Shown: in pieces, positions 1-64,000 of the stretch | How the letters are laid out: every line of letters begins with the position of its first letter | How positions within the stretch are numbered: position 1 is the stretch's first letter | Assembly: GCA_026770025.1 (NCBI GenBank) | Contig: JAMXDE010000082.1 | Coordinates: 1 to 64,000 of the forward strand | Reading direction: 5' to 3' | Length of the DNA: 64,000 nt | Source of the DNA: Craspedostauros australis | Taxonomy: Eukaryota > Bacillariophyta > Bacillariophyceae > Mastogloiales > Achnanthaceae | Program-made: the position numbers and the translations under genes | Notes under the pieces: model-generated | The model's database searches: none | The model's input: only the letters and a program-made list of their open reading frames with translations | Told to the model about the DNA's origin: nothing

Positions 1-1216
1 TTCTATCAGGCGAAGACGCAAGCGCAATCGACCGAGACCGAAAGAAGAACGGTCTGCAAGACAACATCGCGAGGAGAAGAGCATTCTCAAGGCGAACAAG
101 CAAGAGGAGACTTGGTGTGACGGAGAGTATTCGCACAGCCAAACAGAGTGGGAAAAGTGAGACACCACCAGGAGGAGAATTTGTGACGAAAACAATCTCC
201 CGCGCAACTACGAGCGAAAATCGAAGAATCGCTAACACAGAAAACCGACGGAAATCAAGGGCGCGGAGCGCACCAACAACGAAACAACGAATCAACATGG
301 CGACATCAGCCAACAGAACAAGCGACGCATCAAGGCGCCAATGTTCAGCAGTGTGAACAGGAAGACTACAGCGCATGGGAGTCCCAAGCGAAGGCATACG
401 CTCGTGCACAGAAGACGAGAGACGTGATGTTGGGCAAGACCAAAGTGCCAACAGTGAGCGAGATCGCGGCAGCCGCCGGAAGAAGCCAAGGAAGCGATGG
501 AAGAAATCTACAAGCTGGGATGCGACTGCTTCAGCGATCTGATCCTCATGATGGATGCAGAGAAAGGAAAAGGCAAGCAAGCCATCCAGTACATCAACCA
601 GTGCATCTCCGACGACTACCCCGAAGGAGACGCACACGCAGCGTGGGAACGTTCTCGCGGAGAAGTTCCGACCATCCGACGCGGTGACGAAGAATCAAAC
701 TCAAGCGCCAATTCAACAACGAAAAGATGAAGAGAGACTCGGACCCCGACATCTACATCACGCAACTCGAGAGTCTACGATCGCGTCTCCACGATGTCAA
801 GTACGAGATCACGGAAGAGGAAATGATCATGCAAATCCTCAGCCACGGTGAGCAACGAGTACAGAACCCACATCGTGAACTTCCAACATCAACTCACGTT
901 CAATCCGGAACTGGTCACCATCAACACGATCAGAGGAGTACTCCGTACTGCATACGCCACTCACAGAGGAGGCAAGGCATACGTCGACGACTTCCAAGAC
1001 AGTAACACACGAAGAGCAACGACACCGGCTTCACAAGCACCGGTAACTTCAAGGGTACTTGTCACAACTGTGGCGTGTATGGTCATAGATCCGCCGATTG
1101 TCCAGAACGCAAGAAATCGAACAACAAGAAAAACAACAACAACAACAACAAGATGAACGGAAAGCGCAACAACAATCGCAACAAGGGAAGCGGCTTCAAC
1201 GGGAAGTGCAACTACT
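1..1216 (+). pseudogene. Degraded gag 5' part of Copia copy A
   Basis: This aligns with residues about 40-455 of the copy B Gag but cannot be read in one frame. By eye there are at least twelve indels against copy B, mostly single-base gains, for example near 31, 111, 649 and 846. There is also a longer AAC tract near 1125-1150. The first zinc knuckle (C-x2-C-x4-H-x4-C) is still readable around 1064-1105, and the second near 1206-1250 is crossed by an extra base in a T run near 1221. No start is given because the beginning lies outside the window. The clustering of lesions here, compared with the much cleaner 1217-6180, is odd. Confidence 0.85.
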
Positions 1217-3136
1217 GTGGCATTTTTCGGACATTGCGAGGCGGAGTGCCGAAAGAAGAAGTTCAACGAGAACAAGAAGGCCAACGAACAAGCCAACGCG
1301 GCTACGGAAGGACACGACAAGAGCGGGCACGAGATGGTACTCTCTGCGAAGGACATGCCGCTCTGCATGTTGGTGTCCGACGACTACATCGAAGACTCCT
1401 TCTTCGATAACTTCGAGTGCGTCGGAAGTGACGACGAAGTACAGGACGATGAGATCGTCGCAGAGTGGCTCAGCGAGGAGCCAATCATCCACGAGGTGGA
1501 TCCAAGACGCGAAGTGAGCTACGAATGCTGCTTCAACGCGCACGACCTGATCGGTTCATACGGCGACGAAGCTGAGATGGACGACGAGGCCAACGATAGT
1601 GACATCGAAGAGGCCATGAGCGACGACGACGACGACACCAACGAGGACGGCGCAGATGAAGACAACGAGGCGAACCGCGGCGCAGCGCCGCCTCCTCAAG
1701 CTGGGAGATACGAGAGAACGGGAACCTTCATCAATCAAGGCCAAGGCGAAACGAACCGCGCAGCGGCGCCGCCTCCTCCAGCAGCGGGGAACAACAGATC
1801 GGGCATCTTCGACGAAGATGACAGCGACGAATCCGAGGACGGCAATCATCCAGACGACAGCTTCAACCCAAACGGGCGCGTCGTCTATCCAAGAGACATC
1901 GACTTTCCACCAATTGAGAATCCCTACGAGTCCAACTACCTCCATCGTCATGACACCGTCCCATATGCAACAGAAACAGCATTGGTGATCCAGAAGCAAC
2001 TCATCTTCGATGCCGTAATGGAAGCAGGAACGAACCTCTTCCCAGGACACGTACAAGGAGTGCTCAGACCGATATGGGTGAACATGATGGGATCCATCCT
2101 ATCCGAGAACTTCAGATCAATCGAAGAGATCCTTACCAATTCGGTCGTCATCAACCGCATATTGGAAGCGGACAACACGGAGACGATCCCAGAGACGGAT
2201 CTGCACTACATCCTTGGAGGATGCATGCGTGTACTCTTGCGAGAGCGATCACGCGTCCACCCATACGATCCAGCCACAGGATCACACCGAAGCAACACGA
2301 TTCCATCGGACTACGCACAACTACCCAACAACATGGACGACGATGAAGATCACAATCCATACAACGAAGATGGAGTTCACGAAGACGACGATGAAGGCAG
2401 CTTCGACGACGAGATAGCTGCGGCAGCCGTGGAGCAGCTCCACGAGCTGAGCACCAAGCACAAGGACAAGGTCAACAAGGACACCTGGCTCGCCGACAGT
2501 GGAGCTTCGTGTCACATCGTCAATTCAGACGCCGCTCTCTTCAATGTGCGGCACATCAAGTCATTCGTCCAAGTGGGAGACAGCACGAAGCTGGACTCTC
2601 CCAAAATGGGATCCATTCGCTTGAAGGTCAAGCAACAAGACAACACTGACCACATCATCCGGCTCGATGACGTGAAGTACACACCGAAAATGGCGGTGAA
2701 CCTTTTCTCCACGAACAAGGCTCTGTACAACGGTTACCAGCTTGGTAGCAACGGCATTCTGATGGACATCATCAACGGATCCGGAACGAAGATCGTATTC
2801 GATCGAGTCTTCCCCACATCGAACGGATTCATCACGGGAGTGCAGATGCATCCCATCATGCCAACGAACAACGACAAGGCTTGCACAGCCATCGTCAAGA
2901 ACCCATCCAAGGAGATCATCGCGGTGAACTTGCATCGAATGCTCGGCCACGCGCCACTCGAAACCATGAAGCGAACAGCCGCCCAATACGGATGGAAGAT
3001 TATCGGCGAGATGCCGGTATGTCGCGACTGCGCGGTCGCGAACGCAAGAGTGAAGAACATTCCGAAGGCAACCATTCCGAGAGCGACTCGCCGCGGCGAA
3101 CGGCTCTTCATTGACATTAGTTACACTAACACATAA
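1217..3136 (+). pseudogene. Gag C-terminus, protease and integrase N-terminus of Copia copy A
   Basis: A 639-codon open stretch in copy A. It starts inside the second zinc knuckle and runs through a long acidic linker rich in Asp, Glu and Pro (about 1390-2440). The aspartic protease active site reads WLADSGASCHIV at about 2485-2520. The integrase zinc-binding region follows (LHRMLGH, then CRDC, about 2929-3035), with the first catalytic Asp in FIDIS. It ends early because one A of the copy B sequence ACTAAACAC is missing near 3129, giving a TAA at 3134-3136. The correct reading continues in another frame from about 3130. Confidence 0.88.
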
Positions 3137-5361
3137 GCTTCGGAGATAAACGCTACTGGACCCTGATCGTGGACGACTGCACGGATCACTGCTGGAGTTT
3201 CTTTCTCAAGAACAAGAGTGATCAACCAGGATACATCAAACGATTCATCCAAACGATCAAGTCACAGACTGGTGACCAACAGATCATCTTCCGAGGTGAC
3301 AACAGCAGAGAGAACAAAACCACACAGGATATTCTCATTGATGCAGGACTCAACGTGAGATTCGAATTCACGGCATCGAACACGCCGCAACAGAACGGCA
3401 GAGTGGAACGCAAGTTCGCGTACCTCTACACCAAGATCCGCTCCATGCTCAACGGAGCACAGCTCGACGAAGAGTATACGCATGGCCTGTGGGCAGCAGC
3501 TGCTAGCACTGCCACCGCCATCGCCAACATCACCGTAGCGAAGAATCAAAAGGAATCACCACATCGACAATTCTTTGGCAACGATCCACCATATGCGGAT
3601 GCACTCCGCACGTTCGGAGAGGTGGGTGTTGTGAAGACTACCTACGGCGGGATTACCGCCAAGCTCAAGAATAGAGGAGAAGAGATGGTGTTCATCGGAT
3701 ATGCACACCAACACGCATCAGGGGTCTACAACATGTACAGACCCTCGACCAAGTCACTGATCTGCTCACGCGACATCAAGTGGCTCAACCAATCATACGG
3801 ACAGTTCCGTGGCTGGGCGCCAGCATCGAACATATCCAACGAAACAGGAACAACTGACGCAGACGGCTTCACAACCATCGGACAGAAGGGAGCAACGCCA
3901 AGGACGGCAACGCGTCAAACATCGGAAGCGAAGAGAGTATCTTTCGCTGACAGCAACAGGTACTACATCCTATCGGACAGGGACGATGAGGATGACGAGG
4001 ACGACGGAGTAGTGACTCAACTAGTCCACAACGACGAGGAAGATCGGAGCGAATCCAATCATGAGGATGACGAGATCCTACCATCCGGCGACGAAGCCGA
4101 TGATGATACAGGCGTCACCCCTCCGAACACACCAGCGAGGTCTACACATGGTACACCATACAGATCTCCACCAAGCAAACCAAGCAAGCGTGACACAGAC
4201 AGAAAGGAGAGGATCCGACGTCACGAAGCACAAGGCAGGAAGGGAGAAGCTCATCCCACGTCAGCTGCAGGGAAGAGTATTCCCAGAGCTCTGCGTGAGC
4301 TCGCAGACTTCAACGAACGAGGTCGAAAGGAGGAAGATTACGAGAGCGAATCATCATCCAACGAAAACAGTGATGAACTCAGCGATGAGATAGCTGACGA
4401 ATCAAACAACAAAACGAGTGATAACAACGAAACCACAGATGATGAGGAAATCGTAGACGAAGAAGAAGAGATCGAGATCACCCATCATAGCACAACAGGT
4501 CTATACGGGATGAATGCAATCATTACCGAGACACCAGCGATCGACATTGGACTGTCGATGCAGGACCAGAACGGAGAGTCAAGGAAGCACATCGAACCAA
4601 TGACATTCAATGGAGCCTTCAATCACCCAGATCCCATCCATCGAAAGGGATATCGAGCAGCCATCAAGAAGGAGTTCGACTCCATGGATACACGCAAGGT
4701 ATACAGCAAGATCAAACGAGACGCCATCCCACGCGGCCGCAGATGCTGCAAATGCAAATGGGTCTTCAAGCTGAAGCGTGACGGCACACATCGAGCGCGG
4801 CTCGTTGCATGTGGCTACTCACAAATCGCAGGAGTAGACTTTCAAGAGCATTACTCACCTGTCATCCATGACGTGACCTATCGGGTCATGATGGTGATCA
4901 TGCTGATCAAGAAGATGGACTGCGCACTCGTCGATGTCGTAACGGCATTCCTACACGGAGACCTCGACGAGGAGATCTACATGAACTGTCCCAATGGGAT
5001 GGATCATCAAGCAGACAAAGCCCTGACCCTACACAAGCCAATCTACGGACTTGTGCAGAGCGCCAGGCAATGGTTCAAGATGTTGGTATCGACCCTCAAG
5101 AATATCAACTTCGAACAGAGCGCAGCAGACCCGTGCCTGTTCTACAGGAAGACGAACGAAGGAAGTATGATCGTGGCCATCTACGTGGACGATTGCTTCT
5201 GTTGCGGAGACTCCAAGGCACTGGAGACATTCCTGAAGGACATCCAAGGCAGCAAATTCAAGGTAACAATCGAGCACGGACTCGGAGACTACCTTAGCTG
5301 CAACATCGAGTTGAACCACAACAAGACTAGAGCAACATTGCGTCAACCACATCTCATCTGA
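3130..5361 (+). pseudogene. Integrase core and reverse transcriptase of Copia copy A
   Basis: This continues the polyprotein after the frameshift. It carries the second integrase Asp (FRGDNS, about 3289) and the catalytic Glu (NGRVERK), spaced as a DD35E core, then an acidic low-complexity linker (about 3880-4480). Reverse transcriptase follows with KCKWVFKLK, the motif A region (DVVTAFLHGDL) and the YVDD catalytic box near 5185. It stops at TGA 5359-5361, where copy B has CGA (Arg), so the stop is a single C-to-T change. The frame is otherwise open to 6180, with no ATG needed. Confidence 0.9.
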
Positions 5362-6180
5362 CACCTCATTGAAGAATTCGGAACCAAGGTTGAGAAGATG
5401 CAACGCTATGGGACACCGGGAACCCCGGGTCAAATCATCGTACGACCGTCCGAAGATAACGGACTGCAGAAAGTTGGACCGGAAGAACATGCCGAGTACC
5501 GCCGAGGCGTCGGTATGCTACTCTTCCTCATCAAGCACTCGCGACCAGATATCGCGAACCCTGTGAGGGAACTCTCCAAGGTATTGATCGGGCCCACCAA
5601 GGCCGCAATGAAGGAGATGTATCGGATCATAAAGTATGTGATCGATACGAAGGAGTATGGATTGAAGATCCATCCAGCGCGTCCAGACGACGACGGCTGG
5701 GACATGGAGCTCTTCTGCGATAGCGAATACGCAGGAGACAAGAACACGAGAATCAGCGTAGGAGGGTTCATCCTATACCTGTGCAAGGCGCCGATCCTTT
5801 GGCGATCCAAGGCACAGAAGGCCGTCACACTCAGCTCATCGGAAGCAGAATACGTTGCCCTTTCTGAAGCGGCAAAGGAGATCTTCTTCGTCGTGCAGCT
5901 ACTCGAAAGTGTGGGCGTCCCAGTGAAGACACCGATTAAGGTCCGTGTGGACAACATCGGAGCGATCTTCATCGCCAAGAACCCATCGACATCCCAACGA
6001 TCACGGCACATCGACGTGCGCCATCATTACGTGAGGAACATGGTAATCAACAAAACCATCGAGATCATTTTCGTCAAATCCGAGCAAAACACAAGCGACG
6101 GATTCACCAAGAACATCAAGGCCGACTTGCAACGTGAACATGAGAAGTCGTACCTTGACACATCGAGAACATTCGAATGA
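5362..6180 (+). pseudogene. RT thumb and RNase H end of Copia copy A
   Basis: Same frame as the preceding segment after the premature TGA. It covers the end of reverse transcriptase and the copia-type RNase H, with ELFCDSEYAGD (first Asp), LSSSEAEYVALSEAAKE (Glu) and VDNIGAIFIAKN (Asp). The polyprotein ends at TGA 6178-6180. This stretch gives the expected end of copy B, which leaves the window about 43 codons before its own stop. Confidence 0.9.
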
Positions 6181-6190
6181 CCGAATGCAC

Positions 6191-6200
6191 ACAGGAAGGG
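6191..6200 (+). other. Polypurine tract of Copia copy A
   Basis: ACAGGAAGGG lies directly before the LTR start at 6201, where a plus-strand priming tract is expected. The position supports the LTR boundary. Confidence 0.6.
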
Positions 6201-6351
6201 TGTCGAGATGTACATGTGAGTATATGTCGAGATGTACGTGTATATGTGCATCGTTCACCCGCTATTCTCTCATACGCACTTGGACGGTATAACTACATTC
6301 GTGTCGATAGTATACTGTGATTCGTCAGAATTACAGGGGAAACGGAACACA
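6201..6351 (+). repeat. 3' LTR of Copia copy A, first part (split LTR)
   Basis: This starts TGTCGAGATG, as do the LTRs at 41688 and 56981, and matches their first 151 bases. The match stops after AACACA at 6346-6351. The missing part of the LTR begins at 21192 with the same AACACA. The two pieces add up to about 802 bases once the duplication is counted once, against 798-800 for the complete LTRs. Confidence 0.9.
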
Positions 6352-6357
6352 ACAAAC

Positions 6358-6373
6358 TCGATAATTCGCAAAA
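6358..6373 (+). repeat. Left near-terminal inverted repeat of the 14.8 kb insertion
   Basis: TCGATAATTCGCAAAA. Its reverse complement is found at 21175-21190 with one mismatch. A second TTCGCAAAA sits at 6379-6387 and a reversed copy at 6606-6617. Confidence 0.6.
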
Positions 6374-6971
6374 TCAACTTCGCAAAACGGAATGGTGTCT
6401 CCCATCCGTGGTACTTCCTCTTTTCGATCGCCGATTCGTAGTATCCCGTGGATCCGCCTTAGCTAGTCCCAAATTAGTGACGTGTCAGAGAGGGAAATTG
6501 TTTAATCATGAGCACGTACTGTGAGAGCCTCTGGTTTTAGCAGTTTGGGCGGCATTGGGAAAGTCGACTGGCGTGACTTTCATATTAGCGAATTGAGAAA
6601 TTTTTTTTTGCGAATCAGACTCATGACCAAACAAGGAACACAGTGCAAGTTACACGGTACGATCCAGTCCCACAAATAAACCTCTATACTCATTTGATTA
6701 GCTCTTACGTAGTATCGCGTTAAAATGACAAGGTAAAAACAATTGCAACGGAGTATCTCCAATTGTTATGTTGTTTTTTTGCGCATAGCGACTACCATGT
6801 GCGCTTGTTTAAAGTCTGGACTTTGTATGAACGATATGTTTATCATTTGTGAACATAGGCTCTATACGCGTGGAAAATACTATGATAGAGTGAGATGAGA
6901 GGGCACCCAGATGGCATGAGAGAGTGATCAGGCGCTCGCCGTAAAGAAATCCATCTGGTATACAGTGGGGG
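6374..6971. other. Left flank inside the insertion, no gene seen
   Basis: AT-rich sequence between the left inverted repeat and the satellite. It carries two short poly-T runs (about 6601-6609 and 6773-6780), the first followed by GCGAATCA, which matches the right end of the insertion (TTTTGCGAATCA, 6606-6617 and 21175-21186). No coding potential recognised. Confidence 0.5.
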
Positions 6972-9900
6972 TGGTCGTAATTGCATATTTAGGGGTCTCT
7001 CCGGTCATATTTGGTGATTCATATGACAGTGAATATTCAGCACCACTGAATATCGTGTTCTGGCCAGATGTACATAGGAATGGTCAATGCGCGAGCAAAC
7101 CAACGATGGTGGGCCATGGTACGGCCTCCAATGGGTGCGTTCCAAGTGGTTATAGGTCGTAATTACGTATTTATAGGATCCTCCGGTCGAATTTGGTGAT
7201 TCATATGACAGTGAATATTCAGCGCCACTGAATATCGTGTTCTGGACAGATGTGCATACAAATGATCAATGCGCGAGCAAACCAACAATGGTGGGCCATG
7301 GTATGGTCCCCAATGGGTGCGTTCCAAGTGGTTATAGGCCGTCATTGCATATTTAGGGGTCACTCCGTCGAATTTGGTGATTCATATGACAGTGAATATT
7401 CAGCGCCACTGAATATCGTGTTCTGGACAGATGTACATACAAATGATCAATGCGCGAGCAAACCAACGATGGTGGGCCATGGTATGGTCCCCAATGGGTG
7501 CGTTCCAAGTGGTTATAGACCGTCATTGCATATTTAGGGGTCACTCCGTCCAATTTGGTGATTCATATGAAGTTGAATATTCAGCACCACTGAATATCGT
7601 GTTCTGGCCAGATGTACATACAAATGATCAATGCGCGAGCAAACCAACGATGGTGGGCCATGGTATGGTCCCCGATGGGTGCGTTCCAAGTGGTTATAGA
7701 CCGTCATTGCATATTTAGGGGTCACTCCGTCCAATTTGGTGATTCATATGAAGTTGAATATTCAGCACCACTGAATATCGTGTTCTGGCTAGATGTACAT
7801 AGGAATGGTCAATGCGCGAGCAAACCAACGATGGTGGGCCATGGTATGGTCCCCCATGGGTGCGTTCCAAGTGGTTATAGGTTGCCATTACGTATTTAGG
7901 GGTCACTCCGTCCAATTTGGTGATACATATGAAGTTGAATATTCAGCACCACTGAATATCGTGTTCTGGCCAGATGTACATACAAATGATCAATGCGCGA
8001 GCAAACCAACGATGGTGGGCCATGGTATGGTCCCCGATGGGTGCGTTCCAAGTGGTTATAGACCGTCATTGCATATTTAGGGGTCACTCCGTCCAATTTG
8101 GTGATTCATATGAAGTTGAATATTCAGCACCACTGAATATCGTGTTCTGGCCAGATGTACATACAAATGATCAATGCGCGAGCAAACCAACGATAGTGGG
8201 CCATGGTATGGTCCCCGATGGGTGCGTTCCAAGTGGTTATTGAGCGCTATTACGTATTTAAGGGTCACTCCGGTCATATTTGGTGATTCATATGAAGTTG
8301 AATATTCAGCACCACTGAATATCGTGTTCTGGCTAGATGTACATAGGAATGGTCAATGCGCGAGCAAACCAACGATGGTGGGCCATGGTATGGTCCCCCA
8401 TGGGTGCGTTCCAAGTGGTTATAGGTTGCCATTACGTATTTAGGGGTCACTCCGTCCAATTTGGTGATACATATGAAGTTGAATATTCAGCACCACTGAA
8501 TATCGTGTTCTGGCCAGATGTACATACAAATGATCAATGCGCGAGCAAACCAACGATGGTGGGCCATGGTATGGTCCCCGATGGGTGCGTTCCAAGTGGT
8601 TATAGACCGTCATTGCATATTTAGGGGTCACTCCGTCCAATTTGGTGATTCATATGAAGTTGAATATTCAGCACCACTGAATATCGTGTTCTGGCCAGAT
8701 GTACATACAAATGATCAATGCGCGAGCAAACCAACGATAGTGGGCCATGGTATGGTCCCCGATGGGTGCGTTCCAAGTGGTTATTGAGCGCTATTACGTA
8801 TTTAAGGGTCACTCCGGTCATATTTGGTGATTCATATGAAGTTGAATATTCAGCACCACTGAATATCGTGTTCTGGCTAGATGTACATAGGAATGGTCAA
8901 TGCGCGAGCAAACCAACGATGGTGGGCCATGTTATGGTCCCCGATGGGTGCGTTCCGAGTGGTTATAGAGCATCATTACATATTTAGGGGTCACTCCGTC
9001 CAATTTGGTGATTCATATGACAGTGAATATTCAGAGGCAATGTATATCGTGTTCTGGCCAGATGTACATACAAATGATCAATGCGCGAGCAAACCAACGA
9101 TGGTGGGCCATGGTATGGTCCCCGATGGGTGCGTTCCGAGTGGTTATAGAGCATCATTGCATATTTAAGGGATCCTCCGGTCATATTTGTTGATTCATAT
9201 GACAGTGAATATTCAGCGCCACTGAATATCGTGTTCTGGCCAGATGTACATAGGAATGGTCAATGCGCGAGCAAACCAACGATGGTGGGCCATGGTATGG
9301 TCCCCCATGGGTGCGTTCCAAGTGGTTATAGGTTGCCATTACGTATTTAGGGGTCACTCCGTCCAATTTGGTGATACATATGAAGTTGAATATTCAGCAC
9401 CACTGAATATCGTGTTCTGGCCAGATGTACATACAAATGATCAATGCGCGAGCAAACCAACGATGGTGGGCCATGGTATGGTCCCCGATGGGTGCGTTCC
9501 AAGTGGTTATAGACCGTCATTGCATATTTAGGGGTCACTCCGTCCAATTTGGTGATTCATATGAAGTTGAATATTCAGCACCACTGAATATCGTGTTCTG
9601 GCCAGATGTACATACAAATGATCAATGCGCGAGCAAACCAACGATAGTGGGCCATGGTATGGTCCCCGATGGGTGCGTTCCAAGTGGTTATTGAGCGCTA
9701 TTACGTATTTAAGGGTCACTCCGGTCATATTTGGTGATTCATATGAAGTTGAATATTCAGCACCACTGAATATCGTGTTCTGGCTAGATGTACATAGGAA
9801 TGGTCAATGCGCGAGCAAACCAACGATGGTGGGCCATGTTATGGTCCCCGATGGGTGCGTTCCGAGTGGTTATAGAGCATCATTACATATTTAGGGGTCA

Positions 9901-11375
9901 CTCCGTCCAATTTGGTGATTCATATGACAGTGAATATTCAGAGGCAATGTATATCGTGTTCTGGCCAGATGTACATACAAATGATCAATGCGCGAGCAAA
10001 CCAACGATGGTGGGCCATGGTATGGTTCCCGATGGGTGCGTTCCGAGTGGTTATAGGTCGTAATTACGTAATACAGGATCCTCCGGTCAAATTTGGTGAT
10101 ACATATGACAGTGAATATTCAGCGCCACTGAATATCGTGTTCTGGACAGAAGTGCATAGGAATGATCAATGCGCGAGCAAACCAACGATGGTGGGCCATG
10201 TTATGGTCCCCGATGGGTGCGTTCCGAGTGGTTATAGACCGCCATTACGTATTTAGGGGTTCTGCGGTCAAATTGCGTCACACACATGAAGTAGAATATT
10301 CAGCGCCACTGAATATCGTGTTCTGGATAGATGTACATAGGAATGGTCAATGCGCGAGCAAACCAACGATGGTGGGCCATGGTATGGTCCCCAATGGGTG
10401 CGTTCCGAGTTGTTATAGGCCGTCATTGCATATTTAAGGGGTTCTGCGGTCAATTTTGGTGATTCATATGACAGTGAATATTCAGCAACACTGAATATCG
10501 TGTTCTGGCCAGAAGTGCATAGGAATGGTCAATGCGCAAGCAAACCAACGATGGTGGGCCGTGGTATGGCCCCTGTTGGGTGCGTTCCAAGTGGTTATAG
10601 GCCGTCATTGCATATTTAAGGGTCTCTCCGTCAAATTTGGTGATACATATGAAGTAGAATATTCAGCGCCACTGAATATCGTGTTCTGGACAGAAGTGCA
10701 TAGGAATGATCAATGCGCGAGCAAACCAACGATGGTAGGCCATGGTATGGTCCCCAATGGGTGCGTTCCAAGTTGTTATAGGCTGTCATTGCATATTTAA
10801 GGGATCCTCCGGTCAAATTGCGTCACACACATGAAGTAGAATATTCAGCACCACTGAATATCGTGTTCTGGACAGAAGTGCATAGGAATGGTCAATGCGC
10901 GGGCAAACCAACGATGGTGGGCCATGGTATGGTCCCCCATGGGTGCGTTCCGAGTGGTTATAGGCTGTCATTGCATATTTAAGGGATCCTCCGGTCAAAT
11001 TGCGTCACACACATGAAGTAGAATATTCAGCGCCACTGAATATCGTGTTCTGGCCAGATGTACATAGGAATGATCAATGCGCGAGCAAACCAACGATGGT
11101 GGGCCATGGTATGGTCCCCCATGGGTGCGTTCCGACTGGTTATAGGTCGCCAATGCATATTTAAGCGTGCCTCCGGTCAAATTTGGTGATTCATATGACA
11201 GTGAATATTCAGCGCCACTGAATATCGTGTTCTGGCCAGATGTACATAGGAATGATCAATGCGCGAGCAAACCAACAATAGTGGGCCATAGTATGGTCCC
11301 CGATGGGCACGCTCCGAGTGGTTATAGGTCGCCAATGTATATTTAGGGGTCACTCCGGTCCAATTTGGTCATGCA
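6972..11375 (+). repeat. Satellite array, about 24 units of about 181 bp
   Basis: A head-to-tail tandem array. The landmark CGAGCAAACC (with small variants) recurs about every 181 bases from near 7090 to 11261, giving 24 units. Each unit carries GAATATTCAG-CGCCA-CTGAATATC, a dyad with a 9-10 bp arm, and a second imperfect dyad around GGGCCATGGTATGGTCCC. A higher-order period of five units (907 bp) is visible: 8337-9243 is repeated at 9244-10150, and its first three units resemble 7793-8336. Units toward the right end are more diverged. The open frames of about 95 codons in every unit follow from the repeat and are not genes. Confidence 0.95.
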
Positions 11376-12548
11376 TGGGAATGACCAGTCCGAAGGCATG
11401 CAACCGATTGGGACCCATCCAAGGCCTTTCCATCGGCATATTCCGTGGGTTTGTACGCTTTCTTTACTTTCGTAAGGGGTTGACACCTTCATGTTCCTCG
11501 TACACACGATGACACCGATCGTCGAACGCCACTGTGGGTCAAACCGGCCTATATCTGCACTGCACTGATCAATTTGGAGGAATGAAATCATCTTGAGCTT
11601 ATCCTTGGACCTCTCCCGGACACTTTCCATGTGGTTATTTGCTGCATTTGCATCTTCGAATACCGGCTCCTTCAAACTTTGCCTTCACGTGACACCATCC
11701 AGGAACTGCCAACATGAACCATATCTGAACAAATCCCCATTGGAATCATCAATCTCAGGACGTCCATCAAACTGTGTTGTATCCAGGGGGCGCTCATAGG
11801 TGTATCAACGCCCTTGATCTGCTCCTGAAGCCTCCGCAAAGACCTGAATGGTTGGATACCCATACCCATATCAGCATGGCAGCTTCTAAGCGATTTATCG
11901 TACTGAACCAAGCTTGAGAATCGCGATCTCACATTCCTAAGAGTGTTCACACATGATTTTGGATGTGGAGGTTTGAGAATGGTGGAGGTGAATGCATGCG
12001 AATGAGCATGTGCATAGCCTGCAACCTCAATGCCTCTCGGACGGATGGATGCACCAATGTAGGCTGATCTGAGCCAGTCTACAGCAACAAAACGCAAGCA
12101 ATACTTTGATGCGTATCGGCACTATCATCGAGCATATGCGAGTACGAGCCGTCCCGATCGACCACGTCCATGCATGGCACAGTGCCCGATCGTATTTTGT
12201 GAACGCATGCGGCAAAGTTGTGGGAGTCGATGGAGTTGTCAGTAATCCGTGACTGGGGACTCGATGAAAGATACCAATCAACAAATGGCGCCATCACCAA
12301 CCTCGCCCCGAAAATTGCAACTCCCTCCATCATCCTACGTCGTCTGTCATGTTCCTTGAAGCTTCAGATCCTTGTGCATGAGCAAATAAATAATGCAAAG
12401 ATCAAACTCTCTTATGGGGCTGCGCTGGAGGCGCTTCCCTCCGCCTCCTTTCAACTTCGCGCCGGACACTAAGGGAGCACAGAATCTGTTGATTGTTGTA
12501 TGCATTCAGTGAATGTGCGAGCTGTCGTGTATGCGGCTGCTTTACATT
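11376..12548. other. No recognisable gene
   Basis: Between the satellite and a LINE scrap. Minus-strand open frames (11343-11675 and 11672-12097) match nothing I recognise and are not supported by a second copy in the window. Confidence 0.4.
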
Positions 12549-12845
12549 TTAGGCCGGGGTTGGATGAGCGCGTCTTCTGCGCTTCAGCCACATGAACAGG
12601 GTGCCAGAGGCAGTCGGTTCATGCAACATCTGTGTGGTTTGCTCGACCCATATCGCGACCTGCGCTATGTGCGCGTCTGCTGTTGGTGCCGTCCGTTGAA
12701 TCCTGTGGTGAGTGGGCCGATGGTGCTCGCGGCGGAGACGAAATGATTCTGATCTATTGCGAAGAGCTTGATTTATTCCGGCTTCAGCCAAGTCTTGACC
12801 TTCAAAAAGTGCTTCGTTTCGAGCTGCCCATTGCTCCCACGCCAT
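12549..12845 (-). pseudogene. LINE C-terminal remnant
   Basis: A 98-residue minus-strand frame containing WEQWAARNEALF, the W-x2-W-x2-R-N signature that follows the zinc finger at the C-terminus of the LINE copies at 31.8, 54.6 and 15.3 kb. A Gln/Arg-rich tail follows. No RT or RNase H is attached, so this is a short scrap. The family assignment rests on one motif. Confidence 0.5.
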
Positions 12846-14832
12846 GCGCTAGATGCAACATATGAGCTATCCAGACCATTTCGCCACGGACTTTCTGGAT
12901 TGTTGCCGCCTCAGAAAAACCCCTCTACATCGGTTCCCAGATCCTCGTGCATGACACAACATCATGCAGCATCGTTGTCCTTCTTTGATCATCAGACCAG
13001 CAACGTCAGAGCCACCAGTCATCCTGTTCCGTTCACCGCTCTACTACAATCAAGAGCTGACATCTCGTCCCATCGCACGGTGCATGCAGGGCATCGCTCA
13101 CTCTCGCGCTGCAATCAGAAGACGACAGTCAAGTTATCATAAATCAGCCTTTCACCCTTTTACAAGAAAGTTGGCACATGTGCTGCATAGTTCCATGGCA
13201 CAAGTGGAGCACCGAGCACGGAACGAAAACAGCAATGACAACACCAATATTCGAATGGAGAAATGGAACAAAATGAAAACAGCACCGCACGACCTATTGT
13301 TGGTGATAGGAGCCCAAGCATTTGTACAACTTTCATTTGTGGCAGCCATGCACACACCTGGCAGGACGGTTCCATGGGTGAGAGACGAGTGCACCCAAGG
13401 ATGGAGAGTAAAACGATCGCCAGCGACTGGCGCGCACCTCCAAAGTGGCAAAAAGTGAGCGACGTCACTTCACAGGTTGGAGTTCAGACAGGCCAAAAAA
13501 TGTGCCGTGGGCCAACTGAACCATTGACTCGTCATTTTTTGTTTCCTGTGGAGCAAAACGCTAGTTCATAATCCCTGCAAAATATCATGCAAAACACGAA
13601 ATGGCTGAGACTGCAATCACCATGAACTACGGCAGCAAGCTGAGTATAGCAGGAAAATGGACAGCAGCTCTCTTGCGGTAGCCTACTTATTACGTTTGTT
13701 GCGGGGATGATGCGGATGGTGCTCTCCGTGTCCTTGAATATGTGCCGGTTGTGAAAAATGGAATCTGCAGCGAGATCGCAATGTGTCACGACCGATCATA
13801 CTTCAATTGCATGGGCTCGCAATGATCATGAGATTGGTGGCCGTCGCCGCGAAAGCATAACTTCATTCTTTTGTGCTGTTGGCGTTGTTCCTTGGTCCGT
13901 CTGGTTGTTTCTTGTGAACCGCATTCCAAAAGTAACGAATACGTGGTCGAGTATTCGTAGCGTGGCTATTGCGTTGATACATGCCGCGAATGGTTGGAGT
14001 TGGTCCTCAAGGTCACAACGTAGTCCTCTGAATTGCATGTCCGTAGGCACATACGTACCAATGACCTGGAACGTAACCGCGTGATGCAGCGGATCAAAAG
14101 TGTATGTAGCTGGTACCCCCAAAATGATCCGACTACTATGTGATAGATCGCAGTCTTAGAATACAGCTACTTGGGTTTTATGACTAGTTGACTGAGGTGC
14201 GGAAGCTGATGGTCTGATGATTGCCATACACCGCGGGCAAGTGCGAGGAGTGTGTGTGTGTGCTCAGTGAAACGGATGCGAAACCAAACGGATGTGTTGA
14301 TATGTTGAAAATTGAGTCTGATAGGATAGCGTCCAGTGATCGAATTACTTGGGAGACTGAACGTCTTTGGTTGAGCATTGTCGATCGATGATTGTCGCAT
14401 AGGGGCATGGCCCCACGAAGGATCATGCGTTGGAGGATGCGCACATTCTCGGCGCACTGAGGATGCGGCCCGATGCTTTTGGCGCGAACTGACCGATCGG
14501 TATTTCTTTTTGTCCAGGTCTGAGTCCAGCTTGGGAACAGTCGTGGACTTGAGTCCGCTCACATTTTGAGATGTGTGCACAACTGCAATGATACCGACAC
14601 ACAGGCGTCATGTGGATTCAGGCGCCGCCTCGGTGATCTAGAGAGTTGCAGTGGGATGGCGACGGCATCTACATCAGAAATGATTCGCCATGACCACGCA
14701 GATCATCTGATCGACCATCTGAATAATAATAATAACTCACTGACTATCCCTTGCATTCAAGGTTGCCTCGAAGGCTTCATAGTCGCCCGCAAACGACGAG
14801 CCAAAAGGCCGACCACGCCAGAACGACTTCTA
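12846..14832. other. No recognisable gene
   Basis: Unclassified sequence. The minus-strand frames at 13826-14122 and 14167-14580 have no motif I can place. A short ATA-type microsatellite lies near 14724. It may be further decayed transposon. Confidence 0.4.
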
Positions 14833-15348
14833 TTAGGATCTCGCTTCCCTGCCTTCCACAGATTGCCATCTCCATAAATCACATAGAACATACCGCACTG
14901 GGCACCCGATTCCACATCCGCCGTGCACTTCACCCATATCATGTATTCCCGCGTCTCCGCCTCGCTTGTTCACGCTCTGCCCTCCTTGACCGGAGCCTGC
15001 TCGCGCACTTCCTCTTCTGCCCCTCCTGATGCCATAATCCTCCCTTTGGCGCCCTCTTCGTTGCCTGTCACCCATGGTGGGCGTTGCTGCTCCTGTCCTT
15101 GGCCCCGTCTGCCATAACCGGCTTGCCGCTGTTCCTACTCTGGCCGCCTCCACATGCCGTACCCGCGCAAGTTGCTCATCCACTGGCATTCTCTGGACCT
15201 GCTCCTTGCTCGTGTTCTCCAGCAGCCCCGCGTCCCTCCATAATAATCCTCTACTCCCTCACTGCTACACCACTTCCACCTTCTCTTGCGCCTGCTGGAC
15301 CTTCTCTGTCTATTTGCTCCAAAGCTCATCCTCGTGCAGTGCCTGATT

Positions 15349-16080
15349 TCATGCTTTCCACGCCACCCATCGTACTTCCCACAGGCCTCGAATCGCTTGG
15401 CTAATCCAATGCGTTGGCGTATCTCTACTGCCACTTCGCCGCATCGTTTCAGTCCGTACTCGCCGCCACTGCCAAGACCACCTCCCCATCACCATCTTGT
15501 CCCATCCAATCTTGCCTTGCGCCATCGATGCTCTGTGCACATCAGACCACCCTTGCGGTTCCGCCTCGCGCTGTTCTGTCCACATTCGCACCTGCCGCAC
15601 GATCTCTTGTACCATTTGCGGATCCCCCTCGTCCATTCTCATCGCGCGCGCCCACTTCTCCAAAGCGGCATGCCTCACTTGCATCGCAGCAGGATGCTGA
15701 CACTGCATCACATGCGCCTTCATCTCTTCCTCTGTTTTGCATACCAGGCATAGGCCATCGCTCCAGAATCTCCACTTCCGCATATTCCTGCCGACCGGTC
15801 CGAAATGCGCCGCGTGCTTCACCACCCATCGTCGCCTTCCATTCTCCAGCCCATGCATCGTCGCTCGTATAGAATGACCGTCGACATCAGCCATCTCCTC
15901 CCAGTCCATTTTGCCTGTCCTACTCTGCCACTGCTCGGTTTTCTGCCACTGCACGTGTTCCCACAGAGTATCCTTCGTGCTCGCGCAAGCCTTCTCTCCC
16001 CCTATCCACACTGACCACTCATCTCCATGCAGTTCCTCATCACGCTCCGGACCGTTCCGTCCCTGCTCCGCTCCCGCCAT
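15349..16080 (-). pseudogene. LINE C-terminal domain remnant with zinc finger
   Basis: A 243-residue minus-strand frame ending a non-LTR retrotransposon protein. It has a zinc-binding motif CLVCKTEEEMKAHVMQC (C-x2-C-x7-H-x3-C), then a Trp-rich stretch (IGWDKMVMGRW, IRGLWEVRWVAWKA). The frame is stopped by TGA exactly where the related copies have Arg in W-x2-W-x2-R-N, and the continuation NQALHEDELWSK is readable beyond it. That is most simply CGA changed to TGA. A further in-frame stop follows. RT and RNase H are absent. Confidence 0.7.
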
Positions 16081-16559
16081 TTTGTCGACATCGTCGTTCC
16101 AGTGCGATGATCGACCATCTGAATACCTGCGATACTACGCTGCGATCATCTCTCTTTCACATGCCACCGATCACACGCATACTGGCGACCGCCACCACAT
16201 TCTTTCAAATTCGCCACACCAATCAATCATCCTGCTCCCACTACGGATTCCTGATGATGTGCGCCCTCTGGAAATGGCCAATAGCCCGACCGCAAACGAT
16301 CAAAGGTAACAATCATGTTCGATGATGGCACTACCCATACATGGGTCGCCCTGCTCGTTCGCGTCCTCATTCCACTCTGGTCAAGTCTCATCTGTCTGCC
16401 TACACTGTAGCTGACCCGCTCAATTATGTACAATGGGGTACGACACAATCCATTGCGCTTGGATCAGCACTGATATGTCGGTCGTATCGGCGCTCCGCTC
16501 GATTGGTGTCTCCTTTTCGTCCTGCTCTACTCCCCACACTGCAGTCGTCCATTTTCTGG
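16081..16559. other. No recognisable gene
   Basis: Between the LINE scrap and the tandem duplication. The phrase GATCGACCATCTGAATA occurs at 14709 and again at 16106, so a short direct repeat brackets the LINE scrap. Nothing else seen. Confidence 0.35.
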
Positions 16560-17424
16560 AGTCGACCCATGGACGAACGATGACGGAAAAAAGAGACGAC
16601 GGCGACACACAAAACTCGGATCGGATCCACAACAAAACTCCTCCAATCGCCGTGCGCATCCTCACTCTACTCAGTTCTGGGACATCATGGCCGATTCCCG
16701 TCGCATGTAACACAATCCAAAGCAGAGAAATCACACGACCATGAGAGTAATACCATTCCTAACAGGCATCATACTATGATTGTCTGAATTATATGTTATA
16801 ACATAAAAGTGCGCTCTCCTCGTATTCGTTATGCCATCGTATTGCGCATCACATCACGATGATGTGGTGATGAGGATGAGTTGGACATCATTGAAATCAC
16901 CTCGATCGTGTGGTAGTGTAGTAGCGTAGTAGCGTGGGAGCGTAGTCGCGTGGGAGCGTAGTACCTTAGTATAGTAGCATAGTGTTTTCAGTACAATAGC
17001 GATGATGTTGTGGTGAGCAGTCGCGAAAACGCTCTGTGATGGCTGTGCGCGTCATGCTTTTGTCGGCCATTTTCCGGAGTCGACTCATGGACGAACGATG
17101 ACGGAAAAAAGAGACGACGGCGACACACAAAACTCGGATCGGATCCACAACAAAACTCCTCCAATCGCCGTGCGCATCCTCACTCTCCTCAGTTCTGGGA
17201 CATCATGGCCGATTCCTGTCGCATGTAACACAATCCAAAGCAGAGAAAGCACACGACCATGAGAGTAATACCATTCCTAACAGGCATCACACTATGATTG
17301 TCTGAATTATATGTTATAACATAAAAGTGCGCTCTCCTCGTATTCGTTATGCCATCGTATTGCGCATCACATCGTGATGATGTGGTGACGAGGATGAGTT
17401 GGACATCATTGAAATCACCTCGAT

Positions 17425-17515
17425 CGTGTAGTAGTGTAGTAGTGTAGTAGTGTAGTAGTGTAGTAGTGTAGTAGTGTAGTAGCGTAGTAGTGTAGTAGCA
17501 TCGTGGTGGAGTACC
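17425..17515 (+). repeat. TAGTAGTG-type microsatellite
   Basis: Runs of GTAGTAGTGTAGTAG with an octamer-like period, interrupted near its end by GTAGCG. A shorter, more degenerate version lies at about 16913-16960 in the first duplicate. Confidence 0.85.
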
Positions 17516-17527
17516 GTAGTATAATAA

Positions 17528-17564
17528 TATACTATAGTATTATATAGTATAATACTATAGTATA
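17528..17564. repeat. Perfect AT-rich hairpin, 17-bp arms
   Basis: TATACTATAGTATTATA, then TAG, then its exact reverse complement. Only one G or C pair type interrupts A/T, so the sequence could extrude as a cruciform. The first duplicate lacks it. Confidence 0.85.
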
Positions 17565-17655
17565 GTAGCATAGTGTTATCAGTACAATAGCGATGGTGTT
17601 GTGGTGAGCAGTCGCGAAAACGCTCTGTGATGGCTATGCGCGTCATGCTTTTTTG

Positions 17656-17999
17656 TTTGTGCGAAGTACTCCGAATCGAATCGTCATCGAAGTTTTGTGA
17701 TCACCGTGTGTATCCTCATCCTCGTCGATTCTGGGATCGACCATGGCCGATCTGTGCGAACGGCTGAGATGACGGAAGCAAAAAGGCATGACCAATTCGC
17801 AACAAAAGTTTCTCCGATCGCCGCGAACATCCTCGCTCTCCTTGATTCTGATCACACCCCGATCGTTTCTGTTTTGGACCGAAAGTCGACGCACGATTCG
17901 AATCACTGCGTACCAGCACCAACACACACTGTGAAGCACACCAAAACGCCACGAGAGATGCACCAGAAGTCGCTGGATCACAATTGCTATTCTTCACGT
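17656..17999. other. Region 3' of the recombinase gene
   Basis: No gene seen. It contains the 3' flank of the minus-strand recombinase and partly echoes phrases of the neighbouring tandem duplication (CATGGCCGAT, ATCCTC). Confidence 0.35.
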
Positions 18000-20681
18000 C
18001 TACTTGTTGGCTTTGGCGGCGGCTTTGGCGGCGGCTTCGGAGGCCTTCTTTTTGGCTCTGTTCCTTTTGCCGATTGCGATGTTGAGTTGGCCAGTGGCCA
18101 TCTTGCCAAACTCTCTGTGTATGTTCGCTAATGCTGCTGGCCCTTCAACGCCGAGCTCAGCGAGACGCTCGAACTCCTCCCAAATGAACTTGCGACGGTT
18201 CCAAATGAACTTGTTGTTGCTGTTCTTCAAGTCCGTTTCTTTGTTCATCTCTTTTGCTGCCATCAACCCATACAATCCCTCATGATACTCTCTCCAGAGC
18301 AGCTCCAACGTACCTAGTTGCGGGGTGAGGACTGCTCTCCCAGGATCGGGTTTGTTCGTCCGCTGTGACATCGCAGCTGCTCTTGCTCTCGCTTGCTTCG
18401 CGATTCGCTTCCGCTCTGCCGCCACAGCTGCGGCTTGCTCCAATCTCTGCTCTTCCAGCCTTGCTTCGGCCTCTGCCTGTGCTGCAGGAGACAGTTCTGG
18501 CTCGACCTCCATAGGTGCAAATGTTACAGTTGGTGTAGGTGCATCGATCAGCGTTGGCAGAGATGGCTCAGTTTCTTCGGTTGGTGCTGTCTCGGTCGGT
18601 GTTGGTGGCACAGACACATCAATTGGTACTGTCTCGGTTGGTGGTGTGGATGGCACAGGCACATCAATTGGCACAGATGCTGCTGGTGCCAGATCGATGG
18701 TGGGCGGTTGATGATGGCTGCTGTTCTTCGTGAGAAGATCGAGGAGGACGTCGAGCTTGTTCTCCATCCTGTCTAGCTTCGTCTCCATCAGGTCCAGCTT
18801 CATCTCCATCTTGTTGCTCTTGAGCTGGTTGCATGCAACAGTGGTCCTCACCGTCTCTATACCCGACTTGATGCCATCGAGCGCCAGCTGCTGGGTCTCC
18901 AACATGGTTACAGTGACCCTTCCCACCCCTTCGGCATGTTGGTAGGCCTCAAATGGATTACCACCTGTGCCAGCAGCTCGATTGATGATAGGACGTGGGC
19001 CCTCAGCGATCTTGAGCATGCCGCGTACGTTGCCGACGTAGAGGCAGACTCGCTCCACTGGGTTAGCATCTGGGTCCAAGTTAGATTTCTGTGCCAGCTC
19101 GCGGTAGGCCTTACGCACACTGTCAGAGAGCCATGCAGGCATCATCTTGGAGGCATGTGCGTCCATTGCACCCCACAGCAGGCCACGAGCAAATGCAAGG
19201 GCAAGGGGACGGGCAAGACGATGTCGGATCTTCCTTGCGACATTGTCGAGGAGCCAATCATCTGTGACGACTTCAGGCTTGACAATCTTGTAGGTGCATG
19301 GTGCTTCGGGCGTGGATCTGCATGCTACCTCTGCATCAGGATACGAGAGAGTGGCAGGAACGTACTTGTTCAGAATAGTTCGCTGGGGCAGCATCCAGCG
19401 GGCGCGCTCTACGACGGTAGTGAAGCAGCAACCAACGTTCATTGCGTGGGTGGCGGAACACTTGCGGATGGAGTGGGTTCCGAGGCGCTTGATGGGCCCT
19501 TCGCTAGAGATGACCTTGAACTCTGGATCGTTCACGCAGTGGGAGATCGCATCCTTCGTTACTGATAGAGTCAGCTTGGGCACCTTGTCGCCAGTACCAC
19601 GCATGGAGAACAGGTAGGGCTCCTCTCGTTCTGTCTTGTGCATAGATGCCTCCATATGGATGGCAAGAGCAAGGATCGGACAGTACTTGATATCGAATGA
19701 TCCGACAATAATCTGCAATGCAATCCTGCTGATCTCTGCAGCATTCTTGGACTTCATGACTTTGATGCCGATATGGCCAGGAGCATTTGGGATGGTGGAG
19801 AAGTAGCTGAACCGAAGGTTCGCAATATCGTCACAGCGACCAATAAGATGGAATTGCAACTTGAAAAATGCGGTGAGACTGTACGCAGCGACATCATCGC
19901 TGGAGTCAGCGAGCATAGACAGGACCTGTTCAAACTCTTCGAGCTCAAATGGTTCCCTCTCGCTCCCCTCCTTGCAATCTCCTTTCTTTTCCAGCTTCTT
20001 GACTGCATTGATCACATCCCAGACAGGCTGACTGCGGCATGGATTACCAACCTCGTGTCGATTGGACCATCTATTTTCCCCATCAATCATGATGCTGGAG
20101 ATAGCAGAATAGTAGCCCCTCAGTGTTCCAAGCCTCGCATAGGAGGATGAGGCACCAGGAGCAGGATTCTCTGTTCCAAATGCCTTCTTGCGCAAGAAGT
20201 TGGCAACATGCACAGGACGGACAGCATCGTACTGCTCACGAGTGAAGGGAAGCACTCCCTTCTTGATCTCCTTGATGTCGTCTCTGGTGAATTGCAGATC
20301 GAAGACATATGCCATGAATGCAATCACCTTCGCGTTTTTGCTTTGCTGTGCTGTAGATACAGTATGCACAGTGCAAGCAGCTGCAGTAGTCTCAACCGCG
20401 GCGCCAGTATTGGCAGTGTTGGGTTCGGCGGCGAGCGTAGCAGCGGGCGCAGTGGTGGGTGCATCAACGACCATTGCTCCAGGTCCAGTAGCAGGAACTG
20501 CAGTGGGTGGAGCAGGAAGCACCGTGGTGGGCACAGCGGCGGGTGCAGCGACGGGTGCAGCGACGGGTGCAGCAACGGGAGCTGCGATGGGTACAGCGTT
20601 GAGCGTAGCAGTGGGCGGATCAGCAGCAGCCACGACGGAACGCGCAGTTGGATTGGCGGTGGGATTGGCGGTGGTGGTCAT
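18000..20681 (-). CDS. Crypton-like tyrosine recombinase
   Basis: An intact 893-residue protein, probably a DNA-cutting tyrosine recombinase encoded by a mobile element. Residues 1-105 are Ala/Pro/Thr-rich with AAPV repeats. The catalytic domain spans about 115-445. R282 lies in LIGRCDDIANLRF, a candidate lysine in the KVMKSKNA hairpin, H403 and R406 in THSIRKCSATH, W429, and the nucleophile Y440 in LNKYV. This is the R-K-H-R-W-Y set of the superfamily. A coiled coil (LDLMETKLDRMENKLDVLLDLL, about 627-655) and a Pro-rich linker follow. Residues about 788-850 (ELLWREYHEGLYG, then WNRRKFIWEEF) resemble the GCR1_C DNA-binding domain carried by some Cryptons. A Lys/Ala-rich tail ends at TAG. The ATG at 20681 is the first in frame. 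It lies about 0.5 kb from the right border of the 14.8 kb insertion and reads inward. The recombinase call is firm; the GCR1_C assignment is by motif only. Confidence 0.85.
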   Translation of the reverse strand: MTTTANPTANPTARSVVAAADPPTATLNAVPIAAPVAAPVAAPVAAPAAVPTTVLPAPPTAVPATGPGAMVVDAPTTAPAATLAAEPNTANTGAAVETTAAACTVHTVSTAQQSKNAKVIAFMAYVFDLQFTRDDIKEIKKGVLPFTREQYDAVRPVHVANFLRKKAFGTENPAPGASSSYARLGTLRGYYSAISSIMIDGENRWSNRHEVGNPCRSQPVWDVINAVKKLEKKGDCKEGSEREPFELEEFEQVLSMLADSSDDVAAYSLTAFFKLQFHLIGRCDDIANLRFSYFSTIPNAPGHIGIKVMKSKNAAEISRIALQIIVGSFDIKYCPILALAIHMEASMHKTEREEPYLFSMRGTGDKVPKLTLSVTKDAISHCVNDPEFKVISSEGPIKRLGTHSIRKCSATHAMNVGCCFTTVVERARWMLPQRTILNKYVPATLSYPDAEVACRSTPEAPCTYKIVKPEVVTDDWLLDNVARKIRHRLARPLALAFARGLLWGAMDAHASKMMPAWLSDSVRKAYRELAQKSNLDPDANPVERVCLYVGNVRGMLKIAEGPRPIINRAAGTGGNPFEAYQHAEGVGRVTVTMLETQQLALDGIKSGIETVRTTVACNQLKSNKMEMKLDLMETKLDRMENKLDVLLDLLTKNSSHHQPPTIDLAPAASVPIDVPVPSTPPTETVPIDVSVPPTPTETAPTEETEPSLPTLIDAPTPTVTFAPMEVEPELSPAAQAEAEARLEEQRLEQAAAVAAERKRIAKQARARAAAMSQRTNKPDPGRAVLTPQLGTLELLWREYHEGLYGLMAAKEMNKETDLKNSNNKFIWNRRKFIWEEFERLAELGVEGPAALANIHREFGKMATGQLNIAIGKRNRAKKKASEAAAKAAAKANK

Positions 20682-21174
20682 GCTGGCGATATCAAGCTGG
20701 TTGGCAGTATGCAGGGTGGTATGATGGAGGTGGGAGGATGACTTTCATTGCAAAACAAGGGCACCATGGTGGAGAACATCAAGCATCTGTTGCGCTGCTG
20801 TTCCGCTGCTGCTCCGCTGCTGTTTTTGTTCCGATCGGTCTGTGAGCCAAATTATGTGTCGCGCAAGACGAAGAAAATGCCGATTCAAATCTGGCAAAAA
20901 AGGGTCCGTCAACGTTTTCCCCCAAAAGAGAGGGCATCCATTCCCATTCATGCATGCAGCCAACAAGGCCGATGACAACAATAAAGTGTACCACAGCAGT
21001 GATTGTCAAATGTTCCGATACCTCCATGACGTCATGGGCATGGGCGTCCGTTGTGCCTCCTGCGATTGGGGGACAGCACTGTCGCAGGACGGGGTGCCCT
21101 AAAAGAGCAGGCGATTCCCTGGCCCCTCATTGGCCCATTTCGATTTTGCGAACCGTGTTTTGGGGGACTACTAC
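20682..21174. other. Upstream region of the recombinase
   Basis: About 0.5 kb between the recombinase start and the right border, expected to hold its promoter. A plus-strand frame at 20842-21102 has three Cys/His pairs but no family I recognise. TTTTGCGAA occurs at 21144-21152, a subterminal copy of the border motif. Confidence 0.4.
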
Positions 21175-21190
21175 TTTTGCGAATCATCGA
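21175..21190 (-). repeat. Right near-terminal inverted repeat of the 14.8 kb insertion
   Basis: TTTTGCGAATCATCGA, the reverse complement of 6358-6373 with one mismatch. It ends one base before the insertion border. Confidence 0.6.
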
Positions 21191-21191
21191 A

Positions 21192-21848
21192 AACACACGA
21201 AAAGGGGCAAGATTTCTGGAGGAAATTTGCAAATGACGATTTCTGAGAGAATTGGAAGATCGTCCGTCCATCCATCAATGGTACCAAGAGAATCTCGAGG
21301 TACTTCCCAACTAAACCTCAGATGACGATATCATCTGACAGACTACTGCATCACCAATGGAACGTGACATCTGGAGAGCAGAAGGACGCCTACTGATGTC
21401 GACAGGATGTCATCATGTCACCACGTCGACATCTGTCTCCAAGTCAGAGCAGGAGGCGAAGATCCGATGACCGAAGGGCATCAGGATCATGGATACAGAA
21501 GGTGAACTTCAAATGGTAAGTACTCATGGAGTAGGAGCCAGTACTGAATGAACGGAGTGTTGAATGCGGAGTACGCATCGAACACGGAGTATCGTGTAGC
21601 ACGAGCACACGATGTTGAGAGAGAGAGAGAGAGAGAATACAGAGAAGAGCGAGAGAGCATCTCGCGTACCGACTCATAATCGGAGACTGAATCTACGAAA
21701 CAGATTGAAGCGCCGAGAGCATCGGGCAAGAGAATGGGCGTACACCGAGAGCATCGGAGTAGCCAAGTAATGAAATAGCAAACAGATGACTATCAACCAA
21801 CACCATCTTCCACGATCGTAGGTTACCGTGAGCGGAACTTGCCAACAC
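21192..21848 (+). repeat. 3' LTR of Copia copy A, second part
   Basis: This matches the complete LTRs from their AACACACGAAAAGG onward and ends TTGCCAACA at 21848, the common LTR end. It includes TACTTCCCAACTAAACCT (21301-21318) and a GA microsatellite (about 21616-21635). It lacks exactly the first part found at 6201-6351, in the same orientation and order, so the two are halves of one LTR. Confidence 0.88.
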
Positions 21849-22427
21849 CCCCACCACCATCGTTCTCGAAGAGGGAGTCGGCGAAGCGGCGAGAGAGGTC
21901 CTGGAGGCCGGACATGACGAGGACAACCAAAAAGGAAGAGAGGAGATCAGCAGTGAAGTTTCATGCAGTACTGTGCGCCGTGATCATGCGACGACAGTGA
22001 CTGATGAATTCCTGTGATCTTATGTGCTTGTGTTGTGACTTTCTGATGTTGGCCTTGCATGGTTGTTGTTGTTGTTGATAGTTCTAGTTGGCCTGTCCCT
22101 ATTAGGCCTAGTGTCAGGAAAGGGCAGTGTGCCATCTGTTCGTTGATTGGCCTGTTTGAGTACCATACGTGGGTCGTGCATCCAGCCTGTTGAGTCGATC
22201 GGGTCAAACACTCTGATGCAAAAGCCTGCTTGATTGATGATTCGTGATGAGTGCGATCATGGAACAGAGAAACAGAACGTGCGAACAAGACAACGACAAC
22301 CTTGCTATTCCTTGCAGCAGTCTGGTCTCATACCATCAGTCAGCATCTTCATCATAAGACCGTGAACACATTGAGCAATCATCCAGCAATTGTTTGTCTA
22401 CCAACAGCTCAACAACCAACGACCAAC
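21849..22427. other. Flank of Copia copy A and upstream region of the ankyrin gene
   Basis: No gene seen. A GTT microsatellite lies near 22062-22078. The 5' leader of the ankyrin-BTB gene is expected here: the gene's frame is open back to at least 22251, but the first convincing ATG is at 22428. Confidence 0.4.
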
Positions 22428-24197
22428 ATGCCGAATGTCTCAGACGAACAACTCCTTGACGCTGCCAAGACAGGTGATCTGTCGGTGTTGAAGGAATGGA
22501 AGGAGCAGAACGAAGGACGTGATGTCAACACGGTCAAAGACGGCTATGGTTGGACTCCCCTTCATTGGGCATGCGCCAACGGCCGCCTGGAATGTGTGAA
22601 GTACCTCATCGAATCAGCCAACGCCGATGTCAACTGCAAGAACAACGATGGCTACACTCCACTTCATGGGGCATGCGTCAGAGGCAGCCTGGAGTGTGTG
22701 AAGTACCTCATCGAAACATGCAACGCCGATGTCAACTGCAAAGCCAACAATGGCTACACTCCACTTCATGGGGCATGCGTCAGAGGCAGCCTGGAGTGTG
22801 CCAAGTACCTCATCGAAACATGCAACGCCGATGTCAACTGCAAAGCCAACGATGGCGACACTCCACTTCATCGAGCATGCGCTAACGGCAGCCTGGAATG
22901 TGTCAAGTACCTCATCGAATCAACCAACGCCGATGTCAACTGCAAGAACAACTATGGCAACACTCCCCTTCATGAGGCATGCGCCAACGGCCGTTCTGAA
23001 TGTGTCAAGTACCTCATCAGATCAACCAACGCCGATGTCAACTGCAAGAACATCGATGGCAACACTCCACTTCACTATGCATGCGCCGGTGGCAATTCTA
23101 AATGCGTCAAATACCTCATCGAATCAACCAAGGTCAATATCGACATCCAAAACAACAAAATCAAAACACCCATCGATGTATTCATTGCGAACAAGCAGGT
23201 CAAGATGATGAGATCAATCATGAAGCGTCTCGGTCATCTCAGTCAACGCAACTTGCAACTGCAGACGCAGCTGCAAACAGAGACGCAGGTGCACAAGCAA
23301 AGCCACACAAACACCATCACAACACCAACCAAGCACGACAATCCTAAAATCCACACAACAACCAACATCAGCATCGACCAAGATCGTCGCAGCGCTGTTC
23401 GTTCTGAGGCCAAGGCAGACATCACCTTCCTGTGCGGACAAGGCGACGAACAACAGCCAATCAAAGCAAACTCCGGAGTCCTCATGGTCACTGTTCCGTC
23501 CATTCAGACATTGATCAACTCGGGAATCCAACATCAGCATGTCGATGACGGCACTAATGACGGCACTGATTCTGCCACTGCCCTCACCCGCAGGCTCATC
23601 CCTCTTCCCAACCATCAACCCAAACATGTCCAACGTGTCCTCGAATGCATCTACACAGGTGAGATATCCTTCGATCACAGCACTCCGGACAACGATACTG
23701 ATACCCGTGATGGCGCTCATGACGACGATGATGGCGCTGACCAGCCAACTTCCACCGCCGATGGACAGGACGATCTACAACAGCTGATCCTTGTGGCCAA
23801 CGAGTTCGGCTTCTGGCGACTCAAGCTTGTTCTTGAAGCAGAGTTGGCCCGCACTCATCTCACAGAGGACACCATGGTAGATATGGTGATCTTCGCCAAT
23901 CAACACGGCTGTTTACTGTTGAAGGATGCAGCAACGAGAATGGCAGCTGCGAATAAACAGAACTTCTTCACTCATCCAGATTTCAGCAAGCTGATTCTAC
24001 ATCCCCAACTGATGGGAGAGATCCATGCCATCTGCAATGGGGGAGCGGCAAGCAATGAAGTTGATGACAAGTACAGTGCCATGTCCATGATGGATTTGTA
24101 CAAGGTCGTGGATGAAAGTGAGGGTACAGCACAAGTGGATTCATACATGGATCGTGCAACGTTGATGAACCTTGTGCGGTCCGTCGCACCTGGCTGA
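22428..24197 (+). CDS. Ankyrin-repeat and BTB domain protein
   Basis: A 589-residue protein, probably an adaptor for protein-protein contacts. After a short N-terminus (MPNVSDEQLLDAAKTGDLSVL), six near-identical 34-residue ankyrin repeats run from about residue 42 to 240, with the pattern TPLHxACxxGxxECVKYLI...NADVNCKN, plus a degenerate seventh (TPIDVFIANKQV). A Gln/Thr-rich linker follows. A BTB fold starts near residue 325 (ADITFLCG, later IPLPNHQPKHVQRVLECIYTGEI) and is interrupted by an Asp-rich insert. A helical BACK-like tail follows (LILVANEFGFWRLKLVLE). The start is chosen because the second, deleted copy at 50.5 kb begins with the matching MPDVSNKQL. The near-identity of the repeats suggests recent expansion. 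Ankyrin plus BTB proteins often serve as Cullin-3 substrate adaptors; that role is inference here. No intron is needed. Confidence 0.85.
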   Translation: MPNVSDEQLLDAAKTGDLSVLKEWKEQNEGRDVNTVKDGYGWTPLHWACANGRLECVKYLIESANADVNCKNNDGYTPLHGACVRGSLECVKYLIETCNADVNCKANNGYTPLHGACVRGSLECAKYLIETCNADVNCKANDGDTPLHRACANGSLECVKYLIESTNADVNCKNNYGNTPLHEACANGRSECVKYLIRSTNADVNCKNIDGNTPLHYACAGGNSKCVKYLIESTKVNIDIQNNKIKTPIDVFIANKQVKMMRSIMKRLGHLSQRNLQLQTQLQTETQVHKQSHTNTITTPTKHDNPKIHTTTNISIDQDRRSAVRSEAKADITFLCGQGDEQQPIKANSGVLMVTVPSIQTLINSGIQHQHVDDGTNDGTDSATALTRRLIPLPNHQPKHVQRVLECIYTGEISFDHSTPDNDTDTRDGAHDDDDGADQPTSTADGQDDLQQLILVANEFGFWRLKLVLEAELARTHLTEDTMVDMVIFANQHGCLLLKDAATRMAAANKQNFFTHPDFSKLILHPQLMGEIHAICNGGAASNEVDDKYSAMSMMDLYKVVDESEGTAQVDSYMDRATLMNLVRSVAPG

Positions 24198-24697
24198 GGC
24201 CGCTGGCGCTGCCGCTGGAGAAGAGGAGTGAATCACAACAACAGTAGACAGAAGTGAGCGCGTCATGAAGAAGAGGAAAATGAATAGGCTGTAATCAGAG
24301 AAGTAACTACACTACCGTATTTCGTAAGATAGCTATCAGTGATACATCCAATGGTGCGCCCGGCAAATCTTGGATTTCGCCTTTGGTGACTCGCGCAGCG
24401 TGCTGTTCTATGCACGACCGTATCATTCGCAGCACAGCCTGACTGGCTGGACAGCAAGGCGTGCTCTTTGGCCAATACATTGCTGATGATCATGCCACTG
24501 AGCAGCAGATGATCCTGGTGAGTGAACAGCACGTTGGTGTACCATACAGCATCATTGGGCAGTGCGGCATGACGACGATAGTCTGGCCACCGCTGTTGTC
24601 GCCGAGATCGTCGTCGCCAATCAAATGCTTTCCGCGTTCGTTGGTTTCAATGATGTGGATGGAGTTGTGTGGAAAAGGATGGTGGTATCCGCTGGTG
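24198..24697. other. Intergenic, no gene seen
   Basis: Between the ankyrin-BTB stop and the duplicated block. No convincing frame or signal. Confidence 0.4.
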
Positions 24698-25477
24698 TCA
24701 TGCATGGATCGTCGTACTCCACTGCAACTGGACGGCGCAAGATGAATGCATCGCGACTGTTGGCTTGTTGGTGTTGCTTCCGCCGTTGTTGGATGGCATC
24801 ACGCAAGGCGCAAGCGCACGCCAGCTGCCACATGGGCTCCAGATGCAGCCGGCAAGGATGGCGAGCCATGGGACAAGTTGCTGATGCTGTAGCAGATGAT
24901 TTCTCCGACTTGTGGATCCGATGACACGGTGCCTCCATCTCATCGTTTGCAGCTGTGGCTGCGATGCATCGCTTTGAGCTTCAGCATGAGCCGGCGTTGG
25001 TGGTAATGGTGCGTGCAGTGGTGGCTGTAATAGAAGGAGCATCTCCGAACACCTGGTGCTACAGGTCCCAAAGAAGTTGCTGCGTCCGATCTCATCATGA
25101 ATGCACTCGTCCAGCAGGCATTGAATCGCAGCTGCCGATGGCACATCCAGCGTGGGCGCTGCTGCTGATCACTTGAATCCGGGGTTTATCACGGAAGCAT
25201 GGCGTCTCTCACCACTGTTGATGGCACCGTTGTTGATGGCACCGTTGTTGGTGCCGCGATTGTTCATGCGACTGTCCATGCAATTGCCTTGATATCTTCC
25301 TTTCTGATGTCGCCGATCGATGCGATACGGTTGCAATCGCTCTTCGTCACTTCCCATTCGTCATCATCATCAGCATCATCAGCATCATCTCCATCTCTTG
25401 CCATGGTCGCCGTCATCCATCCTTTTCGGTATGCGGCGTTGTGCGTGGCTGGTTGTTTCACCCATGCATTGCTTTAC
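24698..25477 (-). repeat. Inverted duplicate of the 51.5-52.0 kb block (decayed hypothetical gene)
   Basis: Read on the minus strand, this matches the plus strand at about 51475-52030. Shared peptides include KGWM.ATMARDGD..D.DDDDEWEV, CxRIASIGDIRKEDIKAI and PSAA.IQCLLDECIH. The conserved pieces lie in different frames (25461-25264 and 25144-24698) with stops between them, so this is either a multi-exon gene or a pseudogene. No domain recognised. It lies tail-to-tail with the ankyrin-BTB gene, whereas at 51 kb the matching block is head-to-head with the deleted ankyrin copy. Confidence 0.6.
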
Positions 25478-25640
25478 GACCCACGTCAGCCAATGACCGT
25501 ACGACCACGGCAGGATTTTGAAAAAATAGGCTCCAATGGAGACTAAAATTTAACCCTATATACTTTAACACATTGGTAATAAGGACCAGGTTCTAGAAAG
25601 TGAGTCCAGCCTTTGATTAAAAAGTTATGATGGTGTCAGC
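25478..25640 (+). repeat. Dispersed repeat block, inverted partner at 33790-33952
   Basis: From GACCCACGTCAGCCAATGAC through the stretch around AACACATTGGTAATAAGG to AAAGTTATGA, this matches the reverse complement of 33790-33952 with scattered differences. Non-coding. It begins exactly where the homology to the 51 kb block stops, so two repeat types abut here. Confidence 0.75.
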
Positions 25641-26413
25641 CTAGCGTTTTAGAGGCAAAACGTGATGCAAGCGGCCAGAATTCGCTTTTTCGGAGCTCCT
25701 GTCACGACACGTGGCACCCATTTCCATCTGATTTTCGCTTTCTTTGTGTTTTGCTTGGTGGGAAGCTCGATTTGGAACAAAATGACGTGCTCATTTCGAC
25801 GTTACGGGCGTTAGTTCGAGTCGAAACTGTGATGACGTGTTTCTTCTTGTCGTTAAGTGCATGGCAACGTCGCATGTTCCATCTTGAGTGACATCGTCAA
25901 GTCCACGAGTGGTTGGACAGACTTTATATTTGATATCTTCGTCCCACCTGGTTCAGATCGATGCTGATTCTCACGGTTTTCTGGGTCGCAGAAGCGTGTG
26001 CTCGCCAATCCGTCTCGAAAGTGCATTTGGGACACTCGTCGTGCGATGAAAATGAAATCCACTGTATTTGCGTTTTGCATCACGTGTCGCCACACAACAC
26101 GGCAGAGAGTTGGTCGTTGCTCATGTGATCCTTTTGTGCTGGTTCGACTCTCGCTTTGTTTTCCGTTCTGCACTGCGCGTTTTTGTTGAGTGACCTTGTG
26201 TCATGCTCCTCTACATCCATCACAACATCATGTGCACTGCATACTCTACGCACACTCTACTATTCTACTCTGCATGATGTTGATTTTCTGCATAATAGAT
26301 CTGGGTTGTTTGCCAACTGCTATCTTTGTTATTCTAACATGACGTGCACAATCACCTCCATCACTGAATGGGAAAGATTAGTCTTTCGCATCTTTGTTTT
26401 CGTGTTGTTTGTG
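25641..26413. other. Intergenic, no gene seen
   Basis: No recognisable coding sequence or repeat partner in the window. Confidence 0.4.
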
Positions 26414-26990
26414 TGTCGGAATGTGCATAGGTGTATGTGCATTACTCACCCATTGTTCTCTTGTACTCTCTGTGCAAACGGCGCTAACATTCGTGTCATC
26501 AATGAAGCGTGATTGAGTGAATCACATCACGAATTTACGCGCGCCAATGTGTTCACCATTTCGGAAGGCAATGGGTGAACAACATTATCTGAGAGCATCA
26601 GATATTTGGTCTGTCCATCCATTCCACAGAAACAAGTGACATCAAGTCCAGGTCGAAATATTTCACAACTATACCCAAAATGACAATACCTTTGCCTCCC
26701 ATCTACATCATCAACGGAATATGGAATGTGAAGGAGCATGGAACGACAGCTGGCAATGACACGATGTCATGCGTCCCCACATCAACAGCTGACTCCACAT
26801 CAGAACAGAATTCAAAGATTCTATTACTGTGGCGTCATGGAGATCATGGATATGTAAAGGAGGAGTTCAAGCAAGACATTGAAAACTCCACATGAAGTAG
26901 TAGGTCAATATGAGACAGGGCAATTGAGTACGTATCGAATACAGAGTATCGCGCAGTGATAACATGGAGAGAGAGAGAGTGTTGGAAGGC
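26414..26990 (+). repeat. Diverged solo LTR related to both copia families
   Basis: It opens TGTCGGAATGTGC and its first 110 bases follow the start of the family 1 LTR (TGTGCAT..TCACCC, then AACATTCGTGTC). The middle follows the family 2 LTR (CATCAGAGAT-like at about 26596, ATGACAATA, CATCATCAACGGAATATGG, CTCCACATCAGAACAG). The end again resembles family 1 (GTATCGAATACAGAGTATCG, then a GA run). Its 3' limit is uncertain and no target duplication was found. Confidence 0.65.
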
Positions 26991-27628
26991 TCCATGCATG
27001 GAGAATCGGTAGTAGTCACACTCTTTGGCTGTAAGTGTTTCCGTTACTTGTTGCTGTTACTGATATCGATTGTTGATGAGCGAGCGTGCGGAATGAGAGG
27101 ATCAAGATGCTCTCTTGATCCATCTCTTCCTTGCTCTCATTGCTGGTGCAATACTCTTGCACCTCCATGTACATTGCTCTCCTTGTTGCTCGTTGATGTT
27201 GACTTGATTGTTGTGTTGTTGTTTCTCTCTTGTTGTCTCGTCATTGTTCCATTCTCAGGTTTTGTTGAATCTGATGATTGATGGAATCTGATGGATTATT
27301 TGAAACATATTTCATTCCTGTAGACCTGGTAGGTAAGGCCTTGAGGTGACGTCACATGTGGTGGATACTGTGGTATCCGCTGGTATTGTGGTATCCTGGC
27401 ATTGTAGCATTGTAGTATCCTTGTGGTATCATGGTGGTATCGTTGTGATGTCATTAGTTTTGGGTCGTGATTCCACCATCAAATATTCTTGATGGCACGC
27501 AAGTGTGACTGATGCATACACATCCGAGTACACACATTCCAACAATGTCGTCCATCTTGAGGTCAAGCCCAAGGGTGTCATTGCTCCCGGAAAGGGACAC
27601 GGTCCATCGGAAACTCGCGCCGAACGGA
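26991..27628. other. Intergenic, with degenerate GTGGTATC tract
   Basis: No gene recognised. A loose minisatellite of GTGGTATCCTTG-like words lies at about 27358-27450. Decayed copia sequence may extend into 27429-27628 on the minus strand. Confidence 0.4.
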
Positions 27629-28183
27629 TCACTGATGAAATGGACCCCAGGACTGAATCTGGATCAGAAGGGACAGTTGTATGCAGGATGGCCGCTGACG
27701 CATGCGTGGGGATGTTTGCAAGCTCTCCAAGTGGCAAAGGCATGCGCGCTGCAATCTTGACGCAGTCACAGGACGGAGCTCGCGTTGCAAGATAGGAAGC
27801 ACAGCTGGGATGGAAACTGCATCGGGTTGATGTTCCTGAAGGACAAGGTTGTACAGGAGCTGCGGCCCTGGCAATCGCTCCTGAGCGTTGTAGTGAGCCT
27901 TGTCAATGGTGAAATGGGCCGTTGTTTTCACTTGGCCCATGGATACGTCGTTCTACTCAATGTTGGACGCTGTAGCAGTGTATCCCAGGAAAACGCCATC
28001 ACAGGAGTGCCGATGCAGCTTTGCCCTTGGCTGTCCAGGTTTGCGCGCAAACATCCTGGAGCCAAGAGCCCGTAGGTGTACAAGATCGGAAAATCTACCA
28101 TGGTAGGCCTCATGTGGCGTGTGGCAACTGGCGAGTGCCATAGTCGCTTCTTCAAATACATGGAATGCCATACAGCATTGCAT
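27629..28183 (-). pseudogene. Copia pol fragment (integrase to RT linker)
   Basis: A minus-strand remnant of a third copia element. It reads TPHEAYHGRFSDLVHLRALGS, then GVFLGYTATASNIE, the region just after the integrase core, and after one in-frame TAG (about 27953) VKTTAHFTIDKAHYN and LPGPQLLYNL. The stop replaces what is normally Tyr in this position of such elements. Protease, RT and RNase H are absent and no LTR is attached. Confidence 0.72.
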
Positions 28184-28358
28184 GTATTGCGGCGATAGGC
28201 CACTTGAGAAGAGAAGCCCGCTGATGATGCTGTGGCATGCATTAGTGGAGTAGTTTGGTGGATGGCTTCACTGGTGTGTTCATGCCATGACAGTGTCTCA
28301 TGGTCGTTGACAACGCTGTCGATACCAAACTGCGCAGTGTTCCTCTACTCAGCACACA

Positions 28359-31300
28359 TTGAGCATATGGTCGATGGCCACAATGGCGTCGTTGTTGTTC
28401 GATGAGATGCTGGTGGCGCTCTTGAATGCGCTGCACCCCATCTCATGCCCCCTGGATCTGCTTTCGGTAGATGATCACGTGGAGGCATGGAAGAAGCAAA
28501 CGGAAAGAGTCAGCTCCGAGCCAGCCAACCCACACTTCGGCCACTACAAGGCAGCCTCCCAAAACGCCTCCCTCGCCACCGTGGACATGCAGCTGCAGGA
28601 GATTCCATACCAGTGTGCAGCATCCCCGAAGGAGTGGCGAAGGATCACGGATGTACAGATTTTGAAGAAGGCGCAGGTGTACAACATCGAAAAGATGCGG
28701 ACGATCCAACTCATGGACGCCCAATTCAACCTCAACAACAAACGCCTAGGCCGCGACATGATGGCCACAGCGGAATCCGCTGGATGGTTGTCGGAGTATC
28801 AATTCGGCAGCCGAAAGGGGATGTCGGCGATAGTTGCAGCTCTCAACAAACGACTTTCGCTCGACATCGCGTACCAGAAAAAGGCCCCAGTCTTCTTCTG
28901 TTCGAACGACGCCAAGTCCTGTTACGACAGGATCGTGCCAAACTTCGCGGCAGCGGCGATGATGGCGGGAGGCGCCAACCCGAGTGCGGTGCGCAGCATG
29001 TTTGGCACTTTGCAGAAAGCAGAGCACTATGTCAGCACGGCGCATGGAGTTTCGATTGCCAGCTACAAGAAAGACCACGAATGTATCATGCACAGTATCG
29101 GGCAAGGTAACGGGGCGGGACCTGCAATTTGAGCAGTGATCAGCTCTGTGATGTTCCGAGCCATGCAGGCACGAGGACACGAGTCTACCTTCCGCGGCCC
29201 CTTGAGCCGGTCCTCAGTGAAACTCCTGGGATCGGCTTTCGTCGATGACACCAACCTCATCCGTATCTCTGCGGGCGAAACGGCCTCAGACGGATTCGGA
29301 GGCTTTCAGAACATGATCGAAGATTGGAACGGCCTGCTGGCGGCTACTGGCGGGGCCATCATGCCTAGTAAGTCGGCATGGTGGGCGATCCAGTTCTCCT
29401 TCGAGGCGGGGCAATGGTGGGCAGAAGATTCGCACACTAAGTGCCAGATTCACGTTTCCAACAAAGGCGGCAGCGCTTCGATCATTCCGCGCAAGTGCCA
29501 CACCGACCAGGTCGAAACGCTGGGAGTGGCCATATCGCTCAACGGGGACAACACGGTTCAGGTGACAACCCTCCGCCAGAAGTCCGAGGCGTTTGCCGAG
29601 AAGATCCGAGTGGCGAACATCACTCCGAGCGAGGCCAGAACAGCCTTGGTCCTGCGTTTCATGAAGTCCGTGGAATACGTGATGGCTGCCACGCAGCTAA
29701 CCCAGGAGCAATGGCGTCACATCATGGCCCCGGCTCTGCAGGCGGCGCTACCAAAAATAGGGCTGATGCGCACCTTCCCCAGGACGGTGCTGTACGCTCC
29801 AGTTGCAGGCAGAGGTCTCGGTATCCCGCACCCATGGCGGCGTCAAGTGGTGCGACAGATACAGGCCATGTTTCAGGAAGTGCATGCCTCCTCTCCGACA
29901 GGAAGGATGATCGAACTTTCGATAGCGGCGATCAAGGACGAGATAGGGGTTTCGGGCTCTCTGTTCGACCAATCCCACCATCTTATCCAGGATGCCATCA
30001 CTCCATGCTGGATCTCCAATCTTTGGGGGCATCTGCAGGAAGCAGGGTTTCACGTCCAGGAGCGCACTCCGGCATTCGTGCCCCAGCGTGAGGGCGATCG
30101 AACCCTCACCGAAATTGCTTTGAGCCTTGGTTATCATGGGCAGCGCTTCCGGCGCATCAACATGTGCCGCCAGATGTTGGGGGCAGTGTTTGTCTCCGAC
30201 ATCGCCTCAGCGTGCGGTTCCGAGATCACCCCCGAGGCGTGGCATGGCCACGAGGCGTCCACGCTGCGCACGTCTTGGACTCAGCTCCCATCGCGATTGC
30301 CGGCCAGTTGGTGGGCAGAGTGGCGGCAGTTCTGCAACCGACTGGTTCGGGCAGGCAGGACTCTCGCGCAACCCTTGGGACCGTGGCATATCGACGAGCA
30401 CCAGTGGAGATGGTGGCGGCACCAACCTACCGACACAATCTTCGAGATCCGCACGTCGTCAGTCATCGCCTATCGCCGGATGCGAGGCCAACGGAAGACG
30501 CAGCGAGTAGGTATCACCCGGCGTCGGTCTCTATCCCAGTGCCCGACGATGTTGTACGCGTCTCGGTCACCCGGCGGGACAACCACGTGACATGGGAAGG
30601 TAGCAAGGGCGACCAACTGCCCTACGATGACATCCCTTTCCACGAGCCTGAGCAGTTTCCGTATACCCAGAGCACAGAAGGCAATCTCACCTGCCGTGAT
30701 GCCCACCAGGCGTCCACCAACGGCACTCTGATAGCGGTGAGCGACGGGTCTTTCAAAGCAGGGTGTGGCACATCCGCCTCGATTATCTACGACACCCAAT
30801 CCGAGAAGTCGGTGGTGGTCTTGGCTACGGTGCCCGGAGTCCCAGCGATGCAGAGCTCCTACCGCAGCGAGCTCATGGGCATACTGGCCTCCTCATTCAT
30901 ATCTTCTGGCTCGAGCACGAGGTGACTATTCCATCGGTGACCCTGGCTCTTGACGGGAAGCAAGCACTCATCCAGGCTAGGGACGGCAGCCCCCGTCCCA
31001 CGCAAAGGGACTGGGACCTGTTCGCGGAGATCGAGCATGTCAAGAGCAAAATTCAGTGCTCCCTGAAGTGGAAGTGGGTGAAAGGCCACCAGGACAACTC
31101 CGCATCGTCACTCGACATCTGGGCGAGGCTCAACATCCGCGCTGACACAGCAGCGAAACGACACTGGGACATGGCCTCCCTGCTCCCGGCTATCGACAAG
31201 TGGACTATGTCCGCCGATGTGTGGAGGATCGGATGGTCCGGCCACCCCTACTCCCACCTCGACTCCGTTGCAATGGAGTCGGTGGCGCAGCAACAGGATA

Positions 31301-32123
31301 TCGACGCATATTGGCAGGCCAAGCACGGGTGGAGCAGCGAAGTCCTTTCCCAGGTGAACTGGGCGTCGTACTCCAAGGCGCGCAAGTCCTCTGCAGCCCG
31401 TGACAGCGTCAAGTTTGTGACCAAGCTCTCGACTGGGTTTATGGCGGTAGGGCGCAAGATGAAGCAGGCAGGGCAGCAGGAGAGCTCCGAGTGCCCGAGC
31501 TGCCGACAGGAGGAAACAGTGACGCATCTTCTTACTTGTGGTGAGTATGAGGAAGCGTGGGAAGAGTCAGTGACGGAGTTGCTGGACTACATGGTCGCAG
31601 TGGGCACATGCCCCGTGTGGTGGGAGGCATGCGCCAAGGCATGCGAAGGTGGAGGAGGAAGATCAAGCCGGCAGGATCGCAGCGAGCGGTGGGGTGGCTC
31701 CCGCTGCTGCAGGGGTTCCTACATGTCGACTGGAGGATGCAGCAAGAAGCTTGGATGAAAGACAACTTGTCGAAGCACCGCACGGCGGAAGCTTGGGCAG
31801 CGGACGTGATACGCCACATCTGGAAGATTCCCTGGTCTGTCTGGACCGCGAGGAACTACAAAAAGCATGAAGAGCCAGGCTCCGAGGCAGCGCGCACGCG
31901 AGAATTCGCGAGGCGACTTCGCTCCTTTCAACCCCCCGACCTCACACTGCGAGAAGCGCAGATACTTCAGCGAGGAGTGGTGGCAGACACAGGCTCTCAA
32001 CAACAAGTCAAACAATGGATCGAACTGGCGCAAAAGGTCAGGCGGGACGCACGGGCCAGACAGCGGCAGCAGTCCATGCAACAGGAACGCTCGCTCATGG
32101 CCGCGTGGCTCACCCGGCCTTAA
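28359..32123 (+). pseudogene. Decayed diatom-type LINE (RT, RNase H, zinc finger)
   Basis: The ORF2-like protein of a non-LTR retrotransposon, probably 5'-truncated near 28440. Part 1 (frame of 28359) has the RT fingers YQFGSRKGMSAI, motif A NDAKSCYDRI and motif B GQGNGAGPAI, then TGA at 29130-29132 where relatives have Trp. The same frame continues from 29133 with the catalytic FVDDTNL (29238-29258). The frame then shifts near 30.5 kb into RNase H I (SDGSFKAGCG, SSYRSELMGI), again near 30.9 kb (LALDGKQAL, WVKGHQD, NIRADTAAK), and a C-terminal zinc finger CPSCRQEETVTHLLTC follows near 31494. A last shift near 31.7 kb leads to IPWSVWTARN and a Gln/Arg-rich tail ending at 32123. It carries three shifts and one stop, so it is dead. 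Confidence 0.85.
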
Positions 32124-33789
32124 CCGCGATTTCGACAGCTCGCTCGACCGCGGGTCCTAGCGGGGCCCGCCTAGGCGAGGGTAAAGCCCGTAGTGGCACG
32201 TAACGAAATCTCTGAGTTATTATTATGGCGTCGTTGTTGGTGACAATGTTGACCTGTGGACCTGGTTGACTTCCTGTGGTGGATGTATTTGTGGTTGTTG
32301 TTCTTATTTCTGTTACTGACGGTGTTATTGGGGCGAATCCGTTGGTGCACTCAACACCTCTTGCCAAACGATTCGTCGAAGTTGTGGAGTTTTGCGGCTT
32401 TGCGAAAACCAGGTGCTGCCTGTCCGTCTACCAGCATGCACACGTCATGATGATGAGACGAAATGATTGGACAAGTAGTTTTGATGATGACATTCAACAA
32501 ATGTCAATGACAAAAACGAGAGCCATCTCGAAATTTCGAATTTGAAATTGAAACGTTCACATAGCTCAGTAGTAAAAATTACGTACAATTTTGCCATACA
32601 TGAAGAAGGACGTTTTGGGAGTTGCGCGAGCCGATATTCGAAATGATCACTCTCGCTTTGGATTGATGACGACCGGATGGGCTCCGCGATTGCTTCTTCC
32701 CCAGCAGACTGCATCTCATTGTATGCTTCAAAAATGATCCACTTCAGAGACTGGAGACAGTTTCTTCAACAAGGGTTGGATTGAACCACTGGGATCGTAC
32801 AATGTGAACGAGGGCATTCCCGACAGTCCAACACGGTGATCCACTGGGGTGATAATGCCAACGTGCCCTAGACGGCAGGCTAGATAGACTATTGGTGACA
32901 CAAGACCTAGACTTGTGCACAATAGATACTAGTCATCAATAAGTCACCCAAGCAATCACATTGCCAGTCACACCTACGAGTCGTGTTAACAGTCAATCAA
33001 GACTGACGAGTCGTGAATCAAAATTGTAATCAGATTAGTCAAGACTCAAACTGAAGTCGGATGAGTCAAGGTTCCAACTGGAAGTCTGATTAGTCAAAGC
33101 TCCAGTTGGAAGAATGATTGGTCAAGATTCAATCGTAAAAATATTTGCATATGAAAAGGGATATCGCCATCCAAACCCTGACCTCCATCCAAAACAAGAA
33201 GTCTAACAGAGAGTGGCGCAGGTTTGGGATAATGCACAAACAACATGATCTCGAAATGCATGAATACGATTGACAAGAGGTGCAGACTGCAGAAGGGAGA
33301 GAGATAGCTCAAGTAATCATAATTTTTGATCTTACATCATCAACAACAACATTCATTATCATTAGCAATCGTATGAACATCAATCGTCCGCCGGCATAAG
33401 GCACAACGCCACTCTCCATCATCGCCTTGCTCTTTGAGTAGGGCATGGACTGGACCACCACTCGTGCATGAGCGGTTATTCCTCCCCCATGCAATATATT
33501 GAGCCAACCCACACAAAGATGAGCGTTGGAAGAGCAGCTGAAGCGCTTGGAGCAGTTGTGCACGGTGGCAGCTTTGTGTCACCACGTTGAGTGTGTCGTG
33601 AAATTATGTCGTCTGCCCGTGAGTACGTTTCATTCACGAATGTTTGGCCCAAAATCGAGTTCGAGAGGGTCTCGGATCCGTGAACCAACCAGAAATGTAC
33701 CGAATCAGTCTCATTGACGAAAACTCACAAGACGAGGAACAACGCGAAAAACGCACTCACAAAGGCCCTATTAGAGATAGCTTGGCCAT
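32124..33789. other. LINE 3' tail and intergenic region
   Basis: The first 100 bases hold a GC-rich stretch with self-complementary GCGGGTCC/GGGCCCGC words and a TTATTATTATGG tract, plausibly the LINE 3' end. Beyond that I recognise no gene. Around 33030-33135 a loose repeat of TCAAG.TYCAA..GGAAG occurs. Confidence 0.4.
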
Positions 33790-33952
33790 TTTCATGACCT
33801 CATAACTTTATATCCAAGGCCCGGACTCACTGTATAGCACCTTTACCTTATTACCAATGTGTTGAATTATACATGGTTGAATTATAGTCTCTATAGGAGC
33901 CCATTTTTTCAAAATCCTGCCGTGGTCGTACGGTCATTGGCTGACGTGGGTC
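33790..33952 (-). repeat. Dispersed repeat block, inverted partner of 25478-25640
   Basis: The reverse complement matches 25478-25640, including ATTACCAATGTGTT and CAAAATCCTGCCGTGGTCGT. It directly precedes the inverted repeat at 33981, and the sequence between them (33953-33980) matches part of the 51 kb block (GGTCATGTATGCGT, GACTATGA). Confidence 0.75.
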
Positions 33953-33980
33953 TTACTGGTCATGTATGCGTGCGACTATG

Positions 33981-34122
33981 ACCCGGGTTCAACAGGATCG
34001 ATGGATATTCCCCGATGATTCCAAATTGCTGCCTCTTAAACTTCACACATCGATAGCCCTATATGTGAGGACCCTACACAACCCTCAAGACCCCCCTATC
34101 TCCTTTAGTTCAGAAGTTATTT
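33981..34122 (+). repeat. Left arm of a 3.7 kb inverted-repeat unit
   Basis: ACCCGGGTTCAACAGGATCG through CCCCTATCTCCTTTAG. The reverse complement lies at 37826-37972 and is nearly identical by eye: one substitution and a longer C run. Confidence 0.85.
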
Positions 34123-34385
34123 TAATTTTAGTTTTGAGGTAAGGCTACAACTAATTTGGAGGCGACGTACAGACGTCACTGTTTTGATACTTTTGAGCGT
34201 GGATTTCGGGAAAGATTGGGGTTCCCGTTCGACAATCAGTGTTTGAAAAAGTGGGAAGCTAGTCCAACACGACATTTCATTGTCCGTTGCAGAATTGGCG
34301 CCCATGGTTTCCACGACTTGCTCGGCTTCCGGAACAGCGGTGCGCTGCTCATTTGATGTTGCTTGGTGGTGGCATCCCGAACCCC
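34123..34385. other. Inside the inverted-repeat unit, no gene seen
   Basis: Short unclassified sequence between the left arm and the telomere-like tract. Confidence 0.4.
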
Positions 34386-34456
34386 AAGCCCCCTAACCCT
34401 AACCTAACCCCAGTACTAACCCCAACCTAACCCTAGTACTAACCCTAACCCTAACA
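34386..34456 (+). repeat. Interstitial telomere-like tract (CCCTAA)n
   Basis: About 70 bases of CCCTAA with degenerate CCTAACC and CCAGTACTAA units. TTAGGG/CCCTAA is the common eukaryotic telomere motif and is used by diatoms. It sits about 0.26 kb inside the left arm of the inverted-repeat unit, far from a chromosome end in this window. Confidence 0.85.
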
Positions 34457-37400
34457 GATTGCATGACAGAGGACCGGAGTTTTTCGCCTGGTGTCGAAAC
34501 TCCAGATTTCCACATATCGCAAGCTGGAGAGAGAACAATGAGCAAACCTGGCACAATACATGCCCAGCCGATGGATACGAAAGCGTTCAGAGCGATAGGA
34601 TGCTCGGATACGATGGATGTGACGGGGATGGGCATGATCATGGACCATGAAGCGGGGGTGTCCCCTAGAGTTTTTGGACATCACAACACGTAGTCGTACG
34701 GACCGAAATGGCAATACAAATAATGTTGATTAAAGTGCGACGTTCACTCTCGTCAAAAGTCCAGCATTCACATGATACGCTCAGTTTATGGTTCAAATGA
34801 GATGGTGTATCGTATCGGTATGTATTAGTGCGTTTTGTATGGCATCACCAGGGGTTTGCTGTTGCTGGTTTGGAGTTGTTCTCGTGATTGCCGTCCGCAA
34901 AGCACAACAGGATCGCGCAGTTGGATGAAAAACTCTCGTGGCTGTTGTTGCAGTTCAACAGGAATCAGACGGAACTACTGATACGATAGAATAGAGTATA
35001 ATAGAAAATAATTGAATATACTAGGGTATACTACAGTATTATACGTACGTACGTGTGGTTGAATTTGCTGTTGCAATGAAGTGTTTCCATCATTTACCAG
35101 CGTTGTTCAGAGAACAAGTCCGTGCATCAAAGATGGGTTTTATTTCTATACTTACCTGTGAATGATCCTGTCGATGCAGGTAGTGCTGTCACCATCAACT
35201 CAACCGTCGACGTCTCACGATGCAATGGGCCGCGTCGATACCGCGAACGGATACGGTCCCAAACTTTGGCGCGGAGTGGATCGGTTGTTGTCGATGTGGG
35301 TGTCTCACTGCCACTGCCGATGCTGTTGCAAACGTACACGCCTCCGCACGTAGCGACAGAAGGGATGCGATGCCGAGGGAGAAACAGAAATCACAGTGCA
35401 TTAGTAGGTATGTTGCGGTGGCAGTTGGATATGCGATCGCTTTGGTGCTGTGCATTGCAACCGGCCATGTTTCTTTTCATTTGCTTGCTGCCGTTGCGGT
35501 TCGTATTCGAAAAGAAGAAGATGAATAGGGGTATGCGCACAGGCATGGAGGCGGTGTGCGCTATCCACGATGCGTGGGAGGCCGCTGGTAGGCATGGACA
35601 CAGGTGCGGTTGTCAGGTTGATTAGATCATACAGGCCGTGATGGTGTTGGTACTGCTGGTGACCATTGACTGGATGCGGATGCAATAGGCTCAAAGAATG
35701 AATGGGGTAGTGGCGTGTTAGTGTGGCGATCTGCAGATGGGCGGGTGGTTGGACGGCAAGGCGATTCGACTGCGATGTGATTCTACCGCAAAGGGATTAA
35801 CCGCAAGGTGATTCCATTGTGGCGCACACAAGCGTGATCGTATCTGAGAATGAATGACCAAATGGATCGGATGCGACGTAGTCTGCTCTGCTATCATGAA
35901 ATGATGTGTTGATAGTGGCGACTGCATCCGATCCAACGCGGTGGGCTGCGATGCTGCTGCGGTTGCTGTGGGCAATGCCCTCAGAATAACGTTGTATGGT
36001 AGGTGGTGAAATGCGGCAGGGTTCGATGGCATCTTCTTCGGTGCGTCTTGGGCAGATACATGAAGATTGACGCGACGAGGTAACGCGTCAGAGGAGTTGC
36101 ATTCGTGCTGGTCCTGATTTTGGTGTGCGGTTGTTGGATGCGGACACCGATGCTGACGAAGAGGGCCAGTGGTTAGCCACCGTTGGCCGTTTTGGTCTTG
36201 TAGTTTGAGCCAGGGCCGCAGTCACCATCGCGGAAAGGCATGCAACTCGATATGAACTCCGGATGCCGACATCGATCGGAGGCGGCTGCATGGGATGGAC
36301 GGTTGATCCATATTGTGCACCAGGACACTGACTTTCGCGCCATAGACATGCGGTCTCATGTGACGAGCCATGTTGCTGGTGCAGCTGCTCGCGGGCATGG
36401 AGATGAAGACAAGCACGGAGACTGACGTGGACGGGATGTAGCTGTATGCGATGTGCAGTGCTCCTGCTGCTGATGCTGCCTGCCATGACGGATACGGAAG
36501 CTGCTGCCATTGCGATGCTTCATCATGAGATGAGGGGTTGTGATAGCGGTGAAAGACTCCGATGCTGATGACGTATGATGTGATGCAACATCAGATACGG
36601 CGACGTCAAGTTCGATGCGGACGTTTTGCATGAATGCAGCGTGCTGCCGAGGCAAGGGGTGCGGCACGCTGCTCTCGGGATTTGCCACCACAGCCGAGTC
36701 TCCGATCGACATCGACCATCTCCAGACATGGACTGTGCACGGACTCGAGGTGCTGGCATGTCCATGGCCTCCCGATTTGGCCTGTCCCGCACCTACGATA
36801 TGTCGATATAGAGATGGTATTGTGATGCCGAAGGCCGGTCAACTAGCGAATCATTTCTCGTCGGAAGGGGGACGTGCAGACGTCTGCAAAAGACCAACTG
36901 CAAGAGGCTGCCCGATGAACTGCAGCGGTAAACGACAGGATGAATCGCCCACGACAAACTGACGTCTCTCGCCACCCCCTCCACAGCGACCCGCACCTCG
37001 GTGTTGTCTCCCCCGTCTCTCACGGAGCTGTATGGAAACGCAAGAGGGCATGTGCCTTTGGCATTCTGCTTTTGCGCGAAGGAGACGAAAGGAAGGGGGT
37101 GATTGTGTGCGGTGCGCAGGGGAGAGCACACACACACACACAGGAGTAGGGTACTTGATGACTGCCAACAGGAGCAAGCCACCATGATGAAACAAACAAA
37201 ACCACCATCGAATACGTCTGCCCGTCCCCACACAATTCTCCCACTCTGGAGAAGAAGCCGGTGCGACGACATCATGTGACGCAGAATGACACAATTCTAC
37301 TTAACGAACGATACAACAGAAGATGACGCCAGCGAAACCTGTAGCACAGGGTAACGTCCGAACAACGGATGGCAATGGTCGGCTGACGCCGACGACTGAA

Positions 37401-37825
37401 TCGAACCAAACCATTTTGGATGCCGAAAGAAACAAAAAGAACCGGAAGGAGCTTCTTCGAAAGAAAAGCAAGACAATTTTGCACGAAGAACAGAAAAGAA
37501 ATGTCATGACATGCTACGAAGAACAGGATCGGTCGTCTTGCTTTCGTACGAGCCGCGGGAAGGAGTCTTGTGGAGAATGTCCGGAGAACATCACCAGACA
37601 TCCAACACACCATGGGTGCGACGTCGAACACAGCATAGGGGGACGTCGAGCACACCATGGACGGGACGTCCAAACACCGATCCTGCCATGGTTTGAACGT
37701 GTTTGGGATCTAAACACCATGTTTGCCGCCGATCTCAACGGTGTCGCAGAAGACGCTAAATATCTTACCACGGAGCATCGCGAGAAAATCTTTTGGCCGG
37801 CCGGCGCGATGACCCAACTTTAACC
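34457..37825. other. Interior of the inverted-repeat unit, no gene recognised
   Basis: About 3.4 kb with only scattered short frames on both strands (for example 35122-35625 and 36088-36510) and no motif I can place. There is a CA microsatellite near 37129-37141 and a TACGTACGTACG word at 35044. No transposase was found, so if this is a transposon it is non-autonomous or decayed. Confidence 0.45.
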
Positions 37826-37972
37826 TCTTATAACTTATAAACTAAAGGAGATAGGGGGGGGGTCTTGAGGGTTGTGTAGGGTCCTCACACATAGGGCTAT
37901 CGATGTGTGAAGTTTAAGAGGCAGCAATTTGGAATCATCGGGGAATATCCATCGATCCTGTTGAACCCGGGT
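37826..37972 (-). repeat. Right arm of the 3.7 kb inverted-repeat unit
   Basis: Reverse complement of 33981-34122. Contains a G run of nine to ten bases near 37853 that differs in length from the left arm. Confidence 0.85.
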
Positions 37973-38068
37973 CCTATGACACATTGGCTGACACCTCCAT
38001 CAATGCACGTAGTCGTACGCAAGTACAACAATGATCTCTTACACAGAACGAGGACATGTATTGCCATA
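37973..38068 (+). repeat. Dispersed block, inverted partner at 51359-51458
   Basis: ACACATTGGCTGAC through CCTCCATCAATGCACGTAGT to ACAGAACGAGGACATGTATTGCC. It matches the reverse complement of 51359-51458. In both places it abuts other members of the same mosaic of repeats. Confidence 0.75.
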
Positions 38069-38655
38069 GGACCCGGTTGTGTGACGGGACCTGCAGTCGG
38101 TCCTGGAGGGGTGGCAACTTACGGGGATTTCAACCAAACCACGCACATATTCATAAACTAGAGAAAAATATAAGAATCATAGTGGACGCCGATTTTGCTT
38201 TAATGTCTTATTTCAATTTTTATCCACCTTTGTAGATTTACGGTCCTCTTGGTCGAATATGCACAATGCTCCGTGATGATCGCAAGGGATTGATTAGCTT
38301 TTCCGATGCAAACAACACAATGTGCGCAGACACGTTCGGGAGAGAAATTTTTTGACGGGTTGCGCACGGAATTTGACATTTCAGCGATGTCATCGTTCAG
38401 CCTGTCCGAACACGTTTTTGAAATAACTAACCGTTAGTAGATGTTAATTCTCAAATTCAAATTTGACTCTCGTCACACGTCACAAATCTCCTCACATTTT
38501 GCTGCCAAATCGAGTTTTGCTTTTCTGCGGTGGTGTGCTGTGCTTGTGGCTTGTTCATGTAGTTCTTGTATTGTCACCTTCTTGCACTCCTCCTGCTCAG
38601 TTCACTTCCATCAATCCTAGTCTTCTCTATCCACCCTTCAGTACCAATCAGCATC
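38069..38655. other. Upstream region of the transposase-like gene
   Basis: No gene. The transposase-like frame is open upstream to 38566 but has no ATG before 38656. Confidence 0.4.
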
Positions 38656-41600
38656 ATGCCCGTCTCTACCACGAAAGCTGCGTCGAAGGACGCCAATCCT
38701 TCTCCCTCCAAGAAGCAGCGCTTGCCATCCTCTCCATCCGTGCGTCCCTTCCCATCCAATCCGATTGATCGCAAGGAACTCTTCGCGCCATCTACTGCTG
38801 AGAAGCTCTTGCCTCCATTGGATATGGATGGTAAGCAGCACAATCCAACTTCTGCAACAGACAAGCTCCTCCCTCCTGTGCTCGAAGGCGCGACCTTCGA
38901 CAACGAGTGTGACGTTGAGATCCTAGGCAACCACGAGCAAAATCGCACACTCCATGCAACCAACGACAAGCTCTTCGTCTGTGTGCACATCACCACCGAT
39001 AATGGCATGATTCTTGACACCTCCAAGGTCACAGTGCAGGCCTTTGGACAGGGCCCCAATGCTGGGACAAAAGTGCATGTCAAAGTCTGCGTCCCGACTC
39101 CTCCAGCTTTCCCCGCGCCCCTTCCCGCACCGACTATCCAACCAGCAAAGAAAGGCAAGCGCATCCAATGCTGCAAGGCTGGCGACGACGAAGCCTTCCG
39201 CCCCAAGGGACGCAACAGAATCAAGAGCAGGAAATCAAATGCAGGAAGATTCCAAAACAAGCACAACACGAACAAGAGAGATGCGTTTGAAACCATCCAC
39301 GAGGTTTTGCAAGAGCTCGGAGTGAAGAACCTTGCAACTGTGCTGGCCGACTTGCCGCGTTTCAGGTTTGTGTTGGGGCACAATTCCGACAAGCAAGTTT
39401 GGAGCAAAGCAAAGAAGATCTTCGCATTGGCCTCCAATGCGCTGTGGAAAGCACTGATCCCAGCCATGACCTTGCCAGTTCCGCAGATGGAGCAAGTGGT
39501 TGCGTTCGTGCGCGCAGGAGTGGACTTGCCGCCAGTCAAGCTGGCTCCCAACCTATACACGATTTGCCTCGTCGGCGAGAAGAACATCGCACGAACAGCA
39601 AGGTGCATTCTCGCCATGTCTGCCTCGCCACGCCAGTGCACGAACCTCCTCACCTGATCCAAGGGCGAACTTCCTGACGTTCAGCGTCTTGGACTCTTGC
39701 TGCAGCAATACACCGTCACGCAGGGCCAGCCCCTCACTCTGCGCAACTACTACAAGCTGTTGCGCGAGGGCAACATGGCTGGTGCTGCTGTCTACAACTA
39801 TCGCATCAGCACTTACAGCTTGACTGGCATGGTGTCCTTCATCAGCAACACAACCACATACAAGGCGGGCCTTTGTCACAATATCAAGTGGGGAGGGGTG
39901 ATATTTGAAAATGTGCCAGTATTCGAATATGGCGGAACGAGCGTGGGCGAACTGTTCCAAATGTACAAAACTACGACGAACAACCCAGTTGGCGAGCAAG
40001 CATTCCGATCAATGACAGGACTGCTCACGCACAGAGGCAAAGTGGTTACTGGTCTCTCCTCTTTTGAAAACTACTTCTGGATGGCAATGAAGACGTTGAA
40101 GGAGATGCTCGTGCGCTTGAGCGCTCTCCTGGAGGATTCATTCAATGGTGATGACGCACGCGACGATGCAACAATTGAATATATTCAAACCTGTGAGATA
40201 TTGGTGCGCGATCTGGACCTAATGATCACATTCTTCAAGTGGGAGTATACTGCTTTGCACATGCAGATCAAGTGTGAAGAAGACCCCATGCAATGCGCTC
40301 ATTTCGTGCTTCGCTGAGATTCAAAAACGCGACAGGCTCAATCTACACTCAGCACCACCACCACAACAGCTCCTGCCAGCACCGATACAACATGCATGGT
40401 CATTCATCCTCCTACAGCAACAACAGAGTGTGACACCAATGCCCTTTCTCCCATCGCTCACAATCAACAAGGCAAAGTATGTGACAGATGTGGAGAAGCG
40501 ATGCGATTCATGGATGTTCGCGTCGCACCATTCATCAAGACGCTCAAGGCCAATCATCTTGGCGACCATGAGGATGAATTAGGCAGTATGCTGGAGGCGG
40601 TACCAGGCTTCAACAATGAGATCACTGCATACATGGCACACCAAGTGAGAGCAAAGGTCCAATTTGATCAGATGAACAAGTACAAGGCCAAGCTCAACAA
40701 CAATGACAAGTGCGCCTATGTTGTCATCGACCATAAGCAGAGGATTCTGCCAACGGCGCAAGGAGAATCGCAGACAGAGTATTGGGGCAAGAAGGGCATG
40801 TCGCTCCTTGGTGTTATGATTGTCACCTGCAAAGATGACGAATTCACATATCGCTTTGTTGACATAATTGTTCATGGCCAGCCAACCCAAGACACACTTC
40901 AAGTTGGTGGGCTTCTCAAAATCATCCAGAAGAAGGTACACGATCTCCTGCCATCAGTGACAGAAATCATCCTGCAGTCGGACAACGCGGGCTGCTTCGC
41001 CAGCCATGAGCACATCACGCTCGTCTCATCGCGGATCAACAAGAATGCGTCACGCAACGGACTTCCCCAATTTGTCGTTTGGATCTACACAGAAGCCCAA
41101 ACAGGCAAAGGGCGAATCGACACTCACTTTGCCTACATCACTATCATACTACGATCCTACGTGCAAAGTGGTGGCAAGATTCAAACTGAACATGAAATTT
41201 TCGATGCAATGCAAATGGGAAATATCAGAGGTACTACCACCGTCTTGGTTGATGCATCAGGTTTGGAAGGTTGCTGTGTGATGCACAAGACAAATCCACG
41301 CAACAGGTTCTGTGCGAAGGGCATGAATGTACGATCAACGCACTAGATGCAACACGGAAACGGCTACGCAGACTTGCTTGCGGCTTCAAATGTCACTGAT
41401 CCTGTGCATGTGGAGGAAGTTGAATGGGAAGACTATGATGTCATGAATTCCAAGGTTCCCATCATCAACGAACACCAATCGACGCAACAACCGCTCACAG
41501 CAACATCATCGCAGAAGCAGAAAAAGACCCTCAGGTTCGCGAAGAGTGCCACCGAAAGCAAGGCGCTGACGTACCTCGAAGCGATCAACATGGCAGCCTT

Positions 41601-41681
41601 GGAGACACCTGACGTAAGTACTGTGCTGCAGGACACCACAGCAGCAACAGAACACCCGCGATTGGCTGAGCCTGGTTGGGC

Positions 41682-41687
41682 TGCGAA
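41682..41687 (+). repeat. Target-site duplicate TGCGAA (left)
   Basis: Directly precedes the solo LTR. The same six bases follow it at 42488-42493. Confidence 0.85.
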
Positions 41688-42487
41688 TGTCGAGATGTAC
41701 ATGTGAGTATATGTCAAGATGTACGTGTATATGTGCATCGTTCACCCGCTATTCTCTCATACGCACTTGGACGGTATAACTACATTCGTGTCGATAGTAT
41801 ACTGTGATTCGTCAGAATTACAGGGGAAACGGAACACACGAAAAGGGGCAAGATTTCTGGAGGAAATTTGCAAATGACGATTTCTGAGAGAATTGGAAGA
41901 TCGTCCGTCCATCCATCAATGGTACCAAGAGAATCTCGAGGTACTTCCCAACTAAACCTCAGATGACGATATCATCTGACAGACCACTGCATCACCAATG
42001 GAACGTGACATCTGGAGAGCAGAAGGACACCTACTGACGTCGACAGGATGTCAACATGTCACCACGTCGACATCTGTCTCCGAGTCAGAGCAGGAGGTGA
42101 AGATCCGATGACCGAAGGGCATCAGCATCATGGATACAGAAGGTGAACTTCAAATGGCGAGTACTCATGGAGTAGGAGCCAGTACTGAATGAACGGAGTG
42201 TCGAATACGGAGTACGTATCGAACACGGAGTATCGTGTGCGACGAGCACACGATGTTGAGAGAGAGAGAGAGAGAGAATACAGAGAAGAGCAAGAGAGCA
42301 TCTCGCGTACCGACTCATAGTCGGAGACTGAATCTACGAAACAGATTGAAGCGCCGAGAGCATCGGGCAAGAGAACGGCGTACACCGAGAGCATCGGAGT
42401 AGCCAACTAATGAAATAGCAAACGAGCGACTATCAACCAACACCATCTTCCACGATCGTAGGTTACCGTGTGCGGAACTTGCCAACA
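41688..42487 (+). repeat. Solo LTR of Copia family 1
   Basis: 800 bases, TGTCGAGATG to TTGCCAACA, closely similar to the LTR at 56981. No internal copia sequence adjoins it, so it arose by LTR-LTR recombination of a full element. It is flanked by TGCGAA on both sides and lies inside the transposase-like frame. Removing the LTR with one duplicate rejoins that frame exactly. Confidence 0.93.
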
Positions 42488-42814
42488 TGCGAAAGCCGTA
42501 CGACGTAACAAGCCCATTCGCCCATACCTGGTGGAAGTGTTGGAGGAGGTGTGCAGAGTGGCACGCGCGGACCCGAAGAACAGACCAACCAAGTACGAGG
42601 CATACAGGCGGTGCATGGAGACGACCGAAATGAAGGCTGATTGGTATGCGCGGGTACATGTGAACCCAATGCGAGTGAAGCAATACATGTCCGCGTCGTA
42701 CCAGCGCACGAAACCGAAGACCGCGAACATGAGTGCCCCGGAAACCACGATCAACAAAAACGCAACAAACACAACAATCACCGAACCACCGACGAACGCG
42801 AACAGCACCCACAC

Positions 42815-43340
42815 TATTAGCACAACGCTTTATTCACCTGATTCGTTTTCTGATTAGTCTGTCCTGGTATGTGCTGAAACGATGCTTTCCTCAGACACAT
42901 GATTTTCGGCATAAGGGACACATTAGGGAACATCAGAGATTCGGTCTGGCCACCACCCGGCAAACATGTGATGTCCAATTCGACCTGATATACTTCCCAA
43001 CTAAACCTGAAATGACAACACACCCGACGACCTCAAGCATCATCAATGGAATGTGGAATCGACAGAGCCATGGAACGGTGATGAGTGACGTTGACACAGA
43101 AGACATCATCGCCACATCATGGGTCATCTCCACATCAGAACAAGATCGCAGAGGTGCAATGACCGAGAGCTGACCTTAAAGACAGCAACACGAGATACAA
43201 CTCAATGAAGATAACATAGAACCAGAAGTCACTCAACCCAAACAGTGTCTTCACTCAACAGCTTGTCACCCTCGTCCTGAAAGACTTGATCTCTCTTGAA
43301 GGACTCGTGTGATTTCGCTGTGTACAATACCGAGATAACA
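42815..43340 (+). repeat. 5' LTR of Copia family 2
   Basis: 526 bases, TATTAGCAC to CGAGATAACA. Contains TACTTCCCAACTAAACCT at 42991-43008, a motif also present in the unrelated family 1 LTR. It inserted into the 3' part of the transposase-like gene, which reads 14 codons into the LTR before TAG at 42855-42857. Confidence 0.92.
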
Positions 43341-43542
43341 GATTAACAGTCGCAAGCACTACGTCCTGACCTGACTGAGTGAAAACACCTCCAAACCACC
43401 GAGCTGATCCCATCAGCACCGAACCAATTGCATCACGTGACGACATGAAGCAGGAACCGAACAACAACAAGAGCCTTCCAAGGCAGCGCACCCGAACACA
43501 CCGAGCACAGCGTATCCGCTTCTCCGTGACGAACCGAACAAG

Positions 43543-46500
43543 ATGACAGAACCCACCGACCCCATCACCATACTGAACCACGTCCTCAAGGCCGTGGGTA
43601 TCTCCGACGACTCCGACCATCGCCGCGTTATCATCGACGCAGCGGTGGAGAACGTTGACGACCTCACCTTCCTCACCAAGGAAGACCTCGACGGTCTTCA
43701 TCGCGACATCACTCCCACCTCGGGAGACCCATACTCATGCCGATTGACTGCGTTGCACATTCGCAAGATCCTCGCACTCCCAATGTGGTATGACGTGCAA
43801 GCTGGCGACGGCGACTCCGTCTGGCTTGGCCTGAATGCTGCAAGGCTCCAGAGCTTCATGCGAACCGAACTCAAGAAGCACATGGATGCCTCCATGCCGA
43901 CACCCGAACCCACCATGTCGTCCATGGTGACACCACCACCACCACCTGAACCTGTCTCTGATGGAGCCGCTGCCTTCGACAAGGGCATCAAGCGGAACCT
44001 CAGCGACTATCCGATCCTGAAGAGCGATGACCAGTTCATGATCTTCGACCGACGTCTTCGAGCCACCGCTGCAGCGCACGGTGTGAAGAACGTCGTGGAC
44101 CCCGAGTACCTCCCGACCCAAGACGAGGCTGAGCTGTTCGACAAACAGCGCACCTTCCTCTTCTACGTCCTGACCCACTGCCTCAGGACCACGAAGAGCC
44201 GCAACTGTCTCCAGGCATACGCCGATGATGAGAACGGTCATGGAGTGTATACCATGCTCCGTGAGGAGTATGCAACCGGAGTGGCTGCAGCCAACAAGGC
44301 TCAGCTGATCCAAGAGGAGATCCGGAACCTCAAACTGAACCACTCCTGGAACAGCAGCCGCGAAGCCTTCGTAAACAGCTGGCTCAGCAAGATCAACGAC
44401 CTCGAAGAGATTCAGGATGCCCCTGTCTCTGAGGACTGGAAGCTCCAGTGGCTCAAGGAGGCCATCACCCCTGACGCTGACCTCTTCCGTTCCCTTGACG
44501 ACGCCGATGCTCTCCAGAGCAACTTGGCGTTGGCAACAGGAAAGACCGACTTCAGGCTGGACTTCGATGCCTTCCTTGGTGTTGTGCGCAGATCCGCACA
44601 GCGCAATGACCTGCGCGTCCCACGCAACAAGACCAAGCGTAGGGTCAACAACACAAGCAAGGACGCAAGCAACAACGAGAACAAGACCAACCAATCCAAG
44701 ATCAAGAGCACGAACAAGCGAATCCCAGACAACGAATGGAAGCAAATGACATGGGATCAGAAGAAGGCCCACATGCAGTCCAAGGGTACTTGGGACCCCA
44801 AGTACACCAGGGATGCATCGAACACACAGGCCAACAAGACATCCACCACTGGCAATGGGGATGGTGGGCAAGCCAAGTCCACCTCGACCTCCGGCAGCGC
44901 CGGTTCTGACGACCTCCCCGGCGATGCCATCAAGCGCATGCTGGCCAATGCCACGACCAACACCAACACTTCTCACGAAGTCATCATCCAAGGCAAAGTC
45001 TACCGTGCTGTTCAGGCCACAGTCCTGCAATACAGCTTCAACAAGACCGATGTTGCGAAGTCCGGTTCCCTGATCGATAGCGGTGCGAATGGAGGATTGG
45101 CAGGCGATGATGTGACTATCATCAGCCGTACCAACCATACCGCCGACATCAGCGGAATTGGAGACACCGCAATCGTCAACCTGGACATCGGAACGGTCGC
45201 TGGACTCGTCATGTCCACTGAGGGACCAATCATCGCGAAGTTCCACCAATACGCCCTCTATGGCAAGGGCAAGACGATTCACTCGACGAATCAACTCGGT
45301 GCATTCGGTCTCGATGTCAACGAGCGTCCTCGCGAACTCCCTGGAGGGAGACAGACAATCATCGTGCCTGATGGGCATGTGATCCCTCTCTCCATCCGAC
45401 AGGGCCTGTCCTACATGGACATGAGGCCTCCCACACGCAAGGAGATTGACACGTACCCTCACGTGGACTTCACTGCCGACGAAGACTGGGATCCATCCAC
45501 TCTTGATCACGAGTTCACTTTGCTGGACAGGATCTCCGATGGTGCCCCAGACGATGGTGTCCACTCACCGAACTCCATCGAAGTGTTCACCAGTGAGACC
45601 GGTGCCCCAAGCCAAGGCGCTATCACTCGCGCGAAGCCGACGATCGACTATGAGGCCCTCCGTCCGTACTTCGGATGGATCCCGGCCAGAAGAGTCCAAG
45701 ACACTCTCAAGTGCACGTCCCAATGGTACCGCACCTCCGAGCTGTTCACCATGAGGAAGCACTTCAAGACCAGATTCCCTGCCGCGAACGTGGACAGACT
45801 CCACGAGACTGTTGCCATGGACACGTTGTTCTCTGACACACCTGCACACGACGATGGTGTGCCAGGCCATGGTGGCAGCACGATGATGCAAGTATACTTG
45901 GCCGTGGATTCTCGCTTCACCGCAGGATTCCCCATGACATCGGAGAAGCAAGTCGCTTCCACTCTCCAAGACTTCATCCGGCGTCACGGAGCTCCTGACC
46001 TCCTGATGTCCGACAACGCGAAATCCGAGATCGGATTTAAGGTGCAAGACATCCTCCAACAGTACTCCATCGCTGACCATCAGAGCGAGCCGGAGCACCA
46101 GCACCAGAACGCCGCAGAGAGGCGTATCCAAGACATCAAGCGCATGACGAACGGTATCATGGATAGGACGGGCACACCTGCTCGCTTCTGGCTCATATGC
46201 ACCATGTATGTCATTGTGCTATTCAACCATTTGGCTCAGCGCACGGCAGGTAACGTCACGCCAATGCAGGCAGCCTACGGACACCGTCCCGATGTGAGCA
46301 AGTTCCTTGCCTACCGATGGTGGCAACCGGTGTACTACCGCGTGGAGAAGCCTGGATTTCCCAGCCAGTCCAAGGAGCGAAAGGGGAGATGGGCCGGACC
46401 CTGTCTCCACAAGGGTGACGAACTGACCTTCTGGGTGTTGGATGATGACACCCAACAACTCCTCCCTCGATCCTCGATCCGTGCAGCCGACGAGCATGGC

Positions 46501-48933
46501 TCCCGCAACCTGCGTGTCGACTTTCCCCTGGCCGACGTTGGGGAGGAAGACGGCTCGGACACGAACCCACCTGATGATGGGGAGCTTGACGACGACGTCC
46601 CAGTGCCTGATGGAATGCAACCAGTTGTCCATTCCCTCGGAGACGCCGTTCTTTTCGCTTCTGCGGAGTCCAATCCTGGAACGGCGGACATGGCAAGAGT
46701 CTCCATCCCTCGATTCACACCAGAGGATCTCATCGGCAAGACCTTCCTCTACGACCGCGACGGACAGAGAGTCAAGGCCGAAGTCATCCAACGCGTCAAC
46801 GATGCAGATGCTGCGAACCACCAACGAATCAAGATGTTGCTCGCCTTCGACGATGGAGCCAGCAACGAACTCATCTCCTACGTCCAGCTGTCCGACATCA
46901 TCGAACAGCAGCTCGAACGCAACGAAGACAACGAAGACGGAGTATGGGGATTCCAAGGCATCATCGGCCACGAAGGACCTCTCGCTCCGAACGCCAAGAC
47001 CTACAAGGGGTCCCGATACAATGTTATTGTACAATGGGATGACGGATCAACAACATCCGAACCACTCTCCACCATGTTGCAAGATGATCCTGTATCATGT
47101 GCGGCATACGGCCGGAAGAACGGATTGCTCGATCAGCCTGGATGGAAACGGCTGAAGAAGCTCTCTGACCGACAGGCTCGAATGGAGCGCAAGACCTCCA
47201 TCAACAAGGCCAAGAAACACACCAACGCACCCATCTACCAGTTCGGTGTTCAGGTACCACGCAATCACCAAGAAGCTGTGCGCCTCGACAAACGCAACGG
47301 CAACACGCTCTGGGCGGATGCTGAACGTACCAAGATGGAACAGCTCTTCGGATATGAGACATTCCGATCGCTCGGCAAGACCAAGACCGTTCCAGACGGA
47401 TACCAACAGATCCGGCTGCAATGGGTCTACGCGGTAAAGCACGACCTCCGACACCGAGCACGATGTGTGGCAGGTGGCCACCTGACGGATCCATGCAAGG
47501 ACTCCTCCTACGCCGGAGTTGTCAGCTTGCAGTCACTCCGAATCGCCCTACTCGCTGGCGAACTGAACGGACTCAAGACCATGGTCGGCGACATTGGAAA
47601 CGCCTACCTGGAGGCATACACGAAGGAGAAGATCTGCTTCGTAGCCGGCGACGAGTTCGGGGAGCACGCAGGCCATATGCTCACGATTGTCAAGGCGCTC
47701 TACGGCCTCCGGACATCCGGAGCTCGCTTCCACGAAGCGCTGGCAGATACCCTCCGAGACATGGGCTTCCAGCAGTGCAGGTCTGACCCTGATGTATGGA
47801 TGCGTGATGCAGGTCCGCACTGGGAATACGTATGTGTATACGTGGACGATCTCATGGCGGTCATGTCTGACCCACGCTCCTTCTTCGACACTCTCACTTC
47901 ACAGTATGGCTACAAGCCCAAGGGTGTCGGCCCCATCTCCTACCATCTAGGAGCAGACTTCGGAAGAGACAGCGACGGCACAATGAAAATCAGCGCGCGT
48001 TCCTACATCAAACGCATGCTCACGAACTACGAACAGATGTTTGACGGACCACCCAACAAGACCAGCTGCCCCATGGACAAGGACGACAGTCCTGAGCTCG
48101 ATACGACACCCGAGCTCGGGGAGATCGATCGAACCAAGTACATGTCGTTGATCGGAGCACTCCAATGGTGTGTGTCTCTGGGAAGGATTGACATACATGT
48201 GGCAGTCATGACTCTCTCCCGTTTCCGTGCATCACCAAGAGCAGGACATATGGACAGGGTAAAACGCATCTACGGGTACCTTCGAAAATACCCAGACGCC
48301 TCCATCCGCTTCCGAACCGGAATCCCCAACCATGAAGAACACTACGACATCCCGCAGCACGAATGGATGTACTCTGTGTACGGACCCAACCGAGAGGAGC
48401 TTCCAGCGGATGCTCCAACAGCCAAAGGCAAACCTGTACGTACCACGACTTTCGTTGATGCAAATCTCATGCACTGCAAGGTGACTGGGAAATCAGCAAC
48501 CGGTATCGTGCATCTCATAAACCAAACACCCATCGAATGGTTCTCGAAGCGACAGTCCACCGTGGAGACGGCCACCTACGGGTCAGAATTCGTGGCAGCA
48601 CGATTGGCAACAGAACAGATCCTGTCCATCCGCCTGATGCTGTGCGAAATGGGAATACCTGTGGACGGCCCAAGCTGGCTCTTTGGTGACAACCAGAGCG
48701 TAGTCACATCCTCCACCATTCCAACCAGTGTACTATCCAAGAGACACAACGCACTGGCCTACCACCGAGTCCGATCGGCCATCGCCGCTGGGACGATGTA
48801 CTTCATCAAGATCAAGGGAAACCAGAACATCGCCGACATCCTCACGAAATTCCTTCCACGTTCGGTTTTCTGGGACCTCATCCAACCACTTTTGTTCTGG
48901 AAGGGTAACACCGATCCCAACCACAACAAGTGA
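43543..48933 (+). CDS. Gag-Pol polyprotein of Copia family 2 (intact)
   Basis: A single 1796-residue frame from ATG 43543 to TGA 48931-48933. Gag occupies about 1-500 and has no CCHC knuckle, only a basic Asn/Lys/Thr-rich tail (about 365-460). Protease has D512 in LIDSGANGG. Integrase has D760 (VAMDTLFSD), D824 (MSDNAK) and E859 (NAAERR), a DD(34)E core; the upstream HHCC zinc finger seen in family 1 is not evident. RT has WVYAVKHDL, DIGNAYLEA and YVDD at 1433-1436. RNase H has D1639 (TFVDANLMH), E1675 (TVETATYGSEF) and a later FGDNQS. It ends NIADILTKFLPR. All catalytic residues are present, so the element may be active. Gag and Pol share one frame, so the Gag:Pol ratio must be set by processing or another mechanism. 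Confidence 0.94.
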   Translation: MTEPTDPITILNHVLKAVGISDDSDHRRVIIDAAVENVDDLTFLTKEDLDGLHRDITPTSGDPYSCRLTALHIRKILALPMWYDVQAGDGDSVWLGLNAARLQSFMRTELKKHMDASMPTPEPTMSSMVTPPPPPEPVSDGAAAFDKGIKRNLSDYPILKSDDQFMIFDRRLRATAAAHGVKNVVDPEYLPTQDEAELFDKQRTFLFYVLTHCLRTTKSRNCLQAYADDENGHGVYTMLREEYATGVAAANKAQLIQEEIRNLKLNHSWNSSREAFVNSWLSKINDLEEIQDAPVSEDWKLQWLKEAITPDADLFRSLDDADALQSNLALATGKTDFRLDFDAFLGVVRRSAQRNDLRVPRNKTKRRVNNTSKDASNNENKTNQSKIKSTNKRIPDNEWKQMTWDQKKAHMQSKGTWDPKYTRDASNTQANKTSTTGNGDGGQAKSTSTSGSAGSDDLPGDAIKRMLANATTNTNTSHEVIIQGKVYRAVQATVLQYSFNKTDVAKSGSLIDSGANGGLAGDDVTIISRTNHTADISGIGDTAIVNLDIGTVAGLVMSTEGPIIAKFHQYALYGKGKTIHSTNQLGAFGLDVNERPRELPGGRQTIIVPDGHVIPLSIRQGLSYMDMRPPTRKEIDTYPHVDFTADEDWDPSTLDHEFTLLDRISDGAPDDGVHSPNSIEVFTSETGAPSQGAITRAKPTIDYEALRPYFGWIPARRVQDTLKCTSQWYRTSELFTMRKHFKTRFPAANVDRLHETVAMDTLFSDTPAHDDGVPGHGGSTMMQVYLAVDSRFTAGFPMTSEKQVASTLQDFIRRHGAPDLLMSDNAKSEIGFKVQDILQQYSIADHQSEPEHQHQNAAERRIQDIKRMTNGIMDRTGTPARFWLICTMYVIVLFNHLAQRTAGNVTPMQAAYGHRPDVSKFLAYRWWQPVYYRVEKPGFPSQSKERKGRWAGPCLHKGDELTFWVLDDDTQQLLPRSSIRAADEHGSRNLRVDFPLADVGEEDGSDTNPPDDGELDDDVPVPDGMQPVVHSLGDAVLFASAESNPGTADMARVSIPRFTPEDLIGKTFLYDRDGQRVKAEVIQRVNDADAANHQRIKMLLAFDDGASNELISYVQLSDIIEQQLERNEDNEDGVWGFQGIIGHEGPLAPNAKTYKGSRYNVIVQWDDGSTTSEPLSTMLQDDPVSCAAYGRKNGLLDQPGWKRLKKLSDRQARMERKTSINKAKKHTNAPIYQFGVQVPRNHQEAVRLDKRNGNTLWADAERTKMEQLFGYETFRSLGKTKTVPDGYQQIRLQWVYAVKHDLRHRARCVAGGHLTDPCKDSSYAGVVSLQSLRIALLAGELNGLKTMVGDIGNAYLEAYTKEKICFVAGDEFGEHAGHMLTIVKALYGLRTSGARFHEALADTLRDMGFQQCRSDPDVWMRDAGPHWEYVCVYVDDLMAVMSDPRSFFDTLTSQYGYKPKGVGPISYHLGADFGRDSDGTMKISARSYIKRMLTNYEQMFDGPPNKTSCPMDKDDSPELDTTPELGEIDRTKYMSLIGALQWCVSLGRIDIHVAVMTLSRFRASPRAGHMDRVKRIYGYLRKYPDASIRFRTGIPNHEEHYDIPQHEWMYSVYGPNREELPADAPTAKGKPVRTTTFVDANLMHCKVTGKSATGIVHLINQTPIEWFSKRQSTVETATYGSEFVAARLATEQILSIRLMLCEMGIPVDGPSWLFGDNQSVVTSSTIPTSVLSKRHNALAYHRVRSAIAAGTMYFIKIKGNQNIADILTKFLPRSVFWDLIQPLLFWKGNTDPNHNK

Positions 48934-48958
48934 CTGCGAAAAGATACGTTTCGGGGAG

Positions 48959-49486
48959 TATTAGCACAACGCTTTATTCACCTGATTCGTTTTCTGATTA
49001 GTCTGTCCTGGTATGTGCTGAAACGATGCTTTCCTCAGACACATGATTTTCGGCATAAGGGACACACTAGAGAGAACATCAGAGATTCGGTCTGGCCACC
49101 ACCCGGCAAACATGTGATGTCCAATTCGACCTGATGTACTTCCCAACTAAACCTGAAATGACAACACACCCGACGACCTCAAGCATCATCAATGGAATGT
49201 GGAATCGACAGAGCCATGGAACGGTGATGAGTGACGTTGACACAGAAGACATCATCGCCACATCATGGGTCATCTCCACATCAGAACAAGATCGCAGAGG
49301 TGCAATGACCGAGAGCTGACCTTGAAGACAGCAACACGAGATACAACTCAATGAAGATAACATAGAACCAGAAGTCACTCAACCCAAACAGTGTCTTCAC
49401 TCAACAGCTTGTCACCCTCGTCCTGAAAGACTTGATCTCTCTTGAAGGACTCGTGTGATTTCGCTGTGTACAATACCGAGATAACA
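48959..49486 (+). repeat. 3' LTR of Copia family 2
   Basis: 528 bases, direct repeat of 42815-43340. Differences seen include an extra GA near 49072, and single changes near 49136 and 49324. Confidence 0.92.
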
Positions 49487-50193
49487 ACATACATGATGAC
49501 ATCAGTGACAATCGTCAATTGGTGTCACATGACATCCCTTTGGTTGCTCTCCTGCTTGCACACTGTCTCTTGTTCTATGTTATTGCTCAGCTTGATCCCA
49601 ATCGTGCACCAAATCCAGATCAAGAGCCACCTACACAGTCAAGTCAGATGTCATCGCAACATTCACAAGCTTCATCAAGTGATCATTCAGAGCATCGTTC
49701 GACACAGTGATGAGGACACAAGTGTTGGAAATCTTCCAGGGTATTGCAAACATATGCTTTGGTTGCATCAAGCTTGACCAAAGCGCAATTGGCAAGGTGC
49801 ATGGCTTTTTCTTTGCTCGTCGGCTCACCAGCTGCCCCATGGCTGGTCCGAACAATCGGGTGAATGGTTGCGTACCGCAAGGACCCAACAATGCAATTAT
49901 GATGAAAGTGTCAATAGTGACTCCGACTGAGGTTCAATGCTGTTGATATTCCAAGCTCCTCACCCACTCACAGCCACATCCATCCTGTCTCACTATCCAC
50001 AACCAAACCAAATCATGAAGTGCAAGCTATCCATTGCATGATGAAGTGAATCACCTGCATCACCTTCTATACCGCATGCACACTTGCCATCGTCTTTTCT
50101 CTGCATGTGTGTGGAAGTGTTGAGACAATGAGTGACTTGGAATGTGCGACACAGCAGTGGACTGATCGCCATTTCCACTGTGAGCTGTCACCA
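49487..50193. other. Intergenic, no gene recognised
   Basis: Short frames on both strands without motifs. It was tested as the missing C-terminus of the transposase-like gene, but the rejoined frame meets a TGA within a few codons. Confidence 0.4.
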
Positions 50194-50576
50194 TCACTCC
50201 AATGAATCGACTTGCCCAGTACCCTTGTCTTCATCCATAACCTTGTACAACTCCATCATGGGCATTGCAATGCACTCATCATCAAATCTGCGGTTCATTG
50301 TTCCACCATGAAAGAGGGCATGGATGTCTCCCATCAGCTGAGGCTTCCAAAACAACTTGCTGAAATCTCCATGGGTAAACAACGAATATGTGTCTTCAGT
50401 GACCATCCTCATTGGCACTTGCCATGTGCACATGTGTAATGAAGCAGAGTGCAGCCCTGGCTGCTTGTTGCCTTGTTGATATCACCTCTTTCATTTTGCT
50501 TCTTTCATTTCTTCATTGCTGTCAGATCACCAGTGCTGGAAGCAGCAAAGAGTTGCTTGTTTGAGACATCTGGCAT
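50194..50576 (-). pseudogene. Internally deleted ankyrin-BTB copy
   Basis: The minus strand starts at 50576 with MPDVSNKQLFAASSTGDLTAMKK, matching the first residues of the gene at 22428. Then, in another frame, 50433-50194 gives FTHGDFSKLFWKPQLMGDIHAL and MPMMELYKVMDEDKGTGQVDS, matching the last 60 residues of that gene. All ankyrin repeats and the BTB core are missing: only about 70-130 bases separate the two ends. Divergence from the intact gene is substantial, so this is not a very recent copy. It is either a deletion pseudogene or a short gene with an unusual intron. The first is simpler. Confidence 0.72.
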
Positions 50577-51358
50577 GTTGAGATGGTGGTCGATAGCTGT
50601 GGAGAGGTTGCTGGACGGGTGTTGGATGATTGGATGATTGTTTGAATGGTTGGATGGTTGGATGGTTGTATGTTGTATGGTATCACATGGTGCCTCTTGG
50701 CATGGTATGAGCATGGACTCATGCCATTCACGGCTCATCGAGGAGGACCGTCAACATGGAATGCAAATCCTCGTCGTGTCCAGGTCTGAGTTGTGCGGAG
50801 TGTTGGGTACGAACAAAACGAGACGAGACGAAGTGGAATAGAGGAAGAGGTACTGATCTGGACATGTTGAGACAAGGGTATCCATGACTGGTGGGACCAC
50901 CAAAGTCGACGCAACGTGGGTGTGATGGGTGTGGAAGAACAAGGAATGAGAACCATCCTTCGTTGACAACACACTAGTCACAGTCAAGCTAGAAGTATGC
51001 GAACAAATCGGAATCCAAACACGGAAATGGCCAACACGAAGATCTATCACAAACACGCACATCTCTGGCAGAACACAACATCGACATGGGCATCGGCATC
51101 GACACAAACACAAACAGCACCAACATTGACATCAACATCGACATCAACATCAACAGATCCGCACACCACAAACCATTTACATTGATTCTATTTGGACCTG
51201 TCACCAAGTCCAAACCATTCCTACTGGCATCGTATTGCCCCAAACACGATCAACCACGGATGACAGGCAGACGATTGAAGCGTACCAACAATTCTTGACA
51301 TCACCGAAAACAACTAACTGTTGATGTTGATGTCACACAGAACAACTACTCAACGACT
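50577..51358. other. Intergenic, with an ACATCR microsatellite
   Basis: No gene. A hexamer-like run of AACATCGACATC words lies at about 51080-51165. A TGGATGGTTGGATGG tract lies at 50640-50670 near the start of the deleted ankyrin copy. Confidence 0.45.
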
Positions 51359-51458
51359 ATGGCAATACGTGTCCTCGTTCTGTGGAAGAGATCATTGTTG
51401 TACTTGTGTAGAATTACGTGCATTGATGGAGGCGTCAGCCAATGTGTCATAGTCGTAC
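51359..51458 (-). repeat. Dispersed block, inverted partner of 37973-38068
   Basis: GGCAATACGTGTCCTCGTTCTG through AGATCATTGTTGTACTTG to GCGTCAGCCAATGTGTCATA. Its right neighbour (51455-51480) also occurs inverted at 33957-33980. Confidence 0.72.
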
Positions 51459-51474
51459 GCATACATGACCAGTA

Positions 51475-52030
51475 AAGCAATGCATGGGTGAAACAAGCAG
51501 CCACGCACAACGCCACATGCCGAAAAGGATGGATGAAGGCGACCATGGCAAGAGACGGAGATGGAGATGATGTTGATGATGATGACGAATGGGAAGTGGT
51601 GATGAGGAGCGACTGCAAACGCATCGCATCGATCGGCGACATCAGAAAGGAAGATATCAAGGCAATTGTATGTAAACAATCACATGAACAATCGCAGCAC
51701 CAACAACGGTGCCATCAACAGTGGTGAGAAACGCCATGCTTCTGTGATAAACCCCGGATTCAAGTGATCAGCAGCAATGCCCATTCTGGATGTGCCGTCG
51801 GCAGCTGAGATTCAATGCCTGCTGGACGAGTGCATTCATGAGACCGGATGCAGCAACTTCTTTGGGGCCTAGAGCACCAGCTGTTCGGAGATACTCCTTC
51901 TATTACGCCACCACTACGCACATCATTGCCACCAACGCCCGCTCATGCTGAAGCGATGCATCACAGCCACAACTGCAAACGATGAGATGGAGGCACCATG
52001 TCATCAGATCCACAAGTTGGGGAAATCAGC
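51475..52030 (+). repeat. Inverted duplicate of 24.9-25.5 kb (decayed hypothetical gene)
   Basis: The plus strand reads MKQAATHNATCRKGWMKATM, a run of Asp near DDVDDDDEWEV and RIASIGDIRKEDIKAI (51488-51670). Further on, in another frame, it reads DVPSAAEIQCLLDECIHETG before a TAG near 51871. Both conserved patches match the minus strand of 24.9-25.5 kb. Conservation at protein level in two copies suggests a once-coding sequence. No domain recognised. Confidence 0.6.
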
Positions 52031-53390
52031 TGCTCTGGAATCACCATCCACACAAAGATGCACACATCCAAGGAGCACAACATGCAGGTCTTTGGAGACA
52101 GAGGGAAGAAGGGAGAGGCATTGCCACCTCCGCCAACAAGTGAATTGTGAGATGATTGACACTTTCTGGTTCACAGTCGCATCTGCAGGAGGCTGATTCA
52201 TGCGCCATCGCAGCCAACAAAGAGAGTTGCCGGTATGGATCACGGTTTTCAGCAGATCGATGCCCAATCCACAGGAGCCAACAAACATGACGAATGTGCA
52301 AGCGTAGGAGAAAACATCGCAAAGGAGGAAGGTTGTGGGTTCTGAGGTTGTAGGAAGGCCCAAAGCAGCCATCCAACCAACAAGGAGGAAGGTGCCAAAC
52401 CATACAAAGTAGATGGAATCGGCTGTCCGGACGGAATGTCGGCATGATGAGTCGACGACTAGAGTAGACCGTGCAGAGAGGGGCAGAGAAACTGTGTCTT
52501 TTCGTGATACTGATGACGTCTACAAGCTATTCGTCCATGACCATTCCTCTCAAAGTGATCCCCGGCTCCATCAATTGCCTACTTTTGTGGATGGATGCAA
52601 CTCTCTCCACATAGAGAGGAAGTTCCTTGTGAGTGGGTGCGGTCTGCTAAAGACAGATAGCGATGCGACACTCACGATGCGGACACGGAAAACTCGGTTG
52701 TTGGTGTGGTCTCTTCGTCCGTATCGTCCGTATCCTTCTTCTCTTGGACAACAACTACTTCTGCTTCCACTGGCGCCGATGTGCTTCTCTTTTCGATTGT
52801 GGGCGTCATGGTCATGGTCATCACCATCACCATTGCCATTGCCTTCGCTGCCTCTCTCTCTGCTGTCATCGTTGAGAACGCAATCTGCATCGTGTCGATC
52901 TTTCCTCCTTGTTGACGACGCGTCGATCTTTATGACCCCATTCAGGATACGATAGTACACAAATGCGGATTTTTAATATTTTTACTTAAATCATCCTATT
53001 ATGTTGTAGATAGTGTATGGGTTAAGTTACAAGCTTCTGGGCCTTGTAGTTAAAAAGTTTATATTTTTCGCATTAGTTTACTACTAGACACGTGAGGCAT
53101 GCGAACGTAAAGGGGCAACTTGGATTCGAAATTCTCAGTCGTGCTTCGACCAATGTCCAGTCGTGTCCTTCATCGACACACTCACATTTCGCGTGGGTGA
53201 GGCGGGTTGTTGCGAAACAATGTCGAGGATTGGGCAGTGGCAGTAGGCATGCTGAAGTTGCTGCTTTATCTGGGCTATGGATCAGTTGTCGAGATCCAGA
53301 TATCAGCACAAAATCGAATAGTGCTATGTACGTTACTCCCGTAGCCCCCACTATCTATAAATTTCACTGGTGTTCGGTTCAGCAATCGCA
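52031..53390. other. Intergenic, no gene recognised
   Basis: Frames on both strands are short and unrelated to anything else here. An ATGGTCATGGTCATCACC tract near 52807 produces His- or Met/Thr-rich open frames that look like simple-sequence artefacts. Confidence 0.4.
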
Positions 53391-53461
53391 TCGCCTGTAG
53401 CTCAACGGTAGAGCACCAGTAATTCTAACTGAGGTTCCGGGTTCGAATCCCGGCATGGTAC
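53391..53461 (+). tRNA. tRNA-like sequence with degenerate acceptor stem
   Basis: A 71-base stretch with a clear A box (TAGCTCAACGGTAGAGC), a four-pair D stem, an anticodon arm CCAGT-AATTCTA-ACTGA with four pairs, and a perfect five-pair T stem around TTCGAAT (B box GGTTCGAATCC). The acceptor arms TCGCCTG and CATGGTA pair at only about four of seven positions and the base at position 33 is A rather than T. The anticodon is therefore uncertain (TTC or TCT by alternative alignment). It may be a pseudo-tRNA, an organelle-derived insert or a SINE head. Confidence 0.5.
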
Positions 53462-54451
53462 TTTGCTTTTGCTCACCCCTTTGTGATTTTTCGATAGTGC
53501 TCTAATACCAGAGTTGTGGGTTGGTGTGTAATCCAAAGCCTGACCTCCACCAAGACTGTCACACTGCTTTGTTCTCGGTTCTGCCACCGTTCATGGCCCA
53601 ACAGGTTGAGCTTCGTCCATGTCCCATTCAGCACACATTGCCTTCCCTCCATGTACCCACTCAATTGTACAGCCTCGTCCTTGCTTCAGGTCTATTCCCT
53701 GCCTGTGTGCTTGGACCTCCTCTCTGCTGGTTGTCGCAAACAGTCATTGTTGGCTTCTGGCTGTTGTTCATCTGCTCTCCTCTCAATTTCTTGTTTCAGT
53801 GCCAGTGAACCTGCAAGCACTCACATCACAACACCAGAAACAACAATTAAAACCACTGCTGCCACCAGTCTCTTTCCACACCATGCCAACGGCTCAGTAG
53901 ATGGCCATGGCGTCCCATCTGCATGAGAGCAAAGCAGGTTCAGCAGGACTTTGTATTTACAAACAAACCTAAGTGTTCAATAACATATATTTTACATACC
54001 AAAGGATTAGTCACTGTGCTCCATTGCACTATACATATAGCTCATGGATTAAGCTGATTAGTGTGTGCCCAGCCTGCGCCGTAAACTTTTTTATGCCACC
54101 CGCTTTTATCTCGTGTAGGGCACGAGGCAGAACGGCTATCAAGTCAATATGTATGCACGCTCAGAGGATCACGACGGCCTCCACCTATCCTGCTCTCCAC
54201 TCTTCGTGGCTCTCTGGTAATATGTAAGGTGTATGTATTTGTGTACTCACACAGGGAAATCCAGGGACAGCCTCATTCACGATGGCCAGCTACTGCCATC
54301 GGCGGAGCCAAGTTCGGACTTCAACAGGAACTTTATTGCCTGGTATCTGCAGCACTCGGTGCACTTGTCCAAACCATATTGCGACCGTTCCCATATCTGT
54401 GGCTCCTTTGCCTGACAGCTGTAGTCGGGCCCACATAGCCATACTTGCCCC
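53462..54451. other. Intergenic, no gene recognised
   Basis: A plus-strand frame (53516-53926) is Cys/Ser/Leu-rich and matches no family I know. Confidence 0.35.
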
Positions 54452-56145
54452 TCATAGTTGCGCTGCGTCTTGCAGGGTTGAGCTGTAGTCTCGCAACACC
54501 TGCCTCATGTGAGCCTCTGGCCCCTCATCAGTGCGATGCATTGCCTGATTGCATTGGTGCCAATGCTTCCATGCCACCTTCCAGAGCTTGCGCACGATCC
54601 GTGCCGCCCACCTTGCTGTGGACAGCCTGCAACCGATTTGCACGTAGTACTGCTCCTGTAACTCGGTCCATGACCCCACGATCACGCCCATGACCAGCCA
54701 ATCCCATCCTGCCTCCTGTTGATTGTCCATCAGCTTTGCCTCAGCCCAGTTTGCGCATATGCGTCCAACAGGTCCCAGCTCTCTCAACACTTGCTTGACA
54801 TTGCTCAACCGTATTTTTGCAATGGCAGGATGAGTCGGCATCTTCCACATCGTGATCCTCAGCCGTTTCCGCTGCACTTTCCAAAATGCCATCGATTCCA
54901 GTGAGCAGCAGACCCAGAGGCGGCCATGAGTTTCCATCTTGCCGCACCTGGGGCAGCTGTCACTCGTCCTTGCCTTCTACCAAACCATCTGCATTCCCAC
55001 AGCCACCACATCTCCAATGACACTGGCATACATGATGCTCGACCTGCGAACGCCTTGTCTTGCAATGTGCCATGATCACGTCCCTGTGTTCTGGTGAGAG
55101 CTTCACGCATCGTTCTCTTCGAGCATTCGTCATCGCTGTACTACGATCCGGTCCGTAATGACATTCATATGCTCCCACACATCAAGTTCGTCAGGCTTCT
55201 TGTGCTCGTCCTGATGCCCACGCACGTGTCATCCCACAAACGTTGTACTCAGCTGGCTTCGGACCCTCGTGGCAGCCACCATCATGTCGTGACCAGGACT
55301 CGCCAGATCCGGTTCATGTACCCACTCCAGCACCTTCAGGGCTTACAGGTTGTCACAGCTTCAGCGCCCCCGTCCGTCTTGTATTCCAAACCTCTCCTTC
55401 ATTTCCCAAACCTTCATTGGCGCACCGTAGATTCCCGCCAACTCCGCTCGCTGGGACGATGTCAGGCCCTCCCTCCGCGGAGCCTCAAAGGTTCCAAACA
55501 CCATCACCTCCAGAGTCTCATCAGTGGCCATCGCCCATGCCGCCATTCCCTTGCCATTTCTGGCAGACCCGTCACTTCTGCCAACCGCCGTCTCTTCTCG
55601 TACACTCTGGGCCATATCTCTCCAGTCGACTTCACATCTGATGTGTTTCCCAGCCCATGACTTGGCCTTGCCAAGATCTCCCCAGACATTCTCCATCCCC
55701 TGGGTATCTGCCACCATGGTATCATCCCATTCACCAACTGTCAGCATCAGTATGCCATCTCCTTGCTTGTAGCCATCCACGGGGACCCTTCTCCATTTCC
55801 CACCACTCCTGGCACTTGCCAAAACAGCTTCCTTCTTGACTTCATTGGAACCTCCCTCCATTCCATCCATCCATCGCCGTGGACCTGAAGCCTCCCAGTT
55901 TGCTCATTCTACCTCATGGAGGTCGCACTGCCTGCACTGCTCCACTTGCCCAGCCGTAAACGATCCTGAAGCACGCTATTCCAACCCAGCATCTCCTTGA
56001 GCTTGGACCTCCATGTTGCCCAATACGCTTGCTTGAGCCGCCCAACTCTAGGCACGTTCACTTCACTGGCTTCCACCATCGCTCCATCATCTTCAAGGAC
56101 TGCCTTCAGAATGCCTGTTCCGTCCGCCATAACAATCTCAGACAT
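54452..56145 (-). pseudogene. LINE remnant: RT end, RNase H and C-terminal zinc finger
   Basis: Minus strand, in several frames. 56145-55909 holds VPRVGRLKQAYWATWRSKL, probably RT thumb. 55870-55361 is RNase H I, with RSDGSARNGKGMAAW (Asp) and SSQRAELAGIYG (Glu). Around 55100-54940 is a Cys-rich zinc region (CGGCGNAD, then CPRCGKMETHG). 54937-54452 is the Trp-rich C-terminus with VAWKHWHQCNQAMH, which parallels the other LINE scraps. RT catalytic motifs were not found, so the centre is lost. Confidence 0.7.
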
Positions 56146-56236
56146 CCAGAACTACTTCATTGACCTTCCACACAGATTCAATTTTTACCTTTCCTCCCTG
56201 TTGCACAGCTCCGCAATGGCTTCCATTCTCAGGAAA

Positions 56237-56980
56237 TCACCCTGCCTCCTCGGTTGTATCAGATCCTCCACCATTCGCACTTCCAGCTGTGCTGCAGATG
56301 CTTATTTGGCCACACTTGCCCACCACGACTGTGGAACCACCATTGACCACTTGCTTCCTACCACCTGGAAGATTCGCATCATACCTGCACTTGTCGCCAT
56401 GGCCTGGTAGGATGCTCACAGGAGCCTCCACCATGCATCGCTTCATGAGCAACTTGATAGGCTTGCCGAGCGCCGTCCCTTTTTGACTGGTGTGCGTTGT
56501 GAACGAGTATGCATTTTTGTCGTCAAGCGTCAGCAGTCAAAATGACGATCCTTCCACCACTTCGAGTCCTTTGATCTCGACATCCGGAAATTCGTCTGCC
56601 ACCATCAACATCGATTCGATCTGGAGCACCACGTACTCCCCAGTCTCCTTGTCATACTGCACCTGATGCACCTTGGCTTGCTCAGTCAGAGTGAACCAGT
56701 TCGCGCTGGTGGCTCCCACTTCCCATGTGCACCTCGCTGCCAGGGTGTTTACGATCGCCTCTGCCCTCACCAGATGCTCTGGGAGCATGTATGCGTAGGC
56801 GATGTCGGTCTTGCCATTCCAGGGCACCTCCTGCTTGTCAACGTGGATAAATACCGGCCTCTTTGTGATCAGATGCACCTGATTGGCAAGGTTCGATCTC
56901 AGTGGTTCCTTGGATCCGTCGTGTCCAGCTCATCAAGGTCTTCGACCCCTCTGATTCGCACTTCCACCATCCTTCCCATT
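56237..56980 (-). pseudogene. LINE ORF1-like remnant
   Basis: Minus-strand frame 56878-56537 reads MHLITKRPVFIHVDKQEVPW, then AYMLPEHLVRAEAIVNTLAAR, NWFTLTEQAKVHQVQYDKET and VADEFPDVEI. The pattern of hydrophobic patches, a position like a conserved F/Y-x-P and a WD/YD-x-E turn resembles the C-terminus of a protein often encoded before the RT in diatom LINEs. This is recognition by pattern only. The upstream part is cut at 56980 by the Copia family 1 LTR. Confidence 0.4.
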
Positions 56981-57778
56981 TGTCGAGATGTACATGTGAG
57001 TATATGTCGAGATGTACGAGTATATGTGCATCGTTCACCCGCTATTCTCTCATACGGACTTGGACGGTATAACTACATTCGTGTCGATAGTATACTGTGA
57101 TTCGTCAGAATTACAGGGGAAACGGAACACACGAAAAGGGGCAAGATTTCTGGAGGAAATTTGCAAATGACGATTTCTAAGAGAATTGGAAGATCGTCCG
57201 TCCATCCATCAATGGTACCAAGAGAATCTCGAGGTACTTCCCAACTAAACCTCAGATGACGATATCATCTGACAGACCACTGCATCACCAATGGAACGTG
57301 ACATCTGGAGAGCAGAAGGACACCTACTGACGTCGACAGGATGTCATCATGTCACCACGTCGACATCTGTCTCCAAGTCAGAGCAGGAGGCAAAGATCCG
57401 ATGACCGAAGGGCATCAGCATCATGGATACAGAAGGTGAACTTCAAATGGCGAGTACTCACGAAGTAGGAGCCAGTACTGAATGAACGGAGTGTCGAATA
57501 CGGAGTACGTATCGAACACGGAGTATCGTGTACGACGAGCACGCGATATTGAGAGAGAGAGAGAGAGAATACAGAGAAGAGCGAGAGAGCATCTCGCGTA
57601 CCGACTCATAGTCGGAGACCGAATCTACGAAACAGATTGAAGCACCGAGAGCATCGGGCGAGAGAACGGCGTACACCGAGAGCATCGGAGTAGCCAAGTA
57701 ATGAAATAGCAAACAGACGACTATCAACCAATACCATCTTCCACGATCGTAGGTTACCGTGAGCGGAACTTGCCAACA
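56981..57778 (+). repeat. 5' LTR of Copia family 1, copy B
   Basis: 798 bases, TGTCGAGATG to TTGCCAACA. It starts with short direct repeats of TGTCGAGATGTACRTG and carries TACTTCCCAACTAAACCT at 57235-57252 and a GA microsatellite near 57551-57567. It inserted into a minus-strand LINE remnant. CGTTTATAAACG, a 12-base palindrome, directly follows. Confidence 0.93.
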
Positions 57779-57860
57779 CGTTTATAAACGATAGATCAGG
57801 GCGAGCCCGCGGATCGGATCGTGCGAGGAAGACGAACATCATTCAAGAGCAGCAGGCTGA

Positions 57861-60800
57861 ATGAGCGAGGAAGAGGAATTGAAAGACATCCCTCTGTCCC
57901 AACTGGCTATCAAGCAAGAAGAAGGTGCGAGTGAGACTCCACCACGAGAAGAGAAGGAAGTAGCCGCGGCTACTGTCCTATCAGGCGCAGACGCAAGCGC
58001 GATCGACGAGACCGAAGAGGAACGGTCTGCAAGGCTACACCGCGAGAAGGAGAGCATCCTCAAGGCGTACAAGCAAGAGGAGACTGGTGTGACGAAGAGC
58101 ATTCGCACAGCCAAACAGAGTGGTAAAAGTGAGACACCACCAGGAGGAGAATTTGTGACGAAAACAATCTCCGCGCAACAACAGGCGAAAATCAAAAAAG
58201 TGACAACACAGAAACAGACGGAAATCCAGGGCGCGAGCGCACCAACAACGAAACAACGAATCAACATGGCGACACCAGCCAACATGAACAAGCGACGCAT
58301 CAAGGCGCCGATGTTCAGCGGTGAACAAGAAGACTACAGCGCATGGGAGTCCCAAGCGAAGGCATACGCTCGTGCACAGAAGACGAGAGACGTGATGTTG
58401 GGCAAGACCAAGGTGCCAACAGTGAGCGAGATCGCGGCAGCCGCCGGTGAAGCCAAGGAAGCGATGGAAGAGATCTACGAGCTGGGATGCGACTGCTTCA
58501 GCGATCTGATCCTCATGATGGATGCAGAGAAAGGAAAAGGCAAGCAAGCCATCCAGTATATCAACCAGTGCATCTCCGACGACTACCCCGAAGGAGACGC
58601 ACACGCAGCGTGGAACGTTCTCGCGGAGAAGTTCCGACCATCCGACGCGGTGACGAAGATGAAGCTCAAACGCCAATTCAACAACGAAAAGATGAAGAGA
58701 GACACGGACCCCGATATCTACATCACGCAACTCGAGAGTCTACGATCGCGTCTCCACGATGTCAAGTACGAGATCACGGACGAGGAAATGATCATGCAAA
58801 TCCTCAGCACGGTGAGCAACGAGTACAGAACCCACATCGTGAACTTCCAACATCAACTCACGTTCAATCCGGAACTGGTCACCATCAACACGATCAGAGG
58901 AGTACTCCGTACTGCATACGCCACCCACAGAGGAGGCAAGGCATACGTCGACGACTTCCAAGACAGTAACACGAAGAGCAACGACACCGGCTTCACAAGC
59001 ACCGGTAACTTCAAGGGTACTTGTCACAACTGTGGCGTGTATGGCCATAGATCCGCCGATTGTCCAGAACGCAAGAAATCGAACAACAAGAGAAACAACA
59101 ACAAAATGAACGGAAAGCGCAACAACAATCGCAACAAAGGAAGCGGCTTCAACGGGAAGTGCAACTACTGTGGCATCTTCGGACACCGCGAGGCGGAGTG
59201 CCGAAAGAAGAAGTTCAACGAGAACAAGAAGGCCAACGAACAAGCCAACACGGCTACGGAAGGACACGACAAGAGCGGGCACGAGATGGTACTCTCTGCG
59301 AAGGACATGCCGCTCTGCATGTTGGTGTCCGACGACTACATCGAAGACTCCTTCTTCGATAACTTCGAGTACGTTGGAAGTGACGACGAAGTACAGGACG
59401 ATGAGATCGTCCCGGAGTGGCTCAACGAGGAGCCAATCATCCACGAGGTGGATCCAAGACGCGAGGTGAGCTACGAGTGCTGCTTCAACGCGCACGACCT
59501 GATCGGTTCATACGGCGACGAAGCTGAGATGGACGACGAGGCCAACGATAGCGACATCGAAGAGGCCATGAGTGACGACGACGACGACGCCGACGAGGAC
59601 GGCGCAGATGAAGACGATGAGGCAAGCCGCGATGAAATGCCTCCTCCTCAAGTTGGGAGATACGAGAGAACGGGAACCTTCATCAATCAAGGCCAAGGCG
59701 GAACGAACCGCGCAGCGGCGCCACCTCCTCCAGCGGCAGGGAACAACAGATCGGGCATCTTCGATGAGGATGACAGCGACGAATCCGAGGACGGCAATCA
59801 TCCAGACGACAACTTCAATCCAAACGAGCGTGTCGTCTATCCAGCGAATATCGACTTCCCGGATATTGAGGATCCCAACAGTGTCGACTATCTACTCCGT
59901 CACACTGTCACACCAGACGCAACAGCAACGGCATTAACAATCCAAAAGCAGCTCATCTTTGACGCTGTAATGGAAGCGGGGATGCGACTGTTCCCAGAAA
60001 TCACACGAGGGGTACTCATGCCGATATGGGTGAACATGATGGGGTCCATCCTATCCGAGCACTTCGAATCAATCGAAGAGATCCTTGCCAATGCGATCGT
60101 CATCAACCACATACTGGAAGCCAACAACTCGGAAACGATCCCAGAAACAGATCTGCACTACATCCTTGCAGGATGTATGCGTGTACTCTTGCGAGAGCGA
60201 CCACGCGTCCACCCATACGATCCAGTCACAAGATCACACCGAAGCAACACGACTCCATCGGACTACGCGCAGCTATCCGATGAGACCGACGACGAACATC
60301 ACGAGAATCCATGGAACGAATATGGAGTCCACATCGACGAAGAGGACGAAGACAACGTCATGACCGATACAGCTGCAGCAGCCGTGGAGCAGCTCCACAA
60401 GCTGAGCACCAAGTACAAAGACAAGGTCAACAAGGACACTTGGCTCGCCGACAGCGGAGCTTCGTGTCACATCGTCAATTCAGACGCCGCTCTCTTCAAC
60501 GTGCGGCACATCAAGTCATTCGTCCAAGTGGGAGACAGCACGAAGCTGGACTCTCCCAAAATGGGATCCATTCGCTTGAAGGTCAAGCAACGAGACAACA
60601 CTGGCCACGTCATCCGGCTTGATGATGTGAAGTACACACCGAAAATGGCGGTGAACCTTTTCTCCACGAACAAGGCTCTGTACAACGGTTACCAGCTTGG
60701 TAGCAACGGCATTCTGATGGACATCATCAACGGATCCGGAACGAAGATCGTATTCGACCGAGTCTTCCCCACGGCCAACGGATTCATCACGGGAGTGCAG

Positions 60801-63800
60801 ATGCATCCCATCATGCCAACGAACGACGACAAGGCTTGCACAGCCCTCGTCAAGAACCCATCCAAGGAGATCAGCGCGGTGAGCTTGCATCGAATGCTCG
60901 GCCACGCGCCACTCGAGGCCATGAAGCGAACGGCAGCTCAATACGGATGGAAGATTATCGGCGAGATGCCGGTATGTCGCGACTGCGCGGTCGCGAACGC
61001 AAGAGTGAAGAACATTCCGAAGGCAACCATTCCGAGAGCAATTCGCCGCGGCGAACGGCTCTTCATTGACATTAGTTACACTAAACACATAAGCTTCGGA
61101 GATAAACGCTACTGGACCCTGATCGTGGACGACTGCACGGATCACTGCTGGAGTTTCTTTCTCAAGAACAAGAGTGATCAACCAGGATACATCAAACGAT
61201 TCATCCAGACGATCAAGTCACAGACTGGTGACCAACAGATCATCTTCCGAGGTGACAACAGTGGAGAGAACAAATCCACGCAGGACATTCTCATCGATGC
61301 AGGACTCAACGTGAAATTCGAATTCACGGCATCGAACACACCGCAACAGAACGGTAGAGTAGAACGCAAGTTCGCGTACCTCTACACCAAGATCCGCTCC
61401 ATGCTCAACGGAGCACAGCTCGACGAAGAGTATAGGCATGGCCTGTGGGCAGCAGCTGCTAGCACTGCCACCGCCATCGCCAACATCACCGTAGCGAAGA
61501 ATAAGAAAGAGTCACCACATCGACAATTCTTCGGCAATGATCCACCATACGCGGATGCACTCCGCACTTTCGGAGAGGTGGGTGTTGTGAAGACTACCTA
61601 CGGCGGGATCACCGCTAAACTCAAGAACAGAGGAGAAGAGATGGTGTTCATCGGATATGCACACCAACATGCATCAGGGGTCTACAACATGTACAGACCA
61701 TCGACCAAGTCACTCGTCTGCTCACGCGATATCAAGTGGCTCAATCAATCATACGGACAGTTCCGTGGCTGGGCACCAGCACCGAACGTATCCAATGAAA
61801 CAGGAACGACGGACGCAGACGGCTTCACAACCATCGGACGGAAGGGAGCAACGCCAAGGACGGCAACGCGTCAAATATCGGAAGCGAAGAGAGTATCTTT
61901 CGCTGACAGCAACAGATACTATATCCTATCGGACAGTGACGATGAGGACAATGAGGACGATAGAGTAGTAACTCAACTAATCCATAACGACGAGGAAGAT
62001 CGGAGCGAATCCAATCATGAGGATGACGAGATCACACCATCCGGCGACGAAGCCGACAATGACACAGGCGTCACTCCTCCGAACACACCAGCGAGGTCTA
62101 CACATGGTACACCATCCAGACCTCCGCCGAGCAAACCAAGCAAACGTGACATAGACAGAAAGGAGAGGATCCGACGTCACGAAGCACGAGGCAGGAAGGG
62201 AGAAGCTAATCCCAAGCCGACTACAGGGAAGAGCATTCCCAGAGCTCTGCGTGAGCTCGCAGACTACAACGAACGAGGTCGAAAGGAAGAAGGATATGAA
62301 AGCGATTCATCATCCAACCAAGACAGCGATGAACTCAGCGACGAGGAGAACGACGACTCCAACAACGAAACCACAGATGACGAAGAAATTGCAGATGAAG
62401 GAGAGATTGAGATCACTCATTATAGCACAACAGGACTGTACGGAATGAATGCAATCATTACCGAATCACCAGCGATCGACATCGGACTGTCGATGCAGGA
62501 CGAGAACAAAGAACCAGAGAAGCACATCGAACCTACAACATTCGATGGAGCCTTCAATCACCCAGACCCTATCCATCGAAAGGGATATCGAGCAGCCATC
62601 AAGAAGGAGTTCGACTCCATGAACACACGTAAAGTGTACAGCAAGATCAAACGAGACACCATTCCACGCGGCCGCAGATGCTGCAAATGCAAATGGGTCT
62701 TCAAGCTGAAGCGTGACGGCACACATCGAGCGCGGCTCGTTGCATGTGGCTATTCACAAGTCGCAGGAGTGGACTTCCAAGAGCACTACTCACCCGTCAT
62801 TCACGACGTGACCTATCGAGTCATGATGGTGATCATGCTGATCAAGAAGATGGACTGCGCACTCGTCGATGTCGTAACGGCATTCCTACACGGAGACCTC
62901 GACGAGGAGATCTACATGAACTGTCCCAACGGGATGGATCATCAACCAGACGAAGCCCTGACCCTACACAAGCCAATCTACGGACTTGTGCAGAGCGCCA
63001 GGCAATGGTTCAAGATGTTGGTATCGACCCTCAAGAATATCAACTTCGAACAGAGCGCAGCAGACCCGTGCCTGTTCTACAGGAAGACGAACGAAGGAAG
63101 CATGATCGTGGCCATCTACGTGGACGATTGCTTCTGCTGCGGAGACTCCAAGGCACTGGAGACATTCCTGAAGGACATCCAAGGCAGCAAATTCAAGGTG
63201 ACAATCGAGCGTGGACTCGGAGACTACCTTAGCTGCAACATCGAACTGAACCATGACAAGACTAGAGCGACATTGCGTCAACCACACCTCATCCGACATC
63301 TCATCGAAGAATTCGGAACCAAAGTTGAGAAGATGCAGCGCTATGGGACACCGGGAACCCCGGGTCAAATCATCGTACGACCATCCGAAGATAACGGACT
63401 GCAAAAGGTCGGAGCGGAAGAACATGCCGAGTACCGCCGAGGCGTCGGCATGCTGCTCTTCCTCATCAAGCACTCGCGACCAGATATCGCGAACCCTGTG
63501 AGGGAACTCTCCAAGGTATTGATCGGGCCCACCAAGGCCGCAATGAAGGAGATGTATCGGATCATCAAGTATGTAATCGATACAAAGGACTATGGATTGA
63601 AGATCCATCCAGCGCGTCCAGACGACGACGGCTGGGACATGGAGCTCTTCTGCGATAGCGAATATGCAGGAGACAAGAACACGAGAATCAGCGTAGGGGG
63701 ATTCATCCTATACCTGTGCAAGGTGCCAATCCTTTGGCGATCCAAGGCACAGAAGGCCGTCACACTCAGCTCATCCGAAGCAGAATACGTTGCCCTTTCC

Positions 63801-64000
63801 GAAGCGGCAAAGGAGATCTTCTTCGTCGTGCAGCTACTCGAAAGTGTGGGCGTCCCAGTGAAGACGCCGATCAAGGTCCGTGTGGACAACATCGGAGCGA
63901 TCTTCATCGCCAAGAACCCATCAACATCCCAACGATCGCGGCACATCGACGTGCGCCATCACTACGTGAGGAACATGGTAATCAACAAAACCATCGAAAT
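57861..64000 (+). CDS. Gag-Pol polyprotein of Copia family 1, copy B (open to window end)
   Basis: From ATG 57861 the frame is open for 2046 codons and runs off the window. Copy A suggests about 43 more residues. Gag carries two CCHC knuckles at about C388-C401 and C434-C447, then a long acidic linker. Protease has D864 in WLADSGASCH. Integrase has an HHCC finger (LHRMLGH, CRDC), D1070 (FIDIS), a second Asp in FRGDNS and a Glu 36 residues later (GRVERK), a DD35E core. A second acidic linker precedes RT, which has WVFKLKRDG, DVVTAFLHGDL and YVDD at 1753-1756. RNase H has CDSEYAGD, SSSEAEYVA and VDNIGA. Checkpoints along the gene (59631, 60441, 61068, 63111 and 63951) stay in frame. Every lesion of copy A is absent, so copy B is probably competent. 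Confidence 0.92.
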   Translation, partial: MSEEEELKDIPLSQLAIKQEEGASETPPREEKEVAAATVLSGADASAIDETEEERSARLHREKESILKAYKQEETGVTKSIRTAKQSGKSETPPGGEFVTKTISAQQQAKIKKVTTQKQTEIQGASAPTTKQRINMATPANMNKRRIKAPMFSGEQEDYSAWESQAKAYARAQKTRDVMLGKTKVPTVSEIAAAAGEAKEAMEEIYELGCDCFSDLILMMDAEKGKGKQAIQYINQCISDDYPEGDAHAAWNVLAEKFRPSDAVTKMKLKRQFNNEKMKRDTDPDIYITQLESLRSRLHDVKYEITDEEMIMQILSTVSNEYRTHIVNFQHQLTFNPELVTINTIRGVLRTAYATHRGGKAYVDDFQDSNTKSNDTGFTSTGNFKGTCHNCGVYGHRSADCPERKKSNNKRNNNKMNGKRNNNRNKGSGFNGKCNYCGIFGHREAECRKKKFNENKKANEQANTATEGHDKSGHEMVLSAKDMPLCMLVSDDYIEDSFFDNFEYVGSDDEVQDDEIVPEWLNEEPIIHEVDPRREVSYECCFNAHDLIGSYGDEAEMDDEANDSDIEEAMSDDDDDADEDGADEDDEASRDEMPPPQVGRYERTGTFINQGQGGTNRAAAPPPPAAGNNRSGIFDEDDSDESEDGNHPDDNFNPNERVVYPANIDFPDIEDPNSVDYLLRHTVTPDATATALTIQKQLIFDAVMEAGMRLFPEITRGVLMPIWVNMMGSILSEHFESIEEILANAIVINHILEANNSETIPETDLHYILAGCMRVLLRERPRVHPYDPVTRSHRSNTTPSDYAQLSDETDDEHHENPWNEYGVHIDEEDEDNVMTDTAAAAVEQLHKLSTKYKDKVNKDTWLADSGASCHIVNSDAALFNVRHIKSFVQVGDSTKLDSPKMGSIRLKVKQRDNTGHVIRLDDVKYTPKMAVNLFSTNKALYNGYQLGSNGILMDIINGSGTKIVFDRVFPTANGFITGVQMHPIMPTNDDKACTALVKNPSKEISAVSLHRMLGHAPLEAMKRTAAQYGWKIIGEMPVCRDCAVANARVKNIPKATIPRAIRRGERLFIDISYTKHISFGDKRYWTLIVDDCTDHCWSFFLKNKSDQPGYIKRFIQTIKSQTGDQQIIFRGDNSGENKSTQDILIDAGLNVKFEFTASNTPQQNGRVERKFAYLYTKIRSMLNGAQLDEEYRHGLWAAAASTATAIANITVAKNKKESPHRQFFGNDPPYADALRTFGEVGVVKTTYGGITAKLKNRGEEMVFIGYAHQHASGVYNMYRPSTKSLVCSRDIKWLNQSYGQFRGWAPAPNVSNETGTTDADGFTTIGRKGATPRTATRQISEAKRVSFADSNRYYILSDSDDEDNEDDRVVTQLIHNDEEDRSESNHEDDEITPSGDEADNDTGVTPPNTPARSTHGTPSRPPPSKPSKRDIDRKERIRRHEARGRKGEANPKPTTGKSIPRALRELADYNERGRKEEGYESDSSSNQDSDELSDEENDDSNNETTDDEEIADEGEIEITHYSTTGLYGMNAIITESPAIDIGLSMQDENKEPEKHIEPTTFDGAFNHPDPIHRKGYRAAIKKEFDSMNTRKVYSKIKRDTIPRGRRCCKCKWVFKLKRDGTHRARLVACGYSQVAGVDFQEHYSPVIHDVTYRVMMVIMLIKKMDCALVDVVTAFLHGDLDEEIYMNCPNGMDHQPDEALTLHKPIYGLVQSARQWFKMLVSTLKNINFEQSAADPCLFYRKTNEGSMIVAIYVDDCFCCGDSKALETFLKDIQGSKFKVTIERGLGDYLSCNIELNHDKTRATLRQPHLIRHLIEEFGTKVEKMQRYGTPGTPGQIIVRPSEDNGLQKVGAEEHAEYRRGVGMLLFLIKHSRPDIANPVRELSKVLIGPTKAAMKEMYRIIKYVIDTKDYGLKIHPARPDDDGWDMELFCDSEYAGDKNTRISVGGFILYLCKVPILWRSKAQKAVTLSSSEAEYVALSEAAKEIFFVVQLLESVGVPVKTPIKVRVDNIGAIFIAKNPSTSQRSRHIDVRHHYVRNMVINKTIE

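Follow-up and report, generated by a model that had tools for sequence, protein, structure and literature searches.

A Probable Giant Crypton-Type Transposon with a Starship-Like Layout in a Diatom-Type Genome

Insertion Site and Ends of the Element

The window (the whole stretch of 64,000 nucleotides analysed) contains a copia LTR interrupted at 6351/21192 by a 14.85 kb insertion, and the question is whether this insertion is one mobile unit and, if so, to which known elements it belongs. It is very probably one copy of a giant Crypton-type transposon that has a tyrosine recombinase and was active recently, and more than a dozen copies of the large element are present in the genome.

The two LTR parts lie in the same orientation and sum to 801 bp, against 800 bp in the matched LTR. 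They overlap by AACACA, which is found on each flank of the insertion (6346-6351 and 21192-21197). The site is uninterrupted in two whole LTR copies of the window, reading ...GGAACACACGAAAAGG..., and is crossed at 99-100% identity by 40 of 40 genome LTR matches among the matches listed (40 of 1114 candidates were scored, one of the 40 being the query itself). The insertion is bounded by inverted TCGATRATTCGCAAAA ends and encloses one intact long gene (Table 1). At up to three mismatches, two motif matches in the window are not rare (31 of 100 shuffles). Genome-wide, 11 exact and four one-mismatch matches were found, versus none for the reversed control. The one-mismatch matches at C1:2055929 and C31:312938 were set aside, as their insides are unrelated and no recombinase match is nearby. 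The inner TTCGCAAAA copy of the far end is at an equal place in five of six elements, and in C1 it is set apart by a 1.8 kb insertion; on the recombinase side (window: 21144-21152, minus strand) it is present in all six. The initial annotation had described one normal LTR split with AACACA duplicated, an inverted motif near each border, and an intact recombinase near the right border reading inward. All three descriptions hold, with LTR parts matching at 99.3% and 96.2%, exact motifs at 6358-6373 (plus) and 21175-21190 (minus) enriched over the reversed control, and an 893-aa gene at 18000-20681 (minus), 0.49 kb from the border.

Table 1. Positions of the split LTR and of the parts of the inserted element in the window
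Feature	Position	Strand	Remark
Left part of split copia LTR	6201..6351	+	99.3% vs 41688-41838
Outermost bases common to far ends (CACAACAAAC)	6348..6357	+	Same in 5/6 elements, C34 with 3 differences
Far-end terminal inverted repeat TCGATAATTCGCAAAA	6358..6373	+	Exact motif match, 16 bp
Far-end segment	6374..6975	+	95.1-99.8% in five siblings
Second TTCGCAAAA copy inside far end	6379..6387	+	Candidate second recombinase site (putative function)
Satellite array, 181 bp unit	6976..11376	+	Array length differs among copies
Body without recognised genes, common to both recombinase families	11377..16543	.	98.1-99.8% vs five siblings, 98.1% vs family-2 C31
Tandem pair of 520-590 bp repeats	16544..17652	+	591/518 bp, 84% to each other
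Tyrosine recombinase, 893 aa	18000..20681	-	Sole intact long gene of standard element
GCR1_C DNA-binding domain, recombinase C terminus	18144..18326	-	Pfam PF12550 above cut-off
Recombinase-side end segment	20682..21174	-	96.0-99.8% in five siblings; without match in family-2 copies
Recombinase-side terminal inverted repeat TCGATGATTCGCAAAA	21175..21190	-	Exact motif match, 16 bp
Right part of split copia LTR	21192..21847	+	96.2% vs 41833-42487

Copies of the Element in the Genome

Six close recombinase copies (family 1; 94-100% aa identity) were found at six loci with unrelated flanks. Each lies in an element bordered by inverted repeats, about 0.5 kb from one of its ends. C80 designates the copy with the AACACA target repeat. 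The element is a discrete unit whose ends are fixed, and its length ranges from 14.8 to 36.7 kb. The extra DNA of C1 is a copia-type frame, 73% identical to that of the window, and the extra DNA of C34 has an 854-aa frame without match and one ORF with a PT-repeat match below cut-off. Outside the repeat, recombinase ends agree exactly over 5-7 bp in 15 of 15 pairs. Far ends agree over 10-16 bp in the 10 pairs without C34; C34 has different end bases, and the five pairs that include it agree over 0 bp. No flank homology between copies was found beyond these shared end bases, and the copies with identical recombinases C7 and C11 have different flanks. Segmental duplication as the origin of the copies was rejected on the unrelated flanks, with two exceptions (C64; C50/C51). 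C64 matches the window at 100% along 3016 bp, the LTR flank among them, and at 96% at its own contig start; it was treated as a duplicate of the window locus and left out of the counts.

The direct repeats were compared with an empty target in two of the six copies, giving AACACA at C80 and an ACA core at C34. The empty target of C34, in a related copy, reads CCTGA-ACA-GAATG, and C34 itself reads CCTAA-ACA-CAG at the far end and AAA-ACA-GAATG at the right; among 38 other listed copies of this target repeat, one spans the site. For C5, the copy tested, the search for an empty allele at its locus gave none.

Satellite and the 5.2 kb body are within the borders in six of six close copies and so belong to the mobile unit. 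All 100 listed matches of a satellite 22-mer (288 in the genome) are inside elements, and a 1.5 kb body probe has long matches only at elements or their contig-end pieces. The 520-590 bp repeat is present three times in C5 and four times in C1. Contig C31 starts within the element satellite and C64 within the element body, so that the elements probably break assemblies.

No match was given by five body ORFs in Pfam, no RNA gene match by the element in Rfam (E up to 0.1), and no tRNA by the window. The standard body has no recognised cargo or accessory gene, and the standard element no recognised transposase. In all seven copies compared, several short ORFs of the body (up to 164 aa) remain open, and the body may therefore be coding. 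The 243-aa ORF at 15349-16080 was rejected as a body gene, as it has stops in four of the seven.

The search for further copies with the motif ends and a recombinase inside, proposed in the initial annotation, gave six with the window copy counted, and these agree with its single unit bounded by inverted repeats with the recombinase at one edge. It had also allowed for narrower borders, near 18.0 and 20.7 kb, with the satellite outside; the opposite was seen, the borders enclosing the satellite in all six. Of the interior it had listed, the satellite array (181 bp unit, 6976-11376) and the duplications (591/518 bp, 16544-17652) were found again, and the LINE scraps were not confirmed in the window copy (the suspected ORF at 12549-12845 is without Pfam match). 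Its description of the interior as cargo-like is to be dropped: satellite and body are parts common to the copies, not locally acquired, and the standard body has no recognised cargo gene.

Recombinase Gene

In an alignment of nine sequences, residues R282, K312, H403, R406, W429, and Y440 of the recombinase are invariant, and in an alignment with Cre (E 0.0034), HxxR, W, and Y fall in register. A PHROG integrase match was found at 7.5e-8. The GCR1_C domain is above cut-off in all 14 copies of family 1 and family 2 (see below), and in none of 14 control genomes. The captain domain DUF3435 (PF11917) gave no match to the window recombinase at E up to 0.1, nor to the recombinase part, one family-2 copy, and C61 at E up to 10, where HMMER filters could mask weak similarity. 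None of the solved structures matched the protein, and structure prediction without alignment gave a mean pLDDT of 36. Values of dN/dS are 0.34 between families (three pairs) and 0.16-0.90 within families (nine informative of 13 pairs computed, 43 being possible); as the changes within families are few, only the comparison between families clearly shows constraint on the recombinase. A viral origin was rejected, as none of 51 pattern stretches in viral contigs encodes a relative of the recombinase.

Second Recombinase Family and Shared Body

Eight further copies have a second recombinase lineage (57% aa identity) with its own ends. All eight recombinases lead inward, about 2 kb from their own end (exact for three). 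Those of C31, C7b, and C15 are identical and have different flanks; C50 and C51 have a common flank and perhaps represent a single locus present twice in the assembly. Between the window and C31, the body is 98.1% and the recombinase 70.3% identical, and identity falls at the recombinase stop codon. C31 is the only family-2 body read through, its far end lying beyond its contig; for the rest, the 1.5 kb probe matches six at 97-98% and, along part of its length, C3 at 93%. Family-2 far ends, of which four of eight were read, have patches of about 71-78% identity to the far-end segment of the window. A search for family-2 ends at up to three mismatches gave 12 matches versus one for the control. 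Four of the 12, at C11 and C24, are not beside family-2 recombinases, and the stretch C11:1615688-1615740 resembles a far end belonging to another relative. Over 30 codons, the C80 recombinase has 98% identity to family-2 C42 (C34 has 68% there), a sequence trace that points to exchange between the families. From these comparisons it looks as if two recombinase/end modules serve a single body, something also suspected for fungal Starships.

Proposed Mechanism and Alternatives

Excision by the recombinase would yield a circular form of the unit, where the ends would meet as inverted arms on either side of a 13-bp centre, AAACACAACAAAC, giving the predicted junction TTTTGCGAATCATCGA-AAACACAACAAAC-TCGATAATTCGCAAAA. 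The centre would then be joined to a short target match (consensus about SAWCA) with exchange within ACA, and a 3-6 bp direct repeat would be left. Recombination or gene conversion among co-resident copies may have carried the body across from one recombinase lineage to the other.

A giant DDE-type transposon, with its transposase supplied from elsewhere and the tyrosine recombinase as a passenger, is quite improbable. DDE transposons usually have TIRs, as this element does. A brown alga has giant elements of the DDE class (in the part of PMC12477816 used here), but each recombinase lineage adjoins its own end sequence (6/6 and 8/8 copies), the direct repeat is in keeping with a short matched core (ACA) and not with a staggered copy of fixed length, and the standard element is without a recognised transposase. 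That only a small Crypton moves, made of the recombinase and its flank, with satellite and body as adjacent host or composite DNA, is of practically negligible probability and was ruled out by the borders common to the copies. Cryptons are described without TIRs (in the portion of PMC3212892 concerned), and the longest body ORF is broken in four of seven copies compared; however, ends, satellite, body, and recombinase are within the same two borders at six unrelated loci, and every long match of the body probe is in elements or their contig-end pieces. Hardly more credible is a true Starship with a recombinase of the fungal captain family, moved horizontally into a diatom. The inward recombinase at one end, the TIRs with short direct repeats, the length of 14.8-36.7 kb, and the insertion within another transposon would suit it, but there is GCR1_C instead of a DUF3435 match in Pfam, and the standard body has no recognised accessory gene.

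The preferred reading of a giant Crypton-type element is compatible with a refinement in which the shared body comes from gene conversion between old co-resident elements and not from a swap of recombinase modules. This is a real possibility, though we do not favour it. A conversion-like tract is present within the recombinase gene, and many near-identical copies reside in one genome. Against it, the body shows even identity for about 5 kb between a diverged recombinase with its flank and a diverged far segment, so that conversion would need to be long and bounded twice, and a module swap takes fewer events; a single family-2 body read through does not tell the two apart.

We lean slightly to the fuller reading that, in a diatom, a different (Crypton) recombinase stock gave rise to a giant recombinase transposon with the Starship layout, and that its large satellite-bearing body, driven by two recombinase lineages each with matching ends, directly exemplifies driver replacement among giant transposons of eukaryotes. 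Giant elements led by a recombinase driver gene are reported from one fungal subphylum, and driver swapping is a question left open for Starships, in the sections of PMC12134995 considered. A Starship-like layout from other recombinase stock in a diatom-type genome suggests that the plan can evolve repeatedly, and two driver-and-end modules around a 98% identical body are a one-genome system for testing driver swaps. Here, satellite DNA travels as a built-in component of a transposon.

Comparison with Known Systems

The host genome is rich in a silicon-transporter family which is above cut-off in none of 14 control genomes, so that the host is very probably a diatom and hence a stramenopile. 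Among stramenopile systems, the giant DDE transposons of Ectocarpus (KDZ, EnSpm, Sola-1; 10 to more than 30 kb, with nested insertions carried along, as given in part of PMC12477816) are alike in size and host and different in enzyme class. Integration of the Ectocarpus endogenous phaeoviruses is attributed to a tyrosine recombinase (excerpt of PMC13236599); these too are large DNA in a stramenopile, but they are viral genomes, and no recombinase relative was found in viral contigs. Tetris, compared by description only, is a foldback transposon bearing tandem repeats (listing entry PMC4079207), alike in its tie to such repeats and different in not being a recombinase element.

Starships (Pezizomycotina) have an inward recombinase at one end, sometimes TIRs, direct repeats, and a lower length of 15 kb, and near-identical cargo is reported with different captain families (as far as the consulted part of PMC12134995 goes). 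The leading inward recombinase (6/6 in family 1, 8/8 in family 2), the TIRs with direct repeats, and the large unit are alike. In contrast, the host here is not of Pezizomycotina, the window copy of 14.8 kb is slightly below that lower length, there are no recognised accessory genes and no DUF3435 match, and a conserved satellite body stands in place of variable cargo. Of the Starship resemblance raised in the initial annotation, the layout with edge recombinase and inverted repeats stands, but the protein has the CryptonF layout and no captain-domain match, so that, as far as the tests go, the element does not share the descent of Starships.

CryptonF elements have a tyrosine recombinase with C-terminal GCR1_C and short (mostly 6 bp) terminal direct repeats, a circular intermediate is proposed for Cryptons, and CryptonF hosts are fungi and oomycetes, CryptonS alone being named in a diatom; CryptonS (oomycetes, diatom) lacks GCR1_C and has mostly TATGG termini (all from the portion of PMC3212892 used). 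The element shares a stramenopile host and a tyrosine recombinase with CryptonS, but it has GCR1_C and its termini are not TATGG. With CryptonF it shares the R-H-R-Y residues (here R282, H403, R406, and Y440), C-terminal GCR1_C, and short direct repeats; it differs in the 16-bp TIRs at both ends (six elements), the length of 15-37 kb, the built-in satellite and body, and the diatom-type host. Judged by domain layout and the CryptonF descriptions, the recombinase is of CryptonF layout, and the element is Starship-like by layout and a TIR-bearing giant Crypton by protein.

Structure of the insertion

The initial annotation described a copia 3' LTR split by an insertion, with AACACA duplicated at the junction, an inverted motif near both borders, and a tyrosine recombinase as the only intact gene, and it was borne out on each point. 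The two LTR parts total 801 bp and the whole copy 800 bp; AACACA occurs twice here and once in whole LTRs; and the motif is exact on either side. The recombinase is the sole intact long gene. Uninterrupted LTRs are common, as all 40 genome matches listed for a 213-base LTR probe (the 40 scored of 1114 candidates; one is the query itself) cross the site at 99–100% identity.

From the far end, opposite the recombinase gene, the element comprises a terminal inverted repeat (TIR) with a second TTCGCAAAA inside, a 0.6 kb segment, a 181-bp satellite, a 5.2 kb body, tandem repeats of 520–590 bp, the recombinase gene, 0.5 kb that includes a further inner TTCGCAAAA, and the TIR. TTCGCAAAA occurs five times in the 64 kb window, always within the element.

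Coordinates of the element, its relatives, and neighboring features (unprefixed positions refer to the window)
Feature	Position	Remarks
Interrupted copia 3' LTR	6201–6351, 21192–21847	
Whole copia LTR	41688–42487	
Body	11377–16543	
Recombinase gene	18000–20681	minus strand; start 0.49 kb inside right end
Copia polyprotein	43543–48933	
Ankyrin-repeat and BTB gene	22251–24197	adjoins element; 102-bp DNA repeats
Inverted repeat pair	24891–25477, 51472–52034	86% identical, 26 kb apart
Interstitial CCCTAA-type repeat	34391–34455	short
C34 integration site	C34:610448–610507, 573710–573793	in loop of 15-bp inverted repeat AATATCATTCTGTTT, beside dispersed repeat family
Empty relative of C34 target	C56:284440–284540	
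Copy of family-1 far segment	C7:2601002–2601582	86%; no recombinase match nearby; possible relic
LINE in C31 satellite	C31:139–8535	
Distant recombinases (30–34%)	C61:226540–227961, C12:1260039–1261319	no listed match of 1.5 kb body probe; stop in C12 copy
GCR1_C domain in 292-aa frame	C10:181715–181915	apart from any recombinase match
Tandem pair of family-2-like end repeats	C11:1615688–1615740	beside 74% far-end patch; possibly a third, degraded relative
Same-facing family-2-like end repeats	C24:671936, 681337	2 mismatches, 9.4 kb apart, common flank
Silicon transporters, very expanded (examples)	C2:977655–1028778, C9, C11, C24, C61	
Copia LTR match in two broken silicon-transporter copies	C10:626466, 641280	

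Copies in the genome

The genome searched (74.8 Mb, 90 contigs) has at least 16 recombinase matches, six with 94–100% identity (family 1), eight with 56–57% (family 2), and two distant ones with 30–34% (the best 51 among 71 candidates were scored). With no more than one mismatch allowed, the motif TCGATRATTCGCAAAA matches 15 times and its reversed control never. The check proposed initially, for further motif-bounded copies with the recombinase inside, succeeded: 12 of the 15 are paired ends of six elements holding the six close recombinases. One more marks a copy of the window locus on C64, with 3016 bp at 100% identity, and two have unrelated DNA on their inner side.

Family-1 elements, named by contig, are 14.8 kb (C80, the window's copy), 16.2 kb (C7), 18.0 kb (C11), 25.8 kb (C5), 30.4 kb (C1), and 36.7 kb (C34) long. 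Longer satellites and nested insertions account for the excess of the larger copies; the satellite is 4.4 kb in C80 and ranges from about 3 to 15 kb among siblings. In C1, 1.8 kb is inserted between duplicated TTCGCAAAA in the far end, and the satellite holds an insertion of about 6.5 kb, including a 1797-aa frame that shows 73% identity to the window's copia polyprotein; several insertions lie within C34. The satellite of family-2 copy C31 harbors a LINE of about 8.4 kb with endonuclease and RVT_1 reverse-transcriptase domains.

A 1.5 kb body probe gave 14 full-length matches at 97–100%, 13 of them in recombinase-bearing elements and one on C36, which has a family-2 far end and no recombinase match, plus partial matches on C64 and C3. 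Its other matches were scraps of 154–316 bases at 74–86% and a 79-base piece of C3. A satellite 22-mer occurs 288 times, and the 100 occurrences listed are all within known elements. No Pfam match was obtained for five body ORFs. The longest is broken in four of seven copies compared, but a number of shorter ones, of up to 164 aa, are intact in every one of the seven, so the body may be coding.

PF03842 (silicon transporter) has 88 matches in this genome, 25 of them above 800 bits without a stop and the others broken; 14 control genomes gave one match, below the cut-off. The host is very probably a diatom, less probably a member of another silicifying group.

Integration sites

Outside the TIRs, exact agreement extends over 5–7 bp at the recombinase end in all 15 pairs of family-1 copies. 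At the far end it extends over 10–16 bp in the ten pairs without C34 and 0 bp in the five with C34, whose end bases differ. No homology was found in the flanks farther out among the six copies. Their targets, with core ACA, read CATCA (C1, C7, C11), GAACA (C5, C80), and AAACA (C34). Empty targets were compared for two copies: the LTR for C80, and for C34 an 83% identical repeat on C56, with GAACA, which of 38 other repeat copies listed is the one that spans the site. Both comparisons are consistent with a crossover in A-ACA, and the 6-bp repeat of C80 would be the crossover core plus two bases matching by chance. No empty allele of the C5 locus was found. C31, visible on its right side alone, also interrupts an LTR of the copia family hit by C80; its site, AATT, is some 20 bases away from the one used by C80.

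The recombinase

Pfam recombinase models did not match the window protein; its recombinase part matches a PHROG integrase family (7.5e-8), and one family-2 copy matches Phage_integrase at 0.0045, below the model's cut-off. With a nine-sequence profile, Cre is the top match (E 0.0034), and HxxR, W, and Y line up. R282, K312, H403, R406, W429, and Y440 are invariant in the nine-sequence alignment, and by analogy with Cre they would be catalytic. All 14 copies of both families have an open reading frame and a GCR1_C domain above the cut-off. Coding sequences are identical in C7 and C11, in C31, C7b, and C15, and in C50 and C51, a sign of recent movement; the last pair may be a single locus assembled twice, because its two members also have the same flank. 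Between families, dS is 0.99–1.08 and dN/dS 0.34 (three pairs computed); within families, dN/dS was computed for 13 pairs, of which 9 are informative, and is 0.16–0.90 in these, with few changes.

Probable exchange between recombinase lineages

All eight family-2 copies have the start AATTCTCTCCCTTTCGAAGTAACC about 2.0–2.1 kb upstream of the gene, one with a mismatch, and the four far ends read have ATTCTCTTCTTTTCGAAGTTTC. Read inward, the ends are TTCTCTTCTTTTCGAAGT and TTCTCTCCCTTTCGAAGT, equal at 16 of 18 bases; thus, family 2 also has an imperfect inverted repeat. By far-end patches, six elements (C42, C50, C3, C68, C15, C7) are about 20–29 kb long, and far ends on C67 and C36 are unpaired.

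The C31 body is 98.1% identical to that of the window, the level of the most different family-1 sibling, and its recombinase DNA is 70.3% identical over the alignable part. To within about 5 bases, identity shifts at the recombinase stop codon, which occupies element positions 11653–11655; the edge of homology is at 11657. These values indicate that the body was passed between recombinase lineages long after the recombinases diverged. The recombinase-side end of family 2 does not align with family 1; the contig of C31 does not include its far end, and in other family-2 copies the far ends resemble those of family 1 solely in patches of 71–78%. The exchange evidently extends into the recombinase gene, as in a 30-codon tract C80 is 98% identical to family-2 C42 and 68% to C34.

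Comparison with known elements

In a literature search with many journals outside its coverage, no description of such an element was recognized from titles and abstract openings. The element is similar to Starships (PMC12134995) in layout, but a captain domain and cargo genes were not recognized. In the organization of its protein and in having short direct repeats, it comes closest to CryptonF (PMC3212892); Cryptons are described there as being without TIRs, whereas the element found here bears them.
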